A stretch of 64,000 nt of DNA from Opitutales bacterium. GTDB taxonomy: Bacteria; Verrucomicrobiota; Verrucomicrobiia; Opitutales; Intestinicryptomonadaceae. Under the pieces are notes generated by a model. That model was not told where the DNA came from, searched no databases, and saw nothing but the letters and a program-made list of their open reading frames with translations. The translations under genes and the position numbers were made by a program. Location of the stretch: NCBI GenBank assembly GCA_015061945.1, contig SUVP01000002.1:1-64000 (forward strand), given 5' to 3'. Of this stretch, positions 1 through 64,000 are shown one piece after another (the stretch's first letter is position 1; every line of letters starts with the position of its first letter).

Positions 1-1
1 T

Positions 2-1117
2 TGGTGGAATTTTATAACCGTATTGCTTGTAGCCTTAGTCTTTACATATTCAAGAAGTGGAATTTTAGTTGCGACGCTTGAGGCGATATTCTTTATCTTG
101 TTTTATGGAAGGAAGTATTGGAAGATATTTGTAGGTCTTGGAGTCGGTTTATTGATTGTACTACTTGTGTCGGGTGGGTTTGGTCGATTGACATTTGATA
201 CATCAGCATCAAACAGGTTGCTTATTTGGGTAAATGGGCTGTATCTGTTTTTAGCAAATCCGCTTGGAGTAGGGTTGGGAAATTCAGGCGAAATAACCAG
301 TGCATTTTTATTGCCCGACGACATAAACTGCCGAACTCTTATCAATAGTCATTTAACACTACTTTGCGAATTTGGTTTTATCATTGGGGCTGTGTGGCTT
401 GCTATTATATTTACCGCAGTAAAAAACGGAATATCTGCCAAAACATCAAAGTTGAAATTCGCTACATTAAATGCATTCTGTGGATTGTTGATTTCATCAA
501 GCCTTTCTACTGTATTCGATTGGGAAGTTTTACTAAATCCTTCAAAATTTACACATCTTACAGAAGTAAATCTTGCATGTTCGTATTTGTTATTTGGTGT
601 ATTTTGTTTACTTGCAGGTTATTTATTGTTTAAGAATTTTAGAACAAAGACCCTATTAACAAGCTTTTTTGTATTTCTTGCATTAGGTTTTATTATATAT
701 GCGGTGTCCTATAAAATTCTCTTGAAAATCAGAACGTATGATAACGCGACATTCGTGCAAAACTGTAAAACCTCGCAATGTTCTGTTGCTCTCTTCGATG
801 ACGATTACACACTAAAATCAGCTCTGCAAACATTAAGAAAGCTAAAACTCGACGATAACATTCTTATAGCTACAAAGTCTTGGCAATATAAAGAAACATT
901 GCCGAAATTATTCCCTAAGAATTGGATTTTATTCGGCAAATGTGCAGATTTTGCTTCAAGCAATCCAGCCTCACCCATAATCCTAATAAAACCATCGCCT
1001 TATTATAACATTAACAAAAGTACACCACGATCCCAAATCTATCTACCCACATGGGATCCAAAATACAATAGACTGAAAAAAGAATTTCCAAATTTTAAAG
1101 AGATAAGAAAGAGATAG
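2..1117 (+). CDS. O-antigen ligase-like membrane protein, 5' end missing
   Basis: Partial gene: the frame is open from base 2 to the left edge, so the TTG at 23 is probably not the start. The visible part has several hydrophobic segments, an S-R-S-G motif after the second segment (like the T-x-S-R-G of Wzy/WaaL ligases) and a periplasmic-loop motif N-S-H-L. The last 130 or so residues are soluble, with alternating strand- and helix-like stretches. It is a paralogue of the complete protein at 11715-13007: both share the S-R-G/S-G region, a P-x-G-V stretch, a P-D-D, the N-S-H-L motif and a soluble C-terminal domain. The known family joins glycan or lipid-linked chains to acceptors outside the membrane; the substrate here is unknown. 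Its presence suggests a second copy of the 8.6-24 kb system to the left of the window. Confidence 0.75.
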   Translation, partial: WWNFITVLLVALVFTYSRSGILVATLEAIFFILFYGRKYWKIFVGLGVGLLIVLLVSGGFGRLTFDTSASNRLLIWVNGLYLFLANPLGVGLGNSGEITSAFLLPDDINCRTLINSHLTLLCEFGFIIGAVWLAIIFTAVKNGISAKTSKLKFATLNAFCGLLISSSLSTVFDWEVLLNPSKFTHLTEVNLACSYLLFGVFCLLAGYLLFKNFRTKTLLTSFFVFLALGFIIYAVSYKILLKIRTYDNATFVQNCKTSQCSVALFDDDYTLKSALQTLRKLKLDDNILIATKSWQYKETLPKLFPKNWILFGKCADFASSNPASPIILIKPSPYYNINKSTPRSQIYLPTWDPKYNRLKKEFPNFKEIRKR

Positions 1118-1214
1118 TAATATTATCTATAGATATTTTCTTGACAAATTCTAAAAGATATAATAGACTTAATTTATAAAATTTTAGGTGAACTATAAAA
1201 AAAATATCAATATC

Positions 1215-1652
1215 ATGGATAACACAAATATATCTAAAAAATTGTATTGTATACAAAAATATCTTATTATCCAAAATGCTATAAATGGTAAGATAATACA
1301 AGATGCTACCGCATATGCATGGGTTAATGACTTGTACCCATATTTTTCACCCACAAAAGAACATACATTATTTGCAAATGATTTTACGATCACAGAGGAG
1401 CGATTCAAAGAGGTTTTTGATTTCTTATGTCATAAATGGGAAAGTAAAACATATCCAACTTATTATGAATGTGAATCTCATTTTTTTGGCAAAGAATATA
1501 GAGATGAGTTATTAGTAATATTTCGGTATTTATATCTATCTGGAAATTTTGACACAAACTTTTGGGATGCATTACTAAAGCCCGGAGAACATCCAATTGA
1601 AGCTGGTTGTATAATATCTCAGTTTACTCATAATGAACTGAAACTTGAGTAG
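1215..1652 (+). CDS. Hypothetical protein, 145 aa
   Basis: I do not recognise this protein. It is soluble, has no signal peptide, and is rich in aromatic residues and acidic/basic pairs, with two cysteines in the middle and C-terminal parts. I chose the ATG at 1215; a GTG at 1188 in the same frame would add nine lysine/asparagine-rich residues, and neither start has a clear ribosome binding site. It stands alone between the ligase-like gene and the 354-aa protein, in sequence with strong A/T codon bias, so it is probably an accessory gene. Small stand-alone soluble proteins of this kind in islands are sometimes immunity proteins, but nothing in the sequence shows that. Confidence 0.5.
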   Translation: MDNTNISKKLYCIQKYLIIQNAINGKIIQDATAYAWVNDLYPYFSPTKEHTLFANDFTITEERFKEVFDFLCHKWESKTYPTYYECESHFFGKEYRDELLVIFRYLYLSGNFDTNFWDALLKPGEHPIEAGCIISQFTHNELKLE

Positions 1653-1976
1653 AGCGGCATGATTCGTGTATCAACATAGTATATTTATTAATTTTATTAT
1701 TGATGCCTAAGGATATTGCTAAGAGGTAAAAAACTGAGAGTTTGATAACACAGAATAAGAATATCAGAAGAATAAGTCACAACTAAAACAAATATTCTGT
1801 ATCTAACATATATACTCTGATTTATGTGTAATTGTCTAATTTCCTATACTATAATACATGTAGTGTTCCGTATTTATTAATTTTAATAAATATGTCGATT
1901 TTAACAAAGATACACTACTTATATACTTGACAGAAAAAAATAAATTTATTGAATACAAACGTTATTTATATCGTAT
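1653..1976. other. Intergenic region, 324 bp, no gene seen
   Basis: Very AT-rich spacer with stops in all frames. A TTGACA sits at 1927-1932 and could be the -35 of the downstream two-gene unit, but no good -10 lies 16-18 bp after it. I see no RNA gene or repeat. Confidence 0.4.
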
Positions 1977-3041
1977 ATGTCCTCAGCGAAGATTATTTTA
2001 GATATAAAAGGAGGAGAAGCAGAATCTCATAAGCTTCCTGCATCTATCCTTATTTCTATGCTTAAAAATCTTGAAGACCTGTTTTATTTAATAGCAAATG
2101 AAGATCAAGGGATTCAATTTGATTCTAGATTAAGAATATCTACTGAAACTAGAAAAAATTATAAATTTCTGTGTACTATTCCTCAAACAGGATCTTACGC
2201 TCTTCCTATAGAAATAGAATCCCCAAATATTGACGCAGAATTATTTTCAACTCCAGAATCTACGGTTGAGAAATTTAAAAATCTTTTTATTGATGGAAAT
2301 ATAAAATATTACAATAAATACTTTAAGACACCTAAAACAAGATGGAAGGCATTAAATCTTGCGCAATCTGCACTTCCTCCGATAGACAGCAATTATTATG
2401 TTGATATTTTGATGGGCGCAAAATCGGGGAATAGCCGAAAACTCCAAAGCGATTTAAAGAGTTTAGAAAAAGATACACAAGCTTCATTTGATAATATTCC
2501 AAATTTTTCGATTCTTTGTGGATATTTGCAAAAAATAGATTTTAAAGGTAGTTTCTTTGAATTATCATATCCCCCAACAAAAAAAACATTCAAATGCTAT
2601 TATAAAAGTGACGAAATAATAGACAAGATTTTGGATTTTGTAGCGAGAGATAAAGATAACCTAATACAGGTGTCGGGGAATTTAACTATTGGCGAAAACG
2701 AAGAACCAAAAGAACTTTCAAATATATCAAACGTTTGTCTTATAGACGAAAGCCCAATTATTATATCAGAATTCGAGAAAGACAATAAGCGATTTAAATT
2801 CCACAAACAAATACAATTACTTCCGCATATAGATGATACGAAACAACTATATCAATTAGAATATTTGGATTTAGGCTTAGATATTGTGGTTTTTACAAGA
2901 TCAGAATTGGAAGATGAAATCAAAGAGCAAATATCTTTATTATGGTACGAATACGCGGAAGAAGATAATAAAAACTTAACAAATGATGCCATATCTTTAA
3001 AAAACAAACTTCATTCTATCATGAAAGTGGAGGATTTATAA
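1977..3041 (+). CDS. Hypothetical protein, partner of a HicA-like gene, 354 aa
   Basis: Soluble 354-aa protein with no signal peptide or membrane segment. It begins with a short strand-rich part followed by an L-x-x-L-x-x-L helix (residues about 22-40) and a G-S-Y-A-L-P motif near residue 75. The C-terminal 100 residues are acidic and helical. It ends 1 bp before the HicA-like gene at 3043, and that gene's GGAGGA ribosome binding site lies inside its last codons, so the two are an operon. From memory, proteins with this N-terminal pattern occur beside this kind of HicA-like protein in other bacteria, without an assigned function. A regulator or antitoxin-like partner is possible, but it does not resemble HicB. 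Confidence 0.6.
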   Translation: MSSAKIILDIKGGEAESHKLPASILISMLKNLEDLFYLIANEDQGIQFDSRLRISTETRKNYKFLCTIPQTGSYALPIEIESPNIDAELFSTPESTVEKFKNLFIDGNIKYYNKYFKTPKTRWKALNLAQSALPPIDSNYYVDILMGAKSGNSRKLQSDLKSLEKDTQASFDNIPNFSILCGYLQKIDFKGSFFELSYPPTKKTFKCYYKSDEIIDKILDFVARDKDNLIQVSGNLTIGENEEPKELSNISNVCLIDESPIIISEFEKDNKRFKFHKQIQLLPHIDDTKQLYQLEYLDLGLDIVVFTRSELEDEIKEQISLLWYEYAEEDNKNLTNDAISLKNKLHSIMKVEDL

Positions 3042-3042
3042 T

Positions 3043-3339
3043 ATGGCTCAACGAGATCGTTCAGACATCGAATCTGCATTATCAAGCAAAGGTTTTGTTG
3101 CAAAAGGAGGAGATCATACTTTCTATATTTATCATTCAATAGAAGGGAAAAAAACAACTATTAAAACAAAGATAAGTAGAGGATCTGGATATAAAGTATA
3201 TACAACACCTCTACTTTCGGCAATGGCGAGACAATGTAAGCTTACCAAACAAAATCTTTTAAAATTTATAGATTGTTCTATATCCCAACAAAAATACGAA
3301 GAGATATTATCTAAGCAAAATCCAAATCCACTAATTTAA
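3043..3339 (+). CDS. HicA-like (YcfA-type) small RNA-binding protein
   Basis: A 98-aa basic protein. The pattern S-x-G-F in the first helix, then G-G-D-H-x-F-Y-x-Y, a lysine/threonine-rich hairpin and a C-terminal helix pair fits the HicA/YcfA double-stranded-RNA-binding-like fold. His in G-G-D-H is at the place of the catalytic histidine of HicA mRNA interferases. At 98 residues it is longer than classic HicA (about 60-80 aa); the extension is C-terminal. Its upstream partner at 1977 is not HicB-like, so toxin activity should not be assumed. Translation is coupled to that gene, with a 1-bp gap and GGAGGA at 3031. A regulatory or RNA-processing role is an alternative. Confidence 0.65.
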   Translation: MAQRDRSDIESALSSKGFVAKGGDHTFYIYHSIEGKKTTIKTKISRGSGYKVYTTPLLSAMARQCKLTKQNLLKFIDCSISQQKYEEILSKQNPNPLI

Positions 3340-3696
3340 AAACACTAATTGTATATTATTTTCATAGGTGGTGCATTGTCAGATGCTAGATAACTATACA
3401 ATCGTTATGTGTTTATCTGTCTTTATAAATGATATAATTTGGTACAGTTTTTGGTGCAATTTCTGGTACAACTTTAACAAAGTCTATCGGTATACACATC
3501 AAGGAGTATTATTTTTCAAGTTGTAAGCCTCTATCCCGACAACAACAAAGTTGTTCTGAAAATATAAGTTTATCCGATAATATACCTATACTATTATTCG
3601 TACAAATACAGAGTTTTTTGTTGTATAAATCAAAAATTTTTGACATACGCAACAAAAAGATTGACATATTAACATATTAAGGATTATCTACATTAC
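3340..3696. other. Intergenic region, 357 bp, with short repeats and promoter-like boxes
   Basis: No gene seen. It contains the three 12-bp repeats at 3441-3476 (listed separately) and two TTGACA boxes, at 3640-3645 and 3661-3666, just before the gene at 3697. Neither has a convincing TATAAT at 16-18 bp. A weak AAGGA lies 14 bp before the ATG at 3697. Confidence 0.4.
3441..3476. repeat. Three imperfect 12-bp tandem repeats
   Basis: Three consecutive 12-bp units begin GGTACA, GGTGCA and GGTACA at 3441, 3453 and 3465, each followed by a T-rich half. They lie about 220 bp upstream of a gene whose product starts with a helix-turn-helix. They could be an operator or iteron-like array, or simply low-complexity sequence. 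Confidence 0.45.
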
Positions 3697-5538
3697 ATGA
3701 CAATCAAAGAAACGTCCGAACGTTGGAACATTACAGAATACCGAATTAGAGCGTTATGCCGATCTGGTAAAATTCCTGGCGCCAAAAGAATAGGTAAATC
3801 TTGGGAGATACCCGAAGAAGCACTTCGTCCATTAGATACGCGCATAAAGAGTGGACGATATACAAAGAAACAATTACTCCCTTTGCCTACTGGAATATCC
3901 AACTATCTAGTAGCATCTAAAAATTACTACTATATCGACAAAACACTTTTAATAAAAGAATTTTTAGATAGTTGTCCAATGGTGTCACTTTTTACCCGAC
4001 CTCGTAGATTTGGGAAGTCACTCAATATGGACATGCTTAAAACCTTCTTTGAGAAAACAAATGAAGACAATTCTTGTTATTTTAAAGACAAGAAAATCTG
4101 GGCATGTGGAGAGAAATATACACAGCATCAAGGAAAATACCCTGTAATTTATGTATCCTTTAAGGATGCTAAATGCGATGACTGGGACACAACACTTGCA
4201 TTTATAAAACAATTATTACAGTCAGAATTTTCAAGACATGGTTATCTTAAAGACAGTAGCAAGATAGATGATTTTGAGAAATCTTATCTAAAACGTATAC
4301 TGTCTGGAGAAGCCGGCGAAGCTGAGTATATGCGAGCATTTGCAATGTTATCTCAAATGCTACATAAACATCATGGGGTTGCACCTATTATAATCATTGA
4401 CGAATATGACACACCGATACAGCAAGGGCATACTAAAAATTTTTATGACAAAGTTGTGTTATTTATGCGTAACCTCTTTTCTGGCGGGTTAAAGGACAAT
4501 GAACATCTATCCTTTGGTTTCCTTACTGGAATATTAAGAGTAGCAAAAGAGAGTATATTTAGCGGATTAAATAACATTACTGTTTATTCGGTATTAGATA
4601 CAAAATACTCCCAGTACTTTGGCTTTACTCCAAATGAAGTTAGAGCGATCTGTAGTTACTATGGAGTAGCTGACAAATATACAGAACTATGTGATTGGTA
4701 TGATGGTTATAAGTTTGGGACAACAGAAATCTTCAATCCATGGTCTGTAATCAATTACTTTGCAAATAATTGTATACCCAAGGCTTTTTGGCAATCGACT
4801 GGAAGTAATGACATTATCGGTGAAGTATTATCATCTGCTGACGCAGATGTATATGAACAGTTACAAAAACTACTCAGAGGTGAAAGTATAACTTCTTCTA
4901 TAGATACAGGTGTCATATATCCACAACTTCGCAGTAATCCTGCTTCTGTTTATAGTTTCTTATTAGTGTCGGGATATTTAAAAGGAGAATATACACATAC
5001 ATCTAACAATGGCGATGACGCATGCATATTATCAATACCAAATCGTGAAATTGCCTATGTGTATAACAAGGAAATCCTACAGACGCTTGATGATATAATT
5101 CCGCCAAATTCTGCAACATTGCTCCGAGAATGCCTCTACAGAAACGATGTAGACGGTTTTAAGTTAGAATTGGAAAAGTTATTGCGAAATTCCGCTTCTG
5201 TATTTGATACTACACACGAAAACTTTTTTCACGGATTAATGCTCGGACTATGTGCTATAACCGACAATAAGTACATCGTATTCTCTAACAAAGAGTCAGG
5301 ATATGGAAGATTCGATATTTGCCTTACTCCTAGAACAAATTCTAATCCTGCATTTATACTGGAATTGAAGTATGAGAAGAATTTATCCGAAGATCAGCTT
5401 AATTGCTTAGCAGAAAAGGCATTAAATCAGATCTCAGAGAAATGTTATGACACACATCTAAAGCAGACTGGCATCATAACGATATACAAATACGGTATTG
5501 CATTTAGTGGGAAAAATGTTGCAATAAAACACTCTTAA
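3697..5538 (+). CDS. HTH-AAA ATPase-PD-(D/E)XK nuclease-like protein
   Basis: A 613-aa protein of the AAA-ATPase-like/PDDEXK_9 family, common and multi-copy in gut anaerobes and of unknown role. Visible parts: residues 1-45 form an excisionase/MerR-type helix-turn-helix; residues 60-110 carry the family's start (L-P-x-G, Y-x-Y-I-D-K-T) and the Walker A variant R-P-R-R-F-G-K-S at 101-108; Walker B is I-I-D-E-Y-D at 232-237; the C-terminal 120 residues contain F-D-I followed by E-L-K-Y, the D...ExK nuclease motif. It ends with G-I-A-F-S-G-K, the family's usual terminus. The N-terminal DNA-binding domain is an uncommon addition and suggests it binds a defined site, perhaps in its own upstream region. 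Defence or mobile-element functions have been suggested for the family; nothing here decides it. Confidence 0.85.
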   Translation: MTIKETSERWNITEYRIRALCRSGKIPGAKRIGKSWEIPEEALRPLDTRIKSGRYTKKQLLPLPTGISNYLVASKNYYYIDKTLLIKEFLDSCPMVSLFTRPRRFGKSLNMDMLKTFFEKTNEDNSCYFKDKKIWACGEKYTQHQGKYPVIYVSFKDAKCDDWDTTLAFIKQLLQSEFSRHGYLKDSSKIDDFEKSYLKRILSGEAGEAEYMRAFAMLSQMLHKHHGVAPIIIIDEYDTPIQQGHTKNFYDKVVLFMRNLFSGGLKDNEHLSFGFLTGILRVAKESIFSGLNNITVYSVLDTKYSQYFGFTPNEVRAICSYYGVADKYTELCDWYDGYKFGTTEIFNPWSVINYFANNCIPKAFWQSTGSNDIIGEVLSSADADVYEQLQKLLRGESITSSIDTGVIYPQLRSNPASVYSFLLVSGYLKGEYTHTSNNGDDACILSIPNREIAYVYNKEILQTLDDIIPPNSATLLRECLYRNDVDGFKLELEKLLRNSASVFDTTHENFFHGLMLGLCAITDNKYIVFSNKESGYGRFDICLTPRTNSNPAFILELKYEKNLSEDQLNCLAEKALNQISEKCYDTHLKQTGIITIYKYGIAFSGKNVAIKHS

Positions 5539-5752
5539 CACTTTTTTGCGCCATACCTCTTCAAATGTAAGTTTTTTGCTGTAAACTATAAATGGTAAGA
5601 TGAGATATGCAATTACCAATAAATTAATTTTCATGACGAAAGAAAATTTTATTAAGGATAATTTTTATAATATAGATAATAGTAAAGCTAACCAGTAGGA
5701 TTGTGCTTTAGTAAATTTATGTTTTGAGTATATATGCATTATCTCTAAATTA

Positions 5753-7414
5753 CTAATTCCAAATCTTTCTTTTGCACCCCCAAGCTATAAGCACTATAGC
5801 AAATATTGTTTGAATCATTAATGCAGTAGCACAAGTGTTTAAACTAGGGATATATGTTGTTGATTGCATTGTTTGCATATAAGCATCATAAATAGGCGAA
5901 TCTTTCATTGCCGCCATATACCCAGCCCATCCCCAGTATATAGTGATAAATGGGCGACAGCACCATTTTAGGATAATTGGGAGTGCAAGAACGATACCTG
6001 ATAATGGAAGTTGAAATCCTACCAAATAAATGGATAGCGTATTTGCTTTATCAGGAGACGATAAAATAGCACTAAAAGCTAAACATATTAATGTCATAGC
6101 AAGACAAACCAACGCAAGTATAGATGCTTGTTCTATAAAACTACCCGGAAACTTACAAATAAGTTTTACAAATCCACACATCCATATACCTTGAAATATT
6201 GCAATGGAACTTACGAATGTTATTTTTGACAAAACATATGCAACTGGTTTTAACCCTATTAGACGTTCCTTTTCATATAGGTTTCTTTCCGCAGCAATTT
6301 CCCTTGCAGAAGTATTTGCTCCCATTAGAGCTAATAAAATTACTTGAAATAGAATCAAGCCCGTTACCAAACTTGATGTATTTGCAGTTGTCATTTGTAC
6401 TTCTAAGGCACGCTTTATTTCTTCTATAGCACCTAAATTACGCTCTAATGCTAAAGTCTCAATTTGCGGTAAACCACCTATTGCAAAAATAACTACAATA
6501 AGAGGAAATCCAAATGTTATAAGCATAGTTAATGTAAGGTATGTTGTATCCCTAAAAAATAATTTATATCTGCGAGCTAAAAGAAATAGAAATTGGGAAA
6601 TTAAAGATGGTCTTGTTGTATTTTGAGTTTCTGAAAGAGTTACTTCTAATGATTTATCTGATTTGTAGTTTTCATATTTTTCACGCCAATATGAAATTTC
6701 ATATTCATTTAATTTATCGTAAAGGAGTAGGGCATTATCAATTTCAAAGTATGATAGGAGTGCAGGTAAATCACCTCTAAACACAATCTCTCCTTCAAAA
6801 ATAACTGTTATATTTTTAAAGTAATTTAATTTGGCTAAATTGTGTATAATACATATAAATGTCTTACCCTCGGTTTTGCAAAGATCGGACAATAAATCCA
6901 ATATTGCATTTTCAGACAAAGGGTCTAAACCTGAAGTCACTTCATCACAACACATAATCTGAGGATTATTTGCCAGTTCAATGCCGAGTCCCAATCTACG
7001 AAGTTGCCCACCAGATAAAGACGATACAAGCTTAGTTCTATGCTCCGATAACCCAATTACACCTAAGATGTGTTCTAATCGAGATTTTTTTATATGAGAA
7101 TCAGCTACGGAGATATCTAGTGCAGACTGTATAGACTCTTCCACAGTTAACATTGGGTAAGCACATGTAAACTGTGGTGCAAACCCAATTTGTCCAATTA
7201 AATCTTCGGTTTTTGAAATTTGTTTACCATTTAAGGATATTTTTCCTGTTGAAGGTATTATGCCTAACATAGCTTTTACAAGCGTTGTTTTGCCACACCC
7301 AGATGGACCTATGACAGCATTCATTTCGCCATCTTCAAAATCCACAGAGGCATCTGAAATTATATTAAAAGCACTATTTGGTGCAGGAACATATAGATTT
7401 TTACAGGTAAACAT
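5753..7414 (-). CDS. ABC half-transporter (ATPase fused to ABC-2 permease)
   Basis: A 553-aa fusion of an ABC ATPase (about residues 1-230) with an ABC-2-type membrane domain (about 285-553, six hydrophobic segments), the order seen in ABCG/White-type half-transporters. Motifs present: Walker A G-P-S-G-C-G-K-T (36-43), signature L-S-G-G-Q (133-137), Walker B I-M-C-C-D-E (153-158) and H-loop His191. It should work as a homodimer and export a hydrophobic or peptide substrate across the inner membrane. It stands alone, convergent with the gene at 3697 and 180 bp downstream of the ImmA-type gene. The substrate cannot be read from the sequence. It could export the small peptides of the nearby locus, but nothing links them except distance. 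Confidence 0.85.
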   Translation of the reverse strand: MFTCKNLYVPAPNSAFNIISDASVDFEDGEMNAVIGPSGCGKTTLVKAMLGIIPSTGKISLNGKQISKTEDLIGQIGFAPQFTCAYPMLTVEESIQSALDISVADSHIKKSRLEHILGVIGLSEHRTKLVSSLSGGQLRRLGLGIELANNPQIMCCDEVTSGLDPLSENAILDLLSDLCKTEGKTFICIIHNLAKLNYFKNITVIFEGEIVFRGDLPALLSYFEIDNALLLYDKLNEYEISYWREKYENYKSDKSLEVTLSETQNTTRPSLISQFLFLLARRYKLFFRDTTYLTLTMLITFGFPLIVVIFAIGGLPQIETLALERNLGAIEEIKRALEVQMTTANTSSLVTGLILFQVILLALMGANTSAREIAAERNLYEKERLIGLKPVAYVLSKITFVSSIAIFQGIWMCGFVKLICKFPGSFIEQASILALVCLAMTLICLAFSAILSSPDKANTLSIYLVGFQLPLSGIVLALPIILKWCCRPFITIYWGWAGYMAAMKDSPIYDAYMQTMQSTTYIPSLNTCATALMIQTIFAIVLIAWGCKRKIWN

Positions 7415-7557
7415 AATTAAATAACTAAAATATTTTAACGGTATATTAATATTAAACCGTAATAGGCAGAAACGAAGTGATTATCCTCTCAGCAATAATA
7501 TTTTTGATGGCCATTTCTTTATGTTTTTATTTTCACATACATCAACTCCGCACTTGA

Positions 7558-7593
7558 CAAAAAAATCGCAAAGTTTTACAACCTTACGATTTT
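7558..7593 (-). terminator. Rho-independent terminator after the ImmA-type gene
   Basis: On the minus strand AAAATCGTAAG pairs with CTTTGCGATTTT across a 9-nt loop and is followed by a T run. It lies directly downstream of the metallopeptidase gene ending at 7599. Confidence 0.6.
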
Positions 7594-7598
7594 GGATT

Positions 7599-8288
7599 TC
7601 AATCTTTATTATATAATTCATCTATTGTAAATCTATGATGGAAAAGATATGTTGGAATATGATCCTCATCAAATCTAGTCGCAAGTGCGTACAACTCATG
7701 GAATGAAGGAACCGGTACAGCTTCTTCTAATTGTGGGATATGGTGCAATTTTGGTTGCAAAAGTTTTTTAGAATACACAAGGTTATGCAGATGTTGAAAT
7801 AATTGTCTAGCAATATAGTCTGCGGAGTCCTCATTTTTAGCGTACTCTGCCAAATCCTCTGGTATTTTGCCAGTTCCCTTTGCATCAATATATCTTTTAT
7901 AGTAATTTAATTGTTGGTGTATTTGCATTGACTGTGGCAAAACAGGAGCATCCCCATCATGAACGCGTAACATTTGGATAATATGTGCCAACTCATGCAT
8001 TATTCGTAATCTTGCTTCATTTCTACGTAAAGCATGATAAACATATATTTCGAAAATATACTCAGGGACGGTACGATACTCTGTTCTGTACTCGCGAGAT
8101 ATTTTCTTTACTACAACACTTGGACAGGCTACCGTTAGTTGATCGGTTTTGCGAATTCGTATACGTAAGTTTACATTGAAATCATCTGCTATATGCGTTT
8201 CAATACCACGAATAGTGTGTGCCATAACGTGGGATACACTAGTAGCAAACAATTCATTTACTATTTCATTATTATCGTAATAGTTCAT
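7599..8288 (-). CDS. ImmA/IrrE-type zinc metallopeptidase
   Basis: A 229-aa soluble protein with the zinc-protease motif H-E-L-A-H at residues 98-102 and, about 60 residues later, an E-D-S-A-D-Y-I-A-R-Q-L-F stretch matching the third-ligand helix of ImmA/IrrE peptidases. In the known family the peptidase cleaves a partner repressor to induce mobile-element or stress genes, or is the toxin-side partner of a regulatory pair. Here it follows the 83-aa gene at 8292 with a 3-bp gap and shares its promoter, so the two probably act together. The region after residue 170 has no recognised domain. The longer-than-usual N-terminus before the motif is strand-rich and may hold the regulatory part. Confidence 0.75.
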   Translation of the reverse strand: MNYYDNNEIVNELFATSVSHVMAHTIRGIETHIADDFNVNLRIRIRKTDQLTVACPSVVVKKISREYRTEYRTVPEYIFEIYVYHALRRNEARLRIMHELAHIIQMLRVHDGDAPVLPQSMQIHQQLNYYKRYIDAKGTGKIPEDLAEYAKNEDSADYIARQLFQHLHNLVYSKKLLQPKLHHIPQLEEAVPVPSFHELYALATRFDEDHIPTYLFHHRFTIDELYNKD

Positions 8289-8291
8289 ATT

Positions 8292-8543
8292 TTATATGTA
8301 TTTAATTCTCAATAATCCTTCTTTTGCTAAAAAATCATCCTCTAAATCAGCCAATATAAGTGCTTCTATATTAGGGATAGAATCACATGAACAATCGCAA
8401 GATGAAGCGAAAAATGTACGCTCATATCTCGATGCGTTTTCCAATATTTTGATTTTTTCTTTATTTGTAGCAGTATTTATATCCAATCCATTATGATTGT
8501 ATAGCTTGGTTAGTGCGTTTTTTTGTTCTTCATTTCTTGTCAT
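8292..8543 (-). CDS. Small cysteine-containing protein, partner of the metallopeptidase
   Basis: An 83-aa soluble protein with no match I know. The first half is helical (N/K/E-rich, with A-L-x-x-L-Y); the middle carries a compact C-D-C-S-C-D-S motif that could bind a metal or form a disulphide; the C-terminal third is acidic with L-A-D-L-E-D-D-F-L. It has a strong ribosome binding site (AGGAGAA) and the strong promoter at 8582-8611. Position suggests it is the substrate or antitoxin of the ImmA-type peptidase, but it lacks the expected helix-turn-helix. An alternative is a small recombinant-peptide or bacteriocin-like precursor. Confidence 0.55.
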   Translation of the reverse strand: MTRNEEQKNALTKLYNHNGLDINTATNKEKIKILENASRYERTFFASSCDCSCDSIPNIEALILADLEDDFLAKEGLLRIKYI

Positions 8544-8581
8544 ATTATTCGTTCTCCTTGTTTTTAATAGTATAGGAAGAA

Positions 8582-8611
8582 ATTATACAATATTATACTA
8601 TTTTGTGTCAA
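8582..8611 (-). promoter_or_regulatory. Sigma-70 promoter for the 83-aa/metallopeptidase pair
   Basis: On the minus strand there is a consensus TTGACA (8611-8606) and a consensus TATAAT (8587-8582) with an 18-bp spacer, 38 bp upstream of the 83-aa gene's ATG. A second TATAAT-like string lies inside the spacer. It is the best promoter I see in the left half. Confidence 0.7.
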
Positions 8612-8617
8612 TACATT

Positions 8618-10516
8618 TTATTTTTCTAATATATTATTTGCAAGAGCGACAATTTCATCATTGGCAATCGTAGACATCGGATAAATTTTGCGAGCTTTTA
8701 AATATTCTAAGAGGGCAATCCAGTTATTTCCTTTGTTCTTTGCATCCTCAGCTAGTGCAATTGCTGCTGCAAATTTAGAAGCTTTTAGTGTTAAATCTGC
8801 ACGTAACCGATTTAGGTTAGCATCTTCAGGAAATTGACGGTATACTTTTTCTATAATTTCCCATGCGGCAAAGTTGTTGTTCAGACGAACAAGTTGTTCA
8901 GCCTGTTTCATAGAAGCTTCAATAACTTCCATACGTTTCATAATATCTAAAAATTTCTGATTTCTTGCTGGGTCCATAGCAAGTGCTGCTGCATATCTAA
9001 ATCTATCGTTAAATATGCCTCGAAAATCCTTCTGAGCCAACAATCTGTCAAAGTCAGTTGATGCAACGTCTTTTAAATCGACACGGCTGACCATAGACTT
9101 AAGAAATTCTTGGATTTTTGGGTTTGTAGGCCAAAATTCGACAGCTTCTTTTAATGCCGTTTCTACACCAGTTTGATTTTGGGTTTGTGCTGCAACTAAA
9201 GCCTTTTGCAACGCAAGATTACTTAATTGTTGTGATGTCTGAATAAATGCTTCTACTTGTCCAGAATCAAAGTCTTTTACATAGGATTTGATTTCTTTTA
9301 ATACCGTTTCTGCACGTTCTACATGTTTTACCTTAATTGCGTTTATTAGTTTTTCGGTATCACGCATGTAACGCATAATTTCACGCTTAGATTCAATAGG
9401 GAATGTTTTTATTGGTGCTAAGTGTTCTCCTATATAGAATGCTTCTAATAAACGTTGTGTAGCTGTATGCAATTCGCCTTTAGAAATGAGAAATTTAATA
9501 GCTTCTACGGCTCTATTGGTATCATTAATAGCTTCTCGACATAAAGCATCTATAGTTGCGGTTGTTAGTTTGATGTCAATACCACCAAAGACTTGACTTT
9601 TTAGGGAATCTAATCCTTCCAATTTAGCATCTTCTGCTGCAAACAAATAACGATAAAAATCGTTAGTTATCATAGCATGATAATATCTTCTTTGAACAAA
9701 GAATTGAACTATTAAACTCTGGAAATCTAATTTTTGATTTATTTTTGATGTTGCTTCGTAAGATTTATTCTCTTGTAGTTTTGCTTCTGTTTCCGCAAGT
9801 TTCTTTTTTATTGGATCTAACTCATACTCACGTGTCGGAGGTGGGGTTGCATCCTTACCACGCATAATCGTAATGAATTCCTGTCGATCAGCATTGGAGA
9901 TTGAACGAATCCGAGATTCTTTTACCGTGCGGTCTTGTTCTAAATCTACATTTTCTTGCAATAACTGACGTATTTTTTTAGATGTTTGCCAAAAATTAAT
10001 AACCTTATCAGCAATAGTTCTACAGAGTTGATCATCTAATGGATAATTTTCGGCATCGAATAGCATACGCCATGCCTCGAGTACTCTTATTGAATCGCTT
10101 CCGCCCCCTTTGCCAGCTAATCGCATACTTATATTTTCAAGAAGTTTATTGTAGGCTAAGTCCTCTTTAGATGTAGCTGCTGGTGAATTTAAATACTTTT
10201 CAAAACGTGCCTTTATAAGACGCTGTTGGGTATCATCGACTTTTTTACCTGCAAGATCGGTCAAGTTTGTTTGAGAATTTAATAAATTTAGTAACGCTGT
10301 ATTATCCGATTGAGTTATTCCACCCAAAGATAGTGGCATTGGACTTGGAGTGGTAGCTGGTTGTGTATTATTTATAACGGGGGAAGTTGTTGGTGTAGTT
10401 GTTGTGGTTGGCGCAGTTTGTGTTGTGCCTGTTTGTACTGGAGAAACTGGCGTTTCTTGCGAAAGAGCTATATTTAATGCTCCGAGTATAATTGCACTAA
10501 AATATAAGTTTTTCAT
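8618..10516 (-). CDS. Secreted helical-repeat (TPR-like) protein
   Basis: A 632-aa protein with a signal peptide (hydrophobic residues about 3-19, likely cut after A-L-S), then a 40-residue linker of T, P and Q, then an almost wholly helical body with repeated A-x-x-L-L and Y/F spacing typical of tetratricopeptide-like repeats, clearest in the last 120 residues. I place the start at the ATG at 10516, 1 bp after the stop of the preceding gene; the TTG at 10531 lies inside that gene. It is the last gene of a long minus-strand run. A periplasmic scaffold role fits. Its G/C content and balanced codons look more like the core genome than the peptide-linked genes upstream, so the 8.6-11.7 kb part may be older chromosome. 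Confidence 0.65.
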   Translation of the reverse strand: MKNLYFSAIILGALNIALSQETPVSPVQTGTTQTAPTTTTTPTTSPVINNTQPATTPSPMPLSLGGITQSDNTALLNLLNSQTNLTDLAGKKVDDTQQRLIKARFEKYLNSPAATSKEDLAYNKLLENISMRLAGKGGGSDSIRVLEAWRMLFDAENYPLDDQLCRTIADKVINFWQTSKKIRQLLQENVDLEQDRTVKESRIRSISNADRQEFITIMRGKDATPPPTREYELDPIKKKLAETEAKLQENKSYEATSKINQKLDFQSLIVQFFVQRRYYHAMITNDFYRYLFAAEDAKLEGLDSLKSQVFGGIDIKLTTATIDALCREAINDTNRAVEAIKFLISKGELHTATQRLLEAFYIGEHLAPIKTFPIESKREIMRYMRDTEKLINAIKVKHVERAETVLKEIKSYVKDFDSGQVEAFIQTSQQLSNLALQKALVAAQTQNQTGVETALKEAVEFWPTNPKIQEFLKSMVSRVDLKDVASTDFDRLLAQKDFRGIFNDRFRYAAALAMDPARNQKFLDIMKRMEVIEASMKQAEQLVRLNNNFAAWEIIEKVYRQFPEDANLNRLRADLTLKASKFAAAIALAEDAKNKGNNWIALLEYLKARKIYPMSTIANDEIVALANNILEK

Positions 10517-10517
10517 G

Positions 10518-10892
10518 TTATAGTTTTTCAAAAGCAGTTAATATAATTTTGCCATCGCCCTCAATACGAACATTGAGTTCATAACGTTGATTTGTACGTG
10601 GATTAAAGTCTGATATTGTAGGTAGTACCAATATCGGCAGAGGCGTTTGTGAATTTGTAGCATTAACCAATAAAATACGTCCTCGTGTATCCGAGTATGC
10701 TAATTGACTTTCTACAGATGCGGTAAGAGCATAATTATGGCCAGCAAATGCAGTTGGATTTTCTATATATCGTTCAATAGGAAATGTGTCGTCATTAGAT
10801 TTATTATGCTTAGAAAATACAAGCAATAATGCAATTAAACATGTAATAAGTGGGATTATGATTGCGATAAACATCGCTTTTTTGCGTTTCAT
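10518..10892 (-). CDS. Membrane-anchored 124-aa protein
   Basis: One N-terminal membrane segment (residues about 6-27) anchors a strand-rich domain of about 90 residues facing the periplasm, with alternating hydrophobic residues and a conserved-looking I-L-V...L-P-I-L-V...Y-E-L-N-V-R-I pattern that fits a small beta-barrel (OB-like) fold. I do not recognise the family. Its ATG overlaps the stop of the MauE-like gene (ATGA), so the two are translationally coupled. The neighbours suggest a role in periplasmic redox or assembly, for example as an accessory subunit of the MauE-like protein; this is inference. Confidence 0.6.
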   Translation of the reverse strand: MKRKKAMFIAIIIPLITCLIALLLVFSKHNKSNDDTFPIERYIENPTAFAGHNYALTASVESQLAYSDTRGRILLVNATNSQTPLPILVLPTISDFNPRTNQRYELNVRIEGDGKIILTAFEKL

Positions 10893-11326
10893 AAATGTAA
10901 TGTATCAGATTTTCTTTTTTCAAACAAGAGAATAATTATAGCTAAAACTATTAATAAAATATCTCGTAGAATAGTGGAAATATAATTACCGGTCACGTCA
11001 GAATTACCAAAACATCCACACGAGATATCTAGTCCTCTAAACCACGCTGAAAGTATTGCTAATATAAATATAAAAAGCAAGGTTGCCATTATGGTTGCAG
11101 AAGTTTTGGAATATCTAGGAATGAGAATTGTAATTGAAAGACATAGTTCAAAGGCTGGTAATAAATATGCGGAAATTTGAGATAATTCATCTGGTAAAAG
11201 TTGATAATTCCTAATATCCATAAAAAATAGATCTGGATGTAATATCTTTACATATGATGCATATGCGAATGTGCTTGCCAAAATTATACGGCATATCCAA
11301 GAACAAACTAACCTTATTTTTTCCAT
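10889..11326 (-). CDS. MauE/DoxX-family redox membrane protein
   Basis: A 145-aa membrane protein with four hydrophobic segments and the marks of the MauE/DoxX redox-associated family: K-I-L-H-P-D-L-F after segment one, N-Y-Q-L-L-P, L-P-A-F-E-L in segment two, and R-G-L-D-I-S-C-G-C-F-G between segments three and four. The C-G-C pair is the expected thiol centre. MauE proteins help form or rearrange disulphides in periplasmic partners. I use the ATG at 11326; a TTG at 11335 would add three residues. It overlaps the end of the rhodanese gene by 13 bp and the next gene by 4 bp. Cysteine-bearing secreted proteins encoded in the same run are likely partners. Confidence 0.85.
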   Translation of the reverse strand: MEKIRLVCSWICRIILASTFAYASYVKILHPDLFFMDIRNYQLLPDELSQISAYLLPAFELCLSITILIPRYSKTSATIMATLLFIFILAILSAWFRGLDISCGCFGNSDVTGNYISTILRDILLIVLAIIILLFEKRKSDTLHL

Positions 11327-11718
11327 TTTTTCCAATCATCTTTCAGAACATAGACATTCTTAATATTACATTCGTGCTTTAATTTTTCAGCAATATTTCT
11401 ACTGGAATTACAACTTCCCGAATTACAATATACCAATATTGTTGATTCTGGAGTCCAAATATCTAAGAAAGCACCTAATTGTTCATCAAATTTAGCTTCA
11501 GATAAATTAACAGCGTTTTTAATGTGTCCTTTATTAAAATCAGATATAGAACGGGCATCTACAATAATCAAATTCGTTGGCAAACGATTAACAGATTTTA
11601 AAGTAATTTCATCAGGTAATAATTCTGTATTGGGGCGATTAGCGTTTATAAAATAATTAGCTGTTGCAAATCCAATACTAATTATTGAAATTAATATAAA
11701 ATCTTTAATTATTTTCAT
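11314..11718 (-). CDS. Membrane-anchored rhodanese-like protein
   Basis: A 134-aa protein: one N-terminal membrane or signal segment (about residues 6-22) and a single rhodanese domain. Visible marks are I-I-V-D-A-R, G-H-I-x-x-A-V-N-L and the active-site loop C-N-S-G-S-C near residue 105, whose first cysteine is the catalytic position. Rhodaneses move sulfane sulfur or act as thiol carriers. Outside the inner membrane and next to a MauE protein, it probably handles periplasmic thiols. The ATG at 11718 overlaps the stop of the upstream ligase-like gene (ATGA); the earlier TTG at 11736 lies inside that gene. Confidence 0.85.
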   Translation of the reverse strand: MKIIKDFILISIISIGFATANYFINANRPNTELLPDEITLKSVNRLPTNLIIVDARSISDFNKGHIKNAVNLSEAKFDEQLGAFLDIWTPESTILVYCNSGSCNSSRNIAEKLKHECNIKNVYVLKDDWKKWKK

Positions 11719-13007
11719 TTTAGAAACCTTGTCCAATCAGGGATGTAATCTCCTACACCCTCCAAAATAATTAGTGAAACATTTTTATTAGAATTTGCAA
11801 GTATTTCCCATTCCTGTCTAATACGCCAATCGGTAAATCGTCCTACAATAGCTGTAATTTTCTTATTTCTATAATCTCCTATCGGAATTGGAGTATTTAG
11901 AAATAGCATCGATTTTGTATTAAATTTTGATATATCTATGGTAGATGAACCACAAACAATGATCTTAGAAAAGTTATCGTAAGTTGGATTTTCAGACACA
12001 AAAATACTTGTATTATGTTTTTTACTCCAATTAGATAATTCAGAACCATAATGTGTTCCCAATGTGCGTTCTACTGGGAATAAAAGAGCAATCTTAGCAG
12101 AATTTCCAACAATTACATCCCCATTCTTTTTTATGTCTAAGTTAGAAGTTTGAGTAAGTACTGCCGAAGTAATATACAGAATAGATAATACCAATAGAGA
12201 AATAAATACAATTCCCACATAAAAGTTTTTATTGTTTAATTTATGTCGTTGTCTGTATATCCCAAAAATCAATGCTATGGTTGGAACAATCCATAATGCC
12301 CAATAATTCATAACATTACTAAATGTTGCAGAAATTCCGAAGCAAATCCAAATTGAAAACAATGCGGAATCAAATGTATTTCGTATAGTAGGGAACAACA
12401 TTCCGAGAATAGCTATCCATCCCAAAATATACAATAGCCGAATCTCTATGCCATATTTACACATAACTTCCAAATGCGAATTTATCATAGATAAATAGAT
12501 TTCGGAATCATCAGGATTCTGATACCATTTCATATAAATTTCCACTGGAGACTTGTCTACTTTTACACCATTAGGTGCATCTGTTAACATTTTCAATCCA
12601 GATAAATATATATCGGCACGACAATTAGCCGACGAACTTTGTAGAGTAACCATATTCTCTACACGTTTGTTAAGATTACCTTTGGATGAGATAATATATG
12701 CAAATACAATCCACAATAGAACAGAACAAAATGTTATTCTATTAAATTTAAATCTTGAAAATATAATAAAGCTACAGCTTGCTACAAGTAGAGCAACGAG
12801 TGCACCACGTGATTCTGTTTTGGATAGGAAATAGAATAAAACTAACGATAACCCATATCCAAATATTTTTATAATTTTATTATTAATCTGAAATAGTGAA
12901 AACGTTGCAATAATTAGGCACGCAATAAATGCTGCGGTACGGTTTGCACTTGATATTCCGTATCCGAACCAGTCTAATCTTTCTGAAATTTGTGCTAATA
13001 ATATCAT
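11715..13007 (-). CDS. O-antigen ligase-like protein with soluble C-terminal domain
   Basis: A 430-aa protein with about nine hydrophobic segments in the first 280 residues, a T-E-S-R-G-A motif (residues about 66-71, the ligase S-R-G signature) and a large loop with P-D-D and N-S-H-L before a further segment. After the last membrane segment a soluble domain of about 140 residues follows, with strand-helix alternation that recalls the two hydrolases encoded just upstream but lacking a serine nucleophile elbow. Known relatives (WaaL, PglL, Wzy) transfer glycans outside the membrane. Both ends overlap neighbours by 4 bp (ATGA), so it is made together with the hydrolases and the rhodanese. A paralogue is cut by the left edge of the window. 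Confidence 0.75.
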   Translation of the reverse strand: MILLAQISERLDWFGYGISSANRTAAFIACLIIATFSLFQINNKIIKIFGYGLSLVLFYFLSKTESRGALVALLVASCSFIIFSRFKFNRITFCSVLLWIVFAYIISSKGNLNKRVENMVTLQSSSANCRADIYLSGLKMLTDAPNGVKVDKSPVEIYMKWYQNPDDSEIYLSMINSHLEVMCKYGIEIRLLYILGWIAILGMLFPTIRNTFDSALFSIWICFGISATFSNVMNYWALWIVPTIALIFGIYRQRHKLNNKNFYVGIVFISLLVLSILYITSAVLTQTSNLDIKKNGDVIVGNSAKIALLFPVERTLGTHYGSELSNWSKKHNTSIFVSENPTYDNFSKIIVCGSSTIDISKFNTKSMLFLNTPIPIGDYRNKKITAIVGRFTDWRIRQEWEILANSNKNVSLIILEGVGDYIPDWTRFLK

Positions 13008-14068
13008 TTTTCAATGACTACTCCCCATGCATCTGCAATCGGTTTTGTAGGTAACGCTACCATGAATTTTCTATGAGCAACTTTACTTACTGCCTCCTTT
13101 GTGGGATACGCAACTTGATTTAGGTAATCTCCTATATAAATTGGATACCGCATTAGATAAAACTTATCTATTGGGGGAGCTTCCCATTCTGGGTTACTAG
13201 GATCTGGTACAAATGTAATCAAATACTTAAAGAATTCCATAGAGAGTTTTTTTATTTGCGGATTTGTAGCATGTCCTAAATTCTCACCAGCTTTAAAAAT
13301 AACACAATATCCAAGATCTAACATTTTTTGATAAAACCGAGTGGCTGCTTGATACCCATATTCTAATTCTCCAGTTGTAACAAGCCACAAGATATTTTTA
13401 GCATTCGGAGTAGGGACGTCGTAGCTGGAATTTACATGAATATGAACTCCTGAAAAATACTGAGGTTTTCGCAATGCTATTCTATGAGCAATCTGCCCAC
13501 CACCACTAAATCCATATATCATAATAGAATTTCGGGGTAATGTATATTTATTCAAAACTCTACGGAATCCCTGTTCCCATTCTGATAGGCGATCATTAAA
13601 TATTTTATCGTATTGTTTAGCCATATCTTTTTGCATCTCATCAGAACTTGTTCCAATTACATATCCTCCAAAATTAGACCAAGTAATTACAGCCAAATTA
13701 TTTGCATCAGCAAAATCCAAATAATGCTGAAAATTGGATTCCCCTGATGTAAGAATCGCTTTTAAGGCATCTGGTTGTTTTTTCCATGTGCAAATTGCTA
13801 ATACACCACGAACACACGGAGTTTTAGTTTCCTTTGCCTTTTCATCTTTTGCTATTGTCCAAGAAGCTGGCATTCGTATTACATAAGTAATTTCCTCCAC
13901 CTTACTACGTTTAGTTGGATCTTTTCTTGCTGCTTGAGTTTTCTTATCTGTACGTTGCTCCAAAGTAAAAATACGCTTACTTTCAGGTAATAACGTCTCT
14001 GTCTCCTTTGCTTGCTGGGCAAATACAGCAGGAGATATGTATAAAATGGCTAGAAGAATACGAATCAT
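13004..14068 (-). CDS. Secreted alpha/beta hydrolase-like protein
   Basis: A 354-aa protein with an N-terminal signal peptide (cut probably after A-V-F-A). The alpha/beta-hydrolase marks are a nucleophile elbow G-F-S-G-G-G, the following strand-helix I-A-H-R-I-A, T-G-E-L-E-Y-G-Y where the acid would sit, and G-H-A-T-N as the catalytic histidine. The fold order fits esterases and prolyl-oligopeptidase-like enzymes. I use the ATG at 14068 that overlaps the upstream stop (ATGA). It pairs with a second such enzyme at 14065. An esterase, peptidase or acyl-transfer role on an envelope substrate is likely; the substrate is unknown. Confidence 0.75.
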   Translation of the reverse strand: MIRILLAILYISPAVFAQQAKETETLLPESKRIFTLEQRTDKKTQAARKDPTKRSKVEEITYVIRMPASWTIAKDEKAKETKTPCVRGVLAICTWKKQPDALKAILTSGESNFQHYLDFADANNLAVITWSNFGGYVIGTSSDEMQKDMAKQYDKIFNDRLSEWEQGFRRVLNKYTLPRNSIMIYGFSGGGQIAHRIALRKPQYFSGVHIHVNSSYDVPTPNAKNILWLVTTGELEYGYQAATRFYQKMLDLGYCVIFKAGENLGHATNPQIKKLSMEFFKYLITFVPDPSNPEWEAPPIDKFYLMRYPIYIGDYLNQVAYPTKEAVSKVAHRKFMVALPTKPIADAWGVVIEK

Positions 14069-14928
14069 GGTGCTTGAATCTTTTTCCAAGAGTTAAGTAA
14101 TTCTTTTGTTCTAAATGGACATTGTAATTCCGGTTGTTCTGATAGTAATAACAATTCATTATCCGAATTGGAAATATCTGCATAAATATCCTCTTTAGCT
14201 TTTTTATCCCCACGCCAAATAGCAAGCTCTTCATCGAAGAATTGTCGCACAAATTTTTCAAATTTAGCACTTCTATTATGCCCCGTATTTGAAATATTTA
14301 TCCATATCCAAGGACGCTTATCTTTTCTACCTTGATAATAGAATGAAAAGGATGGTTGCCATCTTAACCCATCTTGATCTCCACAAGCGACTATTCCACG
14401 GGCTTTCGTTAGTTTTGATCCTTTTTTCGGATAGTCCCAGAATTGTGCGGAATATGCGCACCAAGCGATAATTCTATCTGGGCACCAATCTACAAATCTA
14501 CTTACAAATTGTGCACCACCTGAAAAACCATATAAGATAATTGGCAAATCCTTTCCATAAACACGCTTTATTTCATCCAATAAAGCTTGTCCAGAACCTT
14601 GATCAGGCCAATAGTATCCTTTTCTATTTTCATACAAATCTTCAACACTAGAAGAGTAATTCAATGCAATCACTCCCAAGTTATTTTTCTTTGCAAAATC
14701 CATCCAAGGTGTCTCCTTAAGAAAGAATTTCCCATTGGTATTCATGCCAGGGGCGAGGACTAAGATTGCAGATTCATTCTGAGTAATGGATATTGTTGCA
14801 AAGTTGAAATAATTTATAGCATAAATAGGTCTTCCTATATAAACCCCCAAGAGCATGTACAAAACACAGGACTTACAAAAGTAGTTACAGATGTTAAATA
14901 TTATATTGTAGAATTTAGAATTATTCAT
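14065..14928 (-). CDS. Secreted alpha/beta hydrolase-like protein (second copy)
   Basis: A 287-aa protein with a long hydrophobic N-terminus (membrane anchor or signal, about residues 20-40). It has the hydrolase triad marks: G-F-S-G-G (nucleophile), G-D-Q-D-G (acid) and G-H-N-R-S (histidine), in that order and spacing. It is related to its neighbour at 13004 and probably arose by tandem duplication, though the two are far diverged. A 61-bp gap separates it from the DUF1573 gene upstream, so an internal promoter is possible. Its place beside the ligase-like gene suggests joint action on one surface substrate. Confidence 0.75.
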   Translation of the reverse strand: MNNSKFYNIIFNICNYFCKSCVLYMLLGVYIGRPIYAINYFNFATISITQNESAILVLAPGMNTNGKFFLKETPWMDFAKKNNLGVIALNYSSSVEDLYENRKGYYWPDQGSGQALLDEIKRVYGKDLPIILYGFSGGAQFVSRFVDWCPDRIIAWCAYSAQFWDYPKKGSKLTKARGIVACGDQDGLRWQPSFSFYYQGRKDKRPWIWINISNTGHNRSAKFEKFVRQFFDEELAIWRGDKKAKEDIYADISNSDNELLLLSEQPELQCPFRTKELLNSWKKIQAP

Positions 14929-14989
14929 TAGTGTATAATACCTTAACTATTTAAGTTCAATACAAATTATACGTTTTACAAATTATCAT

Positions 14990-15631
14990 TTATTTTATTA
15001 ATAGATAAACAAATAAAGTTTGGCATATCTTATTTTCTCCCTCTATTTCTATCTTTAAAATATCCATAGTTATATTTTCTGTGGCAACTGGAGTTATAAT
15101 AAAACTATTGTCATTTATTTGTTTAAAAGTAAATTTATTAGAGAAATTAGTTATTTTTTTTATAATAAATTGTAGGTTTTTCAATGGTTTCAGTATTATA
15201 ACTTTTCCATCTTTTGTGTCATTCTTTTTCCAGAATAAAATTTTGGGTGTAATTTCTATAATTTCGTCAGTTTTTAATGCAATATTTAATATAATAGACT
15301 TTTGTGCATAATAATCTGTATGAATCTCAATCTTTATATGAGCAGGTTGCTTATTAGGTTCAACATCGATGTATCCTTCTATTTTTCCTGATATATTTTT
15401 CTGAATTGTTTTTTTAGAATATTTAGTTACAGTACATTTGCACGACGTCCTTACATCGAGAATAGTGATTGGCTTCGAACCTATATTCTTATAATCAAAA
15501 GCAAATGGGATTGATTTCTTAGTTGGATCGATGTAGTACTCTTTGGAATATTGAACGAATTTTAATTGTGCATAGATATAACTCGATTGAAAAAATAGCA
15601 ATAAAAGCATGAATATAAGATTAGTTTTCAT
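14990..15631 (-). CDS. DUF1573-type secreted protein (minus arm)
   Basis: A 213-aa protein with a clear signal peptide (cut near S-Y-I-Y-A-Q) and an immunoglobulin-like DUF1573 domain: F-x-Y-K-N-I-G-S-K-P-I-T-I, then the T-S-C-K-C-T motif, then a proline/lysine turn and I-H-T-D-Y. DUF1573 domains sit in the periplasm or on the surface and often occur with thiol-redox proteins; the C-x-C pair is the family hallmark. The last third is a further strand-rich region ending in L-L-I-K. The paralogue at 23313 ends in L-F-I-K and keeps the S-C-G-C motif. It overlaps the gene at 15621 by 11 bp. Confidence 0.8.
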   Translation of the reverse strand: MKTNLIFMLLLLFFQSSYIYAQLKFVQYSKEYYIDPTKKSIPFAFDYKNIGSKPITILDVRTSCKCTVTKYSKKTIQKNISGKIEGYIDVEPNKQPAHIKIEIHTDYYAQKSIILNIALKTDEIIEITPKILFWKKNDTKDGKVIILKPLKNLQFIIKKITNFSNKFTFKQINDNSFIITPVATENITMDILKIEIEGENKICQTLFVYLLIK

Positions 15632-16604
15632 TGCGGAGTAATTTTATACAGACATACGATATATTAGAATTATCCATGGAGTTATAAATCTTTAACATAT
15701 TATCAACAATTTCAAATCTACTCATAAAGAAGGGGGAACCAGATGAATATTGTATTTTAGTATTATTAATATCAAATACTTCTGTTGATTCCATAGGAAC
15801 AATTCTCTTTGTGAGCCCACTCGGTGTTTCAGTTATAATAATAAATTTATGTATATTTAGTTTTGTTTTTTCGGATACAATTGTCAATTTATTCTTAATA
15901 TCCCAATTAGTTGCATGTAAAAATATTTGTTTCGCAGGATCATTTACATATGTAAAATAGGGGGAATTTTCAGAGTATTCTAACTCCTTATTTTCAGGAT
16001 AGAAGAAATGCCCAATTTCCGCATTATCGCTTGTTACATTTAAATCATTGTTAAATTGACCATATATTCTGTTTTCTTTAGCGGACTTTTCTAAATCATA
16101 TATCATTATAAAATTAGAATATATACTTGCGGGTGCAGCACGCGGGGAGAATTTTTTTAACAATAAAAATCTTCCAGATGGAGACTGCATAACAGGATTA
16201 TCTTCTGATAACGAAAAATGCAAAAGCACATCCTGTATAACAAAATTAGAGGCATCTACAATTACTGAAATTATTCCGTTTTGCGAATGTCCTGAAAAAA
16301 CTATTTTATTTTTATAGATAACATGTGATAATAATGATTGAAATTTTGAAGGTAATTGTATAATGACCTTTCCAGTATTATCAACTATGAAACGTCGTAG
16401 TTTATTAGGACAGGTATCACAAGGAATCTCCTTTATCCCAAATTGAGAGTTTTGTAACGTGTTTAAAGGTATCTCAGTCGGTATTTTACGCACTATACGC
16501 TCTACAAAAACTTTAAGCTCTGCATCATTTGGTGCAACAAATTCCGCATATGTGTAAAACGCAATGCAAACAATAGAAATAAAAATAGCAAGTATATAAT
16601 ACAT
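15621..16604 (-). CDS. Secreted strand-rich protein, possibly beta-propeller
   Basis: A 327-aa protein with an N-terminal membrane or signal segment (residues 2-18) and otherwise repeating short strands with G/S/D turns and periodic aromatic residues (for example S-P-S-G-R-F-L-L-L, F-S-G-H-S-Q-N-G). This pattern fits a six- or seven-bladed beta-propeller but no blade motif is clean enough to prove it. One C-D-T-C pair lies near residue 64. No paralogue is seen in the plus arm, where two different proteins fill this place. It overlaps the DUF1573 gene by 11 bp and follows the Cys-rich gene by 9 bp, so it is in the same transcript. Confidence 0.6.
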   Translation of the reverse strand: MYYILAIFISIVCIAFYTYAEFVAPNDAELKVFVERIVRKIPTEIPLNTLQNSQFGIKEIPCDTCPNKLRRFIVDNTGKVIIQLPSKFQSLLSHVIYKNKIVFSGHSQNGIISVIVDASNFVIQDVLLHFSLSEDNPVMQSPSGRFLLLKKFSPRAAPASIYSNFIMIYDLEKSAKENRIYGQFNNDLNVTSDNAEIGHFFYPENKELEYSENSPYFTYVNDPAKQIFLHATNWDIKNKLTIVSEKTKLNIHKFIIITETPSGLTKRIVPMESTEVFDINNTKIQYSSGSPFFMSRFEIVDNMLKIYNSMDNSNISYVCIKLLRNEN

Positions 16605-16613
16605 AGATATGTC

Positions 16614-17546
16614 TTAGTTATCAATTCGATAAGTGACCTGATGCTCCGACGTAAGGTCTGTAAGCCCAGAACAAGTTCCATCCTGAACCCAATGATCTAG
16701 TTGTTTTATCTTAACCCCGCCTCCGTGATCTAAAACAGTCTTTAGTCCGACGGATTCTATGTATACAACATCTTTACAAGACAAATCGGGATGATCTGGA
16801 TTAATAGCAACAGTATTTGTATTTATTGATGAGTTGCAAGCTGTCTTTATTTCTCCTTGCCTAAAGGTATTATTAGATTTCGCATTTGGATATTTTGATA
16901 GCAACTCAGGTTTTTTTATGCAATAGTACTCACGAAGGATAGAACCATAAGCATTGCTAATTCCACTACCATTTTCAAGAACTTCATTATAGAATTTTTC
17001 AGAAAGTGAGCCCGTATTACCTTCACATTCACTATTAGTAATGTATACAGATACTTCAGTACTTGAACTACATGTGTTGTTGTTTTCTTTTGGCGTCGTA
17101 TAGCGCGTATGTCTATATGCACCTAATCTCTTAAATTTGTAAGTATAAAAATCTGTAGCATATTCGCCCCATTTTATTTGTATTCCAGAGTATGTAGTAC
17201 TGTCTGTGGTATATTTCCGCCAACCTGACAGTATGCTAGCCCCTCCTGTGCGATTTGCGAGAGTTTTTATGAGAACAAGAGACCCATCTAATTTTACTAA
17301 AAAAACAGATAAGGTCGCACATGCCGAATTAGGTGTTAAATTTATATGAATAGCATCATCTGGTAAGGATACCTTAGAAATCTTAGCGGATAAGCATGTA
17401 TCTAACCTACCATCGCCATCCGAATCGAATTCACATTCTATTTCTGTTTTTTGTCCATCGTTATTACAATCGCAACATGGCACATTGCTTGCAATTAGCA
17501 AATTGTACGATATAAAGTAAAGAAGTAACAGTATCAAATATTTCAT
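16614..17546 (-). CDS. Secreted Cys-rich protein with calcium-binding-like repeat
   Basis: A 310-aa protein with a signal peptide (cut after L-I-A-S or so), then a short cysteine-rich module P-C-C-D-C-N-N-D-G...C-E-F-D-S-D-G-D-G-R-L-D-T-C that contains a D-x-D-x-D-G calcium-loop pattern like type-3 thrombospondin or dockerin repeats. The rest is a soluble strand-rich region with six more cysteines in the middle and C-terminus. The ATG at 17546 sits 1 bp after the stop of the YD-repeat-like gene. It holds the same place as the Cys-rich protein of the plus arm (21284), though sequence similarity is limited to the Cys-rich start. Extracellular location is likely. Confidence 0.65.
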   Translation of the reverse strand: MKYLILLLLYFISYNLLIASNVPCCDCNNDGQKTEIECEFDSDGDGRLDTCLSAKISKVSLPDDAIHINLTPNSACATLSVFLVKLDGSLVLIKTLANRTGGASILSGWRKYTTDSTTYSGIQIKWGEYATDFYTYKFKRLGAYRHTRYTTPKENNNTCSSSTEVSVYITNSECEGNTGSLSEKFYNEVLENGSGISNAYGSILREYYCIKKPELLSKYPNAKSNNTFRQGEIKTACNSSINTNTVAINPDHPDLSCKDVVYIESVGLKTVLDHGGGVKIKQLDHWVQDGTCSGLTDLTSEHQVTYRIDN

Positions 17547-17547
17547 G

Positions 17548-19110
17548 CTATTTTTGTTTATATAATTGTTGTAATAACTCAAGTTTTTTTTGAAAAGAAT
17601 CTATAATATTTCCATTTTTATTGTACTTCCAATAATCAATCAAATTATGTTCTCTATATTTGTAAACATCGTAACCTATATTATGGTACACATAATGGGA
17701 TCTTGTATTAGCTATAAAATCTTCAAATATACTCATACGCCTCTCTGAATTATAAACTACCTTTTCTACCATAATTGTATTTTTGAATTTTACATATGAA
17801 CCATATGTGTCTAAGTATTTCCATTCCGAAATATTATTATTATTATCTATTTCTCGTATAATATTACCATCTTCATTATACATACGAAGCAATTTAATAT
17901 GCCATAGCTTATGATTCGCTACTTTCTGTTCTATTTTTCGAATTTTCATGGAAGAATTACCTTTAGATGCAATATATGATACACGAGTTCCTTCTCCAGT
18001 GTTCGGGTTTTGTGTAAATTTTACAGCATTACTTGAATCGTATTCCCATATTTCAGCATATTTACAGTTAGGACGTTTGTATGAAATACAGGAAACTTGT
18101 CTAAGTATATCATTATTAGGTAATCTTATGGCATTATCAAAATCGGGATTCAACTTATCTACAAAAGGATTATATATAGAATATTGTCCACCACTATCCG
18201 ATATGATCATTCCAGTTATGGCATCCCATCTTAAACAACCAGAATCCCTATTGTTTTTTATTTTTTCGAGAATATTAGATGGTATATTTTTAATTTCACA
18301 CTCTTGTTGATTCGCAAACAAACATACACGTGAACAGTTAGCTTCCGAATGATATGTATATTTTTCTACTGAACCATCTGTATATTTTATGAGACTAATT
18401 GTTTTGTATTTATTTTTTAGATTTTCTCCTTTTGAATTAAATGTATTACAAGGGACATACGAAATGGATATTTTTTTAGAATTCTTTATTTGTATATCCA
18501 TTAATAACTTTTCTGTATTATAAACAAAACTCATTACTTCTTCACGTTTTGTAATATTATATATCAATATAGGCATTTTATTTTGATAGTAAATTCTAAA
18601 AACATCTGCCTCAAATCCATTACAAAATTCAATGAGTTTATCATTTTTAAATTTAAAATATTTTTTAATATCAGATACGTGATATATATATACATGATCC
18701 TTGAGTATATTTAACTTCCATAAGCCAGTAGTATTCAAAACATATGTTTCTTTATTGCCCCGGGTGGTTTTTCTTAACTTCTCAAATGTATATGTACCAT
18801 GATTCGGACTTTTCCAAAGATAACGGTTTTTAGAAGTTTTAACTATGTGCGTATCAAAGAATGGAATACTCCAATATAATCCTAAATAATTTGGAGATAT
18901 ATTTGGATTAGAAGAGAACTTAAAGAACAAATCCGCAGTTTCTCCATCCCCTAATGACATTTTATAAAACATGCAATCCATCCTCGCATACCCTTGGCTA
19001 TCGGAATTACCAACAGGGATCTGTTGAACCGAACGAGTAAACTGAGCATACATAATCGTCATGGCCCCTAAGGTTAACATAATTGCCATGCAAATGGATT
19101 TATATGTCAT
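17548..19110 (-). CDS. Secreted YD-repeat-like protein (minus arm)
   Basis: A 520-aa protein with a signal peptide (cut after M-Y-A-Q) and strand-rich sequence with YD-type motifs such as Y-N-E-D-G-N-I-I-R-E and Y-T-D-G-S-V-E-K-Y. It is a clear paralogue of the protein at 19597: both start Q-I-P-V/I-G-N-x-D, share F-Y-K-M-x-L-G, Y-W-S-I-P-F-F and A-V-K-x-T-Q-N-P-x-T-G. Rhs/YD proteins form shells that carry toxins, but this one is short, lacks the Rhs core end motif and has no toxin domain, so it is more likely a structural or peptide-binding surface protein. It follows the 55-aa peptide gene by 17 bp. Confidence 0.75.
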   Translation of the reverse strand: MTYKSICMAIMLTLGAMTIMYAQFTRSVQQIPVGNSDSQGYARMDCMFYKMSLGDGETADLFFKFSSNPNISPNYLGLYWSIPFFDTHIVKTSKNRYLWKSPNHGTYTFEKLRKTTRGNKETYVLNTTGLWKLNILKDHVYIYHVSDIKKYFKFKNDKLIEFCNGFEADVFRIYYQNKMPILIYNITKREEVMSFVYNTEKLLMDIQIKNSKKISISYVPCNTFNSKGENLKNKYKTISLIKYTDGSVEKYTYHSEANCSRVCLFANQQECEIKNIPSNILEKIKNNRDSGCLRWDAITGMIISDSGGQYSIYNPFVDKLNPDFDNAIRLPNNDILRQVSCISYKRPNCKYAEIWEYDSSNAVKFTQNPNTGEGTRVSYIASKGNSSMKIRKIEQKVANHKLWHIKLLRMYNEDGNIIREIDNNNNISEWKYLDTYGSYVKFKNTIMVEKVVYNSERRMSIFEDFIANTRSHYVYHNIGYDVYKYREHNLIDYWKYNKNGNIIDSFQKKLELLQQLYKQK

Positions 19111-19127
19111 ATATTTTAAATAAAAAA

Positions 19128-19295
19128 CTAATCTTTAAGTTTTATTGGCATATTATCACTCTCGGATTCTCCACCACAAGGAACATCCCCGGTTTCGCAC
19201 GGCTCACACTCATTACCACTTTCATTTGTTGCAAATCCTAATGATGCAACAGTAACAATAACAAAAACTACCAATACTTTAATAATTAATTTCAT
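19128..19295 (-). CDS. Secreted 55-aa Cys peptide (minus arm)
   Basis: Small gene, too short for routine calling. The product is 55 aa: a signal peptide of about 22 residues ending G-F-A, then a mature part of about 33 residues with E-C-E-P-C and a further C seven residues on, acidic residues and S-D-N-M. It matches the plus-strand peptide at 19393 in length, cysteine positions (C30, C33, C40 against C31, C34, C40), the E-C-E-x-C core and D-N-M near the end. Such a paired match in divergent genes strongly supports both as real. It heads the long minus-strand transcript. Role unknown: signal, toxin, adhesin monomer or redox substrate are all possible. Confidence 0.75.
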   Translation of the reverse strand: MKLIIKVLVVFVIVTVASLGFATNESGNECEPCETGDVPCGGESESDNMPIKLKD

Positions 19296-19392
19296 ACTTG
19301 CTTTTTATATGTAAAATAAATAAAATCAAGCAAAATAATTAACTTGACATTTTTTTATTAATAAACATACTTCACTAAAAAATGGTGAGCAT
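19296..19392. promoter_or_regulatory. Divergent promoter region between the two peptide genes
   Basis: The 97-bp gap drives both arms. For the plus arm TTGACA (19344-19349) and CATACT (19366-19371) have a 16-bp spacer, and GGTGAG precedes the ATG at 19393 by a good distance. For the minus arm TTGCTT (19333-19328) and ATATAA (19310-19305) have a 17-bp spacer, but this would start transcription only a few bases before the ATG, so the true minus promoter may be elsewhere. Shared control of the arms is likely. Confidence 0.5.
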
Positions 19393-19560
19393 ATGATTAG
19401 GATACTTTTTAAACTGATTTTTGTGGTTGCTTTGGTAATACAAGCATCCATTATATGGGCTACTGATTCTTCACAAACAGAATGTGAAGATTGTAATGTG
19501 ACGGATACATGTTCGCAGTCAGATTCTGCGGATAACATGTCATCTGAATTAGGCGAATAA
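19393..19560 (+). CDS. Secreted 55-aa Cys peptide (plus arm)
   Basis: Small gene missed by length cut-offs. The 55-aa product has a signal peptide (positively charged start, hydrophobic run, cut near I-W-A-T) and a 32-residue acidic mature part with E-C-E-D-C, a third cysteine six residues on, and A-D-N-M before the end. GGTGAG lies 3-8 bp before the ATG. It is the mirror partner of the minus-strand peptide at 19128. Three cysteines leave one free after an internal disulphide, which could form a dimer or link to a partner such as the DUF1573 or MauE proteins. It is followed by the YD-repeat-like gene after 36 bp. Confidence 0.75.
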   Translation: MIRILFKLIFVVALVIQASIIWATDSSQTECEDCNVTDTCSQSDSADNMSSELGE

Positions 19561-19596
19561 GTCTTTAATTTAGGTATCAACATTTAGGAGTGTTAC

Positions 19597-21330
19597 ATGA
19601 AGTTACAATTAATAACTGTCTTTCTGTTATTTGTAGCTCATGTTTCAGTGGCACAGGTATCTCACTCATGGACGCAAATCCCAATAGGGAACGCAGACAA
19701 GAATGGTTTTGCACGTTTAGATAAGTTGTTTTATAAAATGCCACTCGGGAACAATAAGGACGCAGATTTTTTTCTGATGTTTTCAACGGATCCCCGTATA
19801 AATATGGGGTGCACTGGGATGTACTGGTCTATCCCATTTTTCAATTCACGAGTGGTACGTTTATCTGAATCGAAATATGAGTGGCAAAGTCCTAATCTTG
19901 GAATATATATTTTCAATAAAACAAAAAAACTTGGGAAAGGAGGTGGCACTACATATTTGTTGAATACAAATGGAAAGTGGAAACTAAATATGTTACGCGA
20001 TGGTACCATTCACATTGAGGATACTCAAACAGTGGATAGGTATTATATTTATAGAAAAGGCAGATTAGTAACTTTTCGTGATGGTCCTTTATCAGACATA
20101 TTTAAAATTTTCTATAACGGAGATGTTTTATTTCCACATTCTGTATATAACCAAACACAAACTAAAGAAGAATTGCAATTTATTTACAACAAATCTGGTT
20201 TATTGTTTAAAATTTCCCTACCTAAAGTCCATAAATTTGTTTATATAAATTACGAAGATTGCGGTACCCATTTGAGTAATCCACATGTTAGTTCTAAAGA
20301 AAAGTTAAAATCCATTTCATCAATAATGTTTATAGATGGGACAAAAGAGGAATACAGATATACAGCTGAAAAATTAAAGAAAAATAGAACCATTTTAACT
20401 AAAAATGGGGATATTAAGGAAAAAGTGTTGGTTAATAGATTGGAATCCAAAGTAAATAATACAACAAAAGGGTTCATAGAATGGGATGCAGAAACTGGTA
20501 TAATTATATCAGATGCAGGCGGTGACTATTCTATCAGAAATCCGTTACTTGATAAAATAAATACAGAATACAATGCTCCTATTTTTAAAACAGACAGATT
20601 ATACAATAATAGAACGAAAGAATCTAAGATATCATATAAAAAACCAGAAAATAAATATCCTGAAATATGGGAATATAATTCGCGTAATGCTGTAAAAGTA
20701 ACACAAAATCCACATACAGGCACCCAAACAAGAACATCATATATTGGAATTTCAGGCAACGCATCTATGAAAATTAGAAAAATAGAAATAAAAGCTCGTT
20801 CTGATAAGAATTGGCAGTTATCTGTTATGAATACGTATGATGCACTGGGAAGAAAAATTAGAAGTATTTCACCCAATGGCATCAAAGAATATAAATTCAT
20901 AGGGAATGATAAATTTATTTATTTCAATTCCGCTCTAATTCGTTCAGAGCATGTGGATAAAAAGAGTAAAAAATTAACTGTAAAACTTTACAAAGACGCA
21001 GATACAATACTTGAATATATATATTCAGAACATCCAAATTATTCACTTATACATCGCAAAAATAATAATTTTGTATATTACAAGGAGTATGCGTATAGGT
21101 GGGATGAAAGTCGCATTAAATATAAAGAATTGAGTGACCATAGCAAATATATTTATCAATATATAAATGGTTATAGAGAAACATTAAAAATATTTCCAGA
21201 TGGAACTAAAGAATTAACAAAATATAATCCCTCTATAAATCAATACATAAATATAAAAGATAAGAATTTAATTGATAAATGGTATGAAAAAATTACTAAC
21301 AGCAATACTATTAACAACAATATTCACTAA
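19597..21330 (+). CDS. Secreted YD-repeat-like protein (plus arm)
   Basis: A 577-aa protein with a signal peptide (cut after S-V-A-Q), strand-rich throughout, with YD-like motifs such as Y-D-A-L-G-R-K-I-R-S and F-P-D-G-T-K-E-L-T-K-Y. It is the paralogue of 17548-19110, with the extra length at the C-terminus. A strong AGGAGT lies just before the ATG. No toxin domain or Rhs core end motif is present. Its stop lies 47 bp inside the next gene, so translation is coupled. A surface shell or receptor that binds the small peptide of the same arm is the simplest guess; it is not demonstrated. Confidence 0.75.
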   Translation: MKLQLITVFLLFVAHVSVAQVSHSWTQIPIGNADKNGFARLDKLFYKMPLGNNKDADFFLMFSTDPRINMGCTGMYWSIPFFNSRVVRLSESKYEWQSPNLGIYIFNKTKKLGKGGGTTYLLNTNGKWKLNMLRDGTIHIEDTQTVDRYYIYRKGRLVTFRDGPLSDIFKIFYNGDVLFPHSVYNQTQTKEELQFIYNKSGLLFKISLPKVHKFVYINYEDCGTHLSNPHVSSKEKLKSISSIMFIDGTKEEYRYTAEKLKKNRTILTKNGDIKEKVLVNRLESKVNNTTKGFIEWDAETGIIISDAGGDYSIRNPLLDKINTEYNAPIFKTDRLYNNRTKESKISYKKPENKYPEIWEYNSRNAVKVTQNPHTGTQTRTSYIGISGNASMKIRKIEIKARSDKNWQLSVMNTYDALGRKIRSISPNGIKEYKFIGNDKFIYFNSALIRSEHVDKKSKKLTVKLYKDADTILEYIYSEHPNYSLIHRKNNNFVYYKEYAYRWDESRIKYKELSDHSKYIYQYINGYRETLKIFPDGTKELTKYNPSINQYINIKDKNLIDKWYEKITNSNTINNNIH

Positions 21331-22024
21331 TCTTCTATTTTCGGAAGAAAAATGTTCTTGCAAGACGCATGGGCGCCCATACAATCCCGAAAACGAGTGT
21401 TGTGGTGAAACAGAATTTACTCCTAAAGAAGTTGACTATACATTTAGTCCCAATTTTGATGCGATAAAGAGTTCATTTGACTGTTTCAATGCTGTACAAA
21501 GAAGTTTATGCAATACATCTGGAACAATTTATTTTTCACCGGCAATATCCATTTCGTGTAATGGGAAATATACGTGTTGTGAGAAAAAAGATGTTATTTT
21601 ATTAGGAAATATAAGTGCCAGCGGGGGACTTCATGTTTCAATACCTGCCATAAGATCAGGTAATCTTCCTATTCCTGGAACTTGGGGGATTGTATATTTT
21701 AGTACTACGATAGGATTTGCGGCACAATTAAGCTTCTCAGGAACAATGCAGTCTACATGTGCCAGGCCTCAAGGTGTTTTTGCACTAACTGGTGAGATTT
21801 CTGCTACAGGGGGAGGTTCCTTAAAAGCAATAAGCGACAACATAGCATCTCTATCAGGAAGTATTTCTTCTTCTGGCAACTGTGCGATAACATATACATT
21901 AAAATCAGGAGAAAAAAGCGGAACTTGGAATGTGAAACAGTGTTCTATTTCCAAAGTAGAGGCCGCTTATACCGTAATTGTTGCAGGCTTTCAAGCATCT
22001 AAAGGAACAATAAATTTATTGTAA
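21284..22024 (+). CDS. Secreted Cys-rich protein (plus arm)
   Basis: A 246-aa protein with a signal peptide (cut after L-L-F-S), then a cysteine-rich region (C-S-C...C-C...C...C...C...C-C, about 11 cysteines in the first 90 residues) and a G/S-rich strand-forming C-terminal half that looks like extracellular beta structure. I chose the ATG at 21284; the ATG at 21272 adds four residues without a better ribosome site. It overlaps the end of the YD-repeat-like gene by 47 bp. It occupies the place of the Cys-rich protein at 16614 in the other arm, but direct similarity is weak. Disulphide formation by the MauE/rhodanese proteins is plausible. Confidence 0.65.
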   Translation: MKKLLTAILLTTIFTNLLFSEEKCSCKTHGRPYNPENECCGETEFTPKEVDYTFSPNFDAIKSSFDCFNAVQRSLCNTSGTIYFSPAISISCNGKYTCCEKKDVILLGNISASGGLHVSIPAIRSGNLPIPGTWGIVYFSTTIGFAAQLSFSGTMQSTCARPQGVFALTGEISATGGGSLKAISDNIASLSGSISSSGNCAITYTLKSGEKSGTWNVKQCSISKVEAAYTVIVAGFQASKGTINLL

Positions 22025-22025
22025 A

Positions 22026-22760
22026 ATGAAGTATTTTTTCATAATAATATTATTAACTTTGGCAAATTCATTAATATCTGCGGAATTATTTTATGTTACG
22101 CCAATGACTGTAGAATTTCCCGCTGTGAAATTAACCATCAAAGGCCCTATCAAAAAAGATGTTCGAAAAGAAGTAACCTGCTTAGGGAATTTTTCCGATA
22201 AATTAACACTATTAACTCCGAGAAAAATCTCACATTATTCAACCCCATTTACTGTATTGGAGCATTTATTGTATATATTTCAAAACAGTAACAATTTTAA
22301 TGAAGTATACGGTTTGATTTCTCCAAGCTTAACAGGAGACGCTCGTGAGTTTTATACAAATCAGATAAAAATGCCAGAGTTTAAAGCGTATGTACGTAAA
22401 ATTAAAACATATAATGTTTATGGTTATTTTTTGGATAAAAATACCTGTGTAATTTTTTATGCATTATCAACAAAAGAGGGACATACTTGTTCTCAATTTA
22501 CGTTAGTCTTTGAAAATGGTAGATGGTATTTAGGTGATCAAATGTATAACATGTCTAGAGATCTTAGAGCACTAGCATCATTTTTGTCATTTTTTCCAAA
22601 AGATATACGGACAGATTTAAAAATAACAGTGCCACCAACTTTAGAAAATTTAGCATTATTGGCAACTGATTTAGATACAATTTCTTTTTACAATAAATTG
22701 GCTGTCTTTTATGGGTTAACACCATTTCAAAAATTCATAGAAAAAAGATTAAATGAGTAA
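22026..22760 (+). CDS. Secreted protein of a locus-specific family, 244 aa
   Basis: A 244-aa protein with a signal peptide (cut after L-I-S-A). The N-terminal part has Y-V-T-P-M-T-V-E-F-P, G-P-I-K-K and L-G-N-F-S-D-K-L; the same blocks occur in the decayed gene at 34114-34404. The middle has a T-C-V-I-F-Y and an E-N-G-R-W-Y-L-G pattern like SnoaL/NTF2-type pockets. The C-terminus F-Y-G-L-T-P-F-Q-K-F-I-E-K-R-L resembles the end of the next gene, so the two are probably tandem relatives. The stop overlaps the next ATG by 8 bp. No known family recognised. Confidence 0.65.
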   Translation: MKYFFIIILLTLANSLISAELFYVTPMTVEFPAVKLTIKGPIKKDVRKEVTCLGNFSDKLTLLTPRKISHYSTPFTVLEHLLYIFQNSNNFNEVYGLISPSLTGDAREFYTNQIKMPEFKAYVRKIKTYNVYGYFLDKNTCVIFYALSTKEGHTCSQFTLVFENGRWYLGDQMYNMSRDLRALASFLSFFPKDIRTDLKITVPPTLENLALLATDLDTISFYNKLAVFYGLTPFQKFIEKRLNE

Positions 22761-23316
22761 ATTACCCATATATATAATATTTACAATTACATTTAATTCT
22801 TTATTTGGAAATATATCTCCTTGGGTTATTTCATATCCCCAAGGAGATTATACGAGTATAAATAAAGATTCTTTTAATATAGATTTAATATCCAAACCGA
22901 TACTAGCGTGTTATAAGCCCGACGGAATTTCTGATAGTTTTTTGAAAATATTAAACCTCCCCCAAAAAGATATTTTTAAAGTTAATAAGTTAGTTTTTTG
23001 TGGAATCGACTCATTTGGGAATTGTGTTATTATATGTAATACAGGAGTAAAATATACAGCTGTAGTATATGCAAATGCTGAAAATGGCTGGGTACAGGTA
23101 GATTCCTTATGTGATAGTTTTTTACTAGGAATGTTAAACTACATGAACCAATTTACATCATTTGGATATACGCCTATAATTGAGTTTTCTAAATTAGAAT
23201 TTACGGACATAGCTCGTATAGATAAAAAAGCAATATTTACATATAAAACATTAGAAAACCGTATGGGGCTTCCCAAATTCGAAGAAATTGTAAAAAAACA
23301 GTTATTACAGAGATGA
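22753..23316 (+). CDS. Secreted protein related to the preceding gene, 187 aa
   Basis: A 187-aa protein with a hydrophobic N-terminus (signal peptide, cut near L-F-G-N), a cysteine-bearing middle and the C-terminal block M-G-L-P-K-F-E-E-I-V-K-K-Q-L, matching the end of the protein encoded upstream (22026). It may be a shortened divergent duplicate. It overlaps its neighbours by 8 and 4 bp, so it is in the same transcript and translationally coupled. No function can be read from it. Confidence 0.65.
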   Translation: MSKLPIYIIFTITFNSLFGNISPWVISYPQGDYTSINKDSFNIDLISKPILACYKPDGISDSFLKILNLPQKDIFKVNKLVFCGIDSFGNCVIICNTGVKYTAVVYANAENGWVQVDSLCDSFLLGMLNYMNQFTSFGYTPIIEFSKLEFTDIARIDKKAIFTYKTLENRMGLPKFEEIVKKQLLQR

Positions 23317-23945
23317 AGTTAAAATTCTTAATATTTTTCTTTACGTCAATTCAAGTAAGTTATGCACAATTAGTGTGTGTGCCAGCAACTTTACAACATG
23401 TGATAGTAGAAGATCAAATAACAACATCACCTACTTTCGTGCTGAAAAACATAGGAGCTTCTCCCATACACATAAATGATATTTCTGTGTCGTGTGGATG
23501 TGTATCTGTATATCCGACAGCGTTAGATGTTTTACCTGGGAAAACCGAGAAACTTATTTGTAATATAAATAATGTATCATCTTTAAATAATAAATTAATT
23601 CATTCTATTGTTGTCTCAACAGATCATATATCTTCGACTCGGATAACATTATTATTAGAATTAATTTCAAAAAATATATGCGATATTTCTCCTAGGTTAT
23701 TATTTTGGAGGAAGGGTAGTAAGTGTATAGAGAAAGAATTGTCTATTGTATTAAATAGCAAAAATGCATGTATTAAACAAATAATATTTCCTGAGTCTTT
23801 TATATGTAAAAAGATTACCGATTCAGAGGAGCGGTATATAATAGTACCAAAGTCCACCCAAACAAAAATACATGAGAACATAAAGATTATTATTAGTAGT
23901 AATAATAAAATATATACCAAAATAATACATTTATTTATAAAATAA
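23313..23945 (+). CDS. DUF1573-type secreted protein (plus arm)
   Basis: A 210-aa protein with a signal peptide (cut after S-Y-A-Q) and the DUF1573 marks F-V-L-K-N-I-G-A-S-P-I-H-I, S-V-S-C-G-C-V-S, V-L-P-G-K-T-E and V-S-T-D-H. It is the paralogue of the protein at 14990 and likewise ends its cassette (upstream of the hydrolases in the minus arm, last in the plus arm). S-C-G-C is the standard form of the motif; the other copy has S-C-K-C. It overlaps the preceding stop (ATGA). A terminator follows at 24012. Confidence 0.8.
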   Translation: MKLKFLIFFFTSIQVSYAQLVCVPATLQHVIVEDQITTSPTFVLKNIGASPIHINDISVSCGCVSVYPTALDVLPGKTEKLICNINNVSSLNNKLIHSIVVSTDHISSTRITLLLELISKNICDISPRLLFWRKGSKCIEKELSIVLNSKNACIKQIIFPESFICKKITDSEERYIIVPKSTQTKIHENIKIIISSNNKIYTKIIHLFIK

Positions 23946-24011
23946 TTTTTTATTTCTATCCTAAGCATATTTTTAAGCTGATGTGTACTTAACAAAGGAA
24001 TTAACTCTATT

Positions 24012-24041
24012 AAACCACCGTACGCGTACGGAGGTTTTTTA
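24012..24041 (+). terminator. Rho-independent terminator of the plus arm
   Basis: AAACCACCGTACG pairs with CGTACGGAGGTTT (one A/A mismatch) around a CCGTACGCGTACGG palindrome and is followed by six T. It closes the plus-strand cassette that ends at 23945. Confidence 0.75.
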
Positions 24042-24087
24042 TTTATTATAGTAAATTTTCTATGTGCATAGCTTAAACTTTAGATAT

Positions 24088-24512
24088 GAGAAGACCGAAA
24101 AGCCCCCTATATCAATATTGCCTATTTACTTGAATATATTTCTACTTTTCCAAAAGACTATAGAAGAAATGGGATAGGTGAGAGTATTATAAGAATGTTT
24201 ATAGACTGCGGTATAAGTCCAATTTATGCAAGAAATCCCTTTGCTCAAAGGTCAGACCTTGATGCCGGAGACTCTTCTTATCTGATACTGGGAATACGAA
24301 CTCGCTGGAGTGACTTATAAGACAGTAATAGAGTGTAAAGATTACATAGAAAAGAAAGAAAAGCTCTCAACAGAGGAAATCTGTATATTATCAAAAACAG
24401 GTGGAAAGGATGGAAATACACTACAAATGTGAATTCATCCAAAATTCCAATGGATACTGTACCAGAAGCAAAACAGTAGTCTAAATTTCCGGAAACGAGA
24501 TCATAATTTAGT
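24088..24512 (+). pseudogene. Decayed coding sequence, frameshifted
   Basis: Two overlapping open stretches in different frames read like one broken gene. The first has Y-R-R-N-G-I-G-E-S-I-I-R-M-F, which recalls the acetyl-CoA-binding motif of GNAT acetyltransferases; the second has E-Y-E-L-A-G-V-T-Y-K-T-V-I-E-C-K-D-Y. In-frame stops follow both. The origin is uncertain. Confidence 0.45.
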
Positions 24513-24532
24513 TATTTAAAAAAAAGTCCCTA

Positions 24533-24567
24533 TACCCTCTAAGTTGCCCTGGACAACTTAGAGGGTA
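24533..24567. repeat. 14-bp perfect inverted repeat
   Basis: TACCCTCTAAGTTG (24533-24546) and its exact complement (24554-24567) enclose a 7-bp loop. It sits immediately before a separate terminator hairpin. It may be a processing site, protein-binding site or the remains of an element end. Confidence 0.7.
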
Positions 24568-24568
24568 G

Positions 24569-24596
24569 GCGCACGATAATTTCGTGCGCTTTTTTG
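24569..24596 (+). terminator. Terminator-like hairpin upstream of the SIR2 gene
   Basis: GCGCACGA and TCGTGCGC form an 8-bp G/C-rich stem with a 5-nt loop, followed by TTTTTT. No intact gene ends just upstream, so it may terminate a small RNA or attenuate the SIR2 gene, whose ATG lies 48 bp further on. Confidence 0.65.
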
Positions 24597-24643
24597 TATT
24601 TTTTAGCTTGTCCACATCTATTCGCAGTCGTACCTTACAATAA

Positions 24644-25852
24644 ATGAAAAAGAAATTATTACTTGTTACAGGTGCAGGAGCTTCCATTGATTTTGGGTTT
24701 CCCAGTGTTGCAAAAATTGATGGATTATTAACGAAATATGCCGCAAGCACATGCAATTGTCCATGTCTGTCCGATCCGTACACATATTTAAAGTCATGCA
24801 TAGGATACAAGCATGATAACACTTCGTTTAATTACGAAGAACTACTGTATTTAATGGAAAGGATTGAAAATTCACAAACGGAGTGTAATGATGATGTTAG
24901 CAGAAAACTGTTCCTTTTGTCACCTTCGTTCTGCCGAGTTTTCCTCAACTCTTACAGGAACTTACGTTCAATTCTTATAGACAAGCTGTTGGATTACATG
25001 CGAACACGTTCGCAAGCTTGGAGGAATGATCCACAATTGTTTAATAAGTTTCAGAAGTTCCAGCATTTCCTATTATATAGCATTCAGAAAGATTATGACA
25101 TCAGCTTTGTGACCACCAACTATGACAATATCTTAACGGAAATCTTTCCGAAGCATAATACGGGCTTTGACAAGCATGGTGTTTTTCAACGAGCGAGACT
25201 CTACAACGACCCAAAGTGGAACAAAGGGGTATACTTACATGGATCCGTGCATTTTAATATGCGAGATCCTAGTGGAGTTAATCCTCATACGATTTTTTGG
25301 GAGAAAAATCTTGCCTCGAATTTTAACCAGAATTCATTTGGTAGATCGAAAGTCTATACCCCAGAAGGAAACCAAATTCTATCTAGTACCATTATTGCGG
25401 GGTTAGACAAGACAAAACAACTTTTAAAAGAACCCTTTCTTCAGTATTACACGCTGCTTGACCGTCTAGTATTTGAAGCCGATGCGATACTCTTTATTGG
25501 GTATGGATTCAATGATATACATTTAAACAATGTATTTTCAGCATTAACGGTAAAAAGTAAACATAAGAAAAAAGTTGTAGTGATTGATTTCAAAAATAAT
25601 GAAATAAATCCAATGGAGTATGCACAAAACAATAAATGGAATAGAGCGGTGCAATACACTTTATCCTTCGATGCGGCAAACCTTAGGCATAAAAAAGGGA
25701 AAACAAAGTATGAGATAGCGACAAGCCCTGAGAAGTTAAAGAAATTAAAAATATTAGAATATGCAAAAGGGACTCACCATAATGTCGCCTTATGGTATGA
25801 TGGACTAATGTCTGCTTGTGAACATGCAGACAGAATTATAAAACATTTGTAA
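24644..25852 (+). CDS. SIR2-domain defence-type protein
   Basis: A 402-aa soluble protein with a SIR2-like NAD-binding domain: G-A-G-A-S at residues 10-14, T-T-N-Y-D-N at 157-162 (catalytic Asn and Asp positions), Y-L-H-G at 197-200 (catalytic His) and G-Y-G-F-N-D at 286-291. This combination marks the SIR2_2-type proteins of antiphage systems, which deplete NAD+ on infection. The C-terminal 100 residues have no known domain. It stands alone, with no adjacent partner such as HerA, a TIR protein or an Argonaute, so it would be a single-gene system or the remains of a larger one. The codon pattern is somewhat less AT-biased than its neighbours. Confidence 0.8.
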   Translation: MKKKLLLVTGAGASIDFGFPSVAKIDGLLTKYAASTCNCPCLSDPYTYLKSCIGYKHDNTSFNYEELLYLMERIENSQTECNDDVSRKLFLLSPSFCRVFLNSYRNLRSILIDKLLDYMRTRSQAWRNDPQLFNKFQKFQHFLLYSIQKDYDISFVTTNYDNILTEIFPKHNTGFDKHGVFQRARLYNDPKWNKGVYLHGSVHFNMRDPSGVNPHTIFWEKNLASNFNQNSFGRSKVYTPEGNQILSSTIIAGLDKTKQLLKEPFLQYYTLLDRLVFEADAILFIGYGFNDIHLNNVFSALTVKSKHKKKVVVIDFKNNEINPMEYAQNNKWNRAVQYTLSFDAANLRHKKGKTKYEIATSPEKLKKLKILEYAKGTHHNVALWYDGLMSACEHADRIIKHL

Positions 25853-26230
25853 ATCCAGCATTCTATGATAACTCTTCAACACGTTTAACTGTGATCTATA
25901 ATATGGCATAGCATTTAGTGGGAAACATGCGGCTGTAAAACATACGTAGTTATACTTTATACGTTTATTAAAGTTAATAGATAAAAAAATTCTAAAGTTT
26001 CGCGCAGATTCCGATGCATAACTAAAGGATATTGCTTCCGACATAGAGAGTTCCAGAGTTTATGTTGCTGGAAAATTATTTAAGTAAATAACGACTGCTT
26101 TTAGTATTTGTGCGAGTTTATTTTGGGATAGACAGCGTCCAATTGCTACGCAATTCCTAAATAAAAAATGTATTAAATCTAAAAAAAACCGATATTACAC
26201 TTGATAAATTTTTTAAAAAAAGCTAATAGT
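25853..26230. other. Intergenic region, 378 bp, with a nuclease-gene remnant
   Basis: Contains the decayed end of an AAA/PD-(D/E)XK-type gene (25871-25949). Otherwise AT-rich, with stops in all frames; no clear promoter for the ATPase gene at 26231 was found. Confidence 0.5.
25871..25949 (+). pseudogene. 3' remnant of a second AAA/PD-(D/E)XK-type gene
   Basis: In frame, 25902-25949 reads Y-G-I-A-F-S-G-K-H-A-A-V-K-H-T and stops; the intact gene at 3697 ends Y-G-I-A-F-S-G-K-N-V-A-I-K-H-S. Before it, with a one-base deletion, T-V-I-Y matches T-I-Y-K. So a second copy of this gene once lay here and most of it has been lost, perhaps when the SIR2 gene arrived. Confidence 0.75.
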
Positions 26231-27385
26231 ATGATAGAAAATGAAATTATCGATATGCCACGGATTACAAAAATATCGTTGACAGGCTTTAAGTCTTTTA
26301 AAAATAAGAATGAAATACAATTACACAACTTAAATGTTGTAATTGGTGCAAATGGCGCAGGTAAAAGCAATTTACTATCATTCTTTCAACTTTTAGGTAA
26401 TGCGCTTACATCTAATCTTCAAGGGCATATAATGAGATATGGTGGGGAGCATTTTTTGTATAATGGTAGAAAGAATACCGATCGTATTAAATGCGAAATT
26501 GAAATGGCTACAAAAAATGCAATTGACATCTACGCATTAGATTTATCTTTTCAAGCACCGGGTAGATTATTCATCAGCAGAGAATACCTAGAGTATCGTA
26601 AGAAGGGGGAACCTAAGCCATTTACAATTGAGATAGAGAACAATGGTTATGAACTTGGGATACTCAATGTTAATGACAAAGACAAGAATTATACTCCTGC
26701 CATAAGAGCAGTCGCTGTAGCAATAAAAAATATGTTACAGAAGATACGCGCATTCCAATTTCACGATACAACGGATACTGCAAGAATAAGGGGAGGCATT
26801 TCTAAAGCTGATTGCCAATATCTAAAAGCCAATGGCGGGAATTTGGCAGCAGTGTTAAACATGCTTAAAACTACCGAGGCATATGTCCCATATTACAAAC
26901 GTATTGTCAAATATGTCCAAAAAATCTTACCTTACTTTGAGGATTTTGAATTAACCGGGTATCCAGAAAACCCGAATGAAATCTATTTGAATTGGAAAAA
27001 GCAAACTTCTGAATATATTCTAACTCCTAACCAACTTTCAGATGGGACTATACGTTTTATAGCTTTGGCAACATTACTACTTGCGCCCAGAGAAATACAA
27101 CCTTCTGTTGTCGTTATTGATGAGCCAGAGCTTGGATTGCATCCGATGGCAATTCATATATTATCTAGCATGATAAAACAAGCTGCAGAAAATATCCAAA
27201 TTATTATTGCTACACAATCACCCACTTTATTAGATATGTTTGATGCTAAGAATATTTTAGTAGTTGAGGCTCCACGTGATTCTACAACAGTAAAACGATT
27301 AGATGACAAAATGTTGGCAGAGTGGTTAGACCAATATACACTCTCTGAGCTTTGGGATAAGAATGTACTAGGGGGGCAACCTTAA
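26231..27385 (+). CDS. AAA ATPase of an OLD/AbiL-like two-gene defence pair
   Basis: A 384-aa ABC/SMC-type ATPase: a K-I-S-L-T-G-F-K-S-F start, Walker A G-A-N-G-A-G-K-S at residues 39-46, L-S-D-G-T signature near residue 275, Walker B V-V-V-I-D-E-P-E-L-G-L-H-P near 300, and a switch region I-I-I-A-T-Q-S-P-T-L. This is the AAA_15/AAA_21 form found in antiphage systems. I use the ATG at 26231; the upstream TTG at 26201 and the ATG at 26255 are alternatives and none has a good ribosome site. It ends 2 bp before the DUF4276 gene, so the two work as a unit: the ATPase probably senses infection and controls a Toprim-like effector. Confidence 0.85.
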   Translation: MIENEIIDMPRITKISLTGFKSFKNKNEIQLHNLNVVIGANGAGKSNLLSFFQLLGNALTSNLQGHIMRYGGEHFLYNGRKNTDRIKCEIEMATKNAIDIYALDLSFQAPGRLFISREYLEYRKKGEPKPFTIEIENNGYELGILNVNDKDKNYTPAIRAVAVAIKNMLQKIRAFQFHDTTDTARIRGGISKADCQYLKANGGNLAAVLNMLKTTEAYVPYYKRIVKYVQKILPYFEDFELTGYPENPNEIYLNWKKQTSEYILTPNQLSDGTIRFIALATLLLAPREIQPSVVVIDEPELGLHPMAIHILSSMIKQAAENIQIIIATQSPTLLDMFDAKNILVVEAPRDSTTVKRLDDKMLAEWLDQYTLSELWDKNVLGGQP

Positions 27386-27387
27386 AA

Positions 27388-28050
27388 ATGAGGCGTGTAC
27401 ACATTCTTGTAGAGGGACAAACCGAATTACAATTCGTCAAGAGGGTTCTTTGGACATATTTTTCTCATTATGATTTAGATTTAGATGCACGTGCAGTAGA
27501 GACATCCCGAACACGATACAAAATACATCGTGGTGGGATAACTAGTTATCTAAAGGCAAAAAACGATTTACTACGTTGGATAAAAGAAAATCCAAAGGAT
27601 TATTTTTCTACAATGTTTGACTTTTACGCATTACCTAACGATTTTCCAGGGATGAGTAGCGTGGCAACTAATGCGTGTAGAAAAGTAAAGCTAATAGAAG
27701 AAGCTATTAAAGTGGATATACCCCATCACCACTTTATACCTTATATTCAATTACACGAATTTGAAGCCTTACTGTTTACTGACATTCGACTGCTTAAAGC
27801 AGAATTCGAGGGTAAAGATCGGGAAATAGAAATGTTGTATAAATCAACTCGTGCTATTGCGCCAGAAGATATTAACAACTCTCCAGAAACCGCACCATCT
27901 AAGCGTATTCTCTCATTTTTGCCAATTTTTGATAAAGTATCAAATGGGGTTTCTATTGCAGAAGCAATATCCGTTGATGAAATGTGTAAGGTATGCCCAC
28001 ATTTTAACGAGTGGATTACTAAACTCAAAAATATAGCTATTTTGCCTTAA
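27388..28050 (+). CDS. DUF4276 (Toprim-like) effector of the ATPase pair
   Basis: A 220-aa soluble protein with the DUF4276 pattern: I-L-V-E-G-Q-T-E at residues 6-13 (Toprim-type glutamate), a G-G-I-T-S-Y block near 49, and F-D-F-Y-A-L-P-N-D-F-P-G at 77-88 (acidic metal site). Related Toprim proteins cut DNA or RNA under control of an ATPase. The gap to the ATPase stop is 2 bp. From memory, AbiL and PARIS have comparable ATPase plus Toprim layouts, but PARIS uses DUF4435, so that name does not fit. Fullest function: abortive-infection effector, inferred. Confidence 0.8.
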   Translation: MRRVHILVEGQTELQFVKRVLWTYFSHYDLDLDARAVETSRTRYKIHRGGITSYLKAKNDLLRWIKENPKDYFSTMFDFYALPNDFPGMSSVATNACRKVKLIEEAIKVDIPHHHFIPYIQLHEFEALLFTDIRLLKAEFEGKDREIEMLYKSTRAIAPEDINNSPETAPSKRILSFLPIFDKVSNGVSIAEAISVDEMCKVCPHFNEWITKLKNIAILP

Positions 28051-28114
28051 AATACACAGATAAATGGTAACTGCTACATAATTTACATAATAAAAATCAA
28101 AGCGAACTTCACAT

Positions 28115-28640
28115 ATGCGAAATTACGATATAAATAATCTATCGTGCTTAAAAAAGACCGGGCATTATCGACCTACGGTGAGTAAGCTTTTACAAGATAT
28201 ACGAGATGAGTTGGAGTCCCAGCGTAAACTGGATGGCACAGATATAGCACATTATGCAAAGAAATTGAATATCCCGGAAGAAGTTTACCTAAACTTTATA
28301 CAGACGGGAAATATATAGCATATCAGGTATGTAATATTTGCGGATTTAAAGATAAAGGTTTCATGTATCAAAATACAACAAGGACACACACACCCTTATG
28401 TTATATGTCGATCAAGGTATAGAAGTGATTCTGCCGGAAACAAATGAATATCGTGATTATAGAGTTACATCTCTAACATTTAAAAATAATGACCAACGTG
28501 ATGCAATTTTAAATCTTGTAATTAATTCAATTACGAAAGAACTATTTGATAACGCAGTGGAACCTTCAAGATTTTCCCCTTTCCCAGAATTTGTAATATA
28601 TACTTGGGATACGCATCCTACAGTAATGCGACTTAAGTAA
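28115..28640 (+). pseudogene. Probable frameshifted gene of unknown function
   Basis: Three overlapping open stretches in three frames look like one damaged gene. The first (28115-28318, 67 aa) has a helical L-x-D-I-R-D-E-L; the second (from about 28228) carries Y-T-D-G-K-Y-I-A-Y-Q-V-C-N-I-C-G-F-K and a further cysteine, like a zinc-ribbon; the third (28398-28640, 80 aa) is strand-rich with I-E-V-I-L-P-E and W-D-T-H. None has a strong ribosome site. Alternatively the first and third are separate small genes. Confidence 0.4.
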
Positions 28641-28725
28641 AAATATGATTATACTTATACTAGTAAAAAGATAAACTGCATTTTAAGAAACAAATCATTG
28701 ACAAATTTACATAAAAATAAGGAGT

Positions 28726-28881
28726 ATGGGTATAACAATACTAGCAACGCAAACAGAAGAAGAGATCCAACGTCAGGTGCGCGTTATACGGGATGCCGCG
28801 AAAATTATTCGTCGTAGCCCGAGAAAAACAGACGCGTTCCTAAGGGCTATTGATCCCAACATTGACAAGCGCAAAAAGTGA
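28726..28881 (+). CDS. Small basic protein, 51 aa
   Basis: A small gene below usual length cut-offs. AAGGAG lies just before the ATG and a TTGACA stands 28 bp upstream. The product is helical and rich in arginine and lysine (R-Q-V-R-V-I-R-D-A-A, I-I-R-R-S-P-R-K), ending D-K-R-K-K, so it probably binds nucleic acid or regulates a neighbour. A 9-bp inverted repeat covers its stop codon. I know no family for it. Confidence 0.6.
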   Translation: MGITILATQTEEEIQRQVRVIRDAAKIIRRSPRKTDAFLRAIDPNIDKRKK

Positions 28882-28905
28882 AGAAGAGTAAATAAATTCT
28901 TCACT
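28877..28905. repeat. 9-bp inverted repeat over the stop of the 51-aa gene
   Basis: AGTGAAGAA (28877-28885) and TTCTTCACT (28897-28905) with an 11-nt loop. It has no T run, so it is more likely a protein-binding site or RNA stabiliser than a terminator. Confidence 0.6.
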
Positions 28906-28994
28906 TAAGTAAGATTCACTTGTTAAAATTAACTTTTAAACATTAGAGGTGCAGCTCTATCTGCATAACAAATATTATCTGTTTAACATTATAA

Positions 28995-29023
28995 GGGCCA
29001 TCAAATTAATGATGGCTCTTTTT
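28995..29023 (+). terminator. Rho-independent terminator after the 51-aa gene
   Basis: GGGCCATC pairs with GATGGCTC (one G/T wobble) across an 8-nt loop and is followed by five T. It ends the short transcript that carries the 51-aa gene. Confidence 0.75.
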
Positions 29024-29093
29024 CTATGTATAATTTCTACTATATACTATACTTGTAATAACTTTAATTGCAATTCTAACACTTTATATAACA

Positions 29094-29420
29094 ATGCTAG
29101 GAAATTATTTCAACAAAAGCTTACGTCAAAGTATGCAGGAGACCTGTAATAGATGGGGTAGGAAGGAGTGGTACTCAGAGAAAAAGCGAAAGGAACTAAA
29201 ACAGTTATTTATTGCGCGTATTTCCTATTATGCTACTGTTTATGCTTTCTTCCAAAATACGTTATTATTTCTTAACTTTATAATCGGGGGGCTTTGCATC
29301 TATGATATATTAGGTCCACTCGCTTTTGCATACACAGCTTTTTGGAGTTTGTTTATAGCATTTATTTGGAGATGTATACTAATTTTTCTTCCTATAATTT
29401 GGTGGATAAGAGGGAAGTAG
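29094..29420 (+). CDS. Small membrane protein, 108 aa
   Basis: A basic N-terminal half (about 45 residues, many K, R, N, Q) is followed by two or three hydrophobic segments rich in F, I and W, so the protein is probably anchored in the inner membrane with a cytoplasmic charged tail. No ribosome site is obvious. It lies 111 bp before the ParA-like gene and may be related to it, for example as a partner that gives it a polar or membrane anchor. I do not recognise the family. Confidence 0.5.
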   Translation: MLGNYFNKSLRQSMQETCNRWGRKEWYSEKKRKELKQLFIARISYYATVYAFFQNTLLFLNFIIGGLCIYDILGPLAFAYTAFWSLFIAFIWRCILIFLPIIWWIRGK

Positions 29421-29531
29421 GTATAGGTTTTTAAGAAAGGGTATAAGGTAGATTATATAACATTTCTTTTGACTTTTTACACAAAAGAGATTTATTTGCT
29501 TCTAAATTATTTCGTATACTAACAATAACGT

Positions 29532-30734
29532 ATGGGTAACATCATTACAGTTTTTTCACATAAAGGTGGAGTAGGGAAGACTACCCTAATACATAATGTT
29601 GGATTTTTATTGGCCAACAAGGGAAAACGTGTGTTGTTAATTGATGCTGATCCACAAATGAATCTTACTGCTGCGGTTGCAGGATTATCTACAGGAACAG
29701 AATATACCGAAAGCAGTACACTTTGGAAAGATTTCCTTACATCATATACCAATTTACCTTTATATTTTAAAGGGGTAGTAGAAGGTGTTATCCCAGATAA
29801 GTTTTACAAAAAATCTTATATTTATAAGTATGCTCAAAAGCATAACAAAACAGCTAATAGGGAAAAGATAGAGGCTGGGGATGAGTTGAAATTTAATGCG
29901 GGACAACTCGATTTACTACCAAGTTCTATTGGATTTAATGGTAATGTTACAACTCAAGATAGCAGACTATCAACGATACCAAAAATAGAATTTCAATTAA
30001 GCAATCTTGTGTCAAATCCAGAAGGATTTAGTGCTGGAATGCTCTTAACCTTACGAAATGCTATACGTAACTTAAAGCAATCCTATGACTATATCTTTAT
30101 AGATACATCTCCAAGTGCAAGTAGTATTTTAAATGGTTTATTACTGTTCTCCAGTGATTATTTCATTGTTCCTGCAAAACCTGACTTCTTCTCGTTACAG
30201 GCTATAGATAACCTGTCTGATGTCTTTCTAAATTGGGCAACATTATTCAGACCTTGGTTATCGTCAGCTAATCAAAATGGCTTGGAATATCCTAGGTTGC
30301 TGGGTATTGTACCTCAAATGACAAAAAGATTTTCTACTGAAGATGGTGATACATATGCGGGTCATGCAAATGATTGGAATATGCACATCAATGAGAGTAT
30401 CACACGCTTTTTAAAAACATACTATCAAAATTATTCTCACTACAGATTAAATACGCCTTTAGGTGCAGAAATTGAATGGTTTAAAACTATATTTACCGAA
30501 TCAGAACCTTTTGTAATTCAGGAGTGTGTACACTTTACAGGTAAGTTAAGAACCCTTGCAGAACGCGCAGCAATTCCGGTTGTTTTTATAAACAACGCTA
30601 TTGCTAAAGAACATAATTTACAACTATCTGTTTTTGATAACCCAGAAGCTAATCAGGATAGTCAATACGCTAAAGCTTTTTCTAGTATATCTCAAGAATA
30701 TGGGTATATCGCTGATGGGTTGCTTCGTTTGTAA
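29532..30734 (+). CDS. ParA-family ATPase, orphan
   Basis: A 400-aa protein with the deviant Walker A K-G-G-V-G-K-T-T (residues 11-18), L-I-D-A-D-P-Q switch I and I-F-I-D-T-S-P-S-A Walker A' region, so it belongs to the ParA/Soj family used in plasmid and chromosome segregation and in positioning of large complexes. It has an insert of about 85 residues after residue 55 and a long C-terminal half; usual ParA proteins are 210-260 aa. No ParB or centromere-like repeat is seen next to it. With the recombinases to the right it may be part of an integrated element, or it may position something in the cell. Confidence 0.8.
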   Translation: MGNIITVFSHKGGVGKTTLIHNVGFLLANKGKRVLLIDADPQMNLTAAVAGLSTGTEYTESSTLWKDFLTSYTNLPLYFKGVVEGVIPDKFYKKSYIYKYAQKHNKTANREKIEAGDELKFNAGQLDLLPSSIGFNGNVTTQDSRLSTIPKIEFQLSNLVSNPEGFSAGMLLTLRNAIRNLKQSYDYIFIDTSPSASSILNGLLLFSSDYFIVPAKPDFFSLQAIDNLSDVFLNWATLFRPWLSSANQNGLEYPRLLGIVPQMTKRFSTEDGDTYAGHANDWNMHINESITRFLKTYYQNYSHYRLNTPLGAEIEWFKTIFTESEPFVIQECVHFTGKLRTLAERAAIPVVFINNAIAKEHNLQLSVFDNPEANQDSQYAKAFSSISQEYGYIADGLLRL

Positions 30735-31061
30735 ATTAAGTAACAGTGACTCGGATTTTCCTGAGAAATTTTCTCTATAAAAAACCTTTTATTATGTCAA
30801 CGACACTCCAGTCTAAAATATTAGATATGTCTCCGATATTGAGTTTTCGTGCAATATTCTTTTCTATCCAGTTTTGTTGTTCGAAAAAATCCCAAGCCTA
30901 AAGCTTTGCGAGGATTTTACCATTTAATTGATGATATCAACAAACAATTCGGAATTCACTTTACTGAAATGGATAAGGTCATAAAGTAACTACAATTCAA
31001 TCATAACGGGACTCCGAAGCATTGTTTCAAAAGTTCGCGAGTCCCGTTTGTTTTTATATAA
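30735..31061. other. Intergenic region, 327 bp, with a coding remnant and terminator
   Basis: An open stretch from 30843 to 30989 ends with protein-like sequence (A-L-R-G-F-Y-H-L-I-D-D-I-N-K) and TAA; it has no start or ribosome site and looks like the 3' end of a lost gene. The terminator hairpin at 31005-31053 follows. Confidence 0.5.
31005..31053. terminator. Hairpin between ParA remnant and the first recombinase
   Basis: AACGGGACTC (31005-31014) pairs with GAGTCCCGTT (31039-31048) over a 24-nt loop, followed by TTTGTTTTTA on the plus strand. It lies between convergent units and may serve both. It is also a possible recombinase-related inverted repeat. Confidence 0.5.
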
Positions 31062-32282
31062 CTAATCTTTAGGTAGCAACTTATAAAATGCTTCTGTATC
31101 AGCCTTAGAAACCAATCCCCAATATGAAGTTTTCAATATAATAGGGGAATTTCCCAGTTGTTCAGATGAGTAAGTTGCGTTTTCTGAGTTTCGCAAATGG
31201 AATGATGCAGCGGTATGTCTTAGTCCATTCCGAATACGTTTAATACCACATTGATTACATAAATCATCTAAATATTTATAAAGATTTCTTTTTTGAAGAC
31301 CACCAAGAACTAAAGCATTAGGATCTGGGTTCAATGCGAAGTAAGGTTCTAACCAAATCATAGCGTTATCTGGCAAACGAACAATACGTCTTATATTTGT
31401 TTTTACAATAGAACCATCCAATGTAATATCTTTATATTCTCTGCTTATATTTTTCCATTTGATTTCTAGAATTTCCTTACTACGTAATCCTCCAAAAAGA
31501 GCGATTATTAAAAATAATCGTGTACGTGATAACTTCTTAGATGTATAGAGCAGGGTAGTTATTTGTTTAAACGAATATATTTCAGGATCTGATTTTCTTG
31601 GTGTAGTAAAATCTACCAATTTTACTGGATTAGCATCTACATATCCGATTCTTTTCCAAAAATTGAAGAAAGTTTCTACAGCATGAATGATATTAAAAGT
31701 TGATATAGGGGCATATGACTTTTTTAGCTGTTTGCTAGGGATTAATGTAAGCTTCCATTTTTCAATATCGTCTTTTGTTATATCTCTTAATTTGACCGTA
31801 GGAGCAAATGCATTCTTAAATTTAGTTAAATACGAATTTAATTGGTTACGATAAATATCCGACGCACAAATAGATTTCTTTTTTATGTAAGAATCAATCG
31901 CTTGGTATATGGTTATGTCTTTATTGGTTTCAACATTTAAATCTATATAATTTTGAACAGACTTCATAATGTCCTCATTGTATTCTTTTAGAATTGGGAG
32001 ATAAGTCTTATATAGATAACATATATCATATAATGAAACTCCAAACTTTGAAAGAAGGCTATCAAGTTGATGTTTACAGTTAAGTTCAATAGTATTTAAT
32101 GCGTCAAGATTCGTTGTAGATTTTAAGTTATCAAGGTGTCGAATATCATCCATAAACTTTTGTGCATCTTCATTTGTCTTAAAAAGTTTACGCGATTCTT
32201 TATTGGGTTCAGATTGGTATATTACCGCAAAGTTTTTATCTGGGTGATATTTTGATTTAAATGGGTATATCTTTAATTTCAT
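31062..32282 (-). CDS. Tyrosine recombinase (integrase), second of a tandem pair
   Basis: A 406-aa protein of the tyrosine-recombinase family. The catalytic arginine box is G-G-L-R-S-K-E-I, the second box R-N-G-L-R-H-T (arginine and histidine present), and the nucleophile tyrosine is in K-T-S-Y-W-G-L. The L-G-H before the tyrosine found in most members is L-G-N, and the first H of the H-x-x-x-R box is R, so one or two supporting residues are missing and its activity is uncertain. It starts 5 bp after the stop of the first recombinase, with which it shares overall layout. The two may work as a pair, or this copy may be decaying. Confidence 0.85.
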   Translation of the reverse strand: MKLKIYPFKSKYHPDKNFAVIYQSEPNKESRKLFKTNEDAQKFMDDIRHLDNLKSTTNLDALNTIELNCKHQLDSLLSKFGVSLYDICYLYKTYLPILKEYNEDIMKSVQNYIDLNVETNKDITIYQAIDSYIKKKSICASDIYRNQLNSYLTKFKNAFAPTVKLRDITKDDIEKWKLTLIPSKQLKKSYAPISTFNIIHAVETFFNFWKRIGYVDANPVKLVDFTTPRKSDPEIYSFKQITTLLYTSKKLSRTRLFLIIALFGGLRSKEILEIKWKNISREYKDITLDGSIVKTNIRRIVRLPDNAMIWLEPYFALNPDPNALVLGGLQKRNLYKYLDDLCNQCGIKRIRNGLRHTAASFHLRNSENATYSSEQLGNSPIILKTSYWGLVSKADTEAFYKLLPKD

Positions 32283-32287
32283 ATTCG

Positions 32288-33559
32288 TTAAATCTCCTTA
32301 AATCTAATTTCTGGTTGCTCATTTGCATCAGGACGGATATTATAAAACTTATCTGATGCGACCTTTCTAACTAATCCTTTATAATTTTTGTTTAAAACAG
32401 GAACGCAGTGTCCTAATTGTTCTGCGGTATAATCAGCATCATTTGACTGGACCAAAAGATAAGAGGCACAACTATGCCTAAGCCCATCATGTATTGGTTG
32501 AATTCCAGTTAAACGAACTCTACGTAAAAAACACCACTGCGTTGAAGGACCATTCTTTAATACTAGCGAATTAGATCCTGCAAAATTTTTCCAAGGAGAT
32601 AACCATTCCATTAAATTATCAGGAATATTAACAACACGACGTATAGACATTTTTGTAACCTCACTTGGAAGCATTATTTCTTTATCTTCAAAATTTATAT
32701 GCGACCATTTTAATTTACAAATTTCAGTAGGTCGTAATCCTACAAATGTAGCTAAACATACATATAAGCGTAAATCGCTTTTAGGAGGAGTTACTTGAAT
32801 AATTGAAACAATTTCTTCAGGTGTATATACAAGTGGATCATGACGTTTAAGTGGATTTAGGTATATTTCACTGGCAACATTTTTTGATACAAAGCCTTTT
32901 TTTACACAGAAACGCCAAAAGGAAGTATAATTAGTCAGTATTGAATGTTTAGTTGCTAATGAAACTAGTTCACCTGGAACTTGATACTTATGCAACTTTA
33001 CTAGATTGTTTAACCATTCTTCTAATCGCTTACTACCTAAGCTTACAAGAGGTGTGTTAACCCCGAAATCAGCTACTAATCTATTTAATTGGGTTTTATT
33101 TAACTTTTGGGTAGCAATCCTTAAATTTGAAAAATATTCTGAATTTACATACTGCTTAATAGCTTTTCCTAGTGTTATGTTTATATTATTTTTCTGACGC
33201 CACTCAACATAAGTGGATAAAGCTATGTTTATATCACTTAACTTTTGCGATGCTAATAATTCCTGTGCCTTAATATACTGAAACACCATCTCTTCTAATG
33301 TCATTCCAATGGTTTTAGCAAATGTAAACGCTTCACGATATTCCATTAAATCCTTTGCAGTTTGTTTTTCTTCAGGCTTTAGTTTACATGAAAGACGAGC
33401 ATAGTCTTCTTCTGCGTCTTCCAATAACACATAATATTTATGCCGTCTTATATTATTTGAATCATATAAGGTTGTAACATAGTTATATTTGCCATGTTTT
33501 GTTTTTAATTTCCTAGGTTTATTTAACCTTTTTATTTTATAGTTTATTGAGTTTTTCAT
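32288..33559 (-). CDS. Tyrosine recombinase (integrase), first of a tandem pair
   Basis: A 423-aa protein with all standard residues: F-V-G-L-R-P-T-E-I (Arg I), a K in the beta-hairpin (E-V-T-K-M-S), H-D-G-L-R-H-S (His/Arg II) and Q-L-G-H-C with the nucleophile in N-K-N-Y-K-G-L. The N-terminal half holds the arm-binding and core-binding domains. It integrates or excises DNA at a specific site. It is at the right end of the AT-rich accessory region, 1 kb from the first core-like gene, as expected for the integrase of an island. No tRNA gene is near, so the attachment site is not known. Confidence 0.9.
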   Translation of the reverse strand: MKNSINYKIKRLNKPRKLKTKHGKYNYVTTLYDSNNIRRHKYYVLLEDAEEDYARLSCKLKPEEKQTAKDLMEYREAFTFAKTIGMTLEEMVFQYIKAQELLASQKLSDINIALSTYVEWRQKNNINITLGKAIKQYVNSEYFSNLRIATQKLNKTQLNRLVADFGVNTPLVSLGSKRLEEWLNNLVKLHKYQVPGELVSLATKHSILTNYTSFWRFCVKKGFVSKNVASEIYLNPLKRHDPLVYTPEEIVSIIQVTPPKSDLRLYVCLATFVGLRPTEICKLKWSHINFEDKEIMLPSEVTKMSIRRVVNIPDNLMEWLSPWKNFAGSNSLVLKNGPSTQWCFLRRVRLTGIQPIHDGLRHSCASYLLVQSNDADYTAEQLGHCVPVLNKNYKGLVRKVASDKFYNIRPDANEQPEIRFKEI

Positions 33560-33620
33560 AATTAATTGAGATTTGATTTGTTGATAAAAGGGTTATGCAA
33601 CCCTCTAAAAAAGTAGAAAA

Positions 33621-33645
33621 GCAACCGAGTTTGGTTGCTTTTTTT
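33621..33645 (+). terminator. Terminator-like hairpin upstream of the recombinases
   Basis: GCAACC and GGTTGC with a 6-nt loop, followed by seven T on the plus strand. No plus-strand gene precedes it, so it probably ends a small RNA or is a leader structure; a GCAACC at 33597-33602 could form an alternative pairing. Confidence 0.5.
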
Positions 33646-33711
33646 ATTATTCTTATACTAGAGGAAACAGAAATATAGGGTAGGAGGGAATAGCCCGATT
33701 TTTATTAAAAA

Positions 33712-33742
33712 GTAAAATTTAAAGATGCTTATACTATAAGTA
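33712..33742 (+). repeat. 31-bp imperfect direct repeat, copy 1
   Basis: Copy at 33712-33742 matches 33822-33852 at about 25 of 31 positions, including a shared TTATACTAT. They may be duplicated promoters or recombinase arm sites. Confidence 0.5.
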
Positions 33743-33821
33743 TGAGATTTCAGAATTTTACATATTGATAATTTGAACGAACCAAAAGAAAGGAATAAAT
33801 TAACAACAAGCGTAAAAAAAA

Positions 33822-33852
33822 ATAAAATTAAAAGATAGTTATACTATGAATA
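33822..33852 (+). repeat. 31-bp imperfect direct repeat, copy 2
   Basis: Second copy, 35 bp before the AAGGAGGT-ATG-AAG-TAA at 33887, which supports a promoter role for this copy. Confidence 0.5.
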
Positions 33853-33886
33853 GTTGTAACCCAAATAATTTTCAAAACAAGGAGGT

Positions 33887-34012
33887 ATGAAGTAATTTAA
33901 TTACAGAGAAAAAGAGAAGTTCAAAAAAATCCGCAGTGTGTATTCAATTTTTATGTCAGAAATTGCGGATATTACAATCTATGACATAAAAAATTTTCAA
34001 AAGTCACCATAA
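33887..34012 (+). pseudogene. Small gene with a stop at codon 3
   Basis: Perfect ribosome binding site, ATG, AAG, then TAA; the frame continues open for 38 more codons (F-N-Y-R-E-K-E-K-F...) to TAA at 34012. Either a nonsense-inactivated gene of about 41 codons or a start that has lost its gene. Confidence 0.4.
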
Positions 34013-34113
34013 CTTACGGAATTTAACAGCAAAAGAGAAGTTGGTTGTAGCTATTATACAGATAGTTATATACCCATTAAAAACATCTTTGCAACGTAAG
34101 TTGTTGTGGAGCG

Positions 34114-34404
34114 CTATTTTTGCGATTGGACATAATATGTATTGTGCGACAAAAGCGTAAGTGTGTGTGGGGGGGGGTATTTTTTATCAAAACTTTTATT
34201 TTGTTTTGGTGTTAATGTTATTAACTTATGGGAAAAATTACCAAAATATGTTAACTCGTGTTTTGATGCTTTTTTTTGAGGCCCATTGCTCGTTAACAAG
34301 ACTTTTGGAAAAACTAAAGTTATTGGTTCGACATAAAATTCATGTATTGCAAATAACGACGTACAACAAAAGAAAGATATTAGTAATGCAAAGATGCGAT
34401 TCAT
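34114..34404 (-). pseudogene. Truncated paralogue of the 22026 secreted protein, with a G9 tract
   Basis: From the ATG at 34404 the first 60 codons match the protein at 22026: signal peptide, Y-V-E-P-I-T-L-V-F-P (against Y-V-T-P-M-T-V-E-F-P), N-G-P-Q-K-K, F-G-N-F-S-H-K-L and L-T-P-K. Similarity stops where the coding strand enters a run of nine C (plus-strand G9 at 34169-34177) next to (GT)4, and the frame ends at 34114, far short of 244 aa. It is the remnant of another copy of the peptide-linked locus. Confidence 0.75.
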
Positions 34405-34570
34405 ATAAAAATAAAATATTTGACATTTACTGCGCACTCTTTGATGCTACCTAATCGCAGACTGAAGCTCCAGATTCGTATGATATTTCAGGATTATGAA
34501 TTTTGTAGTTATCGTGGTCGTTAACCGACTCTTTAACATCTTCAGTCTGTCTATTTTTCAATAGAAAATA

Positions 34571-35134
34571 TTAAAATTTGATTATATATTTTTTTAGATC
34601 GTCTCGTTGATCTGATGAGTATGAGTATATTTTAATCAATGATACAATCGCCCATAGCACAAAGCCGATTCCTGCGAGAATCCATACTGTGTTAGGTGTT
34701 ATTATTGTGATTGGCGTATTATCAACTGCGTTCACAAGTGTGAAATTAAAGGCGATGACTGCAACCGTGAAGTCTAACGCAAGTAATAAACCAATGTCGA
34801 AAAAGCTCACATCTTTTAGCCAGCCCCCGATTTTATTTATCAGCCCTACTCGCTTTGCTTCTATATGGTCGCTAAAATAGCTCAACCACGCAAATGGTCC
34901 GACAAGCAATATGTCGACAAAAAATACGCCCAACGACATCGCCATTTTATAGCCCTTAACAAAAGCTTTTCGTAAAAGAATATCTACTTCTGGAAATTTG
35001 TCGGCTATTAGTTTTAAGTCGGACGTACTTGTAAGATTTATATACACAAGTGCGAGAATCGACATCACAAAAAATGCCGTAAAAATCTTTTTTGTTATAC
35101 CGATTCTGCTGTTTTTCTTGTGCATAATTTCCAT
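34571..35134 (-). CDS. Membrane protein, last gene of the iorAB operon
   Basis: A 187-aa protein with about four hydrophobic segments, a short periplasmic loop after the first and a charged C-terminus (S-D-Q-R-D-D-L-K-K). No known family. Its ATG overlaps the stop of the ACT-domain gene (TAATG), so it is translationally coupled and probably belongs functionally to the 2-oxoacid/acyl-CoA operon, for example as a transporter accessory. The frame stays open for 39 codons after its TAA (see findings). It marks the left limit of core-like sequence. Confidence 0.65.
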   Translation of the reverse strand: MEIMHKKNSRIGITKKIFTAFFVMSILALVYINLTSTSDLKLIADKFPEVDILLRKAFVKGYKMAMSLGVFFVDILLVGPFAWLSYFSDHIEAKRVGLINKIGGWLKDVSFFDIGLLLALDFTVAVIAFNFTLVNAVDNTPITIITPNTVWILAGIGFVLWAIVSLIKIYSYSSDQRDDLKKYIIKF

Positions 35135-35520
35135 TAACCGAATACGCGTTCTGCCGTATCGATATCCTTAAATGACATTATCATCACAGGTTTATCGTTA
35201 ATTGGGCGAGTCATTGCGTACATATATTCTATATTCAAGCCGTTCTCCGACGATTTTTTCAATATTGACGAGAGAGCCCCTGGAGTGTCGTCAACTTCGA
35301 TTGCCAATACGTCAACGAGCTTTGCAGAGAACCCCTTCTCTTTCAATGCGTCGACTGCTTTTTCCGGATTATCTACAATCGCACGAACGATTCCATAATC
35401 TTTTGTTTCGGCGATTGTGATTGTCTGAAGGTTCACATCGGCTTCGGCGATGGCTCGGCACGCTTTTTCGAGATTACCAGGGGTGTTTTCTAAAAATACT
35501 GATATTTGTTTAATTTTCAT
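35134..35520 (-). CDS. Tandem ACT-domain protein
   Basis: A 128-aa protein made of two ACT domains: I-S-V-F-L-E-N-T-P-G-N-L at the start and V-D-D-T-P-G-A-L-S-S-I-L near residue 80. ACT domains bind amino acids and control enzymes of amino-acid metabolism. This stand-alone two-ACT type is common next to phenylacetate-CoA ligase and indolepyruvate oxidoreductase genes, as here, so it probably senses an aromatic or branched amino acid. I use the ATG at 35520; 35532 would add four residues. Confidence 0.85.
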   Translation of the reverse strand: MKIKQISVFLENTPGNLEKACRAIAEADVNLQTITIAETKDYGIVRAIVDNPEKAVDALKEKGFSAKLVDVLAIEVDDTPGALSSILKKSSENGLNIEYMYAMTRPINDKPVMIMSFKDIDTAERVFG

Positions 35521-35534
35521 AGTTATTATCAATT

Positions 35535-36866
35535 TTAGATTTTTCTGTTATCGAAAACGCGTTTTGCTTTTCCTTCAGAACGCGGAATTTTGTTTGGTTC
35601 AACAATCTTTACAACAACGCTGATGCCAACGATGTTGACGATTGATGTTCTAATCTTTTTTCTGAGAGCGTCAAGTTCAGAAACGCTATCGGAATAGTAT
35701 TGCTCGCCCACTTCAACTTCGACTGTTACAGTGTCGAGATCTTTTTCGCGTTCGAGAATGATTCTATAATTTGGTGTGCATTCTTCGACACGCATAAGTG
35801 CGACTTCAATTTGCGATGGGAACACATTTACGCCACGAATGATAAACATATCGTCGCTACGTCTGCCGATACGGCGGATTCTACGGAGTGTTCTACCACA
35901 CTTACAAGTTTCTGTCATAATCGATGTGATATCGTGTGTACGATAACGCAAGATTGGCATAGCACGTTTTGAAAGTGTTGTGAGTACAAGTTCGCCTTCT
36001 TCGCCGTCTGGAAGTGGTACGCCTGTTTCTGGATCGACAATTTCAGGATAGTAATAGTCTTCAAGGATATGCAAGCCATTTTGTTCACCACATTCGCACC
36101 CTACCCCAGGACCTGTGATTTCAGAGAGTCCGTAAATATCGTATGCTTTGATGTTCGTATTTTTTTGCATATACATACGCATTTGTTCTGACCAAGGTTC
36201 AGCACCGAACACACCACGAGTCAATGGCAAAGTCTTCATATCGACGCCATATTTTTGCGATTCTTCAATCATATGGATGAAGTAGCTTGGTGTGCAACAA
36301 ATAGCAGTTGTACCGAAGTCTCGCATAATCATCAACTGGCGTTCTGTATTTCCGCCTGATGCAGGGATTACTGTGCAACCGAGCTTTTCAGCACCACCGT
36401 GCAAGCCGAGACCACCTGTGAACAAACCGTATCCAAAGCAAACTTGGATAAAATCTTTTGGAGCGATTGAGCACATTCTCAAGCAACGGAGGATTGAGTC
36501 GCCCCAAACTTCCATATCGTCTTCAGTGTAGCCAACGACGATTGGCTTACCTGTTGTACCGCTCGACGCATGGAGTCTTACAACTTCGCTTGTATCCACA
36601 GCAAACATTCCGTATGGATATGTATCACGCAAGTCGCTTTTTTGAGTAAATGGAAGTTTCGAGATGTCGTCAATCGACTTAATATCCGATGGTTTTACCC
36701 CGAGTGCGTCCATACGATTGCGATGCAATGGGACTTTTTCGTAAGCCAATTCAACCATCGCACGAAGGCGTTGTGTTTGAATATTTCTTAACTGCTCGCG
36801 TGGGAGGTAATCCATCGCACTTGCCATATGAAATTTGCCGTTTTTATCGTTCCAATTTTGTTCCAT
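35535..36866 (-). CDS. paaK: Phenylacetate-CoA ligase family protein
   Basis: A 443-aa acyl-adenylating enzyme with S-S-G-T-T-G-K-P (ATP loop), Y-G-L-S-E (motif), T-T-L-S-K-R-A-M-P-I-L-R-Y-R-T-H-D and C-K-C-G-R-T, as in PaaK. It makes aryl-acetyl-CoA or, in anaerobes, runs in reverse to make ATP from acyl-CoA formed by IorAB from aromatic amino acids. The ATG at 36866 is preceded by AGGAAAA; the longer frame to 36959 runs into iorB. It is the usual length (about 430-440 aa). Confidence 0.92.
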   Translation of the reverse strand: MEQNWNDKNGKFHMASAMDYLPREQLRNIQTQRLRAMVELAYEKVPLHRNRMDALGVKPSDIKSIDDISKLPFTQKSDLRDTYPYGMFAVDTSEVVRLHASSGTTGKPIVVGYTEDDMEVWGDSILRCLRMCSIAPKDFIQVCFGYGLFTGGLGLHGGAEKLGCTVIPASGGNTERQLMIMRDFGTTAICCTPSYFIHMIEESQKYGVDMKTLPLTRGVFGAEPWSEQMRMYMQKNTNIKAYDIYGLSEITGPGVGCECGEQNGLHILEDYYYPEIVDPETGVPLPDGEEGELVLTTLSKRAMPILRYRTHDITSIMTETCKCGRTLRRIRRIGRRSDDMFIIRGVNVFPSQIEVALMRVEECTPNYRIILEREKDLDTVTVEVEVGEQYYSDSVSELDALRKKIRTSIVNIVGISVVVKIVEPNKIPRSEGKAKRVFDNRKI

Positions 36867-36874
36867 AATTTTTC

Positions 36875-37345
36875 CTATGAGTTTCTGCCGAGCTTGAATG
36901 CTTCTTCGTTTGCTTCGTGTAATTTTTCTGGGAAGAATTTTTTGAGGATATCGAGCCATTTTTCTTCAGCGATATCCAAGTGTTTACTCAAAACACCGAG
37001 TGCTGCAACATTAACTGCTTTTGCACTCTTGAGTTTTGATACGTCAAAATCTTCTGGAGAAATTCTGATGCCGGTTGGAGCGAGCGACTGAATGTGGGTA
37101 TCCGACCATTCAGGTTCGAGCGATAACAAAAAGTCTATTTCTTTTTCAGCAATCATGGGGCTGTTGACTTTTTTGCCGAATCGCACATCGCTTGAAATTG
37201 ATCCACCACGTTGCGACATTCCGTGTACTTCAGCTTTTTTGACATCGTACCCTTCTTCAAAAAGAAGTTCGCCGAGTATGAGCGATGCTTTTAATACGCC
37301 CATTCCGCCCAAACCTGCAATGCGAATATTTGTAATTTTTTCCAT
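36875..37345 (-). CDS. iorB: Indolepyruvate oxidoreductase beta subunit
   Basis: A 156-aa protein with the gamma/beta domain of 2-oxoacid:acceptor oxidoreductases: G-L-G-G-M-G-V-L near residue 11 and E-V-H-G-M-S-Q-R-G-G-S near 40. With IorA it turns aryl-pyruvates into aryl-acetyl-CoA and passes electrons to ferredoxin. It is shorter than common IorB (about 190 aa); the ending A-F-K-L-G-R-N-S looks natural. It starts 1 bp after the iorA stop. Confidence 0.9.
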   Translation of the reverse strand: MEKITNIRIAGLGGMGVLKASLILGELLFEEGYDVKKAEVHGMSQRGGSISSDVRFGKKVNSPMIAEKEIDFLLSLEPEWSDTHIQSLAPTGIRISPEDFDVSKLKSAKAVNVAALGVLSKHLDIAEEKWLDILKKFFPEKLHEANEEAFKLGRNS

Positions 37346-37346
37346 A

Positions 37347-38942
37347 TTATTTCCCTTTCATTTTTGCGAGGTTTGCGGCTGCAAGCAAGCATGGTTGTTT
37401 GAGAATTACTACGCTCAACTCGTTTGTCGCCAACTTTTCTTCGAGGAAAGATTTAATCTTTTCGCCATCGCGAACTGGGTTAAACACAACAACATTTTGT
37501 ACGCCGATTGCTTTTGCGACTGCTTCAATTGAAACCGTATGTGGAGCTGGCGAGTGATCGAGCTTTCTGCCTGTTCCAGGGTGTTCTTGTTGACCAGTCA
37601 TAGCGGTAGTCGAGTTATCGACAACAACCACGATATGTCCTGTCGAAGGTGGGTTATAGACCATTTCAAGAAGTCCTGTTAGACCACTGTGCATAAATGT
37701 ACTGTCGCCAATTACGCTGACAACTTTGCGTGCTTGTTCTTCAGGGAGAACTTTACGCAAACCGATTCCCATGCCGATTGACGCACCCATACAAATTTGC
37801 ATATCCATACCACTGATTGGTTTCATAGCTGCGAGTGTGTAGCAACCGATATCGCCTGCGACAATACAGCCCAAATCGACGAGTGGTTTAAAGCTAAAGA
37901 CGTGTGGGCAACCTTTGCATAGTTGTGGTGGCTTTACTTTTTGTACAGGTGGAGCGTAAGAGAGGTCGTTGTTAATTTGAGCTTTTGCTCTATCTGAATT
38001 GAATTCGCCAAATCGCCACACTTCGTTGCGGACTTCAACATTCGCACCAGCTGACAATAGTTGCGAGTTCATATAAGGATCGCCTTCTTCGATTACAACG
38101 CAACGTTTATATTTTTTTGAAAACTCAACAATCTTCGATACTGGAAGTGGATTCGAGAAAGATACTTTGAAGAATCCTGCATCTGGGGAAGCTTCGAGTG
38201 CGTGATAGTATGCAACACCGCTTGCGATAATACCGAGTTCGTCCGACTTGCCGTCGATTATTTTATTTGGTGATTCATCCGATTCATTCCATTTGAGCAT
38301 ATCGGCGTGTTTTGCACGCAAGCGTTTGTGTGCTGGTTTTGCGTGTCCTGGAACCATTACACGCGACTGCACATCTTTTTCAAATTTTGCTGGATGCAAC
38401 GCTTCGATACTTGATTCATCGTACGATACAATCGTATTGCTATGTGCTACGCGTGTTGTTGTTCTAATAATAAATGGGATATTCCACTTGCGAGAAAGTT
38501 TAAATGCCAAGCGAGTGAAATCGTACGCTTCTTGTGAGTCTGACGGCTCAAGAACTGGCAATCCGCCAGCGTATGCGAGCGAACGTGTGTCTTGTTCGTT
38601 TTGGCTCGATGCCATTCCGGGATCATCTGCAATAATTGCGACCATTGCACCCTGCACTCCGCTATACGATGCTGTGAAGAACAAGTCTTGTGCGACATTA
38701 AAGCCGACGTGTTTCATTGTAACCAGAGAATTTGCTTCGCCAAAAGCAGCACCCAATGCCACTTCAGCAGCGACTTTTTCATTTGGTGCCCATTCAGCTT
38801 TTCCACCGAGCAACGAAAAGTTTTCGAGAATTTCTGTCGATGGAGTCCCTGGGTATCCAACGCCCAATGCACAACCGGCATGAAGTGCACCTAACGCGAC
38901 AGCTTCATTACCGCTCAATAATTTTTTCTTTATATATGACAT
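37347..38942 (-). CDS. iorA: Indolepyruvate oxidoreductase alpha subunit, no C-terminal ferredoxin domain
   Basis: A 531-aa thiamine-diphosphate enzyme: G-N-E-A-V-A-L-G-A and G-Y-P-G-T-P-S at the start, C-K-G-C-P-H near residue 340, G-D-I-G-C-Y-T-L and G-D-S-T-F-M-H-S-G (ThDP/Mg site). Full-length IorA is about 600 aa and ends in a two-cluster ferredoxin domain with C-x2-C-x2-C-x3-C repeats; this one stops after V-V-I-L-K-Q-P-C and has no such motif. A separate ferredoxin would then be needed. It is the first gene of the five-gene operon and has no clear promoter that I could fix. Confidence 0.9.
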   Translation of the reverse strand: MSYIKKKLLSGNEAVALGALHAGCALGVGYPGTPSTEILENFSLLGGKAEWAPNEKVAAEVALGAAFGEANSLVTMKHVGFNVAQDLFFTASYSGVQGAMVAIIADDPGMASSQNEQDTRSLAYAGGLPVLEPSDSQEAYDFTRLAFKLSRKWNIPFIIRTTTRVAHSNTIVSYDESSIEALHPAKFEKDVQSRVMVPGHAKPAHKRLRAKHADMLKWNESDESPNKIIDGKSDELGIIASGVAYYHALEASPDAGFFKVSFSNPLPVSKIVEFSKKYKRCVVIEEGDPYMNSQLLSAGANVEVRNEVWRFGEFNSDRAKAQINNDLSYAPPVQKVKPPQLCKGCPHVFSFKPLVDLGCIVAGDIGCYTLAAMKPISGMDMQICMGASIGMGIGLRKVLPEEQARKVVSVIGDSTFMHSGLTGLLEMVYNPPSTGHIVVVVDNSTTAMTGQQEHPGTGRKLDHSPAPHTVSIEAVAKAIGVQNVVVFNPVRDGEKIKSFLEEKLATNELSVVILKQPCLLAAANLAKMKGK

Positions 38943-39120
38943 ATTCGTTAAAAATCATTTCACTTTTGTGCGAATTATTCAACCCCAATTTTAACAATTT
39001 GCAAAAAAAAGACTTTTTATTATCACTATTTTTATTTTATATTTATTGAGAATCGATTTTTTCCGATTTTTAAACGATATGCAAACAACTATGTTTGCTT
39101 AATTTTTTTTGATTACTATT

Positions 39121-40950
39121 ATGGAATACAAATTCAAAGCAGAAGTAAAACAGGTTCTCGATATAGTTATTAACTCGCTCTATACCGATAAAGAAATTTT
39201 CGTGCGTGAGCTTATTTCAAATGCGTCGGACGCATCCGAAAAAGTTCGCTTTGCAAAGCTATCTTCCGACAAAAAAATAGAAGACGGTGAGCTTAAAATT
39301 AAGCTCGCACTCGATGATAAAGAAAAGATTTTTTCTATCGAAGATTTTGGCGTCGGGATGACAGAAGATGAGCTTGTGCAGAATCTCGGGACTATCGCTC
39401 ACTCCGGCTCTAAAGCGTTTGTAGAAGCCCTCAAAGAAAGCAACGGCAATGTCAGCGAAAATCTTATCGGACAATTTGGCGTAGGTTTTTACAGCGTCTT
39501 TATGGTGTCTGATAAAGTTGAAGTATTCACCAAGTCGGAAGGTGGAAAAGCTCTCAAATGGTCGTGTGCAGGCGACGAAAATTTCACAATCGAAGAATGC
39601 GATAAGGCTGAACGTGGCACTAAAATTGTCGCTCATTTAAAACCTGAATATGCTGAATTTGCTTCGGCAGATAGAATCCGTGAGATTGTGGAAAAATACA
39701 GTGCGTATGTAGAGTTCCCAATTTTCCTTGGCGACGAAGAATTGAAAACTCGCCAAGCAATTTGGCTCAAGGCAAAATCAGACATCACAGCGGAACAATA
39801 CGAAGAATTTTATAAATTCCAAGCTCACGCATTTGATAAGCCTCTCGATTGGTTGCACTTCAAGGCAGACGCACCAGTAGAACTCAACGCACTTATTTAC
39901 ATTCCGTCTGAAAATCCCGAAAGATTGGGCTTTGGCAAGACCGAATGCGGTGTGTCGCTCTATTGCAAAAAAGTGTTAATAGACCCATCTCCAAAAAATC
40001 TTTTCCCCGAATGGATGCGTTTCGCAAAAGGCGTAATTGATAGCTCCGATATTCCGCTTAACATTTCTCGAGAAAGTATGCAAGATAGCGGGCTTATCAA
40101 AAAGCTCGGCAAAGTTGTTCTCAAAAAATTCATAAAACATCTCGCTGAAATGGCGAAAAAGGATTCCGAAAAATACGACAAATTTTTCAAAAAGTTTGGC
40201 GTGTTTATCAAGGAAGGTTCGGCAATGGATTTGGAAAACAGAACCGAACTCGAAAAACTTTTACGCTACGAATCGAGCCTCTATCCCGACGGCGAAAAGG
40301 TATCTCTTGATGATTATGTTTCGAGAATGAAAGAATCGCAAAAAGAAATTTATTATGCGTGCGGAGCCGATAGAAAGACTATCGAAAGTGCTCCATATCT
40401 CGAAGCGTTTACGGCTCGTGGAATCGAAGTTTTGTTCTTCTATGATGGCATAGATCCATTTGTGGCTGGACACATCGGCACATACAAAGAAAAACAATTT
40501 GTAAGCATAGATTCTGGCGATATCGAATTGCCCGACGCTCCGAAACCAGACGCAACCGACGCACTCGCAGATTCAGATTTAACCGAACTTAAAACTTGGA
40601 TTAAATCGACTCTCGGCGATGAAAAAGTTGCTGAAGTGTTAGACTCTGGTCGCCTTGTAGATAGTCCAGTTGCAGCACTCAATGCCGACGGAATCACACC
40701 ACAAATGCGTGCAATGCTCCGTGCAATGAATCCCGACGCCCCTATGCCAGCTCCTGCTGTAAAGCTTGAAATCAATCCACGAAGCCCCGTTATCAAGAAT
40801 CTCGACACTCTCAAGAAAAGCGATGAATCGCTTGCAAAACTTGTGCTTGAGCAGTTGTACGATAACGCACTTCTCTCGGCAGGACTCCTTGAAAATCCTC
40901 GAGCAATGGCAAACCGCCTCAACGAAATTCTCGCAAGAGTAAAATCATAA
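39121..40950 (+). CDS. htpG: Chaperone HtpG (Hsp90)
   Basis: A 609-aa Hsp90: the N-terminal GHKL ATPase domain with E-L-I-S-N-A-S-D-A, D-F-G-V-G-M, and G-Q-F-G-V-G-F-Y-S; the middle domain with catalytic-loop arginine in S-R-E-S-M-Q-D; and the dimer domain at the end. It refolds or matures client proteins in the cytosol. The ATG at 39121 is used; a TTG at 39109 would add four residues. It is a single-gene unit closed by the hairpin at 40969, shared with metF. Confidence 0.95.
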   Translation: MEYKFKAEVKQVLDIVINSLYTDKEIFVRELISNASDASEKVRFAKLSSDKKIEDGELKIKLALDDKEKIFSIEDFGVGMTEDELVQNLGTIAHSGSKAFVEALKESNGNVSENLIGQFGVGFYSVFMVSDKVEVFTKSEGGKALKWSCAGDENFTIEECDKAERGTKIVAHLKPEYAEFASADRIREIVEKYSAYVEFPIFLGDEELKTRQAIWLKAKSDITAEQYEEFYKFQAHAFDKPLDWLHFKADAPVELNALIYIPSENPERLGFGKTECGVSLYCKKVLIDPSPKNLFPEWMRFAKGVIDSSDIPLNISRESMQDSGLIKKLGKVVLKKFIKHLAEMAKKDSEKYDKFFKKFGVFIKEGSAMDLENRTELEKLLRYESSLYPDGEKVSLDDYVSRMKESQKEIYYACGADRKTIESAPYLEAFTARGIEVLFFYDGIDPFVAGHIGTYKEKQFVSIDSGDIELPDAPKPDATDALADSDLTELKTWIKSTLGDEKVAEVLDSGRLVDSPVAALNADGITPQMRAMLRAMNPDAPMPAPAVKLEINPRSPVIKNLDTLKKSDESLAKLVLEQLYDNALLSAGLLENPRAMANRLNEILARVKS

Positions 40951-40968
40951 TCGATTATTTTTAAGCAC

Positions 40969-41007
40969 AAAAAAAGGATATCTCCGATTGGCGATATCCT
41001 TTTTTTA
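40969..41007. terminator. Bidirectional terminator between htpG and metF
   Basis: AAAAAGGATATC and GATATCCTTTTT (12-bp stem including the A/T tails) with a 10-nt loop and T runs on both strands, between the convergent htpG and metF genes. Confidence 0.9.
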
Positions 41008-41010
41008 CGT

Positions 41011-41889
41011 TTATTTTTCTCTTATCAAATGCGATAGCGTAAGTGCCGATTCTGCTCGATTTAAAATATACAAATGAATACCTTTTGCAATTTTGCGACT
41101 CATCAAATCTTCAATCTGTGCTTGAGCCCACTCTAAACCGATTTTAGAACCGTCAGCTTCGGGAGCATTTGCGAGTTTTTCGACCAACTTTTCGGGAATT
41201 TCTGTCGAACACATATTCTTAAAATTCATCACTTGCTTGAGCGAAAGTGCTGGCAAAAGACCTGCGATAATCGGCTTGTCAATTCCAACATTTCTGCACT
41301 TTTCAACAAAGTTATAAAAGTGCGAATTTTCAAAAAACATTTGCGTAACAATGAAGTCGGCACCAGCGTCAATCTTGCGTTTTAAATTATCAATATCGTC
41401 GTCAAGCGTCTTGGCTTCGGGATGTTTTTCAGGGTATCCAGCACAACCAATTCCAAAGTCTGAATAATTTTTTCTGATAAATTCAATCAATTCATTTGCG
41501 TGCTTGAATCCGTCGGGATGCGGGATAAATGTTGTTTCGCCTTTTGGTGGATCGCCACGCAATGCCATAATATTTTTGAATCCGCTTGAAGCGAATCGTT
41601 CGAGTATTGATGCAATCTCATCTTTCGAGTGTCCGAAACATGTCAAGTGAGGCATCATTTCAAAATCGAAAATGTCGTGTAAAAGTTCGCCATATTCAAG
41701 TGTACGCTCTCGTGTCGAGCCACCTGCCCCGTATGTAATCGACGCATAGTCGGGCGAAAGCGATTGCAATTTTTTTGCTGTACGCAAAATTTGACGAGCA
41801 CCTTCTTCTGTTTTAGGTGGGAAAAATTCCACTGAAAAAACAGTTTTTTCGCTCTTAAATTTGTCTCCGATATTTCTATTTGTATTCAT
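41011..41889 (-). CDS. metF: Methylenetetrahydrofolate reductase
   Basis: A 292-aa FAD enzyme of the MetF family: F-S-V-E-F-F-P-P-K near residue 18, S-I-T-Y-G-A-G-G-S-T-R near 55 and L-T-C-F-G, then A-L-R-G-D-P-P (FAD site) and G-L-P/L-P-A-L-S. It reduces 5,10-methylene- to 5-methyl-THF for methionine synthesis. It lies 8 bp after the alr stop, so alr and metF are one transcript. Length is normal. Confidence 0.95.
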   Translation of the reverse strand: MNTNRNIGDKFKSEKTVFSVEFFPPKTEEGARQILRTAKKLQSLSPDYASITYGAGGSTRERTLEYGELLHDIFDFEMMPHLTCFGHSKDEIASILERFASSGFKNIMALRGDPPKGETTFIPHPDGFKHANELIEFIRKNYSDFGIGCAGYPEKHPEAKTLDDDIDNLKRKIDAGADFIVTQMFFENSHFYNFVEKCRNVGIDKPIIAGLLPALSLKQVMNFKNMCSTEIPEKLVEKLANAPEADGSKIGLEWAQAQIEDLMSRKIAKGIHLYILNRAESALTLSHLIREK

Positions 41890-41897
41890 TAAAAAAA

Positions 41898-42998
41898 CTA
41901 ATGTATTAAAATTCTGTCAACACGACGTGGGATTGCAACCATTGTTTCCCACGGTATTCTGCTTGTCCAACGGCTATAATCTGCAAGAGAGATTTCTGTG
42001 CCATTTTGTTCGCCTATAAATGTAACCTCGTCGCCAGCTTTTGCAGTAGTATTTGAAACATCAACATACATTTCATCTAACCCGACTTTACCGACAATCT
42101 TGCAACGCACGCCACCAACGAGTACTCGTGCATCGTCTGTGAAACCGGCTGGAACGCCATCGGCATAGCCCGCACAAACAGATGCAATACGCATACCATC
42201 TCGCTCGCCAACTGCGAGAATTTTCGACTTAAATGCGAGTACCGATTGAAGCCCTAAATGTTCGTATCCACCGCCGTCATCAAACGGATTTATACCATAT
42301 TGAATCAACCCCATTCTCACGGCATTGAATGGTGGCTCAATAGGCACATAACGCAAACCGGCACTATTATGAATATGTATAAGCATATCGTCGGTTGCGA
42401 ATTTTTGGGCGATTGTGCGGATTCTCTCTACTTGCGAGAGTGTATATTCTCTGTCGGTATCTGCACTTGAAAGGTGCGAAAATATACCATTTATTTTTAT
42501 ATTTTTAAGTGTCAAAATCTGCGAGATTATTTCATCGGCACGCTCAAACCATACACCTGCTCGACCCATTCCAGTATCGAGTTTGATATGAACAGAAAGA
42601 ATTTTTCCACGTTCCGATGCGAGCTTATCAAACGCTTTTGCTTCGTCAAACGATGAAACTGCTGGTGTTGCTCCATAATCGAAAACAAGCGGACGTTCTT
42701 CTTTTAAGACTGGACTCAACACTAACACAGGTCTATCTGAAACGACTTCACGAACTCTCGATGCCTCGTAAAGATTGGCAACTGCAAACATATCTGCACC
42801 GCCCTTTATGAAACGCATAAGTGCCTGTGGCATACAATGACCATACGCATCGGCTTTGACAACACCGACATACTTCACTCCCACAGGAAGTGAATTTTTT
42901 ATTTTTCGGACATTCGACTCGAGCTTATCGAAATCTACTTCAATCCACGATCTTTTGATATACGTATTCACAAATTTATCTTTAACATTTTTATCCAT
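41898..42998 (-). CDS. alr: Alanine racemase
   Basis: A 366-aa PLP enzyme: V-V-K-A-D-A-Y-G-H with the PLP lysine at residue 48, L-D-T-G-M-G-R and H-N-S-A-G in the barrel, and C-A-G-Y-A-D-G with the second catalytic tyrosine. It makes D-alanine for peptidoglycan. I use the ATG at 42998; the TTG just before it is not needed. It is divergent from yraN across a 71-bp gap. Confidence 0.95.
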   Translation of the reverse strand: MDKNVKDKFVNTYIKRSWIEVDFDKLESNVRKIKNSLPVGVKYVGVVKADAYGHCMPQALMRFIKGGADMFAVANLYEASRVREVVSDRPVLVLSPVLKEERPLVFDYGATPAVSSFDEAKAFDKLASERGKILSVHIKLDTGMGRAGVWFERADEIISQILTLKNIKINGIFSHLSSADTDREYTLSQVERIRTIAQKFATDDMLIHIHNSAGLRYVPIEPPFNAVRMGLIQYGINPFDDGGGYEHLGLQSVLAFKSKILAVGERDGMRIASVCAGYADGVPAGFTDDARVLVGGVRCKIVGKVGLDEMYVDVSNTTAKAGDEVTFIGEQNGTEISLADYSRWTSRIPWETMVAIPRRVDRILIH

Positions 42999-43069
42999 CA
43001 AAAAAAATTGTCAAACGCAAACGCCTAAAAAACTTGACGGAATAAAAGTGATTTAAAAAAATAAATACA

Positions 43070-43468
43070 ATGTTCAAATGGATTTTTCAAATTTTTCATA
43101 TTGGTGAAACGCCAACTGCAAGGATTGGACGTTTGGGAGAGTCGGCTTCGGTGAAATATTTGAAATCTGAAAAATCTATGCGTATTATAAAACGCAATGC
43201 TCGTATAAAAAAACAAGAAATGGATATTATCGCACTCGACGGCGATACCCTTGTTTTTGTCGAGGTAAAAACACGTTCGCAAGACGCAATCGTAGACGGG
43301 TATTACTCGGCATCATCGAAAAATAAAATGCAAAATTTACGAAAATTTGCGTCGGCGTATATCTCGGCAATGCGGAAAAAACCACGCACTTGGCGTTTTG
43401 ATGCAATCGAGGTTAGGCACGATAATTCAAAGATTATATCAATATCACACTTTGAAAATATCGGATAA
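43070..43468 (+). CDS. yraN: YraN (UPF0102) family nuclease-like protein
   Basis: A 132-aa basic protein with G-R-L-G-E near residue 20, then a K-K-Q-E-M-D-I-I-A and F-V-E-V-K-T-R, which is the E...D...ExK layout of the restriction-nuclease-like fold in YraN proteins. Its cellular role is unknown; links with DNA processing or repair have been proposed. The short gap to alr suggests a shared promoter region. Confidence 0.9.
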   Translation: MFKWIFQIFHIGETPTARIGRLGESASVKYLKSEKSMRIIKRNARIKKQEMDIIALDGDTLVFVEVKTRSQDAIVDGYYSASSKNKMQNLRKFASAYISAMRKKPRTWRFDAIEVRHDNSKIISISHFENIG

Positions 43469-43478
43469 TTTTTACAAA

Positions 43479-43513
43479 AAAACGCAATACTCCTAAAGAA
43501 TATTGCGTTTAAT
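43479..43513. terminator. Bidirectional terminator between yraN and gltX
   Basis: AAACGCAATA (43480-43489) and TATTGCGTTT (43501-43510) with an 11-nt loop and T runs on both sides, between convergent genes. Confidence 0.9.
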
Positions 43514-43527
43514 TTTTTCGCAAAAAA

Positions 43528-44838
43528 TTATGCGTTTATAAAAGCTGTAATTCTTGCAATAACCTTGTCTTTGCCGAAAACTTCGAGCATCGGGAAAAGG
43601 TCAGGTCCGCCAGCTTGCCCCGACACTGCATAGCGAATAATCTGGAAATACTCGTTTGCTTTCTTTTCGTTCTTTTGTGCAGTTTGGCAAACGCATTCAT
43701 AGATTGAATCGTGGTCGAATGCTTCCAATGTTTTGAAAGCTTCGAGTGCTTCAGCAAGGCGTGCCATTGGATCGCCCTTTTTGAAAACTTTTTCTTTTGA
43801 TGCTTCGTCAAACGTATAATCATCGGAAAAGAAGTATTCAACCATTGATGGTAAACCTTCCATATTTGATGCTTTGGGTTGGCAAAGTGCAAAAACTTTC
43901 TTGATATATTCTTCGTCAGAACCCATATCAACTTTGCTATTTACTTGCATTGCCTGACGTGCGAGCGTTTCAAATTTGTCGATTGGCAAAGCACGGATAT
44001 GTTCTGTATTAAAGTGTGCCATTTTGCGTTCGTCGAAACGTGCGTTGCTCTTTACGATTCCACCAAAATCGAACAAAGAAATGATTTCATCAATCGACAT
44101 AATTTCTTTGCCGTTTTTTGGATTCCAACCGAGCATACACAAGTAATTGCGTACTGCTTCAGGCATAAAGTTTTTCTGTTGATATTCTTCAATCAACGCA
44201 CCTCTATCACGTTTACTCATCTTGCCCTGACCTTCACTTTTCAAGATAAGCGGGATATGTGCAAACTGTGGCATAGGTGCATCGAAAGCTTTGAAGAGTT
44301 CGATATGTTTATTTGTGTTAGTGAGGTGGTCTTGCCCACGAATGACGTTAGTAATCGACATACAGATGTCGTCGACAACATTTACGAAGTGGAATACTGG
44401 TGTGCCGTTCGAGCGGAAAATCGGGAAGTCTTTTTCTTCCATGCGTGCTACGTCTCCGTAAACAGCGTCGTGCAAGACTTGTGTTTCGCCCGACACCTTG
44501 AAGAACACTGCACCGTCTTTATCGTATGCTCGACCTTTTTTACGCAAGATTTCCAAATACTCGTTGTAAATATCTTTGCGTTGACTTTGGAAGTATGGAC
44601 CATAATCGCCACCGACATCTGGACCTTCGTCCCAATCGAGACCGAGCCATTTCATCCCGTCTTTGAGGATGTTCAAGTACTCAACGCGATTGCGTTCGTC
44701 GTCTGTGTCTTCGATACGCAGAACAAAAGTTCCGCCAGTATGTTTTGCGTACAACCAATTAAAGAGGGCTGTACGAGCACTGCCGATGTGAAAGAATCCC
44801 GTAGGACTCGGTGCAAATCTAACTCTAACTTTACTCAT
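43528..44838 (-). CDS. gltX: Glutamyl-tRNA synthetase
   Basis: A 436-aa class I aminoacyl-tRNA synthetase: F-A-P-S-P-T-G-F-F-H-I-G near the start (HIGH-type), R-I-E-D-T-D, V-I-R-G-Q-D-H-L and the K-M-S-K-R loop at G-K-M-S-K-R-D-R. It is a little shorter than many bacterial GltX (465-500 aa); the reduction is in the C-terminal anticodon-binding part. It charges tRNA-Glu and possibly tRNA-Gln. It stands alone. Confidence 0.95.
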   Translation of the reverse strand: MSKVRVRFAPSPTGFFHIGSARTALFNWLYAKHTGGTFVLRIEDTDDERNRVEYLNILKDGMKWLGLDWDEGPDVGGDYGPYFQSQRKDIYNEYLEILRKKGRAYDKDGAVFFKVSGETQVLHDAVYGDVARMEEKDFPIFRSNGTPVFHFVNVVDDICMSITNVIRGQDHLTNTNKHIELFKAFDAPMPQFAHIPLILKSEGQGKMSKRDRGALIEEYQQKNFMPEAVRNYLCMLGWNPKNGKEIMSIDEIISLFDFGGIVKSNARFDERKMAHFNTEHIRALPIDKFETLARQAMQVNSKVDMGSDEEYIKKVFALCQPKASNMEGLPSMVEYFFSDDYTFDEASKEKVFKKGDPMARLAEALEAFKTLEAFDHDSIYECVCQTAQKNEKKANEYFQIIRYAVSGQAGGPDLFPMLEVFGKDKVIARITAFINA

Positions 44839-44907
44839 TTCTTTTTCTAATTTTTAAATTTTGTATATTATTACAACACTTGATAAATTTGAAGTCCACA
44901 GAAAAAA

Positions 44908-45432
44908 TCAACTTTTAGAATTTTTCCAAAACTTATAAATACGCAAAAATGACGGAGTGAAGTCTTGCTGATTTTCTCGAATCATTTTTTCAAAGTCGGC
45001 AACGCTGACCCAATCGAGCGATGCGACTTCGTCTGCGGGTGGCGAAAATTTTTCATCGCCCGAACATTGCATTTCATAGACAAAAGTAAACTCATTTTCT
45101 GTCTCTGAACAAGGTGTGACTTTGCCGATTTTTTTGAGGTCAGACAGAGTTATAGAAAGCCCTGTTTCCTCGAACATTTCACGGATTACAGCAGTATCAT
45201 AATCTTCTCCACTATCGACATGCCCAGAACAAGAAGTTGTATATGCGAGCGGATATTTATCTTTTGTTGCGGAACGTTTTTGCAACAAAATCATATCGGT
45301 GCCTTCGCAATTTTTGAACATCAGAACGTGCGATGCTCTGTGCATAAGTTTGTTCGCATGAACATACGAACGTGGAGCAGAACCTACAACACAATCTTGT
45401 GCATCGACAATATCAAATATGTCTTCGCTCAT
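44908..45432 (-). CDS. NUDIX hydrolase, YfcD/Idi-like
   Basis: A 174-aa protein with the complete Nudix box from G70 to L92 (G-H-V-D-S-G-E...R-E-M-F-E-E-T-G-L). The D-x-x-D-x-x start, the H-R-A-S-H-V region and the S-x-S-G-H-V before the box are typical of YfcD-like and isopentenyl-diphosphate-isomerase-like members, so it may act on a phosphorylated small molecule. Its ATG overlaps the stop of the DUF362 gene (TAATG). Confidence 0.88.
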   Translation of the reverse strand: MSEDIFDIVDAQDCVVGSAPRSYVHANKLMHRASHVLMFKNCEGTDMILLQKRSATKDKYPLAYTTSCSGHVDSGEDYDTAVIREMFEETGLSITLSDLKKIGKVTPCSETENEFTFVYEMQCSGDEKFSPPADEVASLDWVSVADFEKMIRENQQDFTPSFLRIYKFWKNSKS

Positions 45433-46496
45433 TAGCGTTTCTTTGACGAGTATGGGACGTCAATACGTTTGATTTTTCTGAAATCGTAATCGCCAATTTT
45501 CAATTCTCGACAATAATTCAAGATTGGTGGCATTGGGTCTATCGGTGCAAAGCCGAATGTACGGCGATGGCGATTGATTGCTTGCCAAGCCAAGTAGTCT
45601 ATCGCAACAGGGTTTGCACTCATCAAAATGATATTTTCAGAGAACGAACAACGTGCATTGAATATTGCTCCACCTACATATTGTCCACGTTCAAACGAGA
45701 GAATTGTAAGCAAGTTTGACGAACGCAATTCTGGTATTGCACAAACTTCAGCCGATGCCATCGATGCATTCGCCGGTTGTTTCAAGAAGCGTTCGTTGTT
45801 CGACATATTCCAGATACTCGCATTGCCGAGTGCTGCACAAACACCCAAGCCGTCCATATCGGTAATCACTGGTAAGTTAATCCAAAAATCGACCGTCAAG
45901 AAAAGCGGAACAGGCAAATAACTTTTGCGAAATTCTGGATTATATAAATCCGACGAAGCTGTTATACCTTTTAGTGCCTTTGGCATAAGTGCGTTGTCAT
46001 AATACCACTGACTATTAAAATATTTTCCACTATCAATATCTACTACAGGCGAACCTTTGTAATTATCGGGCGTGCCTTTTTGAATTTGCGAGACTCTTGG
46101 CAAGAATCCACAATCACGCATTTTGCGACGGCTCATATCCACAAGCGAAATATTTTCGCGTTTATAACCACGCTTTTCGAGCTGAGCTATAACTGCATCT
46201 ACAAGCCCTTTAGGCGTACACATCCCTGCTCCTGAATTCGTATATATCTTCAACCCGACTTTTGCTTTTTGTGCTGGTGCAATCTTTGTGCCAGTTTGCT
46301 TTTCGTATGACGCAAAAAGCAACGCAACTGCACGATTATAATTGGAATCATTAAAAGATGGAACTCTGCACTCAAACAGAATGTCGTTTATGTTTGAGTT
46401 TGCTGTTTGAGCAAAAAGTTGGTGCATTTGCAACATCGACGTTAACAAAGCAAAGAAAATAACTGTTTTGAGAATATTTTTTATATATTTTTTCAT
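45432..46496 (-). CDS. Secreted DUF362-domain protein
   Basis: A 354-aa protein with an N-terminal signal peptide (cut after L-F-A-Q) and a DUF362 domain: V-G-L-K-I-Y-T-N-S-G-A-G near residue 83, then V-D-A-V-I and D-M-S-R-R, and an L-x-x-L-P-V-I-T-D-M-D-G block. Many DUF362 proteins carry iron-sulfur clusters, but the ferredoxin cysteines are absent here. Function unknown. It is co-transcribed with the NUDIX gene and divergent from the TPR lipoprotein. Confidence 0.8.
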   Translation of the reverse strand: MKKYIKNILKTVIFFALLTSMLQMHQLFAQTANSNINDILFECRVPSFNDSNYNRAVALLFASYEKQTGTKIAPAQKAKVGLKIYTNSGAGMCTPKGLVDAVIAQLEKRGYKRENISLVDMSRRKMRDCGFLPRVSQIQKGTPDNYKGSPVVDIDSGKYFNSQWYYDNALMPKALKGITASSDLYNPEFRKSYLPVPLFLTVDFWINLPVITDMDGLGVCAALGNASIWNMSNNERFLKQPANASMASAEVCAIPELRSSNLLTILSFERGQYVGGAIFNARCSFSENIILMSANPVAIDYLAWQAINRHRRTFGFAPIDPMPPILNYCRELKIGDYDFRKIKRIDVPYSSKKR

Positions 46497-46573
46497 AATA
46501 GTGTTGCCAGCAAGAGAAAATATTGGCTGAATGTTATAATATAAGAGAGAAGTTAAAGGGAATTTTTAAATTT

Positions 46574-48202
46574 ATGCAAGCATCGAAGTACATTTTAATT
46601 CGACTATTTTTTTGTTGGGCGATAGGATTGTCGGCAATATTGTCAGGCTGTGGCGAAAAAACACCTGAACAAATCAAAGCTGAAAATCAAAAAATGACAA
46701 ACTTGGCAGTGCGTCGTGCGAGAGTCCTTATGTTTGAGGATAAGACGACCGACGCAATCAAAATGCTTGAAGAAACATATCAGAAATGTGGCTCAAGTGC
46801 CGAACTTTGCGAAGCGTTGGCATACGCATACGCTCAAAATAAACAACCGGCAAGTGCTGGTATGTTTTTTGAAAATGCGTCTGAACAAAAAGGTGGCGAC
46901 GCAGAATTACAAATAAGTGCGGCAAAATCATACGAACAAGCAAAAGCGTATGAATCGGCAGAAAAGGCTTACAAAAAATATTTGAATTCAAAGCCGTCGG
47001 ATATTGTCGCATGGAAGGCATTGTCGCAATGCCAAGAAAAAATCGAAAAATATCAAGACGCATTGAACTCTATGATGAGTGCGTTGAAGGCGGCAGGACG
47101 CAACCCAAACACAAACGAAGCTACAAAAATCGGTCTGCTTTTTGTGAAAACTGGCAATGCAATACAAGCACGCAAATGGCTCGAAGCATCGTTCGATGCA
47201 ACATTGCCGTCAAATGTAGAAACTCGCAAAGAAATTCTCTTAGGATTGATAACAGTTTATTTGGCACAAAAAGAATCGGCACTTCTCGAAGAAGCAGTCG
47301 CTAAACTCGACAAAATTGCACCAAATGAACTCGACTCAAAATATCCTAATCTCCGTGCACAATTAAAAGCTTTTCGAGATAACCTCAACGAAGCTTTAAA
47401 AGCTATCGAACAAAAGAAAAAAGAAGAAGCTCAAGCAAAATTAGAAGCTGAAAAAAAGGCAAAGGCTGAAGCAGAAGCAAAAGCAAAGTTAGAAGCTGAA
47501 GAAAAAGCTAAAGCCCAAGCCGAAGAAAAGGCAAAAGAAGAAGCAAAAAAAGCTCAAGAAGATAAAGGTGTCAAAGAATCGCAGAAGACAGATTCAACCA
47601 CAGTTGATAATACAAATGTCCCTGCCGACAATACGACCGCTCCAGCACAAGATTCTGAACCAGTTGCAGATAATGAAAGCGTAATTAAAGAGTCGGAAAT
47701 AAAAGATGCTACAAATCAGGAAGCACAGGTTTCTGAATACGATATGCTCATTCAAAAATGTTATGATTGCATAGCAAATAACGATGCTGTTGGTGCAGAA
47801 AAAAATGCTCATTTAGCACTCGCAAAAGATTCCACTCAAGAAACAGCATGGCGAGCACTCGCAAAAGCTTACGAAATATCAAATAAAGATAACGATTCTT
47901 TCTTAGCTGCAACCGAAGCATACAAACGCAATCCCGATAGTATCGACGCTACGCTTTTCTATTTGAGAAATGCAAGCAGAGTTCTCAATAACGAAAAATT
48001 TTTAAATCAAGTATATTTGGCACATGAAAAGTTCCCCAACAATCCAGAAATATGGGTCGATTTAGCCAAGACATACAAGCTTGTCGGTAAGAAAACTAAC
48101 GCAATACATTTCTATAAGTTGTTCCTAACGCATACGCCAAAAGAACATCCACTCTACGAAGAAATGCAAAAAGAGTATAAGGAAATTTCTGAAGAGAAAT
48201 AA
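46574..48202 (+). CDS. TPR lipoprotein with an alanine/lysine/glutamate coiled coil
   Basis: A 542-aa protein with a lipoprotein signal (L-S-G-C near residue 27), five or so TPR-like helix pairs, a highly charged A/E/K coiled coil (about residues 275-335), a low-complexity linker with T/D/N/S, and a second TPR set at the end. I use the ATG at 46574; the longer frame from 46523 puts the signal too deep. It is anchored in the envelope and probably a scaffold. It overlaps no gene but is followed directly by dnaG (stop at 48202, ATG at 48203), as in a shared transcript. Confidence 0.8.
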   Translation: MQASKYILIRLFFCWAIGLSAILSGCGEKTPEQIKAENQKMTNLAVRRARVLMFEDKTTDAIKMLEETYQKCGSSAELCEALAYAYAQNKQPASAGMFFENASEQKGGDAELQISAAKSYEQAKAYESAEKAYKKYLNSKPSDIVAWKALSQCQEKIEKYQDALNSMMSALKAAGRNPNTNEATKIGLLFVKTGNAIQARKWLEASFDATLPSNVETRKEILLGLITVYLAQKESALLEEAVAKLDKIAPNELDSKYPNLRAQLKAFRDNLNEALKAIEQKKKEEAQAKLEAEKKAKAEAEAKAKLEAEEKAKAQAEEKAKEEAKKAQEDKGVKESQKTDSTTVDNTNVPADNTTAPAQDSEPVADNESVIKESEIKDATNQEAQVSEYDMLIQKCYDCIANNDAVGAEKNAHLALAKDSTQETAWRALAKAYEISNKDNDSFLAATEAYKRNPDSIDATLFYLRNASRVLNNEKFLNQVYLAHEKFPNNPEIWVDLAKTYKLVGKKTNAIHFYKLFLTHTPKEHPLYEEMQKEYKEISEEK

Positions 48203-50050
48203 ATGGGGCGTATTAAAGCATCGTCTATTGAAGAAGTGAGGTTGCGAGTTAATCTTGTCGACCTTATTTCGCCGTATACTCCGTTGAAAAAACGTGGTTC
48301 TGCATACGTTGGGTTGAGTCCGTTCCAAAACGAAAAAACACCATCTTTTTATGTGTATCCCGACAAGGGATTTTACCATTGCTTTAGCTCGTCGCAAGGT
48401 GGAGATTTATTCAAGTTTATTCAAGTAAAAGAAAACTTATCGTTCCCCGAAGCAGTCGAATTTATAGCGAAAAGATTTTCTATAAACCTTGAATATGAAG
48501 CTGGTCGAGGAGGTACTCCGCCGTCGTATCGCAAACAACTTTTTGACATTCACGAAGACGCTTGCGATTGGTACTCGCAACAATTTTTTGCCGACACACC
48601 TGAAGCGAGCGAAATACGCAAATATTGGGTCGAAGAACGTGGATTTACTCTTGAAGACGCAAAAGAATTACGCATCGGTTTTGCCCCTGTTGATTCAATC
48701 GAATTAAAGCGTATGTTCTATCGAAAAAGATATAGTCCCGAGGCAATTCTCGGTACAGGTATATTTTCTGCACGCGAAGGCGATTTTGATATCAAAAATT
48801 TTTATCCACGCTTTAGAGGTAGAATGATGGTGCCAATCTGCGATATACAAGGCAGAGTGATTGCGTTTACAGCACGCAAAACCCAATATACGCCAGTTGC
48901 ACCATCTGAAGAAGGTAAATATGTCAATTCTCGTGAAACCGATATTTTCAAAAAAAATCAAGTCGTGTTTAATATCGATAAGGCGAGAAATGCGATAAAA
49001 GAAAAAAATAATTGTATTGTCGTTGAAGGTCAGCTCGACGCAATCAGAATGTATTGTAGCGGATTTAAAAACACAGTCGCAACTCAAGGTACGGCTGCTG
49101 GCGTTGAACACTTCTCTCTCATAAAGCGATATGCAAGCAAAGTTACCCTGCTCTTTGACGGAGACTCGGCAGGTCAACACGCGGCATTACGTGTTCTGCC
49201 AATTTGTTTTCAAGCTGAACTCGAACCATTCGTAGTGGTAATCCCCAACAATGACGACCCCGACTCGTTTATAAAAAAATATGGAATCGACGCAATGCAC
49301 GAGCTTGTCGAAAACAAGAAAAAGTCGGGGATAAGCTTCGCTTCGCACGCAATCCTCGCTGATAAGCCGAATCCGTCGCCATTAGATAAACGAGACGCTT
49401 GCATAGAATTGTTCCAAATGCTCTCTACATGTACTTCGCGAGTCTTGGTTGACGACTACCTCCAAGAAATCTCGACAGCACTTATGATAGACTTGACGTC
49501 GTTGCTCGAAGATTTCAAAAATTGGGAACGTAGCCAACGCAAAAAAATTTCACCTCAAGAATCAAAAAGTGATAATGTTGAAAAACAATCGCAAGGAATG
49601 TTGACAAATTCACTTTATGACGCTTTACTTGTTTGTTTAAATTACAAGAAAATTGCCGATTGTCTATCGAAGGTATTAAACGACCAATGGATAATTGGCA
49701 ATTCTGTCGAGGCAAGAGTGCTTAAGAGATTGATGGTTCTCTATCGTGAGGGAATCGGCTTTGAGCTCTCTGAAATCAGGGAATATTTTGAAAGAGATGA
49801 TGAAAAAAATCTAATCTACAAAATATCAACTGCAGACAAATCTTCAATCGATAACCCCATAAAATACGCCAATGAATGTATAAAAAAAATTTATAGAAAT
49901 TTTTATGCAGAACAAATAGATATATTAAATAGGAAGTTAATCGAAGCTCAGTCGAATTCTTCAGATGAGAAATTTTCAATTTTAAAAAGAATATCGCAAT
50001 TAAGAAGAGAATCGAGAAACCCACCTGCGAAAATAGAAGAAGATTTGTAA
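48203..50050 (+). CDS. dnaG: DNA primase DnaG with degenerate zinc site
   Basis: A 615-aa primase: N-terminal domain (about 1-100), Toprim core with V-V-E-G-Q-L-D near residue 276 and F-D-G-D-S-A-G near 322, and a C-terminal DnaB-binding helical part. The zinc finger region reads G-L-S-P-F-Q...Y-H-C-F-S-S-S: of the four usual ligands (C, H, C, C) only Cys60 is left; positions 39, 42 and 63 are S, Q and S. Such zinc-poor DnaG may be a lineage trait in this phylum (from memory). Followed by rpoD in the usual dnaG-rpoD order. Confidence 0.93.
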   Translation: MGRIKASSIEEVRLRVNLVDLISPYTPLKKRGSAYVGLSPFQNEKTPSFYVYPDKGFYHCFSSSQGGDLFKFIQVKENLSFPEAVEFIAKRFSINLEYEAGRGGTPPSYRKQLFDIHEDACDWYSQQFFADTPEASEIRKYWVEERGFTLEDAKELRIGFAPVDSIELKRMFYRKRYSPEAILGTGIFSAREGDFDIKNFYPRFRGRMMVPICDIQGRVIAFTARKTQYTPVAPSEEGKYVNSRETDIFKKNQVVFNIDKARNAIKEKNNCIVVEGQLDAIRMYCSGFKNTVATQGTAAGVEHFSLIKRYASKVTLLFDGDSAGQHAALRVLPICFQAELEPFVVVIPNNDDPDSFIKKYGIDAMHELVENKKKSGISFASHAILADKPNPSPLDKRDACIELFQMLSTCTSRVLVDDYLQEISTALMIDLTSLLEDFKNWERSQRKKISPQESKSDNVEKQSQGMLTNSLYDALLVCLNYKKIADCLSKVLNDQWIIGNSVEARVLKRLMVLYREGIGFELSEIREYFERDDEKNLIYKISTADKSSIDNPIKYANECIKKIYRNFYAEQIDILNRKLIEAQSNSSDEKFSILKRISQLRRESRNPPAKIEEDL

Positions 50051-50080
50051 GCAATCCCACTACTTTAAAAAAATCACAAT

Positions 50081-52183
50081 ATGGCAACAAAGAAAACAAC
50101 AACAAAAACAACAACAAAAAAAGTAGTAGCAAAAAAAGCTGTTGCAAAGGTCGCAAAAGCCCCTGCAAAAACGGAAAAAACTCCTACAAAAACGGCAAAA
50201 GCTCCTGCAAAAAAAGCTCCTGTTAAGGCGACAAAAACACCTGTGAAAAAATCATCGGTTGTCGCAAAGAAACCAGAAGTAAAAAAGGCTCAGCCAAAAT
50301 CTGCTCCTAAAAAAGTGGAAACAAAAAAAGTACAACCAAAGCCTGTCGCAAAAAAGGTAGAGGCTAAAAAAGTACAGCCTAAAAAAGCTCAACCTGTCGC
50401 AAAGAAACCAGAACCAAAAAAGGTTGAAGTAAAAAAGTCTGTTGCAAAACAAGTCGAGGTTGCGGAACCTGTACAAGTAAAGAAACCCAAAAATCTTGTT
50501 GCTGAACATAAGAAAAGACTCAACGACAAAATCCGTCAGCTCATCCACCTTTCAAAAGAAAAAGGTTATCTGACAAACCACGATATCAATAAATATCTCA
50601 CAGAAACGTTGAGCGATCCAGGAGAATTTGATAACGTTATCAATATTCTCGAAAATCTCGATGTTGAAATTCTCGATAACGAAGAGGATATTGAAAACTT
50701 TAGAATCCGCAAAGAAGAGTCCGAAGAACGCCAGACTCACGCAATGCAAGCGGATACTCTCGACGACCCTGTCCGAATGTATCTCAAGCAAATGGGGCAA
50801 GTGCCGTTGCTCACACGCGAAGAAGAAGTTTCTATCTCGAAGCGTATTGAAGTTGCCGAAAATAAAGCCGTAAAATTGCTTTTCTCGATATCGCTTACAA
50901 ACAAATTCCAAATCGATATTGCGAAAAAACTTTCTGCAAAAGAAGAACGTTTCGACAAAATTGTTCTCGATAAAAAAGTAGAAGTTCGTGAAACATATTT
51001 TGCAGAATTGCCAGAGTATATTAAAAAGGCAGAAGACATCCAAGCAAAACTCGATAAAACTTGGGAAAGTGCAGAATCAGCAACAAACCCAAGCTTGAAA
51101 AAACGTCATATTACACTTTTCAAGAACCTTGAATCGAAGCTGAAAGATATCTACATTAAAGGTTTCAAATTTAAGCTTAAAGTGTTTGAAGAATTCCTCG
51201 ATTCTCTCGCACCTGTACTCCGTGAAATCGAAGATAGCTTGTACAAATTGCGTGCTATCGAAAAAATCGGAAAGAAAACAAAAATTGGCGATAGCAACCA
51301 AATCAACGCTCGCTTGAATGAAATTCGCAACATCTATTACCTCGAGCCAGCAGAACTTGTGGAAACTGTAAAATCGGTACGCCAAGCAATGCGAGAAGCT
51401 CACAAGGCAAAGACAGAAATGGTGCGTGCTAATTTGCGTCTTGTTATTTCAATCGCAAAAAAATATACAAACCGTGGTTTGAACTTCCTCGACCTCATTC
51501 AAGAAGGCAATATGGGCTTGATGAAAGCTGTCGAAAAATTTGAGTACAAACGTGGATACAAATTCTCGACATACGCAACTTGGTGGATTCGCCAAGCAAT
51601 CACACGTTCAATCGCTGACCAAGCAAGAACAATCCGTATTCCAGTTCATATGATTGAAACGCTCAACAAGGTGATGCAAATCCAAAAGCAACTCTTGCAA
51701 GAACTCGGGCATGAACCGACACCTGAAGAAGTCGCAAACGAAATGCAATTCCCAGTCGAGCGTGTACAGTCGATTATGAAAATGGCACAACAACCAATTT
51801 CATTGCAAAGCCCTGTTGGCGATTCGGACGATACAAATTTTGGCGATTTTATCGAAGACAAAGGTGCGGAAAACCCATACGATATGACAGCATACTCGCT
51901 CTTACGCGAAAAACTTATGGACGTTCTCGATTCTTTGACACCACGCGAACGCAAAGTTTTGACTCTCCGTTTCGGTCTCGTTGATGGATATTCACGCACA
52001 CTTGAAGAAGTCGGCAAGCAATTCAATGTTACTCGTGAACGTATCCGCCAAATCGAAGCAAAAGCATTGCGTAAGATGCGTCACCCAACACGTATTCGTC
52101 AGTTGCACGGATTCTTTGAAGCCGAAGGAACATCAAATGGTCCTGGCTTTGACCACTTCAAAAAAACAAAGGATGCTGAATAA
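50081..52183 (+). CDS. rpoD: Primary sigma factor RpoD with a lysine/alanine-rich tail
   Basis: A 700-aa sigma-70. The first 125 or so residues are a low-complexity K/A/P/T/V tail like histone H1; then region 1.1-like sequence; region 1.2/2 with [19 protein letters not shown] and Y-A-T-W-W-I-R-Q-A; region 3; region 4 with the -35 helix (T-R-E-R-I-R-Q-I-E). A long charged non-conserved domain lies between 1.2 and 2.1. It directs transcription of housekeeping genes. The tail may bind DNA or RNA; it is known in some relatives of this phylum (from memory). It follows dnaG by 30 bp. Confidence 0.95.
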
Positions 52184-52619
52184 TTTTACAGATGCAAAAA
52201 AAGTATCGCACAAATTTTGGGCGATACTTTTTTGTGTTGGGGCTATCGCCCTATTTGCATCCGACTTGTACGCACAATCGGCACGTCGTGGATTAGGTCG
52301 ACGTGTCGCGACATCGCCTGTAATGCGTCAGTATCTCGAAAATTTACCACAGCAAGATATTGATTTATATGTCGGTAAAATTGTCCGTAAGGATGGCGAT
52401 TTTGTCATCGTTTCGATTATGTCGCCAAGCGTAGTTAAAGGAAGAATCCCAATGTATTATGCGTGCGATTCGCAAATGACACCTACTGCAATTTTGGAAA
52501 ACATAAATGTAGCACATCGTTCTTGTGCGACCTTTAAAACAAAGAGTGGAACAGCACTCGTCGGCGATATCGTTATGGTAAAATATTTTGCCCCCGAAAA
52601 CAAAGAAGCTAACAAATAA
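52173..52619 (+). CDS. Secreted/periplasmic 148-aa protein
   Basis: A 148-aa protein with an N-terminal hydrophobic segment (signal peptide, cut near L-Y-A-Q) and a basic start of the mature part (R-R-G-L-G-R-R). The rest is strand-rich. I use the ATG at 52173, which overlaps the last codons of rpoD; the longer frame upstream lies inside rpoD. Unknown family; it is probably translated from the rpoD transcript. Confidence 0.7.
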
Positions 52620-52652
52620 AAAATAGCCAATAACTCTTGCGTGTATAGATAA

Positions 52653-52690
52653 AAAAAATAGACCATTTAACAAATGGTCTATTTTTTTTA
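52653..52690. terminator. Bidirectional terminator after the rpoD unit
   Basis: AATAGACCATTT and AAATGGTCTATT (12-bp stem) with a 3-nt loop and A/T runs on both sides, between convergent genes at 52619 and 52702. Confidence 0.9.
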
Positions 52691-52701
52691 ATTAAATATT
52701 A

Positions 52702-53403
52702 TTATCTTTTACGGTATACTGCAAACCCGAGAGCGATCGCACCAAATATGAGTGCGTATGTGCTTGGTTCTGGAACAGCAACTTTGCTACCTGTTACAAT
52801 AGCTGAAGTATTTCCATCTGCAGTAGTATAGGAAGCACCTCCTATATGATTGCCATTAAATGGGACAAGTTCTTGATCAACTGTAATAACAAATGTTATA
52901 TAATTTTCATCTGAAATATTCCAGTTGAGGTTTTCAAAAAGAACTCCAGCTTCAATGTCAGAGATAGAAAGATTTTCTTTCTTGCTTATAAGTGAAAGGC
53001 TTGTTCCATTGTAATCTACATCAGCATCGCCTGTACCACCGGAATAAATAGCAATATCGAAAGCACCTAAATCTGAGGCTACCAATTCTGTGCTACCATT
53101 TGGATATGAATACGGTGAATTAAATTCGATACTTTCGATAATATCCATATCTAAACTTGATATATCGACTTCTCGAACGTTAACATCTGTATAAGAATTG
53201 TACAAATAGTGATAATTACCAAGCATTATGCCTTGTACATTTCCCCATTCACCATGATATTCGGCGTCCGCACCAAGTTTGTGTGGAGTATAAGTAGCGT
53301 CGTTACCTACGTATTCTAAGAACGAGAGTGTTTCGGTTGCCCCAAATGTAGTCAGGGAAACCATAAAACAGATGACTGATAATAATATTTTTTTAATTTT
53401 CAT
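52702..53403 (-). CDS. PEP-CTERM-sorted surface protein
   Basis: A 233-aa secreted protein: signal peptide (cut after T-T-F-G-A), a strand-rich body with many D, N, S, T and Y, and at the end V-P-E-P-S-T-Y-A-L followed by a hydrophobic segment and R-K-R. This is a canonical PEP-CTERM signal cut by an exosortase (EpsH/XrtA family), which is not in this window. The body is a lectin- or jelly-roll-like beta domain at most. It is single and has its own transcript. Such proteins are a hallmark of Verrucomicrobiota and Planctomycetota. Confidence 0.9.
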   Translation of the reverse strand: MKIKKILLSVICFMVSLTTFGATETLSFLEYVGNDATYTPHKLGADAEYHGEWGNVQGIMLGNYHYLYNSYTDVNVREVDISSLDMDIIESIEFNSPYSYPNGSTELVASDLGAFDIAIYSGGTGDADVDYNGTSLSLISKKENLSISDIEAGVLFENLNWNISDENYITFVITVDQELVPFNGNHIGGASYTTADGNTSAIVTGSKVAVPEPSTYALIFGAIALGFAVYRKR

Positions 53404-53531
53404 ATTTAACCTTTATTTAGTTAACTGCTTATATGTATAATAAAACGCAAAGATATGTCAAGTTAAATATTGAAAATTTTTAATGTGATTACAGTTATAT
53501 TAAACCACAAAAAATTGATAGTATATTCGCA

Positions 53532-54491
53532 CTATGCTTTGGGATAAATTTCGAGAGCGATGTATTCAAGCTTGTCGCAGAATCTATCTGAGACTGCTTG
53601 GAACTTTCCGTTGATATAATCGTATGCGAGTTTATGCGTGTGTCCAGCCAGCACCCCCAAAACATTAGGTGTATTCAAGACCACTTCTCTAAATTCAAAT
53701 GTTTCGTCGGTTTGACGTTCTGGACGTATTTGACGTCGTTCAATTTTGTACGATTTATCAGTCTTTCTACCCCATGTTGGATTAGCACAGCCATACTTGC
53801 GTCCATCCACATAAATCGGGATGTGCATCGCCAAAATAGCGGGCATCCCATCGGCAAGTTCGCGTTTCGTCCAGTCGAGTTGTTTTGGGGAGATGTCGTG
53901 TGCTGAATTGTCAACGAGCATAAATTTTATACCGTTTAATACCACTTTATAACAATCGTAATCTTCGCCAAAAAAAAGAGGCTCGAGTTTTTTCATCCAC
54001 TTTTTTCTGACTTCAACTTGCGGAATATCAACCCCACTACCCTCAAAATGCCAATCGTGATTCCCTGAAATGTACTTCACAGGAACTTTTGAACGTTCCA
54101 TCGATTCCTTGAGTTTTTTAACATTATAGTCCGAGGGAAAATTTATTATATCGCCACCGAGAATAATGAGATCGAACTTTTCGTATTCTGCCTTTTGGAA
54201 AGTTTTATCTAAAATTTCCATTTTTGGCTTTTTCATAAAAGCCTTATGCATACGCCACGCATAATCGGAGTATGGCTCGACAAGCCCGTCCGAGTAGGAA
54301 ATATGCGAGTCGCCAATGAACATAATTTTTGATGGTTTATCGACAGCATCGGTATAAAGTTTGACATTATTTTTTGTCATCGATACAGAAAATTTGATAG
54401 GATTCACTTTTTCTGTTTGAGCAAAAAGTGAAGACCCCGAGAGCATAGCACCGATTGTTGCGATAGATTTCCCAAATTTGCGTCTGTCCAT
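53532..54491 (-). CDS. Secreted metallophosphoesterase
   Basis: A 319-aa calcineurin-like phosphoesterase with all metal motifs: G-D-S-H near residue 60, G-G-D, G-N-H-D, M-H-I-P and G-H-T-H. The N-terminus M-D-R-R-K-F with the hydrophobic stretch that follows is a Tat-like or Sec signal. It probably releases phosphate from a nucleotide or phospholipid in the periplasm. It is the last gene of the CbiM-receptor-TetR operon, with a TAATG overlap with tetR. Confidence 0.9.
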   Translation of the reverse strand: MDRRKFGKSIATIGAMLSGSSLFAQTEKVNPIKFSVSMTKNNVKLYTDAVDKPSKIMFIGDSHISYSDGLVEPYSDYAWRMHKAFMKKPKMEILDKTFQKAEYEKFDLIILGGDIINFPSDYNVKKLKESMERSKVPVKYISGNHDWHFEGSGVDIPQVEVRKKWMKKLEPLFFGEDYDCYKVVLNGIKFMLVDNSAHDISPKQLDWTKRELADGMPAILAMHIPIYVDGRKYGCANPTWGRKTDKSYKIERRQIRPERQTDETFEFREVVLNTPNVLGVLAGHTHKLAYDYINGKFQAVSDRFCDKLEYIALEIYPKA

Positions 54492-55066
54492 TATATTTCT
54501 CCTTTTACAAGTTGTTTGAAAGTTTTTATATCCTCAAGCAAATCCTTTAATTTTGCGTCATCATTATTCGAGCCGAGCGACGACGTACGCCCCCAAATAT
54601 CGAGCAAAACACGTTGTATAAAATTTGGTGATATTCCTTTTTTTATTTCTCCATTTTTCACCGCATTGTCAATTATTATTTCCGACTTCTTCATTTGTGC
54701 CGTCATATAATCACTAAAACGTGGTTCGTTTTTAAGTGCCAAAATGTAAAGCGAATTGTAATCGAAAACTGAGATATTTACCGATTTTAGATTTTTGATA
54801 ATTTCTATCATTCTATCTAAAATTAAATCAATAAAGGTATCTAAATTTAATGTCGAAAAGTCGTCAACGCCATAGAAAAATCTGTCGTAAAAATAATATT
54901 TAAATGTTTCGTAGAAAATATCATTTTTTGATTTAAAATATTTGTACGGTAAGCTTCGTGCTATATTCAATTTGTTCGCAATATCCCCGATAGATACGCC
55001 ATTGTAGCCTTTTTCGATAAGTAAAGAAAAGGCAGTCTCGAGGATTTTTTTCTTAGTGTCGTTCAT
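54491..55066 (-). CDS. TetR-family transcriptional regulator
   Basis: A 191-aa regulator: N-terminal helix-turn-helix (I-G-D-I-A-N-K-L-N-I-A-R-S-L-P-Y-K-Y-F) and a helical C-terminal ligand domain. It overlaps the upstream receptor stop (TAATG) and the phosphoesterase start (TAATG), so it is part of the same transcript and may control it. Ligand unknown. Confidence 0.9.
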   Translation of the reverse strand: MNDTKKKILETAFSLLIEKGYNGVSIGDIANKLNIARSLPYKYFKSKNDIFYETFKYYFYDRFFYGVDDFSTLNLDTFIDLILDRMIEIIKNLKSVNISVFDYNSLYILALKNEPRFSDYMTAQMKKSEIIIDNAVKNGEIKKGISPNFIQRVLLDIWGRTSSLGSNNDDAKLKDLLEDIKTFKQLVKGEI

Positions 55067-57258
55067 TATTTAGAAAGGTTAAAACGTGAAACTTTTTCGA
55101 TAAGCAGTTCAGATGTTTTAGAAATCGAACTTGTCGTTTCTTTCAATAGCTCAACTTTTTCGCGAGCTCCACTTGCAAAAGCTTCGAGCGATTCAACGAG
55201 TTCGCCAATATTAGAAACGTTTTCTTCTTGCGATGCAATTGACGTTGCGAGCGATTCAAATTTTGGACCCAACTCTGCAATCTGATTTTCAGCTGACGAG
55301 AGATTGAAGTGCAATTTTTCAATCATTTCAGAATTTAATTTCATACGTTGCGAAAAACTATTCATCTCGCCCACACCAGATTCAACTGAATCTGTCATAT
55401 CGGCAACCATTTTTGAAACCTCCATAACAGAGACTGCAGTTTGGTCGGCAAGTTTTGAAATTTCAGCCGATACTGCTTCAAATCCGCCAAATTCCGTAGC
55501 ACGTTCAGATTCAATTTTTGCATTTAGCGAGAGCATATTTGTTCTGTCGCCAACAGCGTTGATTGTAGAAACTGCAGTTGCAATTCTTTCTGTTTTGTCT
55601 TTGATAACCGCCAATCGAGCCGAGACAGAGTCGGCGGCAGAAAGCAGTGGCAATGTATTTTCACTCAAGCGAGAAAGCAAATTTCCACCGTCACTCAAGA
55701 CTGCCAAAGATGCGTCTATGTTTTTCGATGCTTCTCGAGCATCCATATTCAACAGCAATACCGATGTTGAAATAGAGTCTATTGTGGATGATACGCCAGC
55801 CAATACATCGGCTCTTTCAGATGAGATTGCGTCGATATTTGATGTGCCTTCAGAAATTTTCGATGCACTTTGTGCAAAGTTTTCGCCCGATATTTTAACT
55901 TTTGCGAGCAGACTCGAAAAGTTTTCTGTCATTGAATTTAGTGCATCGGCGAGTCTAAATATTTCGCTATTGCTCCATTTTTTCGGATTGAGAAGTAATG
56001 TTAAATCGTCTTTGGCATTTGCGATATCGCCATTTTTAATTTTGTCGATAGCGAGTTTTAAATCGGTTGCCATATTGGCACCACTTCGTGCCGTAATCCA
56101 CGAGCCAAAGCCGGCAAAGAAAAGAATCAATACGCCAATCGAAACAAGCAAGACCATAAACCGACTCACCGTAGAAATAGTTTTTTCAACCCCTACATCA
56201 AAATCGCTTCGTGCCACCGACGCACCAATTACCAAATTCCATGGTTTGAAATAAGTGTACGCAGTAATTATATCTGACACATCACGTTCTGTGCCGAGTT
56301 TATATTCTCTTACCGAAACCTTATCGATTGCACCGACTGCTGATGAAATCATTTCAAGAGTCATTTCTTTGCGTTCTTTAAAAGTATCGCCCTCGACAAT
56401 AAATCCGTTGCGTTTGCCGTCTCGAGAAGCTCTCACGATAGATTCACCCCTGCCAGCCAATTCAATCGCCCAAACATATCCAGTTGCACCTATTCGGATA
56501 GTCTCAAAATATTTCATCAAATTTAGCACAGATGCTTGAGATCTACCGTATGCAAACGCTCCAATAACATCGCCGTATGGATCGAGAATAGGTTCGTAGT
56601 TCACAACAAACACTTCGCTACCTGTGCGTGAAACCCCTGTAAAAGTTTTTCGAGCCATAAGAGTACGGACGATTGCACCGTCGTCGTATCCGCCAGTTGC
56701 GGGGATATATGTTCCAATTTCCGCATCTGATATTGTCGACGCAATGCGAAGCATATTTCCAGCATCATCGATTTTTTGAAGTATTGAAAACTCTAACCCA
56801 GTATCTGTTTTTAATTCTGTTAAAATATTTTTTATTGTGCCTTCTGCTGTCGCAATAGTGCCGTTATCCGACTTCTTCAATTTTATCGGTGTTGAGCCAA
56901 ATGCGAGTACGGGCAAATCTATTGCGATAAATTCAGTTGGCGTCATTTGCGACGACACATTAAATTTTGTTTTTTGCGATAGCAAGCGTGGTGCACCTAA
57001 TTGCGAGAATCGCATATTCATTGATGCTCTCGCTTTTTGTTCTTCTTCGGATTGCGTTTTGTGGATAATTCGACAGATTTTTAGAGTGTCGTCCACAATT
57101 TGACGTGTTGCACGCAACCCAATTTTATCAAATTCAGATGCCACAATACTGCGTATATCTAAATTCATCCTCCAAATCAGAATAGCGATGACAAGCACAG
57201 GCAGAGTCGCAACTGCGAGTGCGAACATCACCATAACTTTTGCGAGAGACACCTTCAT
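55066..57258 (-). CDS. Methyl-accepting chemotaxis-type receptor with Cache sensor (copy 2)
   Basis: A 730-aa transmembrane receptor: one N-terminal membrane segment, a large periplasmic Cache_3-Cache_2-type sensor (G-G-Y-D-D-G, G-D-V-I-G-A-F-A-Y-G, G-A-T-G-Y-V-W-A-I), a second membrane segment near 380, HAMP and a coiled coil with the signal domain R-T-N-M-L-S-L-N-A-K-I-E-S-E-R-A. The signal tip deviates from the usual A-L-N-A-A-I-E-A-A-R-A-G. No CheA or CheW is nearby. It overlaps the upstream receptor by ATGA. Confidence 0.9.
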   Translation of the reverse strand: MKVSLAKVMVMFALAVATLPVLVIAILIWRMNLDIRSIVASEFDKIGLRATRQIVDDTLKICRIIHKTQSEEEQKARASMNMRFSQLGAPRLLSQKTKFNVSSQMTPTEFIAIDLPVLAFGSTPIKLKKSDNGTIATAEGTIKNILTELKTDTGLEFSILQKIDDAGNMLRIASTISDAEIGTYIPATGGYDDGAIVRTLMARKTFTGVSRTGSEVFVVNYEPILDPYGDVIGAFAYGRSQASVLNLMKYFETIRIGATGYVWAIELAGRGESIVRASRDGKRNGFIVEGDTFKERKEMTLEMISSAVGAIDKVSVREYKLGTERDVSDIITAYTYFKPWNLVIGASVARSDFDVGVEKTISTVSRFMVLLVSIGVLILFFAGFGSWITARSGANMATDLKLAIDKIKNGDIANAKDDLTLLLNPKKWSNSEIFRLADALNSMTENFSSLLAKVKISGENFAQSASKISEGTSNIDAISSERADVLAGVSSTIDSISTSVLLLNMDAREASKNIDASLAVLSDGGNLLSRLSENTLPLLSAADSVSARLAVIKDKTERIATAVSTINAVGDRTNMLSLNAKIESERATEFGGFEAVSAEISKLADQTAVSVMEVSKMVADMTDSVESGVGEMNSFSQRMKLNSEMIEKLHFNLSSAENQIAELGPKFESLATSIASQEENVSNIGELVESLEAFASGAREKVELLKETTSSISKTSELLIEKVSRFNLSK

Positions 57259-59477
57259 TTTTGCCCCTCCTTATTTGAAACTTTGAATCGTGAAACTTCG
57301 CTCAACAGCGACGCACTTGTGGAATCCAAATTCAACGTTGCCGATTTAAATTCGATTGCAGTATCGCGTGAACGCACAGAATTGTGCGAAAGCTCTGTCA
57401 TTGTTTCGCTAATTTTTCTCGCATTTTCAGCGAGTGCTAAAATTCGTGATGCAATATTTTCGAACTTGGGACCAATTACTTCAATCTCGCCGACAACCTG
57501 CGATAGCGAGTCTGCAGTTTCAAAAATAATCTTCAAACTTTGTCGCATACTCGCACCAAATCTATCCATTTCCATCACACCCGAATTAACAGCCGATTGC
57601 ATTTGTCGAACTGCACTTTCAATATCAGATGCCGACTTCGATGTCTTATCGGCAAGGCGACGTATCTGGCGTGCGACGACCGCAAAGCCAAGCCCAACTT
57701 CGCCTGCCTTTTCAGCTTCGATTGACGCATTCAACGACAATATGTTTGTGCGTTTGTTAATTTCAGCAATAGCAGTTGCAACCAATGTGATTTTTTCAGC
57801 GTTTCTATTTATTATAGAAAGTCGGCGAGTGATGTTTTCACAACCAGCATAAAGAGCATCGTAATTTCTTTTTAGCAGTTGAAGGTTTTCGCCACCCGAA
57901 CGGCTGATGTCTAAAGTTTTCAAAACTTGCGATGCCGATAATCTCGCACTTTTATTGATTGCATCGGCAGAGAGTGAAATAGATTTCCCTGATGTTGCGA
58001 CTCTACGCATCGAAACAACTTCGTTCACTGCTATATCTTCAATAGACTTTGCAAGCGAGGATATTTTTGATGCACCCAACGCTGCAAGTTCGCCATCGTC
58101 TCGGATTGATTTTATCAACTCGGAAAGCGTGCGAGTCATATCTGATATTGCTCGTATTAGCCCGTCAAATTCTTTGATATGCGAGCCACCTTTTTTAGAG
58201 AAATTTTCGATTGCTATTTCAGCCGATTCCATATCACCACGAGAATGAAAACGTGCGACCTTGCGAAGTAGTTCGAGCGGTTGCGACATCTGCGACGCAA
58301 GAATCCACGACAATCCTATTGCGAGCAAAACAAAGATTCCACCAGCGTACACAATCTTTTTCATAAAGATTTTTATCTGGCTGATAAGTGCAGTTTCGCT
58401 ACCTGAAAATTCATCGGCATCAACCGATACGCCGATAATCCAACGCCACGGCTCATACATTGTATAAGTAACAAGCCTTACAATTTCGCCCTTGCCCGTT
58501 TTTGACGGAATTTTCACAGTCTCAATACCAAGCTCGCCGCTTCCCATATTGCGACATTTTTCGATAAGTTTGTTGAGAAATAGGCGTCGTGCTTCAAGTG
58601 GATCATCGCTTATTTTTACACCGATTGCCGATGTATCACGAGAGACTCTCAAAACTGGTTGCTGTCGATTCATATCATCGATAACCCAAACAGATCCAGT
58701 TTCGCCGACGTACGACGACTGTAAAAGTTTTTCAAGCTCAGAAACCGAAGGCGTCGGAAAACCAAAATACACTGCCCCCACAAAATCTCCGTTGCTCGTG
58801 TACAGTGGAATATAGTTTGCCGAGTACGGAATTTTGTCTATCGAAATAATCCCCGAGACCGGCATTTGCGACGATATCATTTCTCGCAAAAGTGCGTTGT
58901 CGGCTTGATTTTTGCTTGTCGAGATGTATGAGCCTGCGAAATTTTCACCACTTAAAGTTGTAAAAGTTGACGCAACTCTAACGTACAAATCGGAATCAGG
59001 CACTTTGTAAAATACGGAAATATCGCAATGCAATCTCTCTTTTAATTCTGCGAGTTTTTGTGCAAGCTTATTTTCGGTTGAATCAGACGGCGTGTTTGGT
59101 GATGCAAGGTAATTGCCGAATTTTAACAGTGGTGCGTACAACGTTTTTTTGTCTTCGGGATTATTTGACGGATAAATTGTAAACGTTGATGGCGTTGTAT
59201 CTACCGAGATTTTCCCGAGCGATTCAATCGACTGAAAAATTGCAGTGCGTGCCGATTCCGATACGGCATCGTCAGCAAGTTCGATTGCGTCGCACATTTG
59301 GCGGATATCGATTGTCGATTGCTTCGCCGATTCAAGTACAGCATTTCTAAAAGAGTCGTTGGCAACTTTTACAACGTCGAATCCCATAAAAGTCATAAAC
59401 GCAAACATAGAAATAGCTGGGATAACTGCGACCGTTATCCCCAAGCCCAAGAGGCTCGATTTCATTGATGCTTTCAT
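57255..59477 (-). CDS. Methyl-accepting chemotaxis-type receptor with Cache sensor (copy 1)
   Basis: A 740-aa receptor built like its neighbour: membrane segment, Cache-type sensor (G-D-F-V-G-A-V-Y-F-G, G-E-T-G-S-V-W-V-I), second membrane segment near 385, HAMP-like region and the signal domain R-T-N-I-L-S-L-N-A-S-I-E-A-E-K-A-G-E-V-G-L-G-F-A-V-V-A, close to the consensus. The two are paralogues and may form a pair. The upstream CbiM-like gene suggests the cue is a metal or linked compound, but that is inference. Confidence 0.9.
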   Translation of the reverse strand: MKASMKSSLLGLGITVAVIPAISMFAFMTFMGFDVVKVANDSFRNAVLESAKQSTIDIRQMCDAIELADDAVSESARTAIFQSIESLGKISVDTTPSTFTIYPSNNPEDKKTLYAPLLKFGNYLASPNTPSDSTENKLAQKLAELKERLHCDISVFYKVPDSDLYVRVASTFTTLSGENFAGSYISTSKNQADNALLREMISSQMPVSGIISIDKIPYSANYIPLYTSNGDFVGAVYFGFPTPSVSELEKLLQSSYVGETGSVWVIDDMNRQQPVLRVSRDTSAIGVKISDDPLEARRLFLNKLIEKCRNMGSGELGIETVKIPSKTGKGEIVRLVTYTMYEPWRWIIGVSVDADEFSGSETALISQIKIFMKKIVYAGGIFVLLAIGLSWILASQMSQPLELLRKVARFHSRGDMESAEIAIENFSKKGGSHIKEFDGLIRAISDMTRTLSELIKSIRDDGELAALGASKISSLAKSIEDIAVNEVVSMRRVATSGKSISLSADAINKSARLSASQVLKTLDISRSGGENLQLLKRNYDALYAGCENITRRLSIINRNAEKITLVATAIAEINKRTNILSLNASIEAEKAGEVGLGFAVVARQIRRLADKTSKSASDIESAVRQMQSAVNSGVMEMDRFGASMRQSLKIIFETADSLSQVVGEIEVIGPKFENIASRILALAENARKISETMTELSHNSVRSRDTAIEFKSATLNLDSTSASLLSEVSRFKVSNKEGQK

Positions 59478-59500
59478 TTATGCCTTATATTTTATCGAAA

Positions 59501-59525
59501 CGGGAAACACTGAAAATGTTTCCCG
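59501..59525. repeat. 9-bp inverted repeat between the CbiM-like and receptor genes
   Basis: CGGGAAACA (59501-59509) and TGTTTCCCG (59517-59525) with a 7-nt loop lie in the 61-bp gap between CbiM stop and receptor start. It may cut down expression of the receptors or be a processing site. Confidence 0.7.
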
Positions 59526-59538
59526 TCGCCACATTAAA

Positions 59539-60441
59539 TTATCGATACGCTTTTATCATTATTATTTTTTCAAACAAGAAAGATATTGCATACGAGAAAT
59601 TGAAAATTGCAAGCACACCAACTATACCAGCCAGTAGTGAAGATAAAAATGCGTTTGAAATAGATTCAATGGTGTAATCTGCAAAAGGTGCCAACACAAA
59701 ATTTGGAGCATCTGTCAGCAGATTGAATTTTGCCATTGTCCATTCAAACGCATCTGGGAATTCCGACGCAAATGGCGATACGCAAATGCTAAAAATAATC
59801 AATCCGCAAAGAGACAATGCCAATCTTTTAGACATCATACCTGTCGATTCAAAGGCGACAAGTTTTACTAACACGATTGTTGCAACGCCTTCGATGAGTC
59901 CGAGAATTGTATGCACGCCAACAAGCGTCGCAACCATTTCTGCACCACCCTTGCCCGACGCAAGCAACTCGAGCGATACTGCGAGCGACGCAAGTACAAC
60001 AGACATCGCCGACGCTACGAATATCGCAATGTTGTTATTCATTCCTTTTGAAAGAAGCATCGCACGAATGAGTCCACCAAGACCTGCTCCGATTATCGCC
60101 ATATTGAGAATATTCGCACACAGCATTAAAATTCCGCCGTCAGCAAATATCAGAGTTTGTACAAGCAATACAATCGAAAGCGAAATAATCGCCGAAGGTA
60201 TACCTAACAAAGTTGATGCAAAGACACCACCAATCAAGTGTCCAGACACTCCGTCGAAAATTGCGTAGTTCAGCATTTGCAATCCAAACACTGTTGCTGT
60301 TACGAGTGCAAAAAGCAACGTTGACGGAGTATTGGCTTTGCTCTTATACAAAGCAAATCCCGACGCTACAACGCCCGCAACTGCTACTGTTGCTGTGATT
60401 GGACATAGGGTTGTTGACAACATTTCTGATGGTATATGCAT
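59539..60441 (-). CDS. CbiM-like cobalt/nickel transporter component
   Basis: A 300-aa membrane protein with the CbiM N-terminus M-H-I-P and the V-S-G-H-L-I-G-G motif; in the known family, the amino terminus, His2 and the His of this motif bind Co2+ or Ni2+. It has eight or so hydrophobic segments, more than plain CbiM (about 220 aa), so a CbiN-like or other extension is fused at the end. No CbiQ or CbiO lies nearby. AAAGGAGAT precedes the ATG. First gene of a five-gene operon with two receptors, TetR and a phosphoesterase. Confidence 0.85.
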   Translation of the reverse strand: MHIPSEMLSTTLCPITATVAVAGVVASGFALYKSKANTPSTLLFALVTATVFGLQMLNYAIFDGVSGHLIGGVFASTLLGIPSAIISLSIVLLVQTLIFADGGILMLCANILNMAIIGAGLGGLIRAMLLSKGMNNNIAIFVASAMSVVLASLAVSLELLASGKGGAEMVATLVGVHTILGLIEGVATIVLVKLVAFESTGMMSKRLALSLCGLIIFSICVSPFASEFPDAFEWTMAKFNLLTDAPNFVLAPFADYTIESISNAFLSSLLAGIVGVLAIFNFSYAISFLFEKIIMIKAYR

Positions 60442-60509
60442 ATTATATATCTCCTTTAATTGTTCCGAAAATATGATGACATTTTATCGGCATATTGTCA
60501 AGCGACAGA

Positions 60510-60545
60510 AACAAAAAAAGGAAAGCAAAACGCTTCCCTTTTCCC
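60510..60545 (-). terminator. Terminator after the rhamnosidase gene
   Basis: On the minus strand GGGAAGC and GCTTTCC form a hairpin with a 5-nt loop followed by seven T, just after the rhamnosidase stop at 60562. Confidence 0.75.
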
Positions 60546-60561
60546 TTCAAAAAACCTTCGA

Positions 60562-63312
60562 CTAATTCAGCGAATATGTAATTTGATATTCTCCACTTCC
60601 CAATGTAATACAAGGGTATCCGCAGTCGGAAGTTTGCAAGTCAACTGGTTGCTTGCCGTTGACTTTTATAGAATTTTTATTCTTCGTTTTGAATACGACA
60701 ATCCCTTCGCTGTTTGACGGAATTTGTATTTGCCAACGCATCTCTTTTCCGCCGATAGTATTCCATTTTGACGACGCTCTGCCGTATGGGGTGTCGTGCC
60801 AAACTGACGCATAATTCAATGCACTATTTGGTGTGGGGGCATACAGAATTTTAGAATAGCCAGCGTCGGCATACCATAAACCAGCAACATCTTTGTAAAT
60901 CCATTGCCCTATTGCTCCATACGCATAGTGGTTAAACGAATTCATATTTACATCGCCAAATCCGTCTTTGTGCGTGTAGCTATTCCAACGTTCCCACATT
61001 GTTGTCGCACCTTGTGTGATAGGATATAACCACGATGGATAAGTTTTATTCATCAACAATCTGTACGCCAAATCAGGACGACCAAATTTTGAAAGTGTCG
61101 GGTTTAAGTGTGGTGTGCCGATAAAACCTGTACGCAAATGGAAGTTATCGTTCTCGATTCTTTTGACGAGTTTTGCAAAAACTTTTTCTCGCATTTCAGG
61201 AGCAATAACATTCAAATTCAGTGGAACAAGATATGCTGTTTGTGCATCGGTTGTCATCTCGCCATCTTGTTTTACAAACTTTTTGTTGAATGCTTTTTTT
61301 ACATCATCTGATAATTTCTGATATTTTACAATATCGTCTTTTTTGTCCAAAATTTTTGCAGTTTTTGAAACGAGCTCTGCAGTGTATGCAAAATATGCAG
61401 TAGCGATAAGTTCGTTTGGTGTATCGCCAGTAGTCTTATTTGAGTTTGGTTGTAGCCAATCGCCAAAACCTCTATTTGCTCGTATAAATTCTTTTGAAGA
61501 ATTATTTTGGTAGTCTACCCATTTCTTCATTGCGTCATAATTATCAACAAGAATTTTCTTGTCGCCATATGCCATATAAATTTCGTATGGGATAACTACA
61601 ATCGCATCGCCCCAAAATGGTGCACCATTTGCAGCACCCAAAATATCAGGGCAAATGAAAGCCATATTGCCGTCGGAGCGTTGAGAATCTCTCATATCGA
61701 GCGACCACTTGTGGAAGAACGCACGGACATCCATATTGAACGATGCTGTTGGCGTGAATGCTGTTGCGTCGCCAGTCCAGCCAAGTCTTTCATCGCGTTG
61801 CGGACAATCTGTTGGAACAGAAAAGAAGTTCGATTTTTGCCCCCACAAAATGCACGATTGCAATTTGTTTATCATTTCATCGGAGCATTCAAAATTTGCT
61901 GTTTGTGCGATATCGTTGTGGAGAACAACACCTTTAATATCGTCAAGTTCCGGCGTGTAATCGATTCCAGAAATTTCGATATATCTAAAGCCGTGGAATG
62001 TGAACGTTGGCGACCATACAAACGTTTTACCGTTTGAAATTATCTCATCTCGAGAATCTGCAAAACGATAATTTTCTGTATACAACATTCCTGTCTGTTG
62101 GAGCATTTCGCCATAGCGTAATTTTATTTTTTCGCCTTTGGGTGCCGACATTTTTATTTCAGCCCAGCCGACCATATTTTGCCCCATATCGACAATAAAC
62201 TTTTTGTCGCCAATTTTTCTGATATTTACAGGTTTTAAATATTGCATAGGGCGAATCATCGTGTTGCGACGTGCATCTTCAAAGTCAGGTTTCGATTTAA
62301 TTTTGTACGAAGCATTTTTCCAATTTGAATCGTCAAACCCTACTTCATTCCAGCCGTCCATTTCCAAACGAGCATCGTATTTTTCGCCCATATAAATATC
62401 AGAATATTGAATTGCTCCATACGAGCTTTTCCACGATTTGTCTGTTGCAAGTTGCAAGTTTGAGCCGTCGTCAAATTCGATATCGAGATAAATTTTTATT
62501 GCGGGAATATCGCCGTAAACGCCTTTGTGTCGCCACCCGATTGTGCCAGCATACCAGCCATCGCCGAGCAATGCACCGATTGCATTTTTACCTTTTTCGA
62601 GAAGTTTTGTGATGTCGTATGTATTAACTTGCACACGTTTGTTGTAATTTGTCCAGCCAGTTCCCCATACGTCATCTCCGATTTTTTCGCCGTTAATATA
62701 CGCGTGGAAAACACCCAAACTTGCAACGTACATACGAGCTTTTTTTACTTGTCGATTAAGTTCAAATTCTTTGCGGAAATACGTTGGTTGAACTTCTGTC
62801 TTTGCTGGTTTCTTTACGATTTTGTTTCCGCTACGAAGTGTCGGTTGCCACTTGCGTGGTTTGAATGGCGAGCTAATCCATTCTCCCAAAAAATCGGATT
62901 TATCCAAGAGACCTGCTTCAAAAAATTTCACGTCCGACCACATCGATTCTCTGCCCTTGTTGTCCCAATATTTTACACGCCAATAAAGACGTTCTTGCGA
63001 CAACAATTCGCGATAAAATGGAATATTTATACTTTGCGAGCTTTCGACTTTTTTAGTATCCCAAACCGACGTTCTGTATAAGTCAGTTTCTGCAAGTGAA
63101 AAATCTTCGGGGTTATGTACAACTTGGATTCTATACGCTGTTTGTTTTATATTGTCGCCTTGTGGAAGTTTCCATGAGAACGACAATTTGCGTAAACAAT
63201 ATCCTACTGGATTATCAAAATTTTCTCCGACAGTTAAATCGTACGGCTTCAAAATATCCGCAAATATCGAAACTGGCAAAGTGAGCAATAATAGTGTATT
63301 TAAAAATTTCAT
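60562..63312 (-). CDS. Secreted alpha-L-rhamnosidase (GH78)
   Basis: A 916-aa enzyme with a signal peptide (cut after S-I-F-A), an N-terminal fibronectin-like domain, the carbohydrate-binding part with W-G-T-G-W-T-N-Y and G-D-G-W-Y-A-G, and the (alpha/alpha)6 barrel with D-C-P-Q-R-D-E-R-L-G-W-T-G-D-A, which carries the general acid, and M-W-E-R-W-N-S-Y. It removes L-rhamnose from glycosides in the periplasm or outside. I use the ATG at 63312; the longer frame to 63468 has no signal near its start. It stands alone. Confidence 0.93.
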   Translation of the reverse strand: MKFLNTLLLLTLPVSIFADILKPYDLTVGENFDNPVGYCLRKLSFSWKLPQGDNIKQTAYRIQVVHNPEDFSLAETDLYRTSVWDTKKVESSQSINIPFYRELLSQERLYWRVKYWDNKGRESMWSDVKFFEAGLLDKSDFLGEWISSPFKPRKWQPTLRSGNKIVKKPAKTEVQPTYFRKEFELNRQVKKARMYVASLGVFHAYINGEKIGDDVWGTGWTNYNKRVQVNTYDITKLLEKGKNAIGALLGDGWYAGTIGWRHKGVYGDIPAIKIYLDIEFDDGSNLQLATDKSWKSSYGAIQYSDIYMGEKYDARLEMDGWNEVGFDDSNWKNASYKIKSKPDFEDARRNTMIRPMQYLKPVNIRKIGDKKFIVDMGQNMVGWAEIKMSAPKGEKIKLRYGEMLQQTGMLYTENYRFADSRDEIISNGKTFVWSPTFTFHGFRYIEISGIDYTPELDDIKGVVLHNDIAQTANFECSDEMINKLQSCILWGQKSNFFSVPTDCPQRDERLGWTGDATAFTPTASFNMDVRAFFHKWSLDMRDSQRSDGNMAFICPDILGAANGAPFWGDAIVVIPYEIYMAYGDKKILVDNYDAMKKWVDYQNNSSKEFIRANRGFGDWLQPNSNKTTGDTPNELIATAYFAYTAELVSKTAKILDKKDDIVKYQKLSDDVKKAFNKKFVKQDGEMTTDAQTAYLVPLNLNVIAPEMREKVFAKLVKRIENDNFHLRTGFIGTPHLNPTLSKFGRPDLAYRLLMNKTYPSWLYPITQGATTMWERWNSYTHKDGFGDVNMNSFNHYAYGAIGQWIYKDVAGLWYADAGYSKILYAPTPNSALNYASVWHDTPYGRASSKWNTIGGKEMRWQIQIPSNSEGIVVFKTKNKNSIKVNGKQPVDLQTSDCGYPCITLGSGEYQITYSLN

Positions 63313-63448
63313 AAAACAGCAAAGTATCAAAAAAACAAAAATTTTCAACACATAAAGAAAAAAATCCATTTGATTTAGTGTTAAAATATGCTCGCAATAA
63401 AAATCGATTTTTGATTTTATCGAACAGAAATAATAAGGAGATTTTGCT

Positions 63449-63940
63449 GTGAAAATTTTTTCATACATTAAAGAAAAATTTAAACTACTCTATAATAAGA
63501 TGGTCGGCGAAGAAGCATCTTCCTCTTACATCGCACGCGGTTGGGCAATCGGAATGTTCTTTGGGTGTTCAATTCCATTCGGGGTACAGTTGATGCTTTC
63601 AATACCTTGTGCATTTATCCTCAAAGGTAGCAAAATTGGTGCGACAATCGGCACATTTATAACAAACCATTTTTCGATTTTTATTATCTATCCACTGCAA
63701 ACTTATGGCGGAGCAAAACTGATTGGTTTGCCTCTCTCGTATGATGACATTAAAAGTGCGATGATGGAAGTTATCGAAAAACAAAATTACGAAACTTTAT
63801 TGTCGTTAGGCGTCGATATTGCGATTGCGTTTGCTGTCGGTGGGTTAGTTATGGCACTTGTTTTCACCCCGATAACTTATTTTGGTGTAAAATATTTGGT
63901 TGATAAATATCGTGCAAAAAATGAAAAAAATAATCAATAA
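63449..63940 (+). CDS. DUF2062 membrane protein
   Basis: A 163-aa protein with the DUF2062 pattern: A-R-G-W-A-I-G-M-F-F-G near residue 30, P-F-G-V-Q, N-H-F-S-I-F-I-I-Y-P, and three to four hydrophobic segments. It starts at GTG 63449, with AAGGAG 9 bp before. Members are of unknown function; some occur beside glycosyltransferases. Confidence 0.88.
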   Translation: MKIFSYIKEKFKLLYNKMVGEEASSSYIARGWAIGMFFGCSIPFGVQLMLSIPCAFILKGSKIGATIGTFITNHFSIFIIYPLQTYGGAKLIGLPLSYDDIKSAMMEVIEKQNYETLLSLGVDIAIAFAVGGLVMALVFTPITYFGVKYLVDKYRAKNEKNNQ

Positions 63941-64000
63941 GAATGCGATTTTTGTTGCAAGATAAAAAGTATTTATCAACATATCTAATCTTTTAACTGC
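63941..64000. other. Right edge, 60 bp, nothing seen
   Basis: Short AT-rich end with no gene, hairpin or promoter. Confidence 0.4.

Follow-up and report, generated by a model that had tools for sequence, protein, structure and literature searches.

The window, i.e. the whole stretch of 64,000 nucleotides that was analysed, carries a nearly gapless minus-strand run of genes encoding a DUF1573 protein, HYD1, HYD2, WZY, a rhodanese, MauE, p124, and TPR637, with an ABC transporter gene downstream. The module spans at least positions 5753-19295 on the minus strand and extends beyond the region 10518-15631 that was first described. A divergent partner operon on the plus strand (19393-23945) comprises the genes for pepB, RHSb, p250, p244, p187, and a second DUF1573 protein. 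The individual features are:

pepA, 19128..19295 (-): secreted peptide of 55 aa; 3 Cys; D-N-M-P motif at the C-terminus; similar peptides precede Rhs-like genes elsewhere
RHSa, 17548..19110 (-): Rhs/YD-like secreted protein, 520 aa; profile A8 matches YD-repeat PDB chains, but a Pfam search gave no hit
p322, 16614..17582 (-): secreted protein with 12 Cys, variable cargo
p327, 15621..16604 (-): exported protein, no family assigned
DUF1573 protein, 14990..15631 (-): 43.8 bits; motif T-S-C-K-C
HYD1, 14065..14928 (-): alpha/beta-hydrolase; motif GFSGGA
HYD2, 13004..14068 (-): alpha/beta-hydrolase; motif GFSGGGQ; ATG start at 14068, listed TTG start at 14089
WZY, 11715..13007 (-): N-terminally truncated WaaL-like protein (8 membrane helices) with an alpha/beta-hydrolase-fold domain at residues 286-430
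rhodanese, 11314..11718 (-): membrane-anchored; 67.9 bits; motif Y-C-N-S-G-S-C; listed TTG start at 11736
MauE, 10889..11326 (-): 102 bits at a cut-off of 27; motif S-C-G-C-F-G; listed TTG start at 11335
p124, 10518..10892 (-): 124 aa; one membrane helix and an OB fold
TPR637, 8618..10516 (-): exported helical protein of 637 aa with a weak TPR_14 match; ATG start; listed TTG start at 10531
p229, 7599-8288 (-): 229 aa with a HELAH motif, may be a zinc peptidase; its gene separates those of TPR637 and ABC553
ABC553, 5753..7414 (-): half transporter of ATPase and ABC-2 permease
pepB, 19393..19560 (+): secreted peptide of 55 aa with 3 Cys and a D-N-M-S motif; first in the divergent operon
RHSb, 19597..21330 (+): Rhs/YD-like secreted protein, 577 aa
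p250, 21272..22024 (+): secreted protein with 12 Cys, variable cargo
p244, 22026..22760 (+): exported protein, no family assigned
p187, 22753..23316 (+): exported protein, no family assigned
second DUF1573 protein, 23313..23945 (+): motif S-C-G-C

With ATG starts, the reading frames overlap by 4 bases at HYD1/HYD2, HYD2/WZY, WZY/rhodanese, and MauE/p124, and by 13 bases at rhodanese/MauE. A single base separates p124 from TPR637, and the only wider gap is formed by 61 bases between the DUF1573 gene and HYD1. The one tight run of genes described in the original prediction is confirmed by this arrangement, and its gene assignments, i.e. the rhodanese, MauE, and DUF1573 proteins with their cysteine motifs, the two hydrolases, and the Wzy_C protein, were all recovered at the positions given there. 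The minus-strand set also includes the small genes p83 and p229, none of which was seen in relatives. Elsewhere in the window, a second Wzy_C gene (23-1117, +; 38.8 bits) lies at the contig start and is likely cut by the contig end, and an AAA-ATPase_like/PDDEXK_9 protein is encoded at 3697-5538 (+). Beside the module, the region 24644-33559 encodes a SIR2_2 protein, an AAA_21 and DUF4276 pair, a ParA-like protein, and two tandem phage-type integrases, resembling a mobile or defence-like stretch.

The order DUF1573-HYD1-HYD2-WZY-rhodanese-MauE-p124-TPR637 was found in L040, from a different genus of the family, and in L042, from a different family, and the same order is visible from HYD1 onward in L041. 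In L043, L136, and L137, an Rhs-like gene is inserted between HYD1 and HYD2. In more distant members of the class (L161, L165, L168), p124-TPR637-ABC is followed by HYD1-HYD2-WZY-rhodanese-MauE and then by an Rhs-like gene. This recurrence beyond the genus and the family excludes a chance grouping of the module genes. The survey yielded 46 distinct loci holding WZY, nearly all of them from Verrucomicrobiota, with HYD1 present in 44, HYD2 in 40, and an Rhs-like gene in 30 of the 46. The rhodanese and MauE occur as a pair in 21 of these loci, MauE occurs alone in 2, and the rhodanese alone in none. Since the loci were picked via matches to HYD1, HYD2, WZY, or TPR637 and many contigs are cut, these counts describe composition and are not unbiased rates. 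The rhodanese and MauE travel together, and they do so with the hydrolases and WZY; as had been proposed, the sulfur-handling proteins belong to one recurring unit with the hydrolases and the ligase-like protein. The module is conserved across families of Verrucomicrobiota, with named contigs from Akkermansia, Cerasicoccus, Coraliomargarita, Chthoniobacterales, and Verrucomicrobiales records. A few module-bearing contigs are labelled otherwise (by record label Kiritimatiellae, Gastranaerophilales, and Blastochloris MAGs), and the remaining matches outside Verrucomicrobiota cover only short stretches of generic hydrolase sequence. Two further observations concern the same genus: one genome (L046, 7749-8150) carries a HYD1 copy that is broken by stops and apparently decayed, adjoining two Rhs-like genes, and others (L047-L050) carry a more distant set of two hydrolases and Wzy without rhodanese or MauE.

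The 124-aa protein had been grouped with MauE. This assignment was not borne out, because TPR637 and p124 form a unit that stands alone without MauE: all 16 stand-alone TPR637 loci examined lack rhodanese, MauE, HYD, and WZY genes, and p124 lies beside or near TPR637 in 15 of the 16. This unit is often accompanied by an ABC transporter and is widespread without the rest of the module, and the genome from which the window derives has a second TPR637-p124 copy on contig C14. In loci with the full order, ABC553 adjoins p124, TPR637, or HYD1. A stand-alone cluster of rhodanese, MauE, p124, and TPR protein, named in the original prediction as the counter-case to its proposal, did not occur among the 16 stand-alone TPR637 loci.

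The cysteine motifs of the thiol proteins are invariant in the homologues aligned, i.e. C104 and C109 of the rhodanese (C-N-S-G-S-C; 17/17), the C-G-C of MauE (15/15), and the CxC of DUF1573 (14/14 module homologues). A DUF1573 protein with a U-G-C motif is among predicted selenoproteins (PMC9312934). A role in the Mau methylamine pathway was considered and rejected, as no other mau genes were recognised near the module. The predicted catalytic triads of both hydrolases are intact. Ser136-Asp186-His217 of HYD1 is invariant (21/21), and the putative triad Ser195, Glu243, and His273 of HYD2 (numbered from the TTG start at 14089) aligns with it. The two proteins are homologous (hhalign probability 97.8); a HYD2 profile had no match among PDB sequences.

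WZY matches Wzy_C with 36.8 bits, above the curated cut-off of 31.7, and Wzy_C matches were obtained for 21 of 21 WZY homologues (E 0.01), in which R67, R115, R130, and H178 are invariant. A similar Arg/His pattern is known from PglS, where three Arg and a His were assigned by comparison with WaaL (PMC12800693). The AlphaFold model of WZY (pLDDT 88.3) has 8 membrane helices vs. about 12 for full WaaL. Its residues 3-258 align with residues 133-407 of WaaL 7tpg (Z 13.1, 227 residues, rmsd 3.9), and its residues 286-430 align with esterases, feruloyl-esterase-like folds among them (Z about 10-11). WZY is therefore a WaaL core minus the first helices plus a hydrolase-fold domain. The earlier description as a Wzy/WaaL-like protein holds for the WaaL fold and the Wzy_C match, but not in the sense of a full O-antigen ligase, since about five N-terminal helices (~130 residues) are missing compared to WaaL. 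Owing to the tail domain, Foldseek with WZY alone favoured esterases. Judging from the positive charges in the loops, the tail would be located in the periplasm; no conserved nucleophile Ser was seen in it in the alignment of WZY homologues. Searches with a WZY profile gave no match to PDB sequences and no sequence relation to the HYD1 profile, Wzy_C_2 was matched in none of the 21 WZY members (E 0.01), and a viral library gave weak hydrolase matches at most.

A cysteine-bearing substrate, as postulated from the window, has candidates in the short secreted peptides encoded upstream of Rhs-like genes. In a strict scan, a secreted Cys peptide of ~50 aa was located directly upstream of 17 of 32 Rhs-like genes vs. 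3 of 564 other genes (Fisher p 1.8e-21, an optimistic value since related loci are not independent). Among 25 curated peptides in this position, 24 contain Cys, and the last residue is E or D in 18; Cys makes up 5.5% of the mature part vs. 1.3% in the background. The peptide tails are acidic, Pro-, Ser-, or Gly-rich and Cys-bearing, and no conserved hydroxyl acceptor residue was found among them. Many peptides have a single Cys, and an internal disulfide can therefore not form in those. The D-S-M in the peptide tail was considered as a Bacteroides-type O-glycosylation sequon; this candidate was rejected because the middle residue can also be N, C, or Y. HYD2, WZY, and rhodanese also occur together in some loci where no peptide could be located. 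The rhodanese-MauE pair is missing from about half of the loci, yet several peptides from such loci (L190, L200, L220) still contain Cys. Profile A8 of the Rhs-like proteins matches YD-repeat PDB chains with an E value of 2e-6, and no Pfam Rhs core or toxin domain was found in these proteins from the window or its relatives. A possible surface location of the Rhs-like proteins would agree with the detection of YD-repeat proteins in the A. muciniphila outer-membrane proteome (PMC4960237). Cys-rich secreted proteins are present in many loci.

The composition and order of the genes, their conservation, the intact predicted active-site residues, and the presence of candidate exported substrates are all established at the level of the sequences. 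Our best, still tentative reading, to which we assign a probability of about 0.42, is that the module works in the envelope and serves the export and maturation of three kinds of product: secreted peptides bearing Cys, secreted proteins rich in Cys, and a short Rhs-like protein. Weighing against this reading are the peptides with a single Cys, the lack of a conserved hydroxyl acceptor, the loci in which no peptide was located, the Cys peptides of loci without the rhodanese-MauE pair, and the lack of recognised glycosyltransferases; the mauE homologues of candidate RiPP clusters (PMC7794033) and the predicted DUF1573 selenoprotein (PMC9312934) serve as precedents. According to this proposal, the substrate cysteine would be processed on the outer side of the inner membrane by the rhodanese (C104, C109), MauE (CGC), and DUF1573 (CxC), whether through oxidation, isomerisation, or loading with a persulfide. 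WZY would transfer a polyprenyl-diphosphate-linked glycan onto the peptide or the Rhs-like protein. As no glycosyltransferases were recognised in the recurrent set, the glycan donor would come from elsewhere. HYD1 and HYD2 may trim or release the product by ester, amide, or thioester cleavage, and ABC553, p124 with its OB fold, and TPR637 would handle export or trafficking as a unit that is found on its own as well. The cysteine redox action, the glycan transfer, and the trimming are suggested by protein families and conserved residues. It is also conceivable, if unlikely, that the locus encodes a new system for protein conjugation. In it, a WaaL-type transferase of half the usual size, fused to a hydrolase-fold domain, and the two active hydrolases would link a secreted peptide, via a cysteine activated as persulfide or thiol by rhodanese, MauE, and DUF1573, to a surface glycan, a lipid, or the Rhs-like protein.

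A RiPP-like pathway is a rather unlikely alternative, in which the Cys peptides and Cys-rich proteins would be matured into a secreted natural product or a peptide used in signalling. Their cysteines would be modified by the thiol enzymes, or elsewhere by radical SAM/SPASM enzymes, followed by cleavage through a C39-like peptidase or the hydrolases and export by the ABC transporter. The short precursor genes near candidate modification enzymes, i.e. the Cys peptides before Rhs-like genes and the redox genes in the module, are in line with this. So is the presence of mauE homologues in candidate RiPP clusters whose precursors are rich in Cys (PMC7794033). Loci L158 (Akkermansia muciniphila CSUN-56, 4572-7098) and L164 (13331-16138) encode a radical SAM/SPASM enzyme next to a protein that has 32-34 Cys, arranged in C-x-n-C repeats, and that in L164 starts with a Tat-like signal; a similar radical SAM set is present in L205, and L171 contains a radical SAM gene. 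C39-like proteins are encoded in L136 (above the cut-off) and in L040 and L044 (just below). In L040, the region 12548-14579 encodes the C39-like protein, which is periplasmic, together with the Cys-rich secreted protein p159, in which the stretch ELSVEESYNLLGG after the signal peptide looks by eye like a double-glycine leader. However, neither radical SAM nor lanthionine enzymes nor any further kind of RiPP tailoring enzyme were found at the window locus, and the peptide signal is of the Sec type, with no conserved division into leader and core. None of the four radical SAM loci has the rhodanese-MauE pair, but this exclusion concerns 4 loci only, with a one-sided p of about 0.07 (hand calculation).

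It is quite improbable that the module serves in surface polysaccharide or LPS modification, with WZY ligating or polymerising a lipid-borne glycan, the hydrolases acting on glycans as deacylases or esterases, and both the peptides and the Rhs-like protein being passengers. The WaaL fold, the consistent Wzy_C match (21/21), and the feruloyl-esterase-like folds found with the WZY tail are compatible with such a function, but no glycosyltransferase, flippase, or sugar-nucleotide gene was recognised in the recurrent set, the neighbours of which are partly annotated; moreover, the Rhs-like genes and peptides recur with the module, and the first helices of WaaL are missing. An Rhs-type contact-competition locus with the other genes serving maturation and export is very unlikely, since despite the YD-repeat similarity, the variable genes after the Rhs-like gene, the patchy distribution, and the nearby integrases, the proteins comprise only about 410-600 aa, neither an Rhs core nor a toxin domain was matched in Pfam, and nothing resembling an immunity pair was recognised.

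The component families of the proposed envelope maturation module are known; in the papers searched, no description was found of the way they are combined, of a truncated ligase bearing a hydrolase-fold tail, or of the pairing with peptides. In the literature searched, which covered few subscription journals, there was no description of the module, no work joining MauE, rhodanese, disulfide, and periplasm, and none on Verrucomicrobia with Rhs, radical SAM, and cysteine-rich proteins. Proteins of thiol chemistry are joined in the module with a truncated ligase and with very small secreted peptides that carry cysteine. Its ordered gene set is kept in many Verrucomicrobiota, among them gut Akkermansia and the marine Coraliomargarita and Cerasicoccus (cultured isolates). 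Because cultured hosts exist, the module is testable, and if confirmed, it would represent a new route by which bacteria assemble or decorate peptides on their surface, in a phylum that is important for gut health.

Several known systems share parts of this module. The Rhs-like proteins have a YD-repeat segment at profile positions 410-499 in common with Rhs cores, TcB, and Tse15, but are short, gave no match to a toxin or Rhs-core family, and are preceded by a Cys peptide. HYD1 shares its nucleophile-elbow region with poly(aspartic acid) hydrolase-1 (6ve6) and with alpha/beta-hydrolases of the PHA-depolymerase type, the match being weak (26 bits over about 65 residues). The MauE-like domain of the BT_3928 family (NCBIfam NF045576) aligns with MauE from the window, although with 44.1 bits vs. 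a cut-off of 250 and over the MauE part only. Methylamine dehydrogenase maturation by MauE/MauD and the RiPP clusters with mauE (PMC7794033) likewise combine MauE with a Cys-bearing exported substrate candidate; in contrast to methylamine dehydrogenase maturation, no mau structural genes or MauD were seen here, and the fixed partner of MauE is the rhodanese. WZY has the Wzy_C domain, the membrane fold, the SRG arginine, loop arginines, and a catalytic-type histidine in common with WaaL (7tpg) and PglS/PglL, but it lacks about the first five helices and a Wzy_C_2 match and carries an alpha/beta-hydrolase-fold tail. A further difference is that WZY is encoded together with thiol proteins and peptides rather than with glycan genes.
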